From Thuidium tamariscinum (taxonomy: Eukaryota > Streptophyta > Bryopsida > Hypnales > Thuidiaceae): DNA of 64,000 nucleotides. A model generated the notes under the pieces. That model was not told the origin of the DNA and ran no database searches. It was given only the letters and a program-made list of their open reading frames with translations. A program made the position numbers and the translations under genes. This document shows, one piece after another, positions 1-64,000 of this stretch (its first letter is position 1; each line of letters starts with the position of its first letter). Where the stretch lies: the NCBI GenBank assembly GCA_947034885.2, contig OX344756.2:13326098-13390097 (forward strand), read 5' to 3'.

Positions 1-2155
1 CCAAAACTCATCAGTACTAAATGACGTCCCTTTATCTTCATACATCCAATACAGGGAGGCTTGACAAACTTTGACCGCAGCAACAAAGTCACAGATATAT
101 ACATCCCTTTTCTAGGCAAAGGTTACGAGTGTGTCAATCGCTTCCAAGAGCGGGAGGAGAGCACACATCCCCAACATCAAATAAGGATCCAGAAGTAGTT
201 GCAAACAAGCCTACACACATCCACATAAAACCATTAGGAAACAATCAAGCCACAACGTTGCTCAACATCAAAGACTGGACATCCTAATAAGATCAGAGGC
301 CATGAATTCTAAAATGTCACATGAATCTTTAGAATAGAAATACAAGTAAGCTAAAGAAATGAAATGATTCATGAGAGCTAACCTCTGCTTTGTTGTTGTC
401 ATGCAGATCAGCTGTCATCTTGTAAATAAGTGTTCGATATTCTGATAGAAGACGTCGAAGGGGTTCAATCAAACTAACCCAACGAGTCTGAACGTTTCGA
501 AGCATCTTCAGTCCCTTGGTTTCAGTCAGCTCAGCCAACTGCTTGAACTCAGAAAACCTTTTTGGACTCTTACAAAAGTAACTGTAAGTAACATTGAGAA
601 GTTTCTCAATGTCTGCAAAAATACCCAAATTAGACAAGGCTTTGAAGGCAAGGTTGCAGCGGTGGGCCACGCAATGCACGCCAATGAGGAACGGGGCATG
701 TTTATCTTTCACCTATTTCGTGACACCTGATCGTACTCCTTGTAGTGTGGCAGCCCCATCTGCTCCAAAACTAATGAGTTTGCTAGCCACAGATTGGGAA
801 TCAAGCCCCCCTCCGCTAACAATTGCCCCGACAATTAACTCCGTGAGATTTTCAGCATTCGGGGTACATTCTACCCGCTGTAGTGAAATGAGTAGTGGAA
901 TGCGGATCCAATCTTGGACGATATAAGCATGGACTGATAAAACGCTACTATTATCAACAGCTGTTACTTCATCAACAGTAACAGCTACAAACCTAGCAGA
1001 TGCAATCAAGCGTCGAGTCTCTTCAAGTACTACCTTATACATGTATCCCGCCATATTCCAACCAGAGCTATCGCACCAGTGAGCAGAAGGAAGATCAAGG
1101 ACCCCAAGTAATCTATACAAACATAAACGGGACTGAAACTCTAACATAGGACGACCATCAGCAAGCAACTGGAACAAAGTGGCGAATTGAACCCTTTTTT
1201 TTCGGGTCTCCAAAGTTGTACAGTGATTTATCTGCTCCAAGACTGTTGTTGCTGGCTTCGCTGCATACAACTTCATATTCTTGCGATGTTTGCAATGCGT
1301 CGCTACGTATTGTTCTCCCGCCTTAACCTTGTACTGTGGCAAGTCTTTTTTTGCAGTCCGTTTGCCGTCATGCTTAAACAACGTATCGGACTTCGGCGCC
1401 ATCACGTACGGCTTCCGATCTATGATACTACATACTTTGCACTTCACCATGTGTAAAATTCCATCTGTTGCCATGATCCCCTCCGCCCATGGCAACTTTG
1501 TGGCCCATACAGTTTGAAACTTCCAATGCCTGTCGTAATGTGTCTGAGCCCTTGATCGTGAATTGCCCGATTTGCTTGATTTGCTATGATTGCCAGCCCC
1601 TCTCTTCGATGGTGGAGACTGGAAATCAGAATCTTCATCAGAGCCCTCTGAGTCAATTGGCACTTCAACAAACTTCGCATTGTCTGGTTCTTCAGACTCC
1701 TCGGAAACAGTTATCAGTGGTGACTTCGTGCTAAAGACAAGTGTATCGCCCGAACCTGAGGAAGAACCGGGAGTTCTTGCAGTATCGACAGACACTGATG
1801 TACTTCGGCACCTCGCACTAATCGGACCTCCGTCATAGTCGTCGCTAGGGTACTCTTCACCAGAAGCTGGCTCCGCCCCTGGAACCTCGGACATTAATCC
1901 ATCGAAAACAAGAGAAAGTGGCTGACCCACTCCCGAACCCCTGGAAGACTGAAAATATGAAGCCACAGTCTTCTTGCGCGATTCTTTCCTCCGCGACTCA
2001 ATCATCTTTCCATTCCGCTTCAACTCCCGACATGCCACTTCCATTGCCTCTTTCGTAGCCTTCTCAGACGCCCTCTTTGCCACACGAGCAATTTCAGCAG
2101 CTTCCACAGCCTTGGCGACCGCATCTTGCCCACTGTCATCATGGCGTGAGTCCAT
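1..2155 (-). pseudogene. hAT-derived zinc-finger/transposase-like gene (ZNF862-like), interrupted, 3' end beyond window
   Basis: The reading frame runs from an ATG at 2155 to a TAG at 715-713. It then continues in the same frame to a splice donor after 383. A 172-bp intron (211-382, GT-AG) follows, and the second exon (210-1) leaves the window. The N-terminus is an Ala/Glu/Lys-rich helix, then an acidic Ser-rich linker. Next comes a Cys-x2-Cys...His-x-His cluster (KCKVC ... THCKHRKN), typical of TTF/BED-type fingers of domesticated hAT proteins. The core contains VAVTVDEVTAVDN, SFGADGAATLQG and GVHCVAHRCNLAFKAL, as in ZNF862/KIAA1586-like proteins. A second in-frame TAG lies at 114-112, just before a well conserved block (DFVAAVKVCQASLYWMYED). 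Both stops sit where glutamine would fit, so each could be a single CAG to TAG change. Function is unknown; it is probably a dead domesticated or transposon copy. Confidence 0.8.
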
Positions 2156-3137
2156 CCCTGACAATTCCTCCCTCGCAAAGTCCAAGCCAAGAAACACAGA
2201 AGCACACTAACAAATACAATGAAAACACCACACGCATGATGCACACACAAAAATACACCATAAAAGAATGAAAGGAACTCATGAACTAAACAAAGAGTTC
2301 TACGTAATGTAAACTGCATGGAATTGACAAAACGTGCATGCTGTCCCAAAAGCTCCATTTCCACAATGCATAGCCAAGAACGATGAGAATTAACGAGCTG
2401 CATTGAAATTGCAAGGAGTAGGCTACAACCTGATCGTTGCGTACACCCTACGAGGTCTTTCATCCTTGGCGATATGCACGACTCCCCTCCAGCAATGAAG
2501 TGGCGAAACTGAAGAACATTGAAGAAGCAACTAGCGAATTCATCCAAACCCTACCCCACTACCTTGGCAACCTTAACTTCCTCATCAACGCCGAATCCGA
2601 GAGGGAGTGGCGAGATCAGAGCACTGTCCGGAGCAAAAAAATTTGGAGACTGTGCGGAGTGGCGAAGACGGGCAATTACTCTCCCTCCTCTGGCGCAACT
2701 GAGGAGAAGATATGGCGATGACACCCTAAAGTAACGGCTGGATTGGTGTCGACCTGGCCCCCTCTTGTCACCCTCAGCCACCAACGTGGCGAGCAGGAGG
2801 TCATTTCAACCAGAAAGTTTCCATACAAGGTTCGCCAAAGTTCCCAGGCTAGTGCAATCTGGCGCCCCAGCGCCAAAAAAAGAAACCCTGCTTGGTTGTA
2901 TTTGCCATAGGGCAATAATTCTCACCTAGCCTAGTAAATACCCAGTCTATGTCACTTGAAGAGCAACCATGGCCATGTTCTTGGCAAACATTTGTACAAC
3001 AAGTAACTAGATATACAAAGCAAAGATATCCACTTATTCAACATGAAAATATTTTTCCTGAAACTCAAGAAACTAAACCAAATAAATGTAAAATGTATCT
3101 AGAAAAGTAAGAGAAAAAATAACTTCACAAAGAATTT

Positions 3138-3530
3138 CTTAACTCTTAAACACCTGTAAGGACATTTTTTGTCCAGTGGATGACAAAGAATCCTTCTAGT
3201 AAGATAGAAGTGCAACTATTCATCCTCAAAATTTTGTTGTGAAAAGGGAAGGTCTTCTATAGTAGTTTGACTTTTAATGAGTGCTTTTGCAATTTTTGAA
3301 GGTAATGTTTCACAAGGTAAATAAAGGGATGATTTTTTTGGTCACCAATTCATCTTTTTGAGGGTTAAAAAAAGGATAATAATGAGTGTTGAACTCATCT
3401 AGAACAAATTGACTAGTAACAAAACCCTTCAAAAATTAAAAAATACTTGATACAACTATAAAAACTTTGTAACGTTGGATTGGTGACAATGGAAATCATT
3501 CTTTTTGAATTATGGTGAATTAATTATCTA
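3138..3530. repeat. Dispersed AT-rich repeat, copy 1 of 2
   Basis: This segment aligns by eye with about 50137-50400. Shared landmarks in order are TTAA(C/T)(C/T), GACAAAGAATC, AAGTGCAA(C/T)TATTCATCCT, GG(A/G)AAGG, (A/G)TCTTCTA and TTCTAATGAGT-like blocks. Both copies start at a TTAA. No right terminus is clear. It may be a decayed end of the TTAA-bounded transposons found elsewhere in the window, but that is inference. Confidence 0.5.
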
Positions 3531-4695
3531 CTTTTAAAAAAACCCAAAAGTACTTGTTGGAAAGACCTCTTCTTATTGTAAAAAATTTCAAGGATGAACA
3601 ATTGGAGTTCTCTTTTACATTAGATTCTCTCTCATCCATTAGGCCTAGCTTCCATGTGAGCTGGGCCGGTAGCAAAAGAGCTAGCAGACAAGAAGCTCCC
3701 ACCGAATGTGTTGCCTGACTTGGTGAGCAGAGAAGGAGGGTTTGAAGTTTCACTGATATCGGTGGACAAGCCCATTGGTGAAGCTTGATTGAACTTCAAG
3801 GGAATTGTTCTGTGTGCTTTTCTTACTCAACATCTCCCCACCCACCGGGTCCACATAGAAGTGTCATCACCCACTTCTCACTGTAGCTGTAGCTCTCCCT
3901 GGCAAGTTCTACTGGCCCGGTTCACATGGAAGCTGGCCCTTAGTCTCTGTGTTCACAGCAGTGTTACTAAATCCTGCAGTCAGGATACCGGGACTATTTC
4001 ATAAAAGCTGCTCAAACAGAATCGGATGAAATTCTGCAACTCTCCGGAGTACTCAGAACTCCAAAGGAGTGAAAGGACCTGAGTCATCCCCGAATGTCAT
4101 CTTGAAATTCATCCCCGAAAAGCATCCAATGACCGAAATCCGGCGGCACGAGCGTTTCATGGTTACCGTAAATTTTGCAAATCTTTCCGAGCTCGCTCTG
4201 TCAGTCCCACTCAAGTTCCAATTTGAGACTACGATAGAAGAATGAGGGCGAGACCATCCGATTTCAGTACTGATTGAAAATAAAGCAGTTGCAACAATTG
4301 CAAACTCAGGATTGAACGGAGTTCTTGCACATGTCCCTGATCTTTTCTCACTGTAAGTTTCGGATATATATAAAAGTTGCACCTGCAACTGTGTAGCTCC
4401 GATTTTAGCTATGGACTTCGCAGCTTGAGATTCCTTTTTTTTCAATCTATATTTACAACGAGATTGGGTCAACGGCAGTGAAACTCGAGATTCCGCGTTC
4501 ACTTGTTCGATATTAATTTTGCTTGAGGATTCGCACATCAAGACACGCAACATGCTGTTTCCAGTTCACGTTTCTTGATAAATGTATCGGGTCTAATTCC
4601 AGTGTGCAGATATTGTTTTGCAACTTCAGCAATTCTTGAATGTTTCTGCAAATTCTTAGTAGGAAACTTATTTTCGAAAGGGGGTTGCCCACATG

Positions 4696-5025
4696 TTGTC
4701 GGCGCGCTCGTTATTGATCTTGCTGATCTTTCCATGAAGTAGGAAGGTCTGAGGTACTCGCCTTTTCTTGGCGTCGGAAATCAAGGTGCATGCTGCGGCA
4801 ACAGAGAATGTCCGATTGGAATCAGAGAGCATCACCATAGCTTTGAAAGTGCGTTACGCATTGTCAGCGCACTCGTGAATGATCGGGACTGAACTTTTTC
4901 TTAAAGTAGCTAGGTAGGTCTGAGGTAATTTTTTTTTCTTGGCTTCGGAAATTGAGGTGCATACTGTGGAAACAGAGGATGGTTGTCTGATTAGATTCAG
5001 AGATCATCACCACGTACAGCCGATC
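4696..5025. repeat. Tandem duplication (about 165-bp unit) in the beta-xylosidase 1 promoter
   Basis: Unit 1 is 4696-4860 and unit 2 starts at 4861. Matching landmarks are TTGTC(G/A)GCGC(G/A)CTCGT, AGGTCTGAGGTA, TTCTTGGC(G/T)TCGGAAAT, AAGGTGCAT/GAGGTGCAT, AACAGAG(A/G)ATG and CAGAGA(G/T)CATCACCA. The second copy ends about 45 bp before the ATG at 5070, so the duplication probably covers core promoter and 5' leader sequence. Confidence 0.75.
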
Positions 5026-5069
5026 GAGTCTTAAGAGCAATTGGAATTGGAATCGTACAAAACTCAACC

Positions 5070-8000
5070 ATGAAGACGACGGAGACGGTGATTCTCGTAT
5101 GCACACTGTTAGCCGTGATGCTGCTGGCGACGCAATTCGAGCCCCCGAGGCTAGCAGTGTACAAGCTCGAGTACGCATGCGACGGCGTGTGGTTCCCGTT
5201 CTGCAACACGAGCATGAGCGACGAGGATCGTATCACGGACCTGATTTCGCGGCTGACGATTTCCGAGAAGGTGGCGCAGTTGGTCAACACGGCGCCTAAT
5301 GTGTCCCGCCTGGGTCTTCCGGCGTACCAGTGGTGGGGGGAGGGGCTCCATGGCGTGGCAGTCAGCCCGTCGGTGCACTTCGGTGGGAATGTTCCCGCTG
5401 CTACCAGCTTCCCGCTGCCCATCTTGACCTCCGCATCGTTCAACCGCTCCTTGTGGAACAAAATTGCGCAGGTACAAAACTGTGTCCGTCGCGTTTCTCT
5501 CTTCGAATGCACTTCGGCAATTAGGGTTTGGATCTTGATGTGTTATTGATGCGTTTTTGCTCTTTTGAGTGGTTCATTCGGGCTTTCTTAAGTTCAAATT
5601 TTAATGCAGTTTCACCAACTCTGAAATGATTTTCACAGATTCTTGCATGATGTAAAATTTGACCCTGTCTGACCCTATTATACTTTGCGCATTATGATCG
5701 AAAATACTGGTCATTTAGAATCCGTAAAATCTCGGTCCATATTACGAAAAAATTTGCCCTTGATTGATTTACTAATTTTGCAAATTCTGATCAATCAAAC
5801 TGATCATTTCAAAACCAAGAAGTCTTAGTTAATTGTTGCATTTGATTATTTTCTGACAGCGAAGGTGATTGCAGGTGACGTCTACTGAGGCACGGGCAAT
5901 GTACAATCAGGGCAGATCTGGTCTGACGTACTGGTCTCCGAACATTAACATCGCGCGAGATCCTCGATGGGGACGGACGCAAGAAACCGTTGGGGAAGAT
6001 CCAAAGCTCGCCAGTGTGTACGCTGCGTCCTTCGTCAGAGGGCTGCAAGAGGAGGAGTATGATCGCAACGAAGATGCTCAAAGTCCCAAAAGGCTCAAAA
6101 TCTCCGCTTGCTGCAAGCATTTCACTGCTCATGACCTTGATCGATGGAAACACTACGACCGCGACCATTTTGACGCGCAGGTGTGGGAATCCTTTTAATA
6201 GCCAAATTTTTTTTATGCTAGAGCTATTTTCATCGTTCATTTGCATTGCAAAATATTATGCTATTTACATGGCTCAATTGCAGTACATAGTGTTATGCAG
6301 ATTCATTTATGCAAGTGCTAATTTCTTGCAGTACTTAAGGGAGAGGATAATGTTGTCATTTTTTGCATTTTAACCAGTACAAAGGAGTGTGCATTCATTG
6401 GAGATCAATACAGAATTGTACAGTAATTACTTCGTTTTCAAGAGCCAAACTCTCCTCAGATCAGTTTTTTTTATCGGCATGTATGAACTTGTGTGATCAT
6501 CCAAAGTAGGAGGTTCGGAAGAACAATGTGCGTGTCAGTAGACAACCCTATTTCCATTCAATAATCAGTGTTTACAGACATTTACTTATGTTGTGCTTAC
6601 ACCCCGTGCTTATGCCTCTTGCAAAAAAAGCCAAGTGTAAGAATAGAAGGGAACTAGGGTGTAGGTGACGGGTTCAAGTCTCTAACAGCCTCTACCTCCG
6701 TTTCATTTGTTTCAAAAATAAATAAATAAATAAAAATAACAGCGTCTACCTCCATTTCATTTGTTTCAAAAATAAATAAATAAATAAATAAAAATAACAG
6801 CGTCTTCCTCATTAAATAGTGCTCTTTAGACTCTGACTGATTTTCCACTTTTTCTGACAGGTGACACAGCAAGACTTGGAAGATACATACAATCTGCCAT
6901 TTAAGAGCTGTGTAAAGGAAGGCGAGGCAAGCAGTCTCATGTGCTCATACAACCGCTTGAATGGGATACCTATGTGTGCAAACTATGAGCTCCTCACCTT
7001 GACAGTACGCAATCAATGGGGTTTCGATGGGTATGTGAGATTCTTCAACTATTTTTATCCTTGACTGCATGACTGTGTTCACGTGTCCTTCACTTAAAAG
7101 AGCAGGTGAAGACATAGCAAGTGTGAGAACAATTTTTTTTTTTTGCACAAATGAGACGTGTGAGACCAATTCTGATTGTAAACTTGGGTTGTGCTTCTTT
7201 GCAGATATATTGTGTCAGATTGTGATGCTGTGGCTCTTATCCATGACTACGTTCACTTTGCTCCATCTCTTGAAGATGCTGTTTCGGATGTAATGCTAGC
7301 TGGTACTGATCTTCCTCCATTCTCCACTTCATTTTCTGCCCGATGTCAATTTGCAGGGTTTCAAGTAAATTTTGTTTCAATAAGTTTTGGACTACATTAC
7401 ATGAAGAACCTTCCTCGTGATAGTTATGGTGACAGAGGGTTCATCATGGTTACCTCGATCATGGTCACAACAATCTTGTGGAGCCTCTGTATGATCACTG
7501 TAATCACACTGAACGTATACGTAATTCATAGGGAAGGTTTTCTTTTTGGTGTTTAAAAATTCTTGAAACATTCTAGTTTTTCTAAAAACTTGTTGAATGC
7601 TCTATCCTAGAACTCCTTGAAAGCTCTCTCTAGTCACTTATTTAACGCAAAAATATGCAATATTGGCATTTACTGGTGATGTGAATTCGAAATAATGCAT
7701 CTTTAGAACTGAATGCAGATAGTCATAAGGACTTATGTTTGTTGAGTTCTTCTCAGGGATGGATCTGAATTGTGGAACCACAACGCTCTTGCACGGTTTG
7801 AGTGCTCTCAGAAAGAAACTGATTTGGGAAGGGCTGATAGATACTCATCTCCGCAACCTCTTCAGAGTCCGCATGCGGCTGGGCATGTTTGATGGAAATC
7901 CAAAGAGATTACCTCATGGGATGCTTGGACCAGAAGCCGTCTGCACAGAAGAGCATCAACATCTTGCGCTAGAAGCGGCTAGACAAAGCCTAGTTCTACT

Positions 8001-10967
8001 CAAGAACGACAACAATGCTCTCCCTTGGAAAAAGACCCGTGGGCTACAGCTTGCTGTTATTGGTCCTCATGCTAATGCCACACGTGAAATGCTCGGAAAT
8101 TACGAAGGTATGCATATTAATGCCTCAAACGCCCGATTTCTTGTGAGGAAGAGCTGAGTGAGAAGAGGACCGGATTGGTTTTCAATCCCTAATACACCAA
8201 GACAAATTTCTTCAATCAGTTTCACTTATGAGAACTAATTTGATTCAATTTTGACCGTCAAATGCCATGTTCGACCCCATCTGATTTAATTATTGATTTT
8301 CACAATAATTGATCTATGAAGTTTATTGATTAGAGCCATGAATCTTTGGTTAATCTGTCATCTAAGTACCTTAAGTTTGTCCCTGGTGCCTCCGCAGGCT
8401 ACCCATGCGAGTATGTTACGCCTTTACAAGGGCTGTCCAAAGTGCTTTTAAATCGTGCACCGAATATTGTGTATCAGCGAGGGTGTCACGATGCCGCATG
8501 TGAGAGCACTCGCCTCATCGTAGCAGCTGGAAGAGCTGCGGCCGAGGCAGATGCGGTCGTCCTCGTGGTTGGGTTGAGTCAAGCGCAGGAAAAGGAGGGG
8601 CACGACCGCATCAGTTTGTTGCTGCCAGGCCATCAACGGGCGCTGGTCTCAATGGTGGTGGAGGCCGCCACTGGTCGCCCTGTAGTGCTGGTGATTCTCT
8701 CCGGAGGGCCGGTGGATGTTTCCTTTGCTGACGAGGACCCTCGCATTCAAAGCATTATCTGGGCTGGGTATCCGGGCCAGGCTGGTGGTCAGGCTATTGC
8801 AGATGTCATCTTTGGGCTTGTCAATCCAGGTCTCTGTGAATTCTAACCCTAACCCTAATGTAGACTGCGCAGATCATATTGATGCAGCTAAAAGTTGTAT
8901 ATTGCGTGGTGCTTACAGTCTCTTATCTAAGACCATACAAGGGTTCGAAAATGTAGAAAGTTCTAATGCCTATTGAAAATGAGACATTTGTTGATTTGCA
9001 ATAGTGTTATGTGTGAGCCCATTATTCTAAAGAATGTACTTCATATTTCTTTTCGAATTGTGGCATGTAGTTATAAGAATAATAGCATTTTAAATTATAT
9101 TGACAATTAGAATTTGAAATTTTCAAATCTGTGAGGAGTGCACTGAAGTTAATAGAGATATGAAATTATGTACACATTTCTATTTGGGGTAGAGACGCTT
9201 GTGAGTTACTGTTTGTTTGATGTTTTGATTTTCAACAGGGGGTCGTTTATCACAATCATGGTACTACGAAAACTACACCAATGTTGACATGTCCAACATG
9301 AATATGCGACCCAATGCGACCACGGGTTATCTTGGACGAACATACCGGTTTTTCACCAGCACACCCATCTGGGAGTTTGGTCATGGTCTGAGCTACTCCA
9401 ATTTCTCGTATACTCTAATTGCAGCACCTCTGTCAATCGTGGCTCCCCACTTGCGACACCAGCTTTGCAGTTCCGACCGCGCAATTATGAAGTCCAATCT
9501 GAACTGTCTTGACAAAGAAAAAGGTACCAGACGGTTGAAAACATCTTTGAACGTCATTTTCGTTAAATTGGGGATATTCCAAAAAACCCAAATTGTGACA
9601 TATAACTTCACAGAGGTCTAATTTCAGGCCACAAACTAGGTCCGGTATATTTTGGTTTCAGGTTCCGCGGCCAAAGTGATGGAATATCGCCAATTTATCG
9701 AATTTGACGTAACATAATTATCCTTCTTTACTAGGCTTGAAATCCCTCTTGCTGAGCTGGTGCTAAATACGCTTTTCAAAAGGAACCGCACTCAGTTGTA
9801 TTGATTTGTAATGTTGTGATATCTTTCAGAATTTCTTCCTTGTTGTGCTAGTTCGAATGTTCAGTGATTTTTTTAATATTTTCTTCCAGGGGCGTGCAAG
9901 GACGCAAGTTTCCGTGTGAGAGTGTCGGTGCGAAACAATGGCCCGTTCCGAGGTGGCCATGCCGTGCTTCTATTCTCAAAGCCTCCCGCGAGTGGCGTGG
10001 ATGGGACCCCATTAAAACAGCTGGTGAGCTTTGAGCGTGTGCAGCACCTGGAGCCTGGAGCTCAGCTGGAAATCGTGTTCACAGTGAACCCATGCAAGGA
10101 TTTAGGAACAGTTGGAGTCGATGGAATTCGGACTGTGGGTCTGGGCGAGCATACACTCACGGTTGAAGCGGAACGCCACGTGTTGACTGTTGTAAGTGTG
10201 ATTGTTAATTAATACCTTCTTGTTAGACTTCATTGTACTGTACATTTTGCGTCAGTTTAGGTGTTTTCAACCTATTCGTCGGAGTGTGCTTTCGCTGGCA
10301 AATCAATATAGAACTTGTACTTGAGGTTTCTCTTTGGGTAACAGAGCTTAACTCTCTCAAAAGCGATCAAAGTTTTATCACTATAAACGAGACTATAAAT
10401 GAATTACGAAATATGCAATCACTCTAGTTGTGAATTAGACATATCATCAGACACTTGGTATGGGCGTAGAGATTAGTATTGGACTTGTTATTTTCATAAA
10501 CTGTGGTTATGACGCTATGACACTCGGCGCGTTGCAGGAAAAGTGGATTTTGAGGCATGGCGAATCGTAGCCTGAGCTGGAAGTTTTTTTTTGAAACACT
10601 GAGCATGACCCATCCTCACTTTCAATTCGACATGATCCTCTTTGATTTCGTCGTCGTGGAGGGGGGAACTCTTTGATTTCGCCATTGAGGCCGGGACGCG
10701 TACATTAGTAAGTTCAACGATCAGGAATAGCTAGCATTGGATGTTTGAAGAGGCAGGAACCGCTTACTTAGTTTTCTCAGTCTCACCTTGCAAGGTCCAG
10801 TGTTTCTGCTTACTGACTTGGAAGCAACGTTCTGTAGTATTCCAGAGCACGTCCTGGTGGTGTAAAGTACAGCGGGTCGTTTCTAATTATTTGTATTTGT
10901 GTGTTTACAGGTGCACAGGAGGATCGATATAACGTCCGGAGAATGTGGTTCTAGCTTTCTAAACTGA
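5070..10967 (+). CDS. BXL: GH3 beta-D-xylosidase / alpha-L-arabinofuranosidase (BXL-like), gene 1
   Basis: This is probably an apoplastic enzyme releasing xylose or arabinose from wall xylan and arabinan. Exons: 5070-5471, 5875-6180, 6861-7030, 7205-7302, 7757-8107, 8398-8829, 9239-9523, 9890-10191, 10911-10967. All introns are GT-AG and the frame closes at 800 residues. The N-terminal 20 or so residues are a hydrophobic signal peptide. The GH3 N-domain follows: [39 protein letters not shown], and [10 protein letters not shown] with nucleophile Asp298. The C-domain carries [15 protein letters not shown] and [12 protein letters not shown] with LLLPG. A fibronectin-III-like end follows ([19 protein letters not shown]). 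Reading through the last donor instead gives a stop at 10210-10212 and 788 residues, so the C-terminus is uncertain. The intron lengths and 170-nt and 98-nt exons match the paralogue at 15746-20298. Substrate preference cannot be read from sequence. Confidence 0.93.
6680..6805. repeat. Tandem repeat with (AATA)n tails inside beta-xylosidase 1 intron 2
   Basis: The block CTACCTCC(G/A)TTTCATTTG followed by TTTCAAAAATAAATAAATAAAT occurs twice, at about 6691 and 6747. The AATA tails differ in length, and a third partial CAGCGTCT start follows. Just upstream (6669) is GGGTTCAAGTCTC, which resembles a tRNA B box, so the block could be the tail of a SINE. I could not find a convincing A box. Confidence 0.6.
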
Positions 10968-12795
10968 ATCAGTAGGGGTCTTAAGGGGATCTATACTAAT
11001 TAATCAACATTTCACACTATGTAAATATCTACCTTTGTTGTACATGAATAGTTATTGAAGTGTGGGGGCTTGTACATCATGTTTCAAACATCTATAGTTT
11101 TCTGTGATGAGTCCCTTTCATTTAATTTTGGTCCCCTTAAAAACCCCATGCAATGTAAATATCTTTTTAAATTGTTTTGCATAAGTGTATGCAAGAGCCT
11201 CAACCGGGGCCTCAACCTGGCATGTTGTTGAAGTTGGTGGTTTAGATGCACCTAAAATCATCAATGTGGTGGCACTTATCAAGGCACTCAAAAGTTGGAT
11301 GAAGTTACACAAAGAGGGATTATGGCTCCCTAGAAGTAGTGGACAATGTTGTTGAATTGACGTAGATATACAAAAAACCAACACAAAACCTACAACAAAC
11401 TCAATGTACTACCATCATACATTTAAGACCCCTCAATTAATTTGATTGTGATACATACTATATAGTATTTATAGATTTGTGTGACAATTTTGACACTAGA
11501 ATCTTGTCAATTTTGTTAAATTGATCATTTGTGTAATCATACTAGTCATACGGTGATTAGTTTTTTGTACATTGATTAGATACTAGTAGTTTTGTTTATG
11601 CTCTGATATGCATCCCAATGGACAAAAATCACAACATCAATGCATTACAAAGAATGTTATGATATTCACTTAGATTTTTTTAATATTGCCTTCTCTATTA
11701 TCAAATCGTCTAGTCTTCTCATCAAGTCCTTGAGCATGTATTAACCTCAGTTAACTCACTCCATATCCTAACTATCATACTTTGCAAACAAGTAACTCCA
11801 CAATGAGAGGTTGGATTTATCAAATTTAGACCTAAAATGTAATGCAAAATTGGTATTCAGCTACATGCGTGTTGCATATTTGTTATGTGGAAGTTGCAAT
11901 TTGTGTGACTTAACCGGTTACATGAAGCCAACAATGGAAAGGTTCTAAGTCAAAATGATTTTTGTCAACTCAATTTATTCTTTTCACAACATGTTTTATT
12001 AATTCATAGGTGACCTTCTTGTCAACTTATTGATGTTTTCCTCACATGAATTGTCGAGGCAAGTAGAATTATCCTAATAGACATCCATAGTTTTCCATCT
12101 TTGTAAGTATATGTGTTTGAAAATCTAGTGAAAGATTTCAAACCTCACTAAGTAGAGCCACTCCTATGAATGCAAATCTTCAATCAATCAATCATTAAAA
12201 ACAACCAATAAGAAACATAGGGTTAGATGAAATCTGAGTGGCTTTCTATTTCATCTTCTATTTTCTTTCTCCTTTAAAAAATTGATAATTCAATGGAGTG
12301 AATCTCATCTTACAAGAGACGTTGTCTTCTTTATGTGCACATGCGACAAAATGGTGTATAGGAGTTGTGTTAATAATAGGCATTGGAGGTATGGTTCACA
12401 GGTGACTAGAATCTGCAAGAGTTGTAATCGGCCATGAAAATCGGCAAGCCTTCACGAATCCAACGCCAGGGCAGTCTCTGCTCTGAGCTGCAAACCCTCG
12501 TTTAGATGAGCTGGTTAGGGTCGTAATTAGGCGTACCAACTTCCTGCACCCGAGCTTCAAACTCTCTGCCTGCGCAATTCGAGACACAGATATACGATGG
12601 GTCTCCCATTAGGCCTCAAGTAAAGCTGGTAATTGGGCGTACCGACCTTAATCCAGAAGACCTAAATTCTGAAGCCATGGTTGCTGTAGGTTAGCCATTG
12701 AGCTAGTAGCATAGCAGGACCTGCTGCAATGCTCATAACTTTCTGCACTTGAGCTTCAATCTCTCTGCCTTCGCAACTCGAGACACAGATTGACG
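10968..12795. other. Intergenic region, beta-xylosidase 1 to alpha/beta hydrolase
   Basis: AT-rich sequence with no supportable gene. The proximal part probably contains the 3' untranslated region of beta-xylosidase 1. The distal 260 bp contain a duplicated copy of the hydrolase 5' end (see 12538-12816). Confidence 0.5.
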
Positions 12796-12816
12796 ATGGT
12801 TCTTCCATTGGGTTTC
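12538..12816 (+). repeat. Duplicated 5' leader and start codon of the alpha/beta hydrolase
   Basis: Two copies lie exactly 200 bp apart (12538-12616 and 12738-12816). Both contain CTGCAC(C/T)(C/T)GAGCTTCAA, CTCTCTGCCT, TCGAGACACAGAT and an ATG (12596 and 12796) followed by a related MxLPLG reading. In the upstream copy the frame stops after 8 codons (TAA at 12620-12622). The true gene therefore starts at 12796. If transcription begins upstream, the first copy is a short upstream ORF. Confidence 0.8.
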
Positions 12817-14801
12817 AGCCCCACGCACATCTTCAACTTCTGCGTGGGCAAGTACTTCTCCTATTACGGCCTCCAACCCCACTTGGTGCATTTCAGCAAT
12901 GGCACCACCATGGCCTCCTGGGTTCCCAAGCAGCGCTCCCACAAACCCTCCCTGGTGCTCCTCCACGCCTTCGGCCTCAACTCCCTCACCTGGTGCCGCC
13001 AAGTATCACATTTCTCCACCGCTTTTGACCTCTTCATTCCCGACCTCGTGTTCAGCGGACACTCCTTCACCACGCACAAAGACAGGACGGAGAGGTTCCA
13101 AGCGGAGTGCGTGTTCAAGTTGTTGCAGCAGCTGGAAGTGGAGGACTTTAGTGTGGTGGGGACGAGCTATGGCGGCTTCGTGGCTTACAAAATGGCAAAC
13201 ATGTATCCCAATGCGGTAAGGAAGGTGGTGATCTCGAGCTCGGCGGTGAACATGACGGCGGAGACGGATGAGGCCATGGTGAGACGGTTCAAGACGAAAG
13301 ACGTGACGGAGATATTGCAACCGAGAGATGTGGAGGGGGTGAGGAGGATGTGGGTGTTGGCGTTTCGTCGACAGCTACCGTTCGCCATTCCTGCATTTCT
13401 CTGCAACGACGTGCTAAAGGTCGGATCGCAAACCCAATTTGTGCTGGCTGGAATTTACTAATATGCGCACCGCTGGTTGGTCACATGAATTTCAGAGTGT
13501 TAGAACTGTGGCCACAAACAGGAAAAAAAGGACGGATTTGAAAGTTCGAACACTCTGGAATTCATGTGACCACAAACAGAAAAAATGGCGAATTTCAGCG
13601 AGTTATAACTGAGACATTCAATCTGCAGATGGTTGGTTTGTGTTTAAAGTCATGCTTGTTGAAATTGCGGATTTCAGAGTGTTAGAACTAAGACATTCCC
13701 TCTGCATATTGTTTATTTGTGTTTTGTGGGCATGTTCGTGAAAATGGTGGATTTCGAAGCTCCAAAAACGTGACGACACAAGTGCTCAAAACTCTGGAAA
13801 AGTCCTGGAGAAGTTTAGAAATGAGATTTAGCTGGGCTCCGGATTCTCTAAAACACAATGGCAGTGAGATTTCGCCATCCTAACGAATATGGGATCGAAA
13901 TTACTTTGCAAGTCGTCGGAGGTTCTGATCTCTTCTGGTCAGATTGGCAGGTTCTTTTTAACGCGAACAGAAAGGAGAAGCTCGAGCTGCTGGAGGGTCT
14001 GCAGCTACGGAAACCGGATGCACCTCCTCTGCCGAAAGTCACTCAGGTGGTAGTTAGTTATTATTGTTATTATTCCACATTGATGCATATGATTCAGAAC
14101 ACTCTTAAGTCTATCTACTGTGGATCACTGTTTTTGAGCAATTTTTTATCTAGCACCAATCATCTTGCATCTGCTCATGTAGAATCTCATGACTTGATGA
14201 CGACACTATCCACACCGCGTGCTTCACTGACGTGTGGACAGAAGAGTGTAGTTAGCATGATTTGTGCGGTGTGTTTATCTGTTGACATACATTATTGTAA
14301 TGTGGATGTTAATTTGCTTGCAGGAAGCTCTTCTGATATGGGGCGAGCATGACCCAGTTTTTGACGTCAGTTATGCACGCCAACTCAAAGAGTAAGTTTT
14401 CTGGTTCTTTCATCTTTCTAGCTAGCTGCGTTCGTTAGTGATCAGTGCTCTCAACACTGTAACTACGGGACTAGTGGGCTTCCAAATGCACTCTCTGACA
14501 TGTATTATTCCCATCTTGACATGTTTCTTGTCAAATCAAATTTGCACAAATTTATCAAAAATGGTCTCTTGGGAATTGATCTCATTGGCCTATGTTTTTT
14601 TTGTAAATATCCTTTATTATACCACTGCCCTAAAGTAATTTCTGCTTACCTCCTTTTTTTCGCAGATGGCTTGGTGACAATGCTGATTTGGTGATCTTGA
14701 AAGATGCTGCACATGCGCCGCAAGTTGAAGTATCCCAGGAGTACAACAAGAAGGTTCTGGAATTCTTAACAAGGCCACCTCGAGGGGAGTATCACAGGTG
14801 A
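12796..14801 (+). CDS. Alpha/beta-hydrolase fold protein (serine hydrolase)
   Basis: Exons: 12796-13419, 13951-14046, 14324-14391, 14666-14801; all introns are GT-AG and the product is 307 residues. The catalytic triad is visible. The nucleophile elbow is VGTSYGGF with Ser124, the acid is in IWGEHDPVFD (Asp250), and the histidine is in AAHAPQVE (His279). The oxyanion-hole region is LVLLHAFG. Overall it resembles the plant and MGL/ABHD6-like hydrolases annotated as alpha/beta-hydrolase superfamily proteins. The physiological substrate (lipid ester, hormone ester or other) is not evident. A short hydrophobic N-terminus is present but no clear signal peptide. The ATG at 12796 is preferred because upstream frame sequence lacks an ATG. 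It lies between two beta-xylosidases with no evident functional link. Confidence 0.9.
13479..13571. repeat. Inverted repeat (hairpin) in hydrolase intron 1
   Basis: The arm at 13479-13506 (GGTCACATGAATTTCAGAGT...) is almost perfectly complementary to 13544-13571, with two mismatches in 28 bp and a 37-bp loop. Related direct fragments (GATTTCAGAGTGTTAGAACTA) recur at about 13672, and ACCACAAACAG/GCCACAAACAG flanks occur on both sides. It is probably a decayed small transposon. Confidence 0.75.
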
Positions 14802-15745
14802 ATTTGGCCCGTTATATCGAGACTAGTTTAGCTAGAAAGTTGCTACTCCCACATCCTCGATTTTTTTATCATATCACAAACTTGTGTTCAAATTGAATGA
14901 CCCACCACTTTCTCCAAGAAAAAGAAGTTCCTGCTCAGGGAGACCCTTGCTTTGCGATGAAACCTCAAAACCTTTTGTTGTTGATGCAGCATAGTTTACG
15001 TTGCCATACTAAACTAGCTCTTTACATACACTTCTTTGGTAGGATCGACTAAGGAAGAGGAACTAAAGCATTTGGGACGTGTCGTGTTTAGCCAGTCCAC
15101 AAGACTCAAGATTCCTTGTCAACCCAAGTCGCCAAAGTCCTCTTTGCGACTTTATTTACATCTCAAAAATCACACAATTACATATGTTAAAATGCTCCAA
15201 GTGATGCAAATAGTATTTTCTACCTTAGATCACACAAATGTACCGTACAATACTAAATGGAGTCTTCATTAAAGAATCATTTGCTCCACACGAACTAAAC
15301 CTAAACATGTCCATCTAATTACTGTTCGTTGGAGTCCAAACTCAGAAGGCGGCAGAATAACGTATCAATTCATATTATTCTCTTCACATTATTCTCTTCA
15401 CCATCCCTGCAGTTGCACGAACTCTTGCAGGAATCAGCGCCACCGAAACAACTCCAAATGGAGATGAAAATGAAAATGCTGATCATTCATTACAATCTGC
15501 CAAATTCGAATGTGATTAGGCTAAGCTTGGATTTGAAAGGAAAGAAAAAGTATCAATAAATAACGAAAGAATGAATCAATTCAACTGCGAACTTGGCACC
15601 GTGTTTCTTGTGCCGGGATTGGAGCTGAATTTTATAGCATCTTTTGAAGTTTGCGAATCTTATTTTGTGATGTGCTTGTTTCTTCTTTTTTTGAGATCAA
15701 AACTGGATTTTCAATTCCCCCTTGAAAACCCAATTTTGACGCTAG
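14802..15745. other. Convergent intergenic region, hydrolase to beta-xylosidase 2
   Basis: No gene seen. It probably contains the 3' untranslated regions of the two convergent genes. Open frames in this stretch have no domain or splice support. Confidence 0.5.
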
Positions 15746-18700
15746 CTAATGTCCACCGGAAGCAGCAATGACGTCTGAATCATTGTCAAGAACGGACAAC
15801 GAGTGAATGGCGTCCCCGACGGAGAGAATGTGCTCGCCGGCTTCCACAAAGCGTGTTCCATCTTCTGTCACGGATCCCAAGTGTCGACACGGGTTGAGGC
15901 TGAGCACCACCTTTTGCAGCGCACCCGCTTCCACAAACACGGAATCAAACGCCGTGAGCTCCTTGAGAGGGGTTCCATTCTTCCCTGCGGAAGGAGGGGT
16001 CCGGAACAAGAGCACCGTGTGGTGACCTCCATGGGCTCCCACATTCTCCACATTCACATGCACATCGAAATTGGCCAACGCACATGTCCCTGGGCAGGTT
16101 CACGTTAATCGACAACTAGCTCAAAAATCTCTTAGAACTAAATTGCACCATTCGAAAGCTTCGATTGGATACCCACTGAGAAAATGTACAGTACATTACG
16201 AAATGTCAAAAAAGCATTAGAGCATGTTGAGTGACATTTCCCTCCCAATGTTGTCTAAATGAGTGCCTAAATGCGTTAATCACGAGCAGTGGTTCCTCAC
16301 ATGAGCTTTGACACTCACCTTTGAAAAGTGGGGATTGATCAAAATGAGTTTAGAATCACCTCTTTCATGTGCGAGTGTCAAAATTCATGTGTTTCTGGAT
16401 TCATGTAATCTTGTGGACCACGTCAATATAGTTGTGGAGATTACTCGCGCACCTTGTTTTGCCTTCGAGCACGCTGTTGTCGCAGTGCCCATTTGATGTG
16501 GATCGCACATCTGATCCTCAACCTCTGGCTTCTTAACAAACGTCGGCGCCACAATGAACTCATGCTTAAAATCACTATACCCCATCCCATCTCCAAACTT
16601 ATACACCGTCTCCCCCGTAAAAAATCGATACGTCCTTCCCGGATAATCTCCCCCCACCTCCGGTCTCATCCCCATATTCGTCATACTAATCTTCGTATAC
16701 TCCTCATAATACCACGACATCGGCAGCTTCCCCCCAGGATTATGCTCCCCAAACACCACTTCCGCCATCGCTTGCCCCCCAGCTTCTCCCGGGTAGCCCA
16801 CCCACATAATACTCTGAATCCCCTTATTCTCCTTCGCAAAGCCCACGTCCACTGGCCCCCCACACATGAGCACCAGAATCACAGGCTTCCCAATCGCAGC
16901 GCATTCGGTTATCAATTGCTCTTGGTATCCTGGTAAGCGCAGGCTTGTCCTGTCGAGCGCTTCCGATTCTTGCACTTGGGATAACCCCATGACGAGTATC
17001 ACAACGTCGGCATGCGATGCTGTTTCAACTGCAGATGGGATGAGATGGTTGTCGTTGCAGGCGGTGGAGATGCATCCCTGTGAGAATTGAGTTGTGGCGA
17101 ATTTGGAGAGGGCTTGTAAAGGTGTGACGTAGATGCACGGGATGCCTTCGTAGTTGCCGAGCATGGTGTGAGTGGCGTCAGCGTTGGGGCCGATGACTGC
17201 GAGGGTTAGGGTTTGGGTTTGGCGTAATGGGAGGGTGTGGAAGTCGTTCTTGAGGAGGACGATGCCTTGGCGGGCGGCTTCCAGGGAGAGCTCCTGGTGG
17301 CTTGGGGTGCAGACGGAGGAGGCGTTGAGAGAAGCGAAGGGTTGGGAGGAATAAGGGAAGTCGAACAGGCCGAGGCGCATGCGGAGGGAGAAGAGATTGG
17401 AGATGGCGTTGTCGACGCGCTGTTGGGAGACCTTGCCCAGGCGGATGGCGCCTTCGGTGTAGGAGGCCAGGTAGTCGCCGCAGTTGAGGTCCAAACCTGA
17501 AACGTGAGCAACCGGGAATCCCACCATTAGGATTCTCGATAATCTAACCATTCCTAGCAGCGACACTGTAAGGCTAGCATGGTTTCTAGCATCAAAATGG
17601 TCACAGGATTCCAACGCACCGGAGAATGCATCATTTAGATACAATGTCCAAAATTGATGAATCTTCGAGGTTTAGGGTTCATTTGATAGAAGAGTACAGC
17701 AGACGCAGGTTCTGGGATCGATTGAGGTAGTGTGCATTCTCAAAATCAACTTGTAATCCCGCTAAAGTAACCATCGACACTGTAAGCAGTTTCTATTATC
17801 ATAATGCTCCTCTGATTCCAATGCATCAGAGAATGCATTCTTTGGGTACCACGTCCAAAAGGTTAGGGTACATTTGATAGATGATTAACACCGACAATAT
17901 TGAGGTGCTGTGCATTTTCAAATTCATACTAGCGCAAGAGTATGAGTACCTCTCCCGTAGAGCTCACCTGCATTGAGAGCATCAGCAGCGGCATCTTCAG
18001 TGGTGGGGGAGTAGTTTGTGGATTCGTGCATCACCATAACAGAATCGCAGTCCGACACGATGTACCTGCGGAACAATTCAAAGGTTATTGGGAAACTTGG
18101 TACTCCAAGGAAGTATTAATGAGTGAGGAAATGAAGAATGATACTATCAATTGATCAATGACAGAGAATGATGGAGATGGTCTTAAATACGTACCCATCC
18201 AGTCCCCAAGTGTTTCTCACAGTGTTGACAAGGAAGTCATGGTTAGCGCAAGTGGGTACTCCATTCACCTTGTTGTAGGAGCACATGAGGCTCGTCGACC
18301 GCCCATCCTGCACGCAGCTCCTGAACGGAGGGTTGTACGTGTCCGCCAAGTCTTGCGCTGTCACCTGCGCACGCCAACAGGTCCATCTTGAGCCCAAATT
18401 TCAATTCCCCTCTTTTGAATGCCGAACATAGCATTCAAATCAAAAGAAACCTTACAATTACCATAACATATCATAACATACATTTAAAACAAAATAAAAC
18501 CTGCCGAGTGTTTCTTGTAGTATCAACGCAGGATGCTTGTTTCCATAACTTCCTCAGAACAATCCCATGCAAATTGAGCAAGTCACAGCTCAATTTTGTA
18601 GCAAGCTGTCCAAATACTCACATCTTCTAATCTCCAACTGTTTGTACTTGTGTACGTTATGAACATTCAAAGAAACTCCAAACCGATTGTACGTTATAAA

Positions 18701-20298
18701 CATTTAAAGACTCGGTCTCTGCTCAACCGTCTTGCCTTATGTTTTGGGCGATTGATTAGATGATCTATATATGGATTTAAGTGTTTCGAGAGGAGTATCG
18801 AATTGAAGGTTTTATTTCATACACGGCGCATGAGGTTTGATTTCCTGCTCGATAAGGAACATAGTTTTTCCGAGAGCAGTACCTATCGAATTGAAGGTTG
18901 AATTTCACAGAGAGTGACGTTTCGAGTGCTGACCTTGGCGTCGAAATGGTATCGATCGACGCCTTCCCAGTTATCAACGTCGTAGGCCGTGAAATGCTTA
19001 CAACAAGCAGAAAGTTTGAGCCGCTTGGACGTGGGAGATCCGCCCTCCTGCATTCCCCTTACGAAGGCGGCGGCGTAGGCGCTGGTGGTGGTGGGATCCT
19101 CCCCGGAGGTTTCTTGAATGCGTCCCCAACGAGGGTCGCGCGCGATGTTGATCACGGGCGACCAATACGTCAACCCCGCGAGGCCTTCGTTGTAAAACGC
19201 TCGCGCTTCCGTCGAGACGGCCTACATTGGGATAACACCATCCCCACCAAACCTTGGTGAGCAAACCAAATACATCCATCTTTCGATTTGTTTGTGCATA
19301 CAGGTGAATCCCAAAATCGTGAATACTAGCTTGTCCTAATGAGTGTACATTCTTCAAGTTAAAAGAATCGTTTCCCACCCTAAGCAGGTGGATGTCGGTT
19401 TTCAGGTTTGAGAACTCATTTAAGTCATGCTTTGGTAAATTGGGGACTCAACTTACGCTTCCAGCATTGGCGATCACAAGATCATTGTCACCAAGAACAG
19501 TCACGGATCATCCTAGATTTCGAGTTTAATTCCGGAGTTCACTTTGTGCTTTTCGCGGTTTGTTTGAGCAATCCATCCGGTGTTCTCGAGTTGCAACCTT
19601 GTTCGGGAGTTCTAGCTCTCAAATTGATGTGCTTGAAAAAACATTCAAATCGAAGCTAGACCCTCAAACACCATTCTCCTTGGATCTATGCTGTAAACTC
19701 ATCTTCTTGTCTAAAGAAACTGAGAGAAGATGGAATTTCAAAGCACCCACCACACTTTTCACTCCTCCGATCCCATTCCAGCGGTTTCATGGAAGCTCCG
19801 ACGTTGATCATGATTAGTTTTCTACCCTACTCTGGTATTCTCCAACTGCTAACATGCGAATACAATGGAAACAAGCATTTGAAGAGAGATTATATTTAGA
19901 CATGCCTGTCCAATTTGATTCCATAAGTCTTTATTGAACGACGCAGTTGTGAGTATGGGCAAAGGAAAGCTGGTTGCGCGAGGCAAAGCTCCGCCAAACG
20001 GGACATGAGCCACACCATGCAAGCCTTCTTGCCACCACTGGTACGCCGGAATGCCGAGCCTTGGAATGGCCTCCGCAGTATTGACAAGCTGAGAAACTTT
20101 CTCCTCCAACGTCAACCTCGACACCAAGTCCTTCACTCGCACCTCATCCGCCAGCGACGTGTCGCAGAACGCCATGGATTTCAAGGTTGCATCCTTGTCA
20201 AAGTTGCAAGCGTACTCCATCGCCATTGCAACTCCAGCTTGCCAAACCATCACCACCGTAAGTATGCACCCAATCTCTCGACCCACCAATGCCGCCAT
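15746..20298 (-). CDS. BXL: GH3 beta-D-xylosidase / alpha-L-arabinofuranosidase (BXL-like), gene 2
   Basis: Exons in coding order: 20298-19906, 19221-18934, 18364-18195, 18065-17968, 17496-16453, 16089-15746; the product is 778 residues. The start ATG is followed by a hydrophobic signal peptide. GH3 landmarks are [51 protein letters not shown] (nucleophile Asp289), [27 protein letters not shown] and [10 protein letters not shown]. Exons 3 and 4 are exactly the same length as in gene 1 (170 and 98 nt). The 1044-nt exon 5 covers what three exons cover in gene 1. The first intron appears to use a GC donor (CAG|GCATGT), because only this site joins the frame correctly to ...[13 protein letters not shown]. 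The role is the same as proposed for gene 1; the two genes are convergent paralogues. Confidence 0.93.
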
Positions 20299-20300
20299 TG

Positions 20301-20328
20301 CTCTCTCTCTCTCTCTCCGTCTCTCTCA
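20301..20328. repeat. CT/GA microsatellite in the 5' leader of beta-xylosidase 2
   Basis: A (CT)n run on the plus strand begins 3 bp before the start codon of the minus-strand gene, so the leader reads (GA)n. GA-rich leaders are common in plants and can bind GAGA-type factors; that role is inference. Confidence 0.8.
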
Positions 20329-22356
20329 CTCCAAAAATCTAACACTCTAACACCCTTACAAGTCTATCATTCATTTGACAAACCTTAAATCTCTACGTGA
20401 ATTCCCCCCTACGTCTCGATCGCTCATGTCACAGCTTTCAGAAATCATTACGCTGCTAGTCTGAATTGAATTTCAAGCTTCGACTGTCCAGACATCCTTG
20501 TCTACGACGAGGACGACGTAGCTACTCCATTTAACTTTCGATCTACTCTGAAGTAGTAGCTTGAGAATGCGAGAGTTGAATGAGAGCTTTGGGGATAGGA
20601 AATGCAAGGATTGAGCAGTGCACCAATTCGATGATGGTGGTGGTTGCAGGTGGATATAGACTGATCATCTGCAGCCTGGAAGGGGATGTCTGATCGAAGT
20701 CTTCGATATCTTCGTGGAGCTAGCTAACCAGTACTTGTAGGATTACATTCGATGAGTTCTAGCATCGAATTGCATTGAAAGCGTGTGAAATCAGTTCAAC
20801 GAAAGTTGAGTACTGTCTGTACATGTCTAGATTTCTAGCTGGAGTTTGCAGCTGCGCCATGCAAATGCACAGCTTGTTGTTGCATGATTGAGTCCGTCAG
20901 TGGTGCTACACACAACCTTACGAAATGAATGCACGTTAAATTGTGCAGGATGAGAAGTAGACTTGTTGCTGGAGTTAGCAAATGTGCACGGCTTGAGGAC
21001 TGAATGCTTCTAGCGTCATCAATTTCGTTGAACTGGCGATGTTCCATTACTTTAATTGGCGCGCGGCCTGAAAGCAAAGTCTTTACCTCTCCCAGTGGCC
21101 TGAAACTTCAGACCTTTGCAGCTTATTGCAGAGGCAAGGTATTGAGAAGATTATGAAATCAATGACACAACTAAGCTTAGACTTACACTGAATGCATGAT
21201 CAGACTCTTTGTTGTGGAGAATGACCGCCAGTTCCAGCAAGCTCTCCTTGGAGATTGCTATCCACCAAAATTACTGCACCGCTCTGAGATACGATATTTG
21301 ATATATTGGATCTACCATAGACTTGAATAAATTCTAGAATTAGCAATGGATCAAGGTTTTAATTAATCAAACATCTTCTTGTTTTGGTTGTATCTTGTTG
21401 ACGATTGAAAAAGGATCTCAACACATCAGTCTTTGAATGTGCTTCAGTTCTAGGACTAGAAAATTTTCAAAAAATTTGTAAACGTCTACTAATTACAATA
21501 AATTGACATTATGTAAAACTTTTAGTAATGGCAAAGCTAACTACCTCTTTTGTGACAACTTTTCTACTTGCTTTATGATTTTATGTGTATTTTATCCTTA
21601 AAGTTAAAGTGACATGAGGCTTTGATGTAGTCCATGATGCATTTGGCTCTAAATATGTTTCACTTTGGTTCAAAAGGAATAACTCAAGTTGATATAATTC
21701 AATTTGTTAACTTGTACTCAAATTAAAATATCATTGACTAAACTTTCAAGTCAATGACCAAATTAATATATGTACCGATAACATAACTAACTAGCACATA
21801 CCTCCCATCCATACTAAATATTGTAATTTTATCCAATATTGAGACAAACTTCAAAACCATTATCTTTATGAGTAAAAAATTATTAGAAGGAGTACTTCAA
21901 GAAGTATCCCAAACTCAAGAAGCAACACTAAGTGAGGGTTGATTAATTGGAAAGAAGACATAACCCATATATAATTCACACATATATAAGATGTGTAGAA
22001 CAGTCATTGTAAGAAACACTCCTTGTGTTTTTAGTAACATTCTAGCAAAATCAGGGTTTCAAACCCAAAGTGATTTGTACTTTTATAGTGGCACACTCTT
22101 AGCTCTTAATTAGAAAACACTACAAAAAACAAGTGTTCACAATGACTTATCTACAATGACTATAATTTAACAATGAGTGCAAAATGACTATAATTTTGTA
22201 GTCATTGTGAATAAGAAATTACTACTTTAATCATTGTGGACAAGGGTGAATGCAAGAAATACTTGTACTATTTGTTGCATTTGCATGATTTTTTTGGGAG
22301 TACTTTAAATTAGGAAAAAAAAATTTAATTAAAAAATATGACTAATAGATACACCT
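20329..22356. other. Upstream region of beta-xylosidase 2 and start of repeat-rich tract
   Basis: No gene seen. From about 21.3 kb the sequence becomes markedly AT-rich. At about 22119 a CACTACAAAAAAC stretch is followed by repeated CAATGACTATAAT words and an inverted GTAGTCATTGTGA. This resembles one terminus of a CACTA element, but no matching right end was found. Confidence 0.45.
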
Positions 22357-23202
22357 TTAACCCCTAAGCGCTCAAACGACCATTTTCTGGTCGCTGCCTG
22401 ACTTCGGGCAGAATTTTCGGGCAAAAAAAAAACTTTTTTCAATTTTTTTTTTTTTTCAGTTTTGAAAAAATTGGGTTTTCTTTCAACATTGATATTCAAA
22501 ACTAAGATCAATATGGTAAAAAAAAAGTTATAGCAAAAAAAGGAGAAATAGTACAAAGTGTCTCAAATTGCTGAGTGTTGAGAAACTTACTATTTGGGGG
22601 AAGTACCGATGCTCTCATTAGTACATAATTTTTATTTCTTAACAAATCAATAAAAACCACAATTTTGACCAATAAAAAAAAATTTCAAATCATAAAAATA
22701 GAAATTGTATTTTTGGTGAATTTTTGAAGTTATATCTTCAAAATTCATTTGAAGAGAATCTATAAATATTTTTTTAATTTTGATCATATGGATACTTTCT
22801 ACTTTTTGTGCTTTACATTATCTTATCTGATGCTAACTTCAAAAATGTTGTAAAGCTTATATTTTATAACACATTTGTATTTTGTCTTAATCTCTTCGGC
22901 TTTTAGAGGTTGAATATTTTGCATTTTTTTATGAATCAATAAGAAACACAATTTTGACCAATCAAAAAAATTTTCAAATCCTAAAAATAAAAATTGTATT
23001 TTTGGTGAATTTTTGAAGTTATATCTTCAAAATTCATTTAAAAATAATCTAAAAATATTTTTTTTACTTTGACTGTATTGATACTTTCTACTTTTTGTGC
23101 TTTACATTATCTTCTTTGATAATAGCTTCAAAAAAGTTGTAACACTTATATTTTATAACACTTTTGTGTTTTGTCCTAACCCCTTGGGCTTTTAGGGGTT
23201 AA
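22357..23202. mobile_element. TTAA-bounded piggyBac-like non-autonomous element with duplicated right half
   Basis: The left end is TTAACCCCTAAGCGC. The right end read inward is TTAACCCCTAAAAGCCC. TTAA flanks with CCC termini match the piggyBac signature. Just inside the left end are two short hairpins, CGACC/GGTCG and CTGCC/GGGCAG (22376-22413). The interior holds two direct copies of about 300 bp (about 22625-22918 and 22930-23202). Each contains GTATTTTTGGTGAATTTTTG and TACTTTCTACTTTTTGTGC and ends in a version of GGCTTTTAG(A/G)GGTT. No coding capacity. Confidence 0.7.
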
Positions 23203-24345
23203 GATGAAGAAAACCATTGAAGGAAATTTGTTAAAGAAATCTCTAAGTAGGAGAACTTGAAAAGTGCCAAACCTCAAGAAAATACATATTTTGATGTTTT
23301 AATTAGTAAAAAATAGGGGATTTTTTTTAAAAATAAAATAAAAATTGGCCATTTGCAACAACTTTATGGAGATGGTTATTCACCAAAAAACTCACCAAAA
23401 TCATTTTTTACATGTTTCAAAATGCACGGAAAAGGAGGCTCACTTTGTGAACTTCTACACTACATAAACATAATTATTTTTAAAATTCCTTTTCCCATTA
23501 GCTAGAAGTCCACTAGAAAACCATCTTATCAAAATTTCACCTCAAAATTTGTTTTTTTGGGTGCTAAATAGTACTAAAAATCTCCAAATTGATAAGTGTG
23601 ACATTCAATTGGGGTCTATTTTTAAATAGTTAACTATTTTTAAAAATTATGAAAGTTGTGGTGTAGTTCTTAGAGCAATTGTGGCACATTATGATTGGTT
23701 GCAACACTCTCATAAATGCAACTAGCCCTTGGTTGATTTTACAATCAACCTATATCACTATTATAGGTCAAAGAGAATCTTGTGCTAAAAAATTTATATT
23801 AATTAGAATTCCTGTAATAAATATGGCATCCTTTCAAATTCTATTTTTGTACATGAAAAAAAATTTGCATTCAAAAATGCTGCACTCTACATATGTGTAA
23901 TTGTTTAAGTGGTTGGAAATGAGTGAAATACTCTAATTCCTCTTTTCACATGTCAAATCTAAAAATTGGTCAACAAAAAATATGAGGTTAAAGAGCCTAA
24001 TATGCATACCTCCAATCAATTTATGGCTTTTCAAAATGTACTCTGCAATTTTTGTAAATGAATATCTAATGTTTTCTTTTTCTCTGAGACGTAATGTATT
24101 AGGAGCTCATTTCCATGAGCCCTCTATACTATGGAAAGTCAAGATTGCAATGAACACCTTTGCACAAAATCTTGAATAGAAAAATCATAATCAATCATTT
24201 TCAAGATTGGGGTTTTGATGTTTGAACTAGATTTCAAAAAAAAGTTTCCAAAAATATAAACTACTAATAAAAGCAATTTCATAAGATTTTATATAGCTTC
24301 AAAGTTTTGCAAACACTAGATTTTGGTGCCTTAGGCATTCAGGGG
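23203..24345. other. AT-rich, probably decayed transposon sequence
   Basis: No gene seen. The segment ends in GCATTCAGGGGTTAA (24335-24349), which looks like a right TTAA/CCC terminus whose left partner I could not identify. Confidence 0.4.
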
Positions 24346-24497
24346 TTAACCCATTAAGGACCAGGTCGATGACTAGTTGATCACTCTAGTTGAAAATGAT
24401 AGGTTTTCATTAGTAGTCACTTCACCTACTAATGAAAACATGTCATTTTCAACCAAATATTCATTTGCAGTCATTGACCTGGTCCTTAATGGATTAA
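24346..24497. mobile_element. Snap-back TTAA-bounded MITE, 152 bp
   Basis: The left end TTAACCCATTAAGGACCAGG and the right end read inward TTAATCCATTAAGGACCAGG extend into a near-complete hairpin. Inner arms GTTGAAAATGA...TTTTCATTAGTAG and CTACTAATGAAAA...TCATTTTCAAC are also complementary. Flanking TTAA and CCC-type termini suggest piggyBac-like mobilisation. It abuts another terminus, sharing its TTAA. Confidence 0.8.
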
Positions 24498-24638
24498 GCA
24501 AGTGGACTTGCCCAATGCCTTGATTACACAAAATAACCTGCCCACAAATGAATGGCACAATTTTTGTCAAGGGTTTATGATGCAAATGTAGATGTAATAG
24601 ATTGGGTAGTGTCAATTCTAATGGAGAGGGGGGGGTGT

Positions 24639-24869
24639 CACGGTGAACTAGCCCCCTTGCTCAATCACTCCAAGTAATTTTAGAGGTGCAAGTAAAACAA
24701 AAAGCCCCTTACTTTGTACTTAACTAATTTACTATGTACACACCACCTAGATAATTTGGGGCCTCTGGTTGCAAATATGAATTCAGAATTTGCAAAAAAA
24801 ATTATTTGCAAAAATTAAAAAATTCCAGCATTGTCCCAAGCGGCTGAGCAAGGGGATCAGTCCACCCTG
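24639..24869. mobile_element. CAGGG-terminated small inverted-repeat element, copy 1 of 3
   Basis: The left end CACGGTGAACTAGCCCCCTT and the right end read inward CAGGGTGGACTGATCCCCTT form imperfect terminal inverted repeats over about 22 bp. The interior contains AAAACAAAAAGCCCC and ATATGAATTC(A/T)(A/G)AATTTGC, also present in the copies at 58480-58931. No open frame and no clear target duplication. Confidence 0.7.
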
Positions 24870-24938
24870 GCCATTATGGGAGTACTTACATTTGTACTTT
24901 ACATACCTCAGTAAGGTAGAAGGCTCTTAAATGGAGCA

Positions 24939-25052
24939 GGTTCTAAAATGGTGCCCTACCTCAAATGTACAATATTTGTACATGTTTCTTTTTCATAACC
25001 TACAGTAGTGTACTGACAATGTACATTTTAGCTAGGGCACCATTTTAGAGCC
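24939..25052. repeat. Inverted repeat of about 32 bp arms
   Basis: The arm at 24939-24970 (containing TTCTAAAATGGTGCCCTA) is nearly complementary to 25021-25052 (TAGGGCACCATTTTAGAG). It is probably a small MITE; no target duplication is evident. Confidence 0.65.
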
Positions 25053-27547
25053 CTATGCCCTTTCAACTTCAAAATTTGATAACTAATTTCACAAAGCTCA
25101 GATAAATATGAAACAACTTGGGTTCAATGTCAATTCTACTTCTCTTTCAAGGAAAATTTATTGAAAAAAATTTCTAGAAGTTCTACTTCCCTGAAATTCT
25201 GATTCAGACCATAGATGGTCCATTATAGGATCTCTTACCTTAGCACTTGCCTGGTGGTGCAGAGTCCATTCTGAGGGACAACGCATCATTCAACTGAAGA
25301 TGTAGGGAATGGTACAACAGATGTGCACATGTTAACTTACCCCACACAATGTTACCTTGCAACTTCAACAATTCTGGAATCTTGTAACCAAAAACTTGTG
25401 CCCAGGTTCACCATACAATGTGTTGAGCATCTATCTTTTTTTGCAGTGATTGGGAAGTTTGGTGCACAGTGATTGAAAAGTCTCTTGTGCGGTGATTAGA
25501 ATTGTGCGGTGAATGGCGTATTTACTATAACAAGTGTTGACATGTCAACCATTGGTACCTTATTTTTTTTTTTTGGCCCCCTTGTAAAAGTTCCCTAAAC
25601 TGTACAACAACTTGTATAACTTTTCAACATTCTTTGCATTGCTTGCTTGTCAATACCGAGAATTCTATAAATTTCACCACATAAACAACTCATTTTACAA
25701 CCACATTTCTTTCTTTTGTGAAATTTTGTACATCTTTGAATAATTTTATTGCAGGACAAATATATTATTTATCTTAAATTTTACGTTATTTTTTAGAGCT
25801 TGGTCTTGTGATTTCATGGGACACTACTGTAGTGGGCTAAAAAATGTTTTACACCTAAGGACTGAGCCATTCCCCTTAACTAAGGTCAATTCCCAAGTCA
25901 ATTGCAAGCCCAAATTTTCAACTTTTTGTCCAATGACAAGTGAGGATTTCATGACTCCATCCCACACAACAAATTGGCCTGGTCTCTAGGTGTAAAACAT
26001 CCCCAAATTATTAGATAGTACTAATATAGAAGGGCTCACATGCTCTTTGTTTTCCATCCATGTGCAAGTCCTTGTCTTGTCCTCGCAATTCTGATGAAGG
26101 CAGTTCTAATCAGTTGCTCTTGGTGAGTCCGTCATGAGTTGGCTTGGAAGTTACGATCTGATATCAGCTCATGATTTATCTCAAAGACTCGAGCCTTCTC
26201 CCATTTGGTGCTGCTCCCAGCCCATCATTTGGGAAATGGGAATGATCATTTCAGGCAGGCGGGCAGGCATGCCAAGCAGCTCCATTCTACTTGGCCTTGT
26301 TTTTGCATCCAATAGCAAATCAAATAGGATCAAAATAGGATTGGAATGAGAAATATTTGGTGTCTGATTACATGAAATGATGAAATTTGTTCAAGATCCC
26401 CCACCAACAGCTGTAACGAGTGCCAGGAGCTGTAATCACGACTGACGATGCTATATGTTTTATAATTTGAATCTTTTTATATTATAAGTGGGTTGTAGAG
26501 TGCTTTACGTTGATACACTTGTGTATATTCTATGTAAGTGCACATTCCATGTACTCTAAGGTAGAGGGCTCGAAAACAGTTCGGGCATTAAGAACCGCCC
26601 CTATAACTGGTTGTAGAATGGACATGATGCAGTTTTTAAATTGACCTCACGAGTCATTGAATGAAGTGAAGGAAAAAGCATTCTTTATCGCAAGAGCCAA
26701 TCATTGTCTTTGCTTTCCCCATTTTTCTTTAGAATTGCAAGTGAACAGTATATGAAGGACCTAGGAACACAAATAGGGACCTAGGACACATCTCCTTTGA
26801 AAATTCATAAGTAATTCAATAATGTTTCAAAAAATATAAAACCACTTGGGCTAGATTTTCCATCAATTTTTCTTGGTCTGAAAAATGAGCTAAAAATGTT
26901 CCCATCTAAAGAAATACTGTAAGAATGCGAACCAGCCCTTAGATGAGCGGTTTCTGAGCCTTCTACCTTATCATTAGATTGCTCTATCATGCTGATTATG
27001 CACCTTAGCCACAAGTGATTAAATTGTAAGCCCATTTGTTTTTGTTTGGTTGAAGGTCTAATTACAGATTTGTCTCCAGAGGGTTGGGAGCAGCCCTTTT
27101 TTTTTACTTTTTGAGAAAGTTTCAAGATGGCGATCATTTCAAATTTGGTGAAGCATTGTATTTCGACATTCATCCATCTTTTGGGCTTGAAAACATTTTC
27201 CCGTCATATTCATACACTTTTTTATCCAAATTTGGCAACTTCATCCATATTTTAAAGAGATTTGGAAAATTTCTGGTGTTAAAAAGATTACTTTTATCTG
27301 GCAAAAAAAAGACATTTATTTAAAATGGTGCAATCTGGCCACACAGTGCCGGAAAAAAAAAGGCTGGTTGGGAGTGTACATCAATTATCTGGATGGTTGG
27401 CATACTTGGTGAAGACTCCTCTTTGTCCTCACATTGCCATGTTTTCACAGACCACTGTAAGTTGTCAAATTGTGCTACATGTGTCTGATCTCTGTTATGG
27501 TAGAGGGACCCATAGCCAATAAAATAAGCACAGCTGCACATAATTTG
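25053..27547. other. Gene-free AT-rich stretch
   Basis: No gene, RNA gene or clear transposon end recognised. Open frames (for example 26134-26349 and 26805-27173) are short, without domains or splice context. Confidence 0.4.
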
Positions 27548-28960
27548 GGGTAGTTGAACTTGAAGTTTGGCACACATCTAAGCGACACAAAGGTGATCCC
27601 ATGACAGATATTTCATGTGGGAAATAAAACAAAATTTTAGCCCTTCAAAGGTGTCAAAGTTGGTTGTAGTGAAATTGTTTTTCACAACTACACATGTTGG
27701 TAGATTTCAAATATCTCATTTTGGAAAAATCTCTTAAACTTAAATTTTGTACATATGTTATTAACTTTGGACTGTCGCCAACGCCATTTTGTGGAGTTTG
27801 GATGATAGTCCAAGGTCATAAGAAGAGGTAAACAATAGTTTTTTCATCTACTACCTTTTTTAAATGACTTTTCATGTTGAGTTACAAAGAGTATCCAATT
27901 GAGTTTTTAGTCTAACTAATGTTTGTTTTCATGTAGTTGAGAAGTATTAGAAAAAATGGATGGCAAAATTTGCCATTTTAGTGTATTTTGAGAAATTGAG
28001 TAAATCTGAAATTTCTCCTTGAAAACAACATTTTTTGAATTTGAGGCCAACTAATGAAATAGAGGTCCTCTACTCTAGTTTCTTCTACAATCTGAATTTT
28101 GGAAAAATTCATAAAATTGAATATTTTATTGCAGTTTGAACTTTGGCTATATTTTTAATGTCCCTTGCACTATAATTATAGATGTTCACGGCAAATCAAT
28201 TTACACCATGATGTTTGTCACTGTAATGTTCACACATGGTGAAATTTTCAGATTTTTTGAGATTATTTTCTATTTGATATGATTTTTTCTTCAATTTTTC
28301 TTCAAAAAAATTCTGAAAATACAATTTTCCTCAAAAAAATCTGAAATTTTTATGAAGTACAAAGAACATGTAATTTCATCTCTGAAAAATAAAATTAAAA
28401 GAGTTTCATACACATCTGGTCACAAAATGGCAACAACATGAGTGACAAACAGTGAGCCCTGAAACCAATGGTTATAGGCCTGGCATTTAAGGGTTAACAT
28501 AGAGTTGATCTTGGGAAAAAAAATTCATGGTAAAAGATCAATTTTTCAGACCTTAAAAGGGTGTCAAAGTTGACAATACTCAAATTGTCTCTTACAATAG
28601 CTAATGTTGGTAGATTTTCAATTTTTTTTTTGTGTAAATCTTTTGGCCTTGAAATTTGGCACATGTATTACTAACATATAGGTGATTTCATGGCAAAATT
28701 TTTATTAGAAAATAAAGTTCCTTTAATCCTTGGGAGGGTGTCAAAATTGGCAATAGTGAAATTTTTCCCATAGCTACACATGTTGGTAGATTTTGAATAC
28801 CTTTTTTTTCTGTAAACCTTTTGGCCTTGAAATTTGGCATGTATGTTATTAACATAGAGAGTATATTTTGTAAGAAAATTCATGGTAAAAAAAACAATTT
28901 TTCAGCTCGTGGGAGGGTGTCAAAGTTGGCAACATTGAAATTTTTGTCCCTGCAAATTCA
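27548..28960. repeat. Decayed tandem repeat of about 177-bp period
   Basis: A unit containing TTGAAATTTGGCA(C/T), a GGTGTCAAA(G/A)TTGGC-like word and ACATGTTGGTAGATTT recurs. The GGTGTCAAA words fall at about 27649, 28560, 28735 and 28914; the last three are about 177 bp apart. The first copy is separated by diverged sequence. A GGGTTAA terminus at 28491-28497 lies just before the clearest units. Confidence 0.65.
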
Positions 28961-29056
28961 AAAACACCATTTTGATTGGTACTGTATTGCACATCTCCAA
29001 AACCAATGTAGAAGAATCGATTGTAGAACCTTTACCAAAAACAACTTTGACCCTTA

Positions 29057-29136
29057 TTAACCCCTCACCGCCCAAGGGGACGAAATGTGTCCCCTTTTCA
29101 GTGTATTTCAAGATACCCGGGGCGGTGAGGGGTTAA
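29057..29136. mobile_element. Very short TTAA-bounded element, 80 bp
   Basis: The left end TTAACCCCTCACCGCCC is matched exactly by the right end read inward (17 bp). TTAA flanks both sides. Only about 46 bp lie between the repeats, including a GGGGAC...GTCCCC hairpin. It fits an extreme internal-deletion MITE of the piggyBac-like group. Confidence 0.8.
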
Positions 29137-29319
29137 CTTTTCGATAAGGTATTGAGATGCTCCATTCTTTGGTGTGTTAGAACCTCCTTTCACTTGCTAA
29201 CAAGAACTCAGAAGAGCCAACAAGAGCCAACAAGAGCATGTGAAAATTTTGACCATTCTAACAATAGTAAATAAATAAGCACAGTAACAAAAAGTGGCAG
29301 TGGTTTGGACAGTACAGAC

Positions 29320-29450
29320 TAGTGATCTCAGAATAGATTCAAGGTTTTTAGCCAAATGTTCATTTTTGGAAGATTTTTTAAAATTTATACAAAGGGCATG
29401 AAAAAATTAAGTAGAAAATTAGCAAAATTTAACCAGTTTTGGGATCACTG
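29320..29450. mobile_element. hAT-like MITE, 131 bp, copy 1
   Basis: The ends TAGTGATCTCAG and (read inward) CAGTGATCCCAA are inverted. The element is flanked by GTACAGAC (29312-29319) and GTACTGAC (29451-29458), a 7/8 match to an 8-bp target duplication. It aligns along its whole length with 48466-48596 with only a few differences. 8-bp duplications and CAGTG termini are typical of hAT elements. Confidence 0.85.
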
Positions 29451-29458
29451 GTACTGAC

Positions 29459-30552
29459 GGACCTTCCTCAATGAAAATTGATTGAAGGCCCGCCTCATGT
29501 AAACTTTCTTACTGTTCCTACCAGGTCACTTGTGGCTAGTAGTCTTGTATTTTACCTTCTGCAATGGAATCCCGTTTAATTTTTGTCAAAAAGGAAATAA
29601 ATAAATTGATAGCAAGAGACAAAAGGGTTTACTCACAGTTTAATTATTGGTTGTCATGTGTAGAAGCATGAAGGACACTGTCCAATTGTTGTTTTTGTCT
29701 AGCTCACAACAAACTCCTCCCCTCACTACCCCATCTGTCCAAAGAAGCCTCTCCTCACATGAGAAAATCTCTACAATAGTTGACCCCCTCTGTTTAATAA
29801 GTGTACTTAAACTTAACCTACCCCAATGGAGACATGCAACTAATTTTTCCATTTTGAAATCATGACCAAGAAAAAAAGTGTCAAACATAACATTCAGTAG
29901 CACATTGTGGCTCTGCCTTTTTTCTACAGTGAAGGGTGTGGCATATTCGACACCCAACAGCCTCTCCATCGTCCACATGTCTACTTCAGTAGTTAGTGAT
30001 GAAACATTTTTGGGCCTCAGTTTGGCCTTCGGTTACACTCAGTTCACCACCATTATCAATAATGATCGAAAATTGTCAAATAAGCTAAATTTAGTGTAGT
30101 TGGAATTAGGCATCTTTTTTGGTAATAGCAATTGAAAATTATGAACTTAATACAAAATAGAATTTTTGGATGAGATATGTAATTTCTATGAATTTTGACT
30201 GTAGAATTCCTTGGGTCATTGAAATTGTCACATAGCTTGGTCTAAAATTTAAAATTTAGAGAAATTAATAGTCATCTAATTGTAGTTAAATGTGGGAAAG
30301 ATTTTACCCTCAAGGACTCTGACATCCGTATTTTGGATGATTAACAAATTGCTTCAAGGCACTAAATAGTCCATTTAGCTTCTCATTCATCCAATATAAT
30401 ACTCAAATCTTAGGAAGAAAATCTTCCTTATTGATCAATTTGTAAAATTATAATAAATGATATTCCTACACAAAGATATAAACAAAAATGTGCAAAAATT
30501 CAGAAAAAGGATTGAGGTGTTAAGGAGTTCATGATACTTTGGAGTACATTGA
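29459..30552. other. Gene-free stretch between two transposons
   Basis: No gene seen. Short open frames at 29640-29978 and 29878-30099 overlap each other on opposite strands and have no recognisable domain. Confidence 0.4.
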
Positions 30553-31429
30553 TTAATTCTTAAATGTATTTGACTATGTTTTCACCAAAATGCTCCAAAA
30601 CTGCCATTTCTAATACAAGTACCAAAATTTAAAAACCTCAACACATTTTTTAATGCATGTAATCATAGGACCTTATAGTAAGATAATTTTAAAAGATGTG
30701 GAAAAAATTTCACAAGTTTCCACTATATAGATTGCAAGATATTAATAGTTGAATTTACAAATTAAAATCATTTTTTGGGCCCTCCAAAAAAATGTGTAGG
30801 TGCACTTCACGAGGTTGCATTTGTATGAAAAAAAAATTCAAGTTGGTGGTTACTCTTTGGATTTACTATTCAAGACAAGTTGGCTACTCATTAAAAAAAT
30901 CTCAAATCATTTGGAATTGCACAATATATAGGAAAAAAATAGTGAGTAGAAAGAAGAAGAAAATGATTCAAAACATTAAATTGTAAACAATCATTATTTA
31001 TGGAATTGAAAAATGCCAATCACTATGGTTAAAATGTTGTAATAAATAATCTACAACTATTGTTTTTATTTTTTTCCAAAAATATTAAAATTTTTCTTAA
31101 ATAAAGGATTTCAAACTTTTTGAAGAGTAGAGATTTTGTAACTACCTACAAACTACCCCAAATGAAAATTCTTCATAACTTTTGATTCATTGATCAAAAT
31201 AGAATGATTCAAAGTTTTCACTTAGATATAAATCTAAAAAAACAATTTCAAATTTTTATTTCTTAAATAAGTTTTTAACTATGTAGTGAAAAGTTATGAA
31301 AACTATTAGGCCTTAAAGATACTCCTTGGAAAAATGTTGAGTGAAAAACAAAACAGAACTTCATTTATAGTGAGCCATTTGAAATTGATGTGTTGCCAAT
31401 AAAACACAATTTGGGCATTCAGGGTTTAA
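30553..31429. mobile_element. TTAA-bounded piggyBac-like element, 0.9-kb family, copy A (degenerate)
   Basis: The left end TTAATTCTTAAATGTATTTG aligns base for base with copy B's TTAACCCCTAAAGG..., the CCC having become TTC. The right end is GGGCATTCAGGGTTTAA. Shared interior words with copies B and C include TATGTTTTCACCAAAA, TGCTCCAAAACTGCC, ATGTGGAAAAAATTTCA and AGATTGCAAGATAT. No coding capacity remains. Confidence 0.75.
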
Positions 31430-32495
31430 TGGAAGTCATTCTATAGCTTGCTTCATTTACAAAGACAACCTCATATTGACTACTTTTAACAGTAAAATAA
31501 TTACATATAATTGTGTCCAAATTAGCAATTGAATATTGTTCCTACTATAAAATTGTTGGACTCTTTTTTGTTGGATCATGAAGGATGATAAAATTATATT
31601 CTAAATCCTCTTTTTATTCATTTTTGGACACTATATGAATAAACTATGAATTTTCAAAGTCATGAGAATGAATGTACCCATATACAAACCATTGCTTCCA
31701 TGAAATAAATAATTCACATCATAGACAAAAGTATATCAAGGGTTGGTTTTACAGAGGGGACACAATTAGGTGCTACGTGTGTAAGGATTGCTACTATGTG
31801 AGCCTAGAGGTGTCAACCTACGAGCCTAGAAGACTATACACCTTAAATATAAGTGTCTTTATTAAAGAACCTTCTATTACTATAGTATATTTATATTATA
31901 CATACCTATATTATAAGTGTTTTTATCATAAGCATCTTCAATGGTTATAGTATATATATTTATATACATACTCAAGGCTCACATGCTCACATTTTCATAC
32001 TCACATACTAGCACCATTGCTAGGTATGCTTACCTTTTTAAATTTGAGTTCTAAGAAAATCATCCTTGTTAGTTTGTGACAAAATACAAGTTATCTTTTC
32101 CAATATTCAAGGAAAATTTATATATATAGAGAGAGAGACATATCAACTAATGTGGTTTGCTCTTAAAGCAACCAATTAAGAGATGATTGCATTTTAGAAG
32201 AATCTCAATTTTTTAAACCAATTTTCAGTCATTTTCATAGGAAAAAAATGTAATTGGCATTTAATCCAAGTTGTTTAATATTTTTTGGACCTTTGTGGAA
32301 TTAGTTATGAATCTTTGAAGAGTGGTTACTAAAAGTGATCCCTTCCTAAAATGTACACTATTGATACATTGAAGACGGTGAAATGTTAGAGGGCACTTTT
32401 AGAACAAAGGCACATTTTAGAGTATCCCTTTAAGTAACTTCACATGTAAGATATAGCATGCATTACATTCCAATGTACTACAATCAACAAATAGG
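31430..32495. other. Gene-free AT-rich stretch between element copies A and B
   Basis: No gene seen. It contains low-complexity TATA-rich runs around 31.9 and 32.1 kb. Confidence 0.4.
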
Positions 32496-33448
32496 TTAAC
32501 CCCTAAAGGTTTTTGAGTATGTTTTCACCAAAACTCCTTCAAAATTGTCATTTCTTAGACAACTACCAAATTTTAAGAAAAAAAATTTTGAACAAAAATA
32601 ACCATAGGATCTTTTAGTATACAAGTTTGACAAGATGTGGAAAAAATTTCAGCAATTTTTGCCATGTAGATTGCAAGATATTAGTGTTTGAAGTGACAAA
32701 AATTATTTTTTTACCACTAGAAAAATTCAGGCAGTTGCACTTCAGAAGACCATAATTGTATGAAAAAACGTCCAAAATGAATGTGACTCTTTGAATTCAT
32801 CTTCAAGTGAAGTTGGCTACATGCTTGAAAATTTTCAGATGATTTGGAATTGTGCAACATACAGGAAAAAAATAATAAGTAGAAAGAAATAGAAAATAAG
32901 CCAAAATACTAAATTATTAACAATTTATTTATAGAGTTAAAAAAAGACAATCCCAATGGTTGTAATGTTGTGTTAAACAATATACACCCAATGTTTTTAT
33001 CTTTGTTCAAAAATATTAAAAATTGAATTAAATAAAGAATTTCAAACTTTTCTTATAGTATAGAGATTCTATAACTAGCCATGAACTACCTCAAACTAAA
33101 AATCTACATAACTTTTGACTAATTAATCAAAATGAAATGATTCAAAGCTTTCCACCTAGATAAAAAATCAAAAGAACCAATTTCAAATTTTAATTTCTTA
33201 AAAGAATAATTTTTAAAGAAGTTTTTTTTGTTGCCTGGGTCGCCCGCCTATGAAAGGAACCAACATATCATGTCATAACTTCTTAAACATCTAAAAAAAA
33301 AGTTATGAAAATTGTTGGGCCTTAAAGCTACTCCTTGGGCACATATTTTGTGAAAATTTCAAATAAAAAAAATAAAAACTCCATCCGTAGTGAGCTGCCC
33401 AAAATCACTATGTTGCCAAAAAACCCAATTTGGTCTTTTAGGGGTTAA
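32496..33448. mobile_element. TTAA-bounded piggyBac-like element, 0.9-kb family, copy B
   Basis: The ends are TTAACCCCTAAAGG and (read inward) TTAACCCCTAAAAG, 953 bp apart. The interior aligns with copy C along its length: TTTTCACCAAAA, TTGCAAGATAT, GTTGGCTACAT, GGAAAAAA and GTTGGGCCTTAAAGCTACTC. The right part includes TGCCTGGGTCGCCCGCCTATG and matches GCTGCCCGAGCTGCCCGCC in copy C. Non-coding. Confidence 0.85.
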
Positions 33449-35845
33449 ACCCAAGGAATAGGCTTGCAATCATGGAAGTAGTAGGACATTCCATTGTTTA
33501 ACCTTGAAGCTCTTTGATGTCCAATTTCTACATGATGTAGAAATTGAAAATCAAATTTTTTTCCATTGGTACTTTGATGAAAGTCATCCTAATTTTTAGA
33601 GATACTTTAAGAAGTTACTGTCCTATTCAAGGATTAGATTTGGTATTATTACTTATTAGAGTACATATTTTTCTAAAATTACAAATGTGTAAGTATGTCA
33701 AGTGGTTGACCAAGCCAAAATTGCATTGACTCTAGTTCAAACTTGGAATTGCAAAAATGAGGTCAAAGAATCAAATGACCCAAAAATTCTACAAAATTGC
33801 CATGTCAAGAAAACCTCATTTCAAATCTATTCCCACAAAATTTACTCAAAAAATGATAATACATTGCTTGTATTTGAATTTAGAAGGAATTAAAAAAATT
33901 TCCTTTCAAAATTTATAGAAAAAATATTGGTGATAGCATTGGTGAATCTAACTGTATAGATAGAATCTATAACTCAAACTTTACAACTTTTATTCACATC
34001 TCAATTTCAAAATATACTTCCAAATAGTGCTTTATAATGATTTTTCCAAAATCATCAATTTTAGAGATAGTCTCAATACTTTGGGGTTAAGAAAATGATG
34101 TTTCATTACCTCATTGAACTACTATGTAAAATTGATAAAATTCAAGCCATGTAATAATTTGACTCATCTAGTCTCTTCCAACCGAAAAGATATCAAAACA
34201 TAATTGATCTGGTCCACAATGACCTTAAATTACCCTAGGTGATAGGGCAAGTAATAGAAACTTTCGTTGGAATCCATGAGGTTCCCAATTCTACTCCTCA
34301 TGCTAACGCTACTTGTGTGAAGGCTCTTTGTACTTGTTCTTAACGGGGATACCCAAGGTGTATAATTCCTAAGCTATTTTGCCATGTCACCTTGGTTGTT
34401 GTGTCGTGTCAACCCACCTGTAACCCTTGAAGGTAATACGTTAAAAAAACCCACCCAGAATTGATTCTTTCTGTCCCAAGATGAACATGACGTTTCTATC
34501 CAATTGTAGACCTCTTGCCATCTCTATTTTTTGAGATCTTGGTAGAGGCAACCAACTTCTTGAAAATATCATCAATTATGGTTGAGGGATAAGGTATACA
34601 ATTGTACAGTGTACACTAGTTTACCGTATTAAAAGCTAGAGGCAAAATTAGATAAAGCATTTTGGGAGCCAAATCAAGTGGTTAGGACTTTGGTAATGAT
34701 TGATTTATCACTACCTAGTGGACGAAGTGGAAGAATCCACACTCGGGCCTTGCAAAAGTTTGGTGGACTCCCTAGGATATGATTTCCATAGTATTTGCTT
34801 CCAGCGGATTCATGGACAATTTCATTAATTTTGCTGATAGTCAAGGAGTTAAGAAGAATACGGTAAGCAATTCTGAAAAGCAAGCAGAGCAACAGAAGTT
34901 AAGGTCTCTACGCACCTGAGGTGATTGATATTCTGTCCCTGAGCACATCTTCAATGACGTCCAATGTGCCTGAGCAAATAGACTCTAAAAATTCCCAAGT
35001 TGTTCCAAATAGCCCATACACCAAATGAACTCACTAAATAGGATACTCCACCAAATAAGTTGCCATATGTCATAGAATTGTCCCAATCCATCAATCAAGC
35101 ATAAAATTATATGCCACTCGCCTGTTTAACATAACGGAATAGTGACCTGAGTAAAGCTCAAGCAAAGAGTATATCACCCCAAAAAATCCACGTAAAAAGA
35201 TGGCATCGTGTCAGAGACCTTGCTTTGAAAGCAATCCTAAAGTGAACAATGGCCATCGCACGCAGCCTCTCGAAATAAGAAGTGAAAAACACAAGAGACG
35301 TGAATAATGTATATAAAATTGATAATCCAATAATTGAAGGCGTGAGAACTGTTGGATTTCATATGCCCTGCTTTCAACACGAAGGCATTGATAGAGAAAT
35401 TACAAAATTTGGCTTCATCGAGGACACTTGTTACAAAGGAGTAGCAACTAGCAAAGAATTTGAAAGTGGGGAAATGATAGAATGAAAGCCTGGATCCCAC
35501 GTCCTGTCTATCCCCAACTGCTAAATAAGGAAGAGTAAGGGTATCTAAAAGGCTCCGACACATTTCTTTCACATCTTGAGTTTAAGAACTGAAGTGCTGA
35601 TTCTCTGACAACTCTTAATGCTAAAATGGTGTACGTTACACAAGCCAAAAAGTATTGGCTATAAATATACCTGCTTACAGCTTAAACTCTAATCACAGTT
35701 TCTTGCTATGACACAGAGTTCAAGGCATAAGCATTCTTGTTCTTGTCATGCGTGATAAACCCTAATTAATACACACCAGAAGAATATGGAGACACTGGAA
35801 AAACTTGCCAATACACTGAATTCTCCAACAAAAACGGGAACTTTT
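33449..35845. other. Gene-free stretch upstream of repeats, downstream of YnfA-like gene
   Basis: No supportable gene. A segment near 34670-34760 has AAGTGGTTAGGAC and GAAGAATCCACACTCGGGCC, vaguely like tRNA-derived SINE boxes, but too degenerate to call. The last 100-200 bp probably include the 3' untranslated region of the minus-strand YnfA-like gene. Confidence 0.4.
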
Positions 35846-36235
35846 CTAGATGGGAGATGGAGAAGGAGCGACGGCAGGGGTACCATGATGAACTTTCCGG
35901 GGCATGAACATGATGAGACAAACGCCAGCAACGGCGATGACGGAGCCGATAATGTCCCAGCGATCCGGCCGCTCGCCGTCGAAAGCCCAAGCCCAGGCAA
36001 AGGAGAGCAGGATGAAGAAGCCTCCGTAGGCAGCGTAGACACGCCCAAACACTTGGTCTTGCAATGTGGGGATGATTCCATACGCCACCAGGATGGCACT
36101 CCCCAAGATGAAGTAGCCCCAGTGCCAATCCACTTTCCTCCACTTCCACACCAGCCAACCTCCGCCAATCTCACACAGTCCTGCCGCCACGAACAACGCA
36201 ATCGACTTGGACACCTCCTTCGCCTTGTCCGACAT
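35846..36235 (-). CDS. YnfA/UPF0060 family small membrane protein
   Basis: A single uninterrupted 129-codon frame. The first 110 residues fit the YnfA/UPF0060 family of four-helix membrane proteins, distant members of the small multidrug resistance/DMT group. Helix 1 carries LFVAAGLCEIGGGWLVW with the family's conserved Glu and Gly residues. Helix 2 is YFILGSAILVAYGI, then the loop TLQDQVFGRVYAAYGG with helix 3, the loop ERPDRWDIIG, and helix 4 leading to VCLIMFMPR. A short Pro/Ser-rich tail (VAPSPSPI) is added. The function is not established for the family. The homologues I know are bacterial, with some in algae and non-flowering plants. A 5' leader intron is possible (AG just upstream of the ATG). 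There are no functional neighbours. Confidence 0.88.
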   Translation of the reverse strand: MSDKAKEVSKSIALFVAAGLCEIGGGWLVWKWRKVDWHWGYFILGSAILVAYGIIPTLQDQVFGRVYAAYGGFFILLSFAWAWAFDGERPDRWDIIGSVIAVAGVCLIMFMPRKVHHGTPAVAPSPSPI

Positions 36236-37638
36236 CTCAGCACCCCTGCCAATTCAAATTCATATTTTCAAGTTCTGTTCCCACTCCTGTGAAAGAGTAG
36301 GAACCTCCGATTCACCAAAGCCAAATGAGAAAGAAACACAATACGAGGGTCCATGCAAATTTGAAAAAAAACACAATAAGCCACGTCACCAAAGTCCCAA
36401 ACAATATGGGAAAAAAACACAAACAGAGCTACCCCACACAAAATGGGCAAGATTGACAATGACTGAAATATTTCCACCCTCAACCGCTCTACACCTCGGA
36501 ATTCCAGAATTAGGGGTGTTCAGAGTTTAAGGCTTCTGCTGCGAGAATGGAGGCGATTTAGGCAGTACGTTCTGAAAATTCTACTAGGGTTCTAGAACTG
36601 TGGGACAAGATTCTACGGCTCAGAATTGTGGTGGACTCGGATTTGGAAAGGAACGGTAGGAATGGTGAACTGTGACACCCGGTGTAAGGAGGTTTTAGAA
36701 TGTGAAGCTGTGAGCTTAGTAAACTGGGATTAGTAAACTCCACGCCCACATATTATTTTTCCTAGGATCAGATTCTAGGGCTCCAAATCGGTAACGTCGA
36801 ATGTGAGAAAAAAAAATTGAAAATTTTGCAGTAGAAATCGCCTCCATTCTCATCGCCTCCATCCAGCGTTTCTGGGACAAGATTCTAATAAGGTTCAGCA
36901 TCTTGCGGGAAACAAATGAAAAGAGAGTAGAATCTATAAGGAAATGCTTACCAGAAATGAATTCAAGAATTCACTCTGGAAGGCGCCCTGCTCGTAAACC
37001 CTAAACCCTGCAGTTACATTTGTTCCATGGAGAGCTCTAAAACGCACGAATTTGTAAAGCGGGAACAACAACGGGACCAGGAGTCTGACAGTTGCGAGCA
37101 CACTTAACTTATCTTAGTTTGCGTTGCAGGCAAGCTCCGTGGGTACCACTCCAGGTCTGCAACTGGTAAGATTCCAGTGCCATTTCTGGCAAAAATTCGA
37201 ATGCTTTGCGGTACGCGGCGTACCTTGGCGACGCCCCTTCAGTCTCTCTATCAGCAAACGCGAAATTTCTTAAAACTTTCGCTTCATTTCGTCCTGAAAT
37301 TGCCAATGACAATTGAAGGTGTGCCACTGTGCCCGTCTTTCAAGTTCTGGGAATATTCGATGTAATCGGCAATAATACAAAGTGGGAAACAAGTATATTC
37401 ATTTTTTTTATTTTTTTTAAACAAATGGACAATTTCTATTGAAGTACATTCATTTTTTCATTTTTTGGCGCAAATGAGGGATTTCATTGCAAGAATCTAT
37501 CAATCATGTACGAAGTCACACCAAACAATTTGCCATTTTCAGTTGGGCCGTCAGAACAGAAGCTTTCTACTTTTCGCTTACTTTAGATTGAATCTCCTCT
37601 ACCACTTTCAGCATCTGACGGGCCTAAAGTGCAGTACC
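36236..37638. other. Upstream region of the YnfA-like gene
   Basis: No other gene seen. Several words recur in direct and inverted orientation (for example GAGAATGGAGGCGAT at 36543 and its complement near 36845; GGGACAAGATTCTA at 36601 and 36873). This suggests a decayed local duplication. Open frames on the minus strand here lack domains. Confidence 0.4.
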
Positions 37639-37867
37639 TTAACCCTGAAACGTCTCAATCCTTTTTTGAATTTTTGCGCATTTTCGCTTATAGCTTTGTA
37701 CAGATATATCACTTACCAGAATTTAATGAATTTGGTCATTAAGGGAAGTTGTCTTTTCTAGATTCAAGTGTTACATTTGATAAATGAGAAGTTAATTGGA
37801 TGAAACAGTGCCTTGAAGCCCTCTGTTCATCGTCCAGAATATGGACGTCGGAGCGCTTCAGGGTTAA
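37639..37867. mobile_element. TTAA-bounded piggyBac-like MITE, 229 bp
   Basis: The left end TTAACCCTGAAACGTCTC and the right end read inward TTAACCCTGAAGCGCTCC match over about 16 bp with two mismatches. TTAA flanks both ends. A short hairpin CGTCCAGAATATGGACG (37831-37847) lies just inside the right end. Non-coding. Confidence 0.75.
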
Positions 37868-39292
37868 ACTCAGATCTCTAAATGACATGCGGTTCACTGG
37901 CACAGTATTAAGTTTTTTGACTGCAGCGCACTCATCATACACTTGTCATACATGCAAAATAGAGGTACTTGCCGTATGAGTGACTATCGTGTAAGTGAGT
38001 GCGTAGAGTCATTTGTTCGGAGTTTGTGACCCCAGCAGTCAGAGCAAGAGGTCTGTTAGGGGGTACCCGATCCCATAATTCAATTTTCTCATTCAAAATA
38101 GCCGGTGTCGAAATTCTCTTGCACTAGATGAGTTGTATGCTTGTCAATCAGCATGCCAAATGCTGAAGCTCAATCATGAAGGATTGGAGTCGACGCTTCT
38201 GTGACTTCTCCTTATTCACTGCAGTAGTGCAGTCCAACTAGAAAGACGTTAAAAATACTCAGAACCGTACATAGCTACAGTAGCCTAGATTCTACTCCAG
38301 GATCACTCATTGGACACTGTGAGGCCCTGAGAGAACGTGAGAAAACTTGACGTGGAGCCTTCTGGTTTCCTTTCGGCACTCCCAACTCCACTTTAGACGG
38401 TACCAGCCAAAAGGTTTCCCAAGGAAGAGGCCCACCAATTTAGTTGAGTGTAAATCCTCATTCATCAGCACCGTCCATCAGAATCATTGAGAAGGAGAAG
38501 CGGTTGTGGTTGCCGATTCTCGGGCATACATCTCTTAAACAAAATATGAAAACAATTAGTTCAACATGCACTTTTTGGAGAAGAGTATTAATGGGCCCGA
38601 ATTTCTAAGTTGTCGCAATTCAACAGCAAAAGCATGGACTGTTTTGTGCCCTAATTTTATCTTACAACAGTTTGAAGTATTTGTCGATTTTTGCTGTCAA
38701 ATATTTGCTCCCTTGAGCATGTGGATCGACAGGCCTACCAGCAGGAGTGTACCATCTGGAGCCAACAAAATGAAGAAACTAAAAACAAATGAGTGACAGT
38801 AGAAAAGCATAACGTGCAAGCTGAGGAATGGGTAACGTAAGAGAACTTTTCAAGGACCTTTGAGGGAAGTTAAAATATTGCCCAATATCCCATGCTGGCA
38901 CAGTCTCATCAGTGTGTTCCGGAACGAACTGGGACGTCACACCCACTTCGTTTCCAATTCACATCTTTGATGAGCACAGAGCTCGGACGCAGCTCCACAA
39001 GGAGGTATATGACATTCTTCACACATGATGCGTTTATTGAGATCGAATAAATGGCCTGAAGAGTTCAGAGTGTGAGACATGAGATCTGGTTGAGAGAATC
39101 TGGTTGTAGGGAGTAAATTTGTGGGTCAGATTCCCAAACCACAGAGAGCGAAACTTTCATTCTCGTTAAATTCTGTAGTTTAAGAGACTGAGTTTTACGA
39201 GTTCAGAACAGAGGTCCGAAGGTGAGCAGCAGAGGTCTGGAGATTAGCTGATCAAACAAACGAAATTACTCTTTGCAGGAACGAAGGAAAGG
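37868..39292. other. Upstream region of the legumain gene
   Basis: No gene seen. It presumably contains the promoter and 5' leader of the legumain gene. A CAG acceptor-like site at 39273-39278 leaves open a leader intron. Confidence 0.4.
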
Positions 39293-42204
39293 ATGGAACC
39301 TGTACGAGGCCTGCTTCGCGCCCTTTTACTGTTGCTCTACGTTGTGAATGCCTTAAGTCGGATGCACTCACCTTGGGATGGAAAATCTGCAATTAAATCA
39401 GGGGGCGAGGAAGATGAGACTGAGAAGGGCACTCGTTGGGCTGTTCTAATTGCCGGGTCTTCAGGTTATGGCAATTACCGCCATCAGGTCCTATCCTTCA
39501 CAGAAACTCTGGCTGAAATTGTGCATCCCTCCCCTTCAATTTTATGCCTGCATCTCAACCAATAATCGTGTATGCTGATAAATCTGGTTTGATGGCAGGC
39601 CGACGTTTGCCATGCGTATCAAATCTTAAGGAGAGGGGGCTTGAAGGATGAGAACATCGTGGTCTTCATGTATGATGACATAGCCAGTAGTGAAGACAAT
39701 CCTTACCCCGGAAAAATATTCAACAAACCCAACGGTCCAGAGGTTTACAACGGCGTTCCTAAGGTTGGTAGATACACTCAACTTTCTCTAGCGCCATAAG
39801 TAACCCTATAAATTGCAAATTCAAAAAAATTGTCACGTTGTGTACACAACTTCCACTGTATGTCAAATTGTGATTTCAAACGAGAGTGCATTTAAATGCC
39901 CATTTGTCGCCCGAGCCAGCGTCATTAGAGAGGATTGAGTGTACAAGAGAACACGGTGTTCACGAGCTCGATAACCCCGAGTCAGAAACACTTTACTCAA
40001 GTGCTTTTGCGTTAGAACTCTGGAAAGGGCAGAATTTTGAATTTAAAGAGAATTTGGAAAGAGCTACCTCAAAGTATGGCGTGGTGTTCAGGATTACACT
40101 GGATCGAATGTGACCGTCAGCAATTTCTTTGCGGCGATTCTGGGTGACAAAGATGCCATTGTTGGAGGCAGTGGTAAGGTTATCGCCAGCGGACCAGATG
40201 ACCACATTTTCATCTACTACACCGACCACGGTGGACCAGGCTGCCTTGGTGAGTCGTCCATTTCTTGTTTCCATGTCAAGTGACTCAATTTCTTTAGGAA
40301 CCGAAGGTTTAAATCCTAGTCTTTCAATCAGCAAGGTGTGTGTCTGCAAACATAACTGACGTTGTCAGGCTGGGCTTCATTCAGACAGTGACGTTCTTCA
40401 TCGAATAGCCAGTTGAACGTCCTGACCAAATTGGATTGCTGTCACAGGTATGCCAGAAGACCCAATTTTATATGCTGATGAGTTTGTGGACACACTAAAG
40501 AAGAAAGCAGCAGCGGGAACCTTCAAGAAGATGGTTTGTGCAGTTCCTCTTTAAGCTTTGATCTCAGCATGTATTAGCGATAGACTGTGTTTTTCATCCA
40601 GCAGAGATGATCCTGCCATTCGACGGGAGCAACAATCTTATGCAGGAAAATTCACAAGAATTCCTGATACTTACCTCGATGAAAAATATTTGTGCAATGA
40701 AGGTGATATATCTGGAGGCTTGTGAAAGTGGGAGTATCTTTGACGGACTGCTGCCCGAAGGTCTGAACATTTACGTAACCACTGCCTCAGATCCGGAGGA
40801 GAATAGCTGGGGTACATACTGCCCTGGTATGGAGAATCCACCTCCTAAGGAATTTAGAACATGCCTTGGTGATCTTTACAGCGTTGCGTGGATGGAAGAC
40901 GCGTAAGTAATAACAACGTAACCTGTAGTCTGCTTTTCAGTTAAAAAACCTGCGGCTATCGTGAATTGTGAGCAAGAATTACATCCAAAACTCTCATAAA
41001 CTCCGAGATCTCTACAGACTAACAAAACGAGTGGCATGGTTTCGATGGCAGCGAGATAGAAAATCTGAAGAAGGAAACACTCAACTCCCAATACAAAATT
41101 GTGAGTTTCTCATCATTCACATGATACTCTGTAAATTAGTGCCCAAGTTGCTGGTGTCAGCTTGGCCAAGCCATTTCTCGTTATCTGCAGTCAAAGAATC
41201 GACAATATTCCTCCTGCTCTCTTTGAAACATCAGTCTAAAATTCTGGAGGTTCTGTTTCTGCAGGTCAAAAAAAGAACGTCAAACAACGACACATACAAG
41301 CTTGGTTCGCATGTAATGCAATATGGTGATGTCGAAATTGATGCAGAAAAAGTAGAGCTATACCTTGGGTTTGATCCTGCCAATGAAAATGTGACAGAAC
41401 CAGAGGTTCCAGAAACTGAAGTGCGTGGCACGAGCATGCACGTTCCGCAACGTGAAGCCGATCTTCTCCACCTGTGGCACAAGGTACGAAATCTGTTACA
41501 GCATCTCATTCAACCGTTCGTCACGCGATCATTTCAGTAGAGATAAGCTGTTTCTATATCCACTTGAGTCATTTGGAGCCTGAATGTGCAGTATTACAGC
41601 GAAATTGAGGGTTCAATAAGGAAAGCACAGGCAGGAAAGGAACTGACACGCACAATCGCTCACCGAATGCATGTGGACAACAGTGTTAAGCTCATCGGAG
41701 AGCTTCTGTTTGGGCATGAAGCTGGTCAGCGAACACTTCAAGCCGTGCGTCCTGCAGGACGGGTTCTAGTGGACGACTGGGCCTGCCTAAAATCCATGGT
41801 AAGAAGTTTGACACAAATACTAATCACATTTTCAAAAGGTTCTGCAAGTTGCCCAAAACGATATCTTACTCTCAAGTCTTAAGGTTCACCCAGAAGTGCT
41901 GTCATCATGTGAATTGGAAATCAAATGTTTAGGATTAAGTGAAGGATTCTGTCACTCAAGAAAGAATACTTCCTCGAATGAAATATATACTGAGGAATTG
42001 AAAATACAGGTGCGTGCCTTTGAAGCAAACTGCGGCCCATTGACCCAGTACGGTATGAAACATATGCGAGCATTTGCGAACATATGCAATGCTGGGGTTG
42101 ACATCGGCGCCATGGCAACAGCAGCTTCACAAACCTGCGGAATCAGTAACATAGACAGTGGAATTCGGACCCTTGATACTTCCAGCTTCAGTACACCGAT
42201 ATGA
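39293..42204 (+). CDS. VPE: Legumain / vacuolar processing enzyme (C13 cysteine endopeptidase)
   Basis: Exons: 39293-39487, 39599-39763, 40092-40248, 40448-40533, 40703-40902, 41052-41100, 41265-41483, 41592-41798, 42010-42204; all introns are GT-AG and the product is 490 residues, the usual family length. A signal peptide ([14 protein letters not shown]) is followed by the peptidase domain: [25 protein letters not shown] with catalytic His166, and LEACESGS with catalytic Cys208. The C-terminal prodomain ends in the legumain stabilisation block [10 protein letters not shown]...[18 protein letters not shown]. Legumains cleave after Asn/Asp in the vacuole, maturing storage and defence proteins, and some act in programmed cell death. 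The zymogen is expected to self-process at low pH. The 49-nt exon 6 uses the acceptor ATGGCAG. The gene is convergent with PUS10. Confidence 0.95.
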
Positions 42205-42632
42205 GGGCTCGAAGCTACCATTGTACTTGAATCTCCCGGACGGAGACGGCCATTGTGCGCTTCAGACTCCGAAATCAGCTGAAGATCTTTTGGGAGAAAC
42301 TCACCAGTGACCTCAGACATAAACAGGTAACACAGAATCGGTAACAAGCATACACATTTCTTTTCAACCCAATAATAATTAGGTCAAAGTTCTGTATCAT
42401 ACTAGATCTAAGATACTTGACTTGAAAGCCATTAAATAGATTTTCGAAAGGGAGGGTATCGGTTGACTTCGACCCATGCAAATTCAGCACATCTTCGAGT
42501 TCGGTGATCATACAGCTCTGTATATAAAGGTAGACCACAGTATATAGTGTAAGCAGAATCCTACAGATTTCATGCCTATTTGCTCTACGAGCAAAACTCA
42601 AATTCTTGGGCTCTATTGAGCTTACTTATCAC
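42205..42632. other. Convergent gap between legumain and PUS10 stop codons
   Basis: 428 bp containing both 3' untranslated regions. No open frame or repeat of note. Overlapping antisense transcripts are possible at this spacing. Confidence 0.5.
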
Positions 42633-45600
42633 TTAAAGAAAATCCATCTTGACGTCCATGACATCTAGTTGCAGTATGTCAGATTCACAATTTAAGATTG
42701 ACCCAACACTGCACAAAACGAATTTCTGAATGTAAGAGACATGGATAAATATAACAAAGAAAGCAAACACAGCAACTTATCATATGTAGAGAAAAACGAG
42801 AAAAGAGAAACAAAAGAACAATATAATTTGCAGAAAAAGCTAATACCTAGTAATTGAATTTCCTTGTTATTGTCTATTATTAGGGCATTTAAGGAACAAA
42901 CATACAAAGCAGATATTCACTTACTTTGGGTACGTGCGACCAAGATCTCCGTGAACAAACTCCTTGATGTAAGTACCTGCCTGTTGATAAACCGACGTAG
43001 CAATGGTGAGAAACAAGATACGGCAGCAGCTTCAAGATTCAGGCGATTAGGTTATCAAAACGATCCAATATGTTGAAGGATGTTGACGCTAATATATACA
43101 CTGTAGATATGTTTAACCTAACCGCACTGATTCTATCGAACAATGAATATCCACGAGTACATTCCCGTAATAAGGAGTTCAAGGAACGTTAGCAAACAAA
43201 TGTCTTAAAGCACACAAAAGGACGAGGTACAATACCTGAGTGCAGAGGAACAAGAGGAAGTAATTTGGACTGCCTTTAATCTCTTCGCACCTCATCCTGC
43301 ACAGACGTGGTACTGTTAACAACTAGTGACCACCACGCCCGAGGATTGAACCAAGATAAAGCAATACAGCAGAGCCAATTTGATCGTAGTATGAAAAAAA
43401 ATTCAAGAACCTATGCCAAGTGGGAAGGCCGACCAGTGAATGGTGCGCGGCCGAATTAGGGGACTTCGCCTGTGAAGCACTCTTACTGGTGTCTTTTGTT
43501 GCAGTTCCTGTCATTTCACCCTAACATGTCAGATCACCAACCAAAACTCTATAACATAAGTAATAAGCTCTCTATTGATGCCAGGCATTGCATTTAGTAT
43601 TGATAAACCAAAATACCAACAGACATAGCAAAAGATCCATCTCATTTACAGTGAAGTGGCCAGGTGCCATAGGTCAGCCTAGCAAACATTTCAAGCTAGC
43701 ACAGATTCTCAAGAACAAAGATTAAGTGATTAAACACTACCAATTCTTTCAGACTTGACAGAGCTTCAAAGTCTGCTTGCGTAACAGGTCTGGAAAGCCA
43801 AACAACTGCTGCGTATTCTTTCTGTATCATCAAAACACACAATACTATCAGCAAATACTTTTTGCCTAGAACTTGACTTGATACTCTTCTGAAGAAATGA
43901 TAGCAAATCGAGAATCTCTCTTGTGACAATGCAAACTGCAGCCAACGATGAAAGAAAGTCAGTCAAAGGAAGCACGAAGGAAGCACCTGTTTTTCAGATT
44001 CCCCTTCACGCATGATGGCACATGACTCAATGCCAACCTGCCGAAGCTCCCTGACTTTGACCTGTTCTGCCCTCACACGTGTCATCACCAGCATCCTCAA
44101 TGAATTTTTTCTGCTTAAATGATAGCTATTCTTATCAATATGTCATAGATGTCATTAAGACTATAGATTTTGTGTCCAAACAGTCATAATGAGACAGCAG
44201 TACGTGAATTTGATTTTAAGGCGACATAAAATCGTTCCTAAATTAAGCACCAATTTGATTACAATTTCAGCTCCAGCTTATAAGAAGATGACAGAGTGAA
44301 GCAAATATTATTTGCTGGCAACACAAAATCTACGCCTTGACGTGCTTTGAAAATCATGAATAAGAAAAAACTCACCCAGCCTTCCTTCAGACCATTAATT
44401 TCCGTTTCCAGTTTAACCATCTCTGAAGAAGGCGGAATAGAGCGAGCATTTGAAATTTCCACTATGAACGGACGGCCAGACCCCAGCATACGAACCTGCA
44501 ACGCAACCATCGGAAACGAAGGTCAGGGTAATGACTATATTAAGATAGAACACTATAAAGTAAACTATTGTCAAAATGGTATGCTGCCATGCCAAATTCA
44601 AGTAAGCTATATCCTGTAAAGACACTGAGTTAACTCCCAGAAACATTCAACTATTCATTCCATTAACAATGACGGCTGCTGCAACTACTACCTCTAGAGC
44701 ATTAAGATGACCTTCAAAACCTTGACAAATCATGTGCTCCAGTGACCTTTCCCTCTACTTAAAAGAGGTCACGTGCAAGTTAGAAACAAGCACTCATATT
44801 AATTTAAGACCAGGGGATAGTCCACTCAAAAATGTGAAAGATGTGTTTAACTTGGGAGAACATTTAGGGATGACTCTCAAACAAAAATTGCAACTATGAT
44901 CCGTCGATCATATCCATGTCGTTAGATCTACCATTGCACTATCCAATATTTATCAATAAATTTTGAAACAAATAATTCAAAATTTCTTCTAAAATTGATG
45001 ATGATTTGAATATTAGAGATCATAAAAAGAAATGGTATAAGTTTGAAATCTAAAGTTCTAATTATGGAAATTATCAGATTTTTATGTACTTGTTTATTGC
45101 TTATTTATTGAAGTCATTCATTGAAGCCATGTTAGAACTGGAAGAGTTAGATTTGAGTGGAAAAACACTTAAACTCAATGAAGTATAGAATAATGACAGA
45201 GAGGAAATTATAAAATTGATACGGTACAAAAGTTAGAACACTAATATCAGAATCTAAGAAAATAGGACGGACGAAATATACAAGTTTTTGTATGCATGGG
45301 ACATGTTGAATCCATACGTCATCCAAATGCACTATTAGTTAGTAAGAGGTTAATCTATTTCTAAACCACGATTCGAGTAGGGATTATCGAACGCTTCTGA
45401 AGATCAAAGAAGATGGCTTACATCTATATCTTCTCGACCTGCTGCATGGAACTTATAGCTATCACCTTTGTAATGCGGAAACACTACATTCCCAATAACC
45501 TCCTGCAACCAGTTGCCGAAAACAGCAGTAAGAATCCAAGAAGCATACATGTATACAAGTAGTCAGCACAATATGTGTGTTCAAAACGAGCTATTTCTGC

Positions 45601-48151
45601 CAAATGGATGGCTCTGACTACGGCTGTGAAAATGGCATACGATTATCAGAGAACAAAAGTTCTGTAGGTAAAGTTTATCTTCTCCTAAAAAAGGACGTAC
45701 AAAACTGCAAAATAAATTTAAATAGAAGAACGAAGGATTTTGTACAAGAGTCTCACTAATACTTTGGTATAGATTTAAAATAGAATCCGGCTAACAAAAA
45801 AGGCCCCTAGAGTCTAGGAGGAAAGGTTGAGGAAAAAGAACCTGGACAGAACCTTCTCCCATGCGTTCATCATCGATCAGCCAGCGACTTTGACTAACAT
45901 TTCTTGCGAACTGCCATAACATATTCAAAATTCTCAGCTTAAAGCCTCAAGAAACAGAAGCACCACAGACTCAACTGAGATCGCATTCTAAAGAAAAACA
46001 TGAGAATCTCATGTTAGCATGAGTAGAGCATACCTTCAAATATCGACCTCCAACAAACACTGGCATACGATAGCACATTATACTGTACTCACAAGGAATT
46101 TTCAACTGCATCGAAACAATAAAATGTCAATGAGCAATACAACATCAACATAGAAAGGCATGAAACCAGAGCCTTTGAGCCAAGAAAGAAAAAAACCTGG
46201 GAAGGTGGAGAAGAACAGTGGCGTAAAAAGTCCACAGACGTCATTGATGCAAGAGCCCTCGTGACTGCAGCCACTGACTCTCCTGCCTCAGCTGCACGCG
46301 CTGCTGCTACAGCTGCTAGACCAGCTGGAGGGGCATTTTCTTCATAGCCTGAAATTGGGTTTCAAAAAAATCATGCCTTCGACATGACAGACAGAACTGC
46401 AGATTCAAAATGACATTCCGATTACAGATGACCTCAGACACGAAGTGCAAACTATGACAGAATCTAATTCATGTAATAAAAACAATAATTTAAAAAGAAC
46501 TGACCATATCGTCGTCGTTTTGCATCTCCACCCGTATGTTTAATGAAACTAAGCTCTGTCAAAGATGTTGAATGCTTGTATAGCAGTGCTAATCGCAATA
46601 GAGCATTCGTATCGAACTTAGCAGCCTAAACAAATTACAAGGTAATCAATTAGACTCGTCTGTCCCAAATTTACAAAGGTTCACAAAAACGATCAGATTG
46701 TACGAGTACATCCATTGCATTCCTCAGTAAGAGGCCGAGTAGCGCAGAATTCTCTACGCGTATGCTGAATCTACATTGTGCAAGTCATTACGTGTTCTGT
46801 TACGTACCAGCCTCGACTCAAGAGGTGTAATCGACGACCACTTGATTGCCTCTTTCAAAGAAACAATGCTATTCGTCTCGAATTGTGGAGCAAACATAGC
46901 CTCCCCGGGATATTTCTGTTTCAAGTAATACCTGAGCAGCACCAAAGATTCGTAGCTTCTATAAATTTGGTTCTACACGGCATCCAACTTGTTACTCACA
47001 AATCATCGCCAAGATTCTCATGTATTCGAGAGTTTATGCTGGCATACACCTTAGAGACCTACGAAAATAGATCGCACTTTTAGATACTTCATAAGACCAA
47101 TTATTTTCAAATTGTGATTCGAAAGAAGGAACAGAGAGAGACTAAGGACAACTTGAATATGCACTGGAAACGCACCAAAGTGAGCGTTCTCGAACAACTG
47201 AAATTGCTGGAACCGAAACCTCCAGACAGAATTTGTCAAAAACATATCCATCCTTTCGAACGACCTCTTCAATTTGCAGAAATGCGCCATCATCAGCGAC
47301 AAACATCTGCAAAGCCCCTAGACAAACAACACAGGGATCCATCACGTCCTCTGCCATTCCGGTAGCAGGTACATCGATGCTAGGAGCATGTTCACATCCT
47401 ACATCTACTGCCGAAGTCACTGCATTGCCATTAATTTTCCTCAGTGCCGGGGACTTCAGCTCCGAGAGAATTGATGACGGACTCGGAATAGATCCAGCAA
47501 AATCGACGTTGCGAATGTTCAAGAAGCGAAGAACGCATCGTGTACAAACCTGCAAAACATCAAGGAAACACAAGTTTATGTCCAGAACACTCATTAATGA
47601 AAGTCATTTCCTATTCCAATCTACCGAACACTGTCAAGTAGCAAGTCTGCTCAAAACTCAGTAACGTAAAGTGCTTCGATGATCAGTTTTCGATGCCGCG
47701 TCTCACCATCATTGGTATGTTTCAACGCGGAAACCGCATTCTGAAATAGAAAATGCCGAACATGAAAGCCTATCACTCAACTATGTTTAGATAGGATTTG
47801 AAGTTCTTAATTTTTTTAAATCGAGGATTCTGAATTTCAACCACGTTGTACGTATTCCGAAAGTGAACACCTCCGGAATGTAGAAAGTGAATCTGACCGT
47901 AAAATCGATTTGCAGAACAGAATCATTCTTCTCCAATCAGCTGCGAAATTCTCATACCAGAAAGGAGACAATGAGGCGGAGGTTTAAGCAAAGTGAAATC
48001 TGATATCTGATTAACACTCTTGAATTCAAACCTCTGGATTAAGAAAAATGGCATCCCTTACCCCAATCGACAGAAGGTCGACAACAATCGCTAACGGCAA
48101 AGTCGGTAGCAGCGTCTGCAGCGTCACGGCCTCCTCTCTGACTCCGGCCAT
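42633..48151 (-). CDS. PUS10: tRNA pseudouridine synthase Pus10
   Basis: Exons in coding order: 48151-48062, 47549-47176, 46931-46808, 46625-46505, 46348-46197, 46105-46034, 45910-45842, 45502-45422, 44495-44376, 44061-43987, 43821-43741, 43507-43434, 43296-43236, 42980-42925, 42708-42633. The frame closes at 541 residues with GT-AG introns throughout. The N-terminal accessory (THUMP-like) part has zinc-binding pairs VCTRCVLRF and PCVVCLGAL. The catalytic region contains AAGREDID|VRMLGSGRPF, with the catalytic Asp in the REDID segment. Family blocks VRVLHRR, LCTQAGTYIKEFVHGDLGRT and DILQLDVMDVKMDFL end the protein. Pus10 isomerises uridine 54/55 in the T-loop of some tRNAs; in animals it also aids microRNA processing. 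The predicted product is nuclear or cytosolic. Exon 1 could extend past its strong donor or be followed by an extra in-frame exon (47740-47666). Confidence 0.93.
47666..47740 (-). other. Candidate in-frame cassette exon in PUS10 intron 1
   Basis: A 75-nt block begins after TTTCAG and is open in phase 0 (NAVSALKHTNDGETRHRKLI...). It ends at a weak GT donor (TAC|GTTACT). Including it would add 25 residues between LLSIG and VCTRC without changing frame. Known Pus10 proteins join an equivalent of LLxxG directly to the CxxC motif, so I treat it as optional or cryptic. Confidence 0.35.
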
Positions 48152-48465
48152 GGCGCCAGCCAGCTCGCTCGTACAAAAATTCTTTCAATTACTTTGTCAA
48201 CAACAAGTTCCTTGCTTCCTCCATCTCAACTCGCCAAGATTCCACGAGCTGCGTGTTGGAGAGTGTATGCAACTGCATGTCAACCAAGCGTTGCAATGCA
48301 CACAAGACGCAATGTGTTCAGGGTTTAGGGTTTAACTCCGAGTGCTGTAAGTGAATAGATGGGCAGCTTGAAAAAAAGTTTGCTTCACGTCGGTTGCAAA
48401 GAATGGATGTTTTTCATGTAACCGAGGTTATGAAAGAATTCAGTATAACACTGCCAAGTGCCAAG

Positions 48466-48596
48466 CAGTGATCTCAGAACAGATTCAGGGTTTTTAGCCA
48501 AATGTTCATTTCTGGAAGATTTTTTAAAATTTATACAAAGGGCATGAAAAAATTAAGTAGAAAATGAGCAAAATTTAGCCAGTTTTGGGATCATTG
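48466..48596. mobile_element. hAT-like MITE, 131 bp, copy 2
   Basis: The termini are CAGTGATC...GATCATTG. A perfect 8-bp flanking duplication, GTGCCAAG, lies at 48458-48465 and 48597-48604. Same length as copy 1 (29320-29450), with a nearly identical interior (TTTTTAGCCAAATGTTCATTT, ACAAAGGGCATGAAAAAATT). Confidence 0.9.
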
Positions 48597-48758
48597 GTGC
48601 CAAGTAATTCAATCAGTGCTTACAGCAGTTCCATAACATTCAGTAGCCTATGGAAGGACTGCCTTCCCCTTGGTGAAGTCCCCATCACATAATTTCATCT
48701 GACATTTCTTGGAGTTGCAACTTTAGTTACTGAATGGTGTAGAATACCATTGGTGCTA

Positions 48759-48836
48759 GATGGAATGGTGTGGAATATCCTACACCATTTCATCTGTTGG
48801 ATGGAATGGTGTGGGATATTCCACACCATTTCATCC
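48759..48836. repeat. Two adjacent palindromes
   Basis: Hairpin 1 (48759-48794) pairs GATGGAATGGTGT with ACACCATTTCATC. Hairpin 2 (48799-48836) pairs GGATGGAATGGTGTGG with CCACACCATTTCATCC around GATATT. The two share sequence, so they are a tandem duplication of one palindrome. A third degenerate arm (GAATGGTGTAGAATACCATT) lies just upstream. Confidence 0.8.
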
Positions 48837-49898
48837 ACTAGGAGGCAGTGTGACAATCTGTTATTGAATGTAATGTCACATAACAATAACTAACACTAAT
48901 TTGGATGTATTATGCAAATTTGTAAGGTGCATTATCCCATAAAAGATGAGGGTGTTTCTGAAGAGAAATTGTCAAAATGTGTCATTTTTTAGTACATTGG
49001 CCCAAATTTTTTTTAAACTTCAATAGTACAAATGTATATCTGGTAGACTTTTATGGAAATGTGTGGAAAAAATTTCAAACCATTTGACCTCAATTTATCA
49101 AGGGATTGATGTATCGTAATGTTTGAAGTGAGAAGAAGAAACTTCTTTCATTCTTTCAGAATGGAGTTAGCAAACTTCAAACCCTTACAAAGTAAAAAAT
49201 TTTCTCTACACAAAACTAGCCTCTACACCATCAAATACTACAACTTATTAGATACACTTTGCAAAATTTCAAAAGGAGTCTACCTAAATTCTAAATCACC
49301 TTGCAATACAAAGAGTTCATGTAGTTTGGCAATATATTAGTCATTTTTTGATGTATCCTTGTGCAACGAGGAAATTTTTTGCTTCAAATCCAAGTAGTGA
49401 AAACTTAGAAGTACTTGGAATGGACACTTAGTGATGTAGGAATTAATACAATAGTTCATAATTTTTTAGATGAAATCAATATAATTTTCTTATACAATTT
49501 CACCCAAACTAGAATGAGGAAACTTCAATCTATTCAAACTTTAGTACTAATTGAATTAACTTATACTATTTATTTGGTCATTCATTGAAGAGATGATGAT
49601 TGAGGTGGGGCCAAATATAATGGAGTGAAATATCATTTAGGTATTTATTACTTAAGTGTTCAATCATTAATTTTTAGAGGCCATAGGATTTAAGTACTTG
49701 TTATGTTAAATAGACATTGAACAACACCATTGTGCTTATTTTTTGGGAAAGATTGAAGCTCCTTATTTAATTGTTCCAATCTTTAAGGTGAAACTTATTT
49801 AAATAGATAAATTATTTTTCTTTTAGCTTATTTTTTTATTTTTATATCTTGTTGTTTGTATTTTTTGGATTATTACATTTTTTGGAAAGCATCTAATT

Positions 49899-49901
<3 letters not shown>

Positions 49902-49989
<88 letters not shown>
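49902..49989. repeat. (TA)n microsatellite, 88 bp
   Basis: Uninterrupted TA dinucleotide run. It is likely to be length-variable and prone to cruciform extrusion. Confidence 0.97.
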
Positions 49990-49994
<5 letters not shown>

Positions 49995-50136
49995 CATTTA
50001 TAAGCCAATGAGGCAAAGGATATATTCAGAATCACAAAGTAGTGCTTATTTAAAGATTGTTAGTATCTCATATTGATGATTCCATAGTTGACAAGAGTTT
50101 ATCTTTGCATTTCTTTTGTTCAATTGTTTATTTAAC

Positions 50137-50400
50137 CTTTAAACGTCAATAAGATGTTTTGTAGCCAATGAATGACAAAGAATCTTTCCTCGTAGGACAA
50201 AAGTGCAATTATTCATCCTCTGTACTAGGGGTGGAAAGGAGAGATCTTCTAAAATATTTTGGCTTCTAATGAGTATATTTGGCTTATGTAAAGAATATGA
50301 TGTCACACAATATCAAAATGCATGATTTTCACAATACCATTCCATCCTTTTAGTTTTAAAAATATAATCAATTTTTGGAATTAAATTTCAAGGATGTTTT
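50137..50400. repeat. Dispersed AT-rich repeat, copy 2
   Basis: Aligns with 3138-3530: TTAACCTTTAAACG start, GACAAAGAATCTTTC, AAGTGCAATTATTCATCCTC and CTTCTAATGAGTATA. See copy 1. Confidence 0.5.
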
Positions 50401-51210
50401 TTCCGTGGGTACTTGGCTAGCTAAAATAACTTGTAAGAGAAGAAATTGTCCTTCATCATCATATTGTATAATCTTGAGATAAACTAATTCTTTTGACAAT
50501 AATTACCAAAGCAACAAAATTTGAGCATTGCAAAACTTCAAAAATAATGAAACATTGAATATGACTCTCGACTTATGTCCTTCCCTCATTCACTAGTTTA
50601 ACCTTATCTCTTGAATTGAAGGTAGCTAATGAGTGTAGACAAACCCCAAACCATATATTATACAAAAGTCTATAAATTAACAAGGATCAACATTGCTACA
50701 ACATACAAAAATGTTCCATACTTTCAATGACATCTTCTAATACTTCTAAAATGGAATCAAAGTAGATTCACCCAATGGAGGTAGAATAGATGCCTCATCT
50801 CCATAGGATGGATTGGGAAAACAAAATTACATAAAGAAATGAAAAAATAGGCTATAGAAATTGCAAATCTACTCTCTTTCAACTTAGTGATTGCAGCTAC
50901 TAAATCACTCACAATCTCTATTGTCACCCCAAGAAGGCTCAAAATCTCATTTATTCAAGAATGACGATTTAAGGTTGCATGACAATAATGGGCATTTTGG
51001 TATGGAATGGTCTCATCTACTAACTTCACTTAAACTACTGTAACTACAATTCTGATGTACTAGCAATGCCAGTTGCAACAACCAGCCTTCTACCAACAAC
51101 CAAACTTATGCAAACTTATGTCCAAATAAGTAAGAGGATCGTTTTGTGGTGCCAAAAAGGAATGTTATTCACAAATGGTTGAAACCTCTGCTAAAAATGT
51201 GATGTACACT

Positions 51211-54200
51211 TCATGTACTTGGACTGTGGTTGACAACATCATGGTAGTAAAGGAGCAAGCACATGGGTTGCCCCACAATGCAAAAAAAGAACCAAAAAAC
51301 CATATTTCCAACCTGCATCCATCAACGTCCACGTTAGCTCACCTTATCATTAAGCAAGACAACTTATCCTGCAAATATTGGCATTACATTAACCCGTAAG
51401 TGCCTAATGAACAAAAGTGTCCACTTCCATGTTTATGGGAGTTGAAATGTATCATTTAAGACATACAACTCAAATTCATGTAAAGCAAAACATAGCGACA
51501 GAATGAATAGACATTTTTGAATGGTCAAAAACAAGTTATGAAAGTGCCTATAATTGACTAAGTGAACTTTCTGTTTTTAACCTAAGTATCAAGGGGTCAA
51601 CACATATTACAAATTGCAGCAGATGACTTGATTAAAGATGTACAGAGCTTCAAAAATTCACGACTTCAGAAGTTGGAGCCTTCATACAGCACATGATCTA
51701 TGGTTATTAGGTCTTGAGACCATAAAACCCACCATGCACCGAGCCACAAGGTTCATAATTTGGTAATATTTACGAGACTCTAAAAGAACGTTCTGCACAT
51801 CAAGAGCAATTGAGGGAAAGTGTAATCTGGAATCTACCCATCACTCTGCCTAATGCAATTATAGATGAAAGCCTCAAATGGCAAGCACGTACCATTGAAT
51901 TTTGGTATCGCTTTTGCATCACATTTGTCAGATATACCAAAGGAAGCTGCACAACAAGTCCATGCACTAATATATAAGATTTCTCGGTGTTGGAGGAAAA
52001 ATGAGAGGCTACTCCGTGAAGAAACTCACTTTCAATTACTCTTTACATTACTGTGCTAGCTCGCTTTCCAAGTAGCATCCTATTCAAACTTTCTCACAGT
52101 TGTCGTAGCTTTTGTCAATGCAAGGCCACCTCCCCTTCGGTCCAAATCAAACAAACTATGAGTCGCATACCCGGCTATGTTATTCTTGTCTAAAAGATGA
52201 AGAATATTGTACCTGCATCAAAATGCCAAGAAACGCCCAGCACCGTAGCATGTGGCAAGGAACACCAATGGCAACCTAGCACAGAACAACAGAATTGAGA
52301 CGTTGCCAGAATTAACGGTACTAACTGGCCTTTATATAAATAGGCAGTTAATTGCAAGTCTTTAATTTAAATAGAAGTGTATAATTTTCATATGTCTCTT
52401 TCAAAATAATCCTCAATAATATTTTCAATATAATCCTCAGACATTGAAAATGAGACCTGAAATTCATAAGGTAACCACATCTAAACGCAATACTCCAAAA
52501 TCTTGCACAAAAAGTGCATGCTGATTTTCAGAGAGTACAACACCTCAACATCTAGACTTGTGTCAGTTTTATTTGATCATCTAACACTAAGCTTGTAACG
52601 TCTGCATGTGGTATCCAATGATCCATTTTTCGGTGAATTATAAAATAATCTCTTTCTCTTGCTTTGCTAAACCATTCTAATATTAGCAACTATGCTCAGT
52701 CTCTTAAAGTGTCTAAATGAGGTGTGGTCTCCTAAATGAAAGAGAAGAGGCTTTGAACCAGCACCCTTGAAGTAACCACTCGAACTCGCAAGATGATCCA
52801 GGACTCAAAAGCAATTAATTGACTGCGATTGATTATGAAAGACAGGAATGTACCTCGTGAAACAAAGCGGAAATCACAAACACCAGTATCATCGCCACAA
52901 TCTGTAAGTGCCACAGATCCCAAAAGCTGCATAGTGAGCAAAGCTGTTCCTCAAAAACATAAAGCTTTTTTATATTGAGTATAAGAAGCGCATGGCGAGA
53001 CACAAACCACAGAGGAAGAAATAGAGTGCTACCGCAGTTGTGTATTTAGCTCACAATGCACTAACTACGATTAAACTAATTCTACACCCTCATTAAATCT
53101 GGAATATTTTTCTGGCTTCAGACCGAAGAGGAGGAGACCATGCATTGACAAAAGCTACATCTGAAGTACATCCCAAGTAAATGTGAGTAGGTTTGAGTAG
53201 GTTCCGACCAGGCCCTTACTCAAAAAGAAAGAAAGCGCTACAGCGTGGTACAATTTTAAAAGGACAAAGCCTCACATACCATATCTGTTTGTTGAATCTA
53301 AGCCATGGATGGGCTGTTGATCCTTCCCAAGTTTCTATATGCTATTTGAGGGTTAAAATGCATTTCCATGGTCATTTTTAAGAGTCAAAATTTTGATAAT
53401 CCATCTATATTGAACGTGTTTGAGGAGAATTTCAGGTCTTTATTAGTCATTTCATTGCTTCCAAACGTTTTTCTATCAAGAACAACGTAGAATTGTGCAA
53501 CTCTATTGATAACCTGACAGCTGCCTAACATTTAGACTAAAAATTTTCTAGCGAACGATTTGATCTAGACTTACTTGAGAACTAGCCCATGGGCAAAACC
53601 GGGTAGAATACCTTAGGTAAGCCGGTTCGTATGGTAGGAAAATATATGTGTCGCACCATCCACTTATGCACAGGCTAGACCCACACACACAAGAAACACA
53701 TAAGCATGCGCATGGCAATAGAAACACCTTCATTCCAGAAAATTCAAGTTTTCCGGATATGAGATAACAGGCTAGCCAGATCATTGCTCACTGCAAGAAG
53801 TTCAATTCTTCCAACTCAACTTCCCTTAGTGAAAATACTGAGAGTGAGCATTACAGTGGCACAAATAATTGTGCAAAGACAGAAGGCAACAGACTATACG
53901 AGGAAAGAATTCAGCAGTTCGGTCCAACAACTGGGCACAGAACCCGAAAAGAGGGTCGAGGTATACATACCATGTTCCACATTCGCCAATACTGAAAAAG
54001 AGTGAAGTGGCGCCATAGATAATCCACGACAAAGTAAAGTCAGTGAAAGATGACTTGAACACTGAAATAAGCAGATTCCCTTCTCAACATCACTAAATGA
54101 TCTGCAATGTGGAACATAAAACACAAGCGTTCCAGACATTGGGTAGACTAAGTTCGAAGTTTTGAATGGCAAAAGAAAGATATCACAAGCTAAAGGACTC

Positions 54201-57200
54201 CATTTGAGTCTCCACACATTTCAATGAAAGGAAAATCGTTGCTGTAATAAAAAAGCAACACTTTAAAGACTGATAATATAACATCGATTACGTCAGGATG
54301 TCGAACAACTTGAAAGAAAGAAGAGCCAGGACCCTAAACCGTCAATGGAGGATACATCTGGTTCACCAAGTCGGTGACAAACCGGTATGCAAACGACCTA
54401 AGAATGAAAGAAAGTAGAAATGACCTTTCCATAAATGAAAAGGACTGAAAACGAACGATAGCAAAGGCAAATCTCTACCTCTTCAATTGTTTGAGCATTC
54501 CACCAGTCTTTGTAAAATTCTCTGTCTCCAAAGCGAAGTAGCTCAGCCACAATATTCAACCTACTTTGCGCAATGATAGAGCAAGATCAGACGGAAAATA
54601 TTCGGAAAAAAAATCTATACAACAAACGAAAACAAAGTATTCATGATACCAAACTTATCTGAACCACAACTGGTAAGAGTGTATGTGATGAGCCAAATAT
54701 ATCTGCCCAAATTAACAGAGACTTCTTTCACAATAAACATGAACCCAGGTCATTTGTCACATTTCATGCAAGAGTACGATGTTACATCCACGGACGTACC
54801 AAAGATGAAATAAGCAATAGAAAATGCAGAGCCAAACATAGAGAACTGGCACGGAAAGCTTCAAAATCCTTTCCACCGCATAAAGATAGTTGCCCTTCAG
54901 AGGATGCTGTGAGTTCAAAACAGTCGGGTTTATGTACTGCAAGGAAAAAATGATAGAAATTTATGGTCAGTAATGCACAAGGAGCAGTTTCCCAAACGTT
55001 TATAATGCTTGTAATTTCCACTCAAACTAGATAATAATATCAATTTTAAGTTATAATAACCTACAAACAAGCACATCAAAATTTTCATGCGTAGCACCAC
55101 ACCAATATGGAACTATCCGATTGAGCAAGATTCTGTGTGAAAGTTTTAGTTTAAAATTCAACCGACAATTTATTTTCAAAGAGGACAGCTTTGCATTAAG
55201 GAGAAAGGAAGTTTGCTCCAATTCTGACTCTAAAATGCAGAAGACTGAGCAATAATGAGAAAAATCGTACCTGCTCAATAATAAAGCCCATCAAACCCAC
55301 AAACACAACCAATTTCCCCATTTGTCGTAGCACCCAGCCTTTTCGAACGGGACCAGAACGGGGGTAGCTCAACTGAAAATACAACAAACGAACAGTCTCA
55401 AACGTTCAAACAAGATAGTAGAGGCCCATCCCTAGCAGAAGATAACCTTGTGATGACAAATTGTATGGGAAAAAAGACAAAGGTTTGATCTAAAACGTTC
55501 GGTATCCTAAAAGCAGCAAAGTGCCATATGATGCCAATCACCTTCATTTAATCTTGGAAATTAAAGGTCACCAATCCTTGCTCAAAGATATACAACTCGA
55601 AAGAAGAAGTAAAAAACGTGGACTTGAAAATGGCTTCATTGTTAGTCATCAGTAGCACGTTAGCAATTTACCACTCAGAGCAGCCACACTGGATACGCAA
55701 ACCTCCAGCCCTAGATCCCATTATACCAGCGCAATTGTCAAATGGAGTACCTGATAGCATAGAGTGGGAGCGAGAATGAAGTAAGCAATATTTTGGATTG
55801 TGAGGTTGTCTGGATACTCAACATTTTCTGCATTCTGCGGTTCTTCGGGCTGCAATAAACCCCACCAATCCAGAAGATATCCAACTTAGTCTGCACAATA
55901 CTGAACAAAGATGAAATTCCAAAGTTGAAAAAAGGCTGGAAAACAGACAGGAACGTACAGGGCTCATAAAAAATAATGACTTCCAAGAAAATACGTGGAT
56001 TATGATATATTACTTTTCCCCCGGCTCTCAGAATTTCCCGCACGTCCTTGTTTGTGTGAGCGTAAGATACGAGCTTCATCCACCCAGTTAGAGCAATGAG
56101 GATCAATACAAGACCTGGCAACAATGCTGATTGCACCCTGCCACCATCCAAGCACACTGCAATTTAGGATGTCCATCATTTGTGACCTGAGAAAACTCAA
56201 CGGGTAATGAACTCTCTGTAACTTAGAGTCATTGGTGAAGATGCAGAGACCTATCAATTGAACCCCTCAAAGACCATGGAGTCATGGTTTCAAATGATCA
56301 ATTCTATTAATCTTATTGTAACGAATATAATTCAGATATGGTCAATTTATATCACGAGAATCGAGGAAGAACACCGCATGTGTTGATCGAGAACAAAGGA
56401 AAATCCTTATATGATGAAGTGCAAAGCAAACATGAAGTCCAATTCGAGCTTCTTAGTACTTTATGATTAACCAGCCTAACAATTCTAACGTGGTTCTACT
56501 ACGAAGAGGTAAGGAGTGATTACCTGTGAATAACGTATCCAGGATACAAAATACCTAAGGTACTGATGCTGAGATGTAACACAAAAATGACCTGGACATA
56601 ATCAAATAGAAAAACGGAAAACGAAATTAATCTCCCAAGGAATTGCAAACTTTCAACAATGCAATTCATCTAATTGTAGCAGATAGGAAAAGTGAACCAC
56701 CATCACCAACAGAAACGTCCCTTACTTCTAAAGACATCTAAACGCGGAGTAATAGAAACAATGTTCTCAAATAAATTACATCGTTTCAGGAACATTTCGA
56801 CAGCATCACAAAAAGAGTCTTGCCCCAAAATTCATGGGCACGTCTCCCTGTGGTCAGTATTTATAAAGAAGTCTGCCTACGGGGAGAACACCATATAATC
56901 GGACAATGAGAAGACCTCCCCATAAATAACAACGAAGATGTCTAAAACTCCATGAAACAGTATGAAAATCGTGTTTACAACATCGGTGTGAGAAAAAGCG
57001 CCTCAATCCTGTAGAATATCCAATCAATTCAAATTGAACCAGAGAAGTACCTACTCCTTCTGAGACGTTCGTTAGCACCTTCAATTTTTCCACTAACAAT
57101 GCCGAGAGAGGGAATATGGGCAAACTCAAACTGCAAAAAACACAGAAAGAGAGTGAGTCGGTCAATACATCAATCCAATTGATCTCCAAAATCCTAAATA

Positions 57201-58211
57201 CTCAGGGGTTTTGCTCAATTCACTCAAAATTCAAAGCAAACTCAGAAACCCTCACCCGCACATCAGGAGTGGCCAATCGCGCGCACTCTTCGAGCTGAAC
57301 CAGAATCCAGAATTCATCAGAATTCCATACTGCCAAAGCCCATACGTTTAGGTTAGGATCTGGCTTGCATTACTCATCTTCTCCGATCTATCTTACTACA
57401 CATTTCATTTATGAATGCTATTGGAAGTAACAGTTTAGCAAAACCATCAAAAAACAAGTGGAAGAGAGGATCACTTTCTAACCTTCATTAAATTCTCAAT
57501 AATCAATCGGCTGTTGACAGCAATCAGAACCACAATGCAGAGATTGAACAGTCCGGCATGACTCTGCAACGGATCGCCAAACGCAAAGTCCCATGAGCAT
57601 TGTCGCATAGAATATTCCTAGGCATCGGAGCTGGATACGCAAAAACCTTAGAAGAATTAAAGCAAATCACCGAAATCAACTAAGCTACTCCTGAATCGGC
57701 TGTCAATCTCAACCACAATAAAGGGATTGAACAGACCATCGTGACCCAAATTGCCTTGCGCATTGTCAGACAGAAAATTCCTAAGCATGTCGCAAAACCC
57801 TGACAAGAATTCAAACCCTCATCTCCCAAATCAACTAAGAGATACTCCCGAAAATAAACATAAGAAAAGACGAATTAGACAGAGCAAGAAATTGGGGTTC
57901 ACCTGATGGAAGATAGCGTCCGAACTGAGTGGGCTCTCTTTGTTTCTGCGATGAGCAGGAGCAGAGGCACGCATTGTATTTTTCGAATAATTTTCCACTC
58001 GAGTAGTGGTAACGATCTCCTCCTTCAGCTCAGGCATAGACTCGTCGAGGAGGCTCCTGCTGTCCACGGAATGGACGACCTCGGTGGTGCTGCTACTCCG
58101 CTTCCGGAACGTCGTCATTCCTTTGTGCGTCATCACTGTGGTGGTGCTGCTATTACTGCTTCCTTCAAATCCTACGGCACTGCGATCCATCTCTGCCTGT
58201 CTTTGACTCAT
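51211..58211 (-). CDS. DGAT1: Diacylglycerol O-acyltransferase 1 (MBOAT family)
   Basis: Catalyses the last step of triacylglycerol synthesis at the ER (diacylglycerol plus acyl-CoA). Exons in coding order: 58211-57903, 57563-57483, 57329-57256, 57130-57055, 56591-56524, 56137-56014, 55849-55751, 55372-55271, 54936-54800, 54560-54479, 53991-53971, 53674-53612, 52901-52854, 52275-52213, 51946-51893, 51312-51211. 500 residues and 16 exons, the exon number known for Arabidopsis DGAT1. Residues 1-95 form a Ser/Thr-rich cytosolic tail. Multiple membrane helices follow, with [75 protein letters not shown] and SALFHE with active-site His427. The C-terminus has [12 protein letters not shown]. Exon 11 is only 21 nt. 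Exon 4 uses the donor GTAGGT; exon 6 uses the second of two nearby acceptors to keep frame. Confidence 0.95.
51389..51600. mobile_element. Possible TTAA-bounded element in DGAT1 intron 15 (weak)
   Basis: The left end is TTAACCCGTAAGTGCC. The right end read inward is TTGACCCCTTGATACT, so only the first few bases match and one flank reads TCAA. It could be an old copy of the TTAA/CCC group or chance. Confidence 0.3.
57685..57747 (-). pseudogene. Decayed duplicate of DGAT1 exon 2 within intron 1
   Basis: Read on the minus strand, the segment carries (G)GTCTGTTCAATC, TTATTGTGGTTGAGATTG and ACAGCCGATT. These parallel exon 2 (GGACTGTTCAATC, CATTGTGGTTCTGATTG, ACAGCCGATT at 57483-57563). Flanking blocks such as ATTCCTA(G/A)GCAT and AAATCAACTAAG are duplicated too, with a period of about 155-170 bp. 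The copy lacks several codons and a donor, so it is unlikely to be used. Confidence 0.7.
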
Positions 58212-58479
58212 TATTGTGGTTCGAGAGCCCTCAAGTGAGAACTTTTCATTCTTCGACGTTGCGTTGTGAGGGTGCGCGATCGCGAATATTCGGCAAGAAT
58301 GGGCGCACGGACTGACGGACTCAGCGAGGAAAGTCGGCGGTGAGCCGTGCTCCGGGGTCCACGTGGGTCAGTCCACCTGGGTCCACCAACAACCGGTTGA
58401 GCATGTTTCCGACCGGATGAACCGGTCCCCGATGGATTTCGAAACTCTCGTCCTTTGGATGATCTGGCTGGAGATTGGG

Positions 58480-58695
58480 CAGGGAGAACTGACCCTTATT
58501 GCCCCAGTCAACAACAGGTTGACTAAATTGCCCCCTATTTTGTGCCGTATATGTCGGATTTTCTTCACACCTCCTAGTTAATTGAGGGCCTCTGATTCCA
58601 TATATGAATTCAAAATTTGCAAAAAATAAAATTTGCAGAAAAATAAAATTCCAGGGTTTGCCATGGCAGGGCAATAAGGGGGTCAATTCACCCTG
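58480..58695. mobile_element. CAGGG-terminated small inverted-repeat element, copy 2
   Basis: The left end CAGGGAGAACTGACCC and the right end read inward CAGGGTGAATTGACCC are terminal inverted repeats. The interior shares GGCCTCTGATT and ATATGAATTCAAAATTTGC with the 24639-24869 copy. Non-coding; a long open frame on the minus strand across it is incidental. Confidence 0.7.
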
Positions 58696-58931
58696 GGCGC
58701 CGGATTGGCCCCCTCGCTCTGCCTTACCATGTTTTACTAGAGCTGTAATCAAAACAAAAAGCCCCGTAGTTTGGGCCGTGATCACCCCTACATTCTTCAC
58801 TCCCTAGCTAATTTGCGATCTCTGATCGCAAAATAATATGAATTCAAAATTTGCAAAAAAAAATTTGTGTGAAAAATAAAAAATTACAGCATTTTACCCG
58901 AGTGGCCGAGCGAGGGGGTCAGTTCTCCCTG
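58696..58931. mobile_element. CAGGG-terminated small inverted-repeat element, copy 3
   Basis: The right end read inward is CAGGGAGAACTGACCCCC. The left end near 58693-58717 (GATTGGCCCCCTCGCTC) is more diverged. The interior AAAACAAAAAGCCCCGTAG and AATATGAATTCAAAATTTGC match copy 1 closely. It directly abuts copy 2. Confidence 0.65.
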
Positions 58932-60923
58932 CCCCTTTGGATGGGACAATTAATTTTTACGTGGGATGTAAATCTTACAAACAAAGTGGGCCCAGGAAGG
59001 TGGATTTACCCCGGGGAAACGAAGATATATTTTTTTCAAATAGTTCTTTTTTTCAAATTCTGAATTCATATTTGCAGCCAAAGACCCAGAATTTGTTCAA
59101 AGAAGTCCAAAATATACACTAGACACAGCACAAAATAGGGGACTTTTTCTCACTTTTATCCCGGAGATCTCGAAAGCCACCTTGTTGAACCCACTTTGTT
59201 GATAGGCCTTAACCTTAATTTTAAAGACTGGTCAACTAGTTTTGGGTTGATTTTGAGACTTTTTATTTGTTATTGTTTGTAAAACATCTCATTTCAAAAA
59301 ACATTAGATGAAATCTGAGAGCATTACAGGGCCGTTTCGGGTCTGTTCCCGAAACAGCTCCCAATCCTGCAGACCCCTGTCAAGCCGAATTTTATTAAAA
59401 AAAATAAATAAATTGGGGTCCTGAAATATGAAAATAAGTCCCAAAAAAAATTCGAAAAAAAAAAAATTTATTATGTGGTAGTGTCCCGACCACGTAGGAT
59501 TCGAGTTCATAAGGCAGAAACTGCATTCCCGCAGTCTCTTAATGCTTTCAAATTTCTTCTAATGCCTAGAGATTAATGCAATTAGAGTGTCTTTGTATGT
59601 TCCTAACAAAGCCAATTTCAAAGGAATGCATGCAAAAATGCATTAGCTATGCTTGTCCAAACTTGAATTGCCTAGCCCTTTACATTTGAAATATTGCAAA
59701 AAAATATATAATGAATGTAAAAGATGACTACTTATATGTGTCAAAGAACCAGTTGGAAGGTTTTTGGAGCATTTAGTGAAATTTATGCCCAATTGTGGCA
59801 AACCATATTTAGTACCAGTGCTAGAGGTTGTTTGCAACACATCAATCTTTGAAGATTAATTACAAGGCATTAGATGTTTTTTCAAGGATTAGAAGACTGT
59901 TTCAGGCCTATTCCCAATGCTGGGAACAATCAAAATAAAAATTAATAATAAAATAATAAAATATCTTTAAAATAAAAAATTCATTTTTTTTAATTTAATT
60001 TTTTATTATTATAAATCTGATGTGGCAATTTCCCGGTCATGTTAGATCACAAACGTGGCAAAGTTCCCCAACATTCCCACAATCAGAAACTTATAGTCTT
60101 TTAACTAGCACAAAAAACATCTAATGATGTAAATCGTTGAATCATTTTCATTTTTTGTTTGGTTCAAGGATTTGCCCTATGGAACCAATTCATACAATTT
60201 GATTTAGAATTACATCCATAGAGTTGTCACAAAATGGGACTTTTCAAGAATTCTATATAGAAATTGTGCTCACCCCTCAAATCAACCATGGTCCTTAAAG
60301 GATTAATGCCCTACAATTCTTACTACTCAAAGTAATTCAACTAACCCTTATAAGGGTGTGAGGATCCATATCTACTAGCACTGTGTGTTGTGCAAATGAT
60401 TGGAAATTCAAATATAGGTAGTCAAGTTCTTGTGTAATTTAGAAATCACTCCTGACATGCATTTGGAGCAATTGTAGTTTATACATCCTATAAACAATTT
60501 CACAAACATAGGCTTTTCAAGATTGAATGAATTGGTCATAGACCGTGCTTGTAGTGATGTACAACGGGGGTTTCCTTTATAAATGTTGTTATTCAATTAG
60601 CATCAAGAAATTACAATAGTGATTGCTTTCCTTCATTGTAGACTCTCATTTTGAAAAAAAGAGTAGCCTTAGATTTAAAACAAAGCCTATGTAGTTTTGA
60701 GTGGCAATTGTTGGATTTTCATTGCATAGGGGACTGGAGACATAGGCATATTTAACTTAAGTTTACTAATTGGATATGATGCTTTATATCTAACATTTAT
60801 CTTGTTTCATGAATTATTGAGCCACCTAATGAGTTTTTGAATGATGATTTTTTAATTTGGTGATCATTTTGGTTTAATTTATTGCTCAATTTGTTGACCA
60901 ATTTGATGATCATTCAAAATAGT

Positions 60924-61878
60924 TTAACCCCTAAACCCCCGGACAGCGTTTTCACCAAAAAAAATGCTCCAAAACTGCCATTTCTAATACAAGAGCAAAT
61001 TTTTTTTAAAAACACATTTTTGACTCATGTAACCGTAGGATCTTGTAGTAAGGTGGTTTGTAAACATGTGGAAAAAATTTCAGAAATTTCCACCATGTAG
61101 ATTGCAAGATATAAGCATTTGAATTGACAAAAACTGTTTTTTTATCCCTGCGAAAATCCGGGCAGCTGCACTTCACAAGGTCACATTTGTGTGAAAATAA
61201 TTTCAAAATGGTGGTTACTCTTTGAATTCTTACTTCAATGTAAGTTGGCTACATTCTCAAAAAATTTCAAACCATTTGGAATTGTACAACATATAGGAAA
61301 AAATAAGTAAGTAGAAAGAAGTAAAAAATGAGCCAAAATACTAAATTGTGAACATTTTATTCATGGAATTGAAAATTTTCAATCCCAATGGTTAAAATGT
61401 TGAAATAAACAATCTACACTTTTTGTTTTTATTTTTTTTCAAAAATATGAAAAATTAAATTAAATGAAGAATTTCAAACTTTTTTTGTGCTGTGCAGATT
61501 CTGTAACTGGCTGCAAACTACCCCAAACTTAAAATCTTCATAACTTTTGACTCATTGATCGGAATGGATTGATTCAAAGCTTCACATGTCTGTATAAACC
61601 TAAAGAACCGATTTGAAATTTCACTTTTCAAAAAAAAGTTTTTTTGAAAAAGTTTTTTCAGCTGCCCGAGCTGCCCGCCGAGCAAACAAAGTAACATATC
61701 ATGCCATAACTTTTTATCCACAAAGTCAAATGTTATGAAAATTGTTGGGCCTTAAAGCTACTCCTCAGACACACATTGTATCAAAATTTCAAAGAAAAAA
61801 AATAAAAACTCCATCCGTAGTGAGCTGCCCAAAAAATCTATAATCTCAAAAAACGCTGTCCGGGGGTTTAGGGGTTAA
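60924..61878. mobile_element. TTAA-bounded piggyBac-like element, 0.9-kb family, copy C (best preserved)
   Basis: Perfect terminal inverted repeats of 29 bp, beginning TTAACCCCTAAACCCCCGGA and continuing CAGCGTTTT at both ends, with flanking TTAA. The interior aligns with copies A and B: TGCTCCAAAACTGCCATTTC, ATGTGGAAAAAATTTCAG, AGATTGCAAGATAT, GTTGGGCCTTAAAGCTACTC and CTCCATCCGTAGTGAGCTGCC. No open frame long enough for a transposase, so it is non-autonomous. Confidence 0.9.
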
Positions 61879-64000
61879 TTTGATGATCAATCACATTAAT
61901 TTAGTTTGCTACTTAATGTGTTGTTTAATTTGGCATTGAATTCTGTATTGAGTTAGGCCAATTATTTGGAGTTAATAGAGGGGGGTGGATGATGATGCAT
62001 GCAATATACTTAGCAAGGTTATTCTTTAATGTATTGTTATATTTTACATTTTGTTGATCGTGTAGATACTTACAATAGTATTATTGAACTTAGGATTTAA
62101 GACTTTTGTCAAGGATCAAATTCAATTGAAATATACATTACATAGGAAGGTGAGGAAGTGTTATGCCATGATTATAGAGGGTCATATCCATTTGGAAGCT
62201 TTTGGAAAGGCAAATTAGAAATCTAGTGCAAGGAAAGATCAATTTGCAATCCAAAGCATGAATAGGAGTCTCCTATATACATAAATAATGGAAAGCAAAT
62301 CTTATGACAAACTAATTAATGAAATTGCTACAAAGCAACACCTAAAACTTTAAATTCTCTCATCATAAATAGACTTGTGTCCTTTCCACTAGCCACACCC
62401 ATTAAAGTATAAAAACTAAAGAAAAAGTACTAGTATGGCTATACATTCCATCCTAAGACCAAATAGGTACATTAGGCTATACTATTTGTCTTTTAGCCAT
62501 ATGGCTCATCCTATAGAGATGCTTCTATAAGACATAGAACTTTGGATTAGAATGACTTATACAGTACATTGTTAGATAGATGTAGTGCCAAATACCAAGT
62601 TTGATTCAAAATCAAAGTACATTTGTCACAAAAATCCCTTCAAATATACAAAACAAATACATACAATCCAAAATTGGTCATTTAGCTTTTTAAAGGTTAA
62701 GATAGGAAGTCCATAAATTGATTTTTAATCCCTAAAAGACAATCATCTCTTATACAAATAATTGAAAATCTAGATAGGTTCGTTCAAAGTCAATTTTTGT
62801 TGCATATTCATAAAATTTTGATACACAGTGTGAACATGTACTTTTTAGTGAAAAATTAATTTTTTTTCTAGTGGGGTATTTCAATCAAAATTTATGTTGC
62901 CTTGAACTTGTTTGGTAGTCCAAATAATTAGGGCATCTTTTTCTAAAACTTTCATCAACTTTTAAAATTTGGCATGTATATGACTAAAAGAATACTCTAT
63001 ATCGCATACAAATGTAAGAAAAAAATTTAGTTCTTGTATCATATTCTAAGATAAGTCAAACTTTATTAGCTATGTAAAGGCTGTTTGGTGAAGAAACATT
63101 TTCCATTAACTTCAAGCCCTATTATCTTGCAATCTATGAAGTCAAAGTTTTAAAAATGTTTCATATATATATTTGAAATGTTTCCTATAACTTTTCACCA
63201 TTTGGATTTCAATAAAAAAAATTCTTCATTGCACAAGAAATTATTAAAAAATGACTACTATATTGCTAGTTCATTTAACCTTATTACACAATGCCTTTGA
63301 ATAAGTTAGACCCCACATTTGTTTATGAATTTTTCCACGAGTGAAACTAAATCATATGTTTATGAATGGTCAAAATCTTCATTCCTTTATAAAGTAAAAA
63401 TTTCAATCCAAGAGAGTTTGAAGTCTAATGACTCCATTTTGTAAGAATGAAATTTTTTTTCCCTTCAAATGTTATGATTTTTTAAATGCATAAGGACAAA
63501 TGGAATGAAATTCTTACCACAAATTGCCTTTTTTAATTAATACACTTTTTAATAGTTGGATATCAAAAAGAAATGTTTTTAATTTGTGGACAATGCATCA
63601 AGTAAACTAACTACAAATTTTGTAAAGATCACTAAACACATCATACCTACACTAATTTCATATTAAAGACCAATCACACATTAGGGTTGGAATGAGCCTC
63701 CTTAGAACCCCCAACTAATCATCATCAAAGACCCCTACTTCAAATATCTCCTATTTCCAACTACATTATTCAATGGTTTGATATTCCTCCCATTGCTTGA
63801 GGTTGTTTTCACCTAGCCATTATTTTAATTGAATAGTAAAAACACACATACAAGATATCAACTTGATGCAATGCATAGGCTTCATAGCCTTAGATAATAG
63901 TTTTGTCTTCATAGTTTTGGAAGGCTCTTGAAGAAAACATTCTAATCCTAATGTATAAGGTAGATGGTCCATAAAGAACATTTTCAACTTCATTCACAAT
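61879..64000. other. Gene-free AT-rich terminal stretch
   Basis: No gene, RNA gene or clear transposon terminus recognised. Sequence is low in GC with many short homopolymer runs. Confidence 0.4.

Follow-up and report, generated by a model that had tools for sequence, protein, structure and literature searches.

A recently spread 947-bp element with TTAA flanks and CCC ends in a plant genome, probably moved by a piggyBac-type transposase

The piggyBac-type MITEs of the coral Acropora (CMITEs) are described as having TTAA duplications and CCC ends, and as falling, within a single genome, into several families that differ in their ends, in places side by side (PMC2872659, in the passages drawn on here). 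The same traits were found in the window, a stretch of 64,000 nucleotides of plant DNA that was analysed here. The piggyBac group is known above all from animals. Animal piggyBac transposons, in the part of the literature used (PMC10813416), resemble the main element of the window (element A) in their TTAA target, their mostly CCC start and their rare use of other 4-bp targets. In plants, PiggyBac is already known by name from reviews: in the passages cited, it is listed among seven angiosperm MITE superfamilies (PMC10004981), credited with 1230 repeats in a fern genome table (PMC6890710), and named as a superfamily of plant transposons or MITEs or as one of the elements that plants carry (PMC10794571, PMC2874221). 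A sequence-only reading of the window had called such elements little described in land plants; this is only partly right, as reviews and the fern table, in the parts cited, already name PiggyBac. The open-access matches listed included no title devoted to land-plant piggyBac MITEs, which implies nothing beyond the open-access set. The present analysis adds clean plant evidence for the duplication of the target, for the ends and for recent spread.

Element A (window 60924-61878) consists of 947 bp of non-coding DNA with TTAA on each side, and was resolved into the following features.

60924..61878, + strand: element A with both 4-bp target duplications (947 bp plus TTAA on each side)
60924..60927, no strand: left target-site duplication TTAA (the non-TTAA copies L013 and L014 are informative)
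60928..60952, + strand: left terminal inverted repeat, 25 bp, CCCCTAAACCCCCGGACAGCGTTTT
61850..61874, - strand: right terminal inverted repeat, 25 bp, matching the left perfectly
61875..61878, no strand: right target-site duplication TTAA

The stretch 60924-61878 starts with TTAACCCCTAAACCCCCGGACAGCGTTTT and ends with the exact reverse complement of its start, and TTAA followed by CCC was present on both strands, as the sequence-only reading had noticed. The perfect 29-bp terminal inverted repeat that it had proposed was found as a 29-nt repeat at 60924-60952 and 61850-61878, outer TTAA included; the repeat proper is 25 bp (CCCCTAAACCCCCGGACAGCGTTTT) and the outer TTAA is duplicated target, because one genomic copy has ATAT, and another CTAG, at either end. 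The 29-nt repeat is no chance match: if one (TA)n run is set aside, it was the sole perfect inverted repeat of at least 20 nt with arms 50-2000 bases apart in a scan of the window. The proposed lack of coding capacity was borne out, the longest stop-free stretch in any frame being 80 aa. No match was returned by tRNA and Rfam scans of the window, and no exact match to the ends by viral and genome contig collections, as expected for plant DNA. With respect to the usual features of MITEs, element A is non-coding and its copies (best 40 of 6053 candidates) are 931-949 bp long, but its 947 bp exceed the usual size of less than 500 bp (PMC2872659, in the passages cited).

The remainder of the window was surveyed for protein-coding content. 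The plant host assumed by the sequence-only reading was in keeping with a legumain exon, whose best matches were vacuolar-processing enzymes, asparaginyl endopeptidases and an entry named plant legumain (E 1e-33 to 1e-19); entries that we take to be mammalian legumain matched this exon at about 1e-11. The 14 matches to the legumain prodomain exon were named as of vacuolar-processing enzyme, asparaginyl endopeptidase or plant legumain type. Pfam domains in window ORFs were those of GH3 glycosidase, alpha/beta hydrolase and Pus10. GH3 glycosidase domains lie on both strands (8334-8843 +, 16388-17671 - and 18886-19221 -) and form a local gene cluster at 8334-19221. A 497-aa open frame at 716-2206 (-) had no Pfam match at E 0.01; by eye, we take it to resemble a zinc-finger/hAT-type protein. 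Two 132-bp stretches at 29321-29452 and 48467-48598 are 95% identical, and represent either a recent duplication or a short mobile element lacking clear ends.

Copies of element A were sought by a DNA search of the 363-Mb genome (19 contigs), in contig 8 of which the window lies; the search gave 6053 first-look candidates, not all of them verified copies. The best 40 (L001-L040) were scored, and all were full-length with 97-100% identity, in line with the earlier view of a non-autonomous element. The remaining entries among the 134 matches listed were cross-matches of ends or of an internal inverted repeat. Flanks were read for all scored copies, 35 with an automated end finder and five (L017, L028, L030, L032 and L040) letter by letter; those of L012, L013 and L014 were also read letter by letter, L012 having TTAA on both sides. 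Equal 4-mers were found on both sides in 40/40 copies: TTAA in 38, as the sequence-only reading had expected and as in piggyBac, and other words in two (ATAT in L013 and CTAG in L014), which weigh against the sequence-only reading but are rare and of the same length. The next base outward was equal in 8/40 copies, as chance gives, which limits the duplication to 4 bp.

TTAA is palindromic, and TTAA copies alone fit equally well a 4-bp duplication or a TA duplication with one element base at each end. The copies with other flanks distinguish the two: the base adjoining CCCC is T in L013 and G in L014, mirrored on the opposite side. Since it follows the target, where a fixed element base would stay A, CCCC must be where the element begins and 4 bp the length of the duplication, a conclusion that depends on these two copies. 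We therefore hold it very improbable that element A is a MITE of PIF/Harbinger (3-bp TTA/TAA) or Tc1/mariner (TA) with misread ends, in which case TTAA would be made up of TA and a flanking element base at either end. Such a misreading would suit the central TA shared by the palindromes TTAA, ATAT and CTAG, and the TTAA copies taken alone fit TA plus a terminal A/T. The flanking base that Tc1/mariner would hold constant is, however, the one that tracks the target in L013 and L014; the 3-bp duplication of PIF/Harbinger is at odds with 4-bp duplications that include ATAT and CTAG; and inverted-repeat pairs in the window showed no excess at TTA (5/47043) or TAA (4/54167) as compared with TTAA (6/5022). 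TA and TTA/TAA duplication models were rejected on the evidence of L013 and L014.

Among the ends of L001-L020, 39/40 start with CCCC and the remaining one (in L010) with CACC; all eight ends of L028, L030, L032 and L040 also start with CCCC, and in 16 further copies the end was compared as a whole only. The CCC start typical of piggyBac was thus present in all of the individually read ends except that of L010. The end of element A contains CCCCTAAACCCC, which we take to resemble the plant telomere unit. Capture of telomere-like CCCTAAA repeats in inverted orientation, with no transposon involved, would account for this string but hardly for 40 dispersed full-length copies with equal 4-bp flanks; such an origin is scarcely credible and was rejected on the strength of those copies and flanks. 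A variant end, CCCCTAAACCCCTAA(A)CA, is common to at least four copies (L028, L030, L032 and L040) and defines a subfamily; its likeness to two plant telomere units is, we presume, coincidence.

The best-scoring 40 copies spread recently, as their mean divergence from the majority sequence is 1.07% (range 0.32-2.11%), which agrees with the recent activity deduced earlier from the perfect repeats. These 40 are the best of 6053 candidates, so their low divergence applies to the family's young members only. C-to-T plus G-to-A changes in the 40 scored copies numbered 154, as against 74 in the opposite direction.

Two older relatives of element A, on which the sequence-only reading was silent, lie in the same window.

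32496..33448, + strand: B, an older relative with 77.9% identity to A in the aligned columns and TTAA at either end
about 30553..31429, + strand: C, an older relative with 76.6% identity to A in the aligned columns, ends decayed, TTAA kept at both

In relative B the first 12 nt of both ends match, TTAA included, and TTAA plus CCCCTAAA is found on each side. B and C have diverged by 22-23% from A. C-to-T plus G-to-A differences from A to B numbered 70 as against 34 in reverse, and from A to C 74 as against 34; CpG counts were 13 in A, 4 in B and 1 in C. This excess, together with the loss of CpG in B and C, marks A as the least decayed of the three.

For empty-site comparison, the flanks of a copy were joined with the 4-mer counted once, and aligned across the junction to uninterrupted repeat relatives. 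A single TTAA was found in uninterrupted relatives of three insertions: for L008 in window 28778-28923, in the L018 flank and in two L030 alignments; for L015 in the L004 flank; and for L021 in window 10957-11118.

28849..28852, no strand: single TTAA in the uninterrupted repeat relative of the L008 site

The 13 spanning alignments listed comprised five with TTAA at the site, six with other words (CTAA, GCGA, TTCA, TTGA, AAAA and TCAA) and two that were gapped or shifted and unreadable; in a separate comparison TTGA was found in an L012 relative and CTAA in another L008 relative. The sites compared are diverged relatives (about 67-80% identical) and not alleles; mutations in the target are therefore to be expected, and the evidence is supportive rather than decisive. 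The precise TTAA that the sequence-only reading had anticipated at empty sites of related strains was recovered for L008, L015 and L021, and other 4-mers in 6/13 spanning alignments, in diverged relatives instead of strains. Judged by these alignments, the one-TTAA relatives of the three insertions appear to fit precise insertion. Window 27550-28948 holds a repeat family that is arranged in tandem with a period of 178 bp, has relatives at L008, L018 and L030, and served as an insertion target.

Four further TTAA elements were delimited in the window, with unlike interiors and similar ends.

22357..23202, no strand: distinct TTAA element, ends TTAACCCCTAAGCGCTC / TTAACCCCTAAAAGCCC, internal 289-bp tandem duplication
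24346..24497, no strand: 152-bp fold-back TTAA element, 29-nt ends 93% complementary
29057..29136, no strand: 80-bp TTAA element, perfect 17-nt ends (TTAACCCCTCACCGCCC)
37639..37867, no strand: 229-bp TTAA element, ends TTAACCCTGAA..., with a decayed second copy from about 30303

The left TTAA of the fold-back element also serves as the end of a further TTAACCCC terminus (24349), so that two TTAA elements abut; at L009, likewise, another TTAACCC terminus begins at the right TTAA of the copy. TTAA-bounded inverted-repeat pairs numbered six in the window, a count that takes in a weak pair at 10981-11140 and, for the element at 24346-24497, its inner TTAA. Local dinucleotide shuffles (500) gave 0.9 on average, and none of them reached six. 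TTAACCC/GGGTTAA occurred 17 times (shuffle mean 7.3, maximum 15; 500 shuffles). When pairs bounded by one chosen word at a time were scanned, TTAA gave 6/5022 and eleven of the fifteen other 4-mers tried gave none; the rest were AATT (5/20773), ATAT (3/4475), AGCT (2/2064) and TGCA (1/5336). The AGCT rate, from few pairs, is near that of TTAA and was counted against a piggyBac reading. A scan for inverted repeats blind to TTAA gave 38 pairs in the window, four of which begin exactly at TTAA. Insertions of piggyBac type are reported from A/T-rich surroundings (PMC10954464, in the part cited); AT content around the six paired window insertions was not raised (mean 0.61, as against 0.65 for all TTAA sites), which was also counted against the piggyBac reading.

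A subterminal palindrome with a T-rich loop (for example CGACCA-TTTTC-TGGTCG and CGTCCA-TATTC-TGGACG) lies at about position 21 in the termini 22357-22396, 37828-37867, 30303-30342 and 3139-3178, and is possibly a candidate transposase binding site. Hairpin stems of at least 5 were found in 9/19 window ends and in 5.7% of 742 other TTAA site ends; the hairpin was not built upon, since the choice of the 19 ends followed their inspection and no such hairpin is present in element A.

Taken together, element A, at 947 bp, is probably a long MITE: a DNA transposon of the cut-and-paste kind that is non-autonomous and for which a piggyBac-superfamily transposase is the most likely mover, given its choice of TTAA, its CCC ends and the likeness of its ends to coral piggyBac ends. 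For the last point, the family-weighted mean end of the window elements, CCCCTAAACGCCCA, was compared with the left ends printed in the passages of PMC2872659 drawn on, excluding CMITE IV, AmiPB1 (first 13 bases as in CMITE I) and AmiPB6 (no end given). It exceeded CCC-keeping shuffles for 5/9 coral piggyBac/CMITE left ends (p 0.033 or less, uncorrected), and scored best against AmiPB2, which encodes a transposase; the other 4/9 coral ends were not above shuffles. The 25-bp ends of A exceed the general 12-19 bp (PMC2872659, as far as cited), and this was counted against the piggyBac reading. So was the terminal motif in its strict form, CC[C/T]T, from which element A departs by beginning CCCCT; other window termini conform to it (CCCTGAA at 37639 and CCCTTAA at 28497).

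Sola3 also makes TTAA duplications. TTAA by itself does not settle the superfamily, and we regard it as unlikely, if worth keeping in view, that the mover of element A is a TTAA-specific transposase from a superfamily other than piggyBac, be it Sola3 or an unnamed plant lineage, and that its CCC ends are convergent. The TTAA duplications of the element A copies suit Sola3 as well, and no transposase was seen in the ORFs scanned; more specifically, Pfam detected no piggyBac transposase in the 30/64 window ORFs of at least 100 aa that were scanned, nor in the 10/12 scanned ORFs of at least 110 aa from fetched copy loci. Sola3, Kolobok and PiggyBac are kept as separate insect MITE superfamilies in iMITEdb (PMC5199201, in the part cited). 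Against a non-piggyBac mover, the CCC ends and the end consensus resemble those of piggyBac. A Kolobok element, which would likewise duplicate TTAA, as is seen here, and which is reported from some algae, should have 5'-RR and YY-3' ends (PMC9587614, in the passages cited); 39/40 ends of L001-L020 are CCCC and the other (L010) is CACC, making this origin highly unlikely, and Kolobok was rejected on its end bases.

Under the preferred piggyBac reading, element A would carry only the end sequences needed by a transposase; that enzyme, encoded elsewhere in the genome, would bind the 25-bp ends, cleave at CCCC/GGGG and insert the element into a TTAA site, which would then stand on each side of it. 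Both the cut-and-paste movement by an enzyme of piggyBac type and the presence of that enzyme in the genome are inferred. Evenly balanced is the wider proposition that several unlike families of TTAA-specific, CCC-ended mini-transposons were colonising this plant genome until very recently, all served by a living piggyBac-type or still unnamed TTAA-specific plant transposase lineage, with A as the youngest wave.

TTAA-targeting, CCC-ended elements bear the signature of the transposon group used for animal gene delivery, and the near-identical copies dispersed through this plant genome point to a transposase that was lately working in plant cells. If its gene were found, it would provide a plant-adapted, possibly scar-free insertion tool, and would help to clarify by what route piggyBac-like elements entered plants or how they have lasted there.

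With Stowaway (Tc1/mariner) and Tourist (PIF/Harbinger) element A shares multiple copies, lack of coding capacity and terminal inverted repeats; those families make 2-bp TA and 3-bp TAA/TTA duplications, respectively (PMC10004981, in the passages cited), whereas A makes 4 bp. The angiosperm PiggyBac MITEs of the same review share the assigned superfamily and the plant host, a likeness by name, as the source in the part cited carries no sequences (PMC10004981). Unlike animal piggyBac transposons, element A has no internal transposase gene, and the alternative targets listed for those transposons in the passages drawn on (PMC10813416) do not include the ATAT and CTAG seen here. Bee piggyBac elements often start with CAC (PMC10140906, as cited), like the one divergent end of L010. 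Coral CMITEs, as described in the parts used, differ from A in being about 100 bp long with a conserved interior shared across families, A being 947 bp long, from a plant and with 25-bp ends. Coral end strings similar to the window ends are CCCCTCAGTGTCCG and CCCTTTAAGCCCTA, and coral family III starts with CCCCTC, the same departure from CC[C/T]T as that of element A (PMC2872659, in the passages cited).
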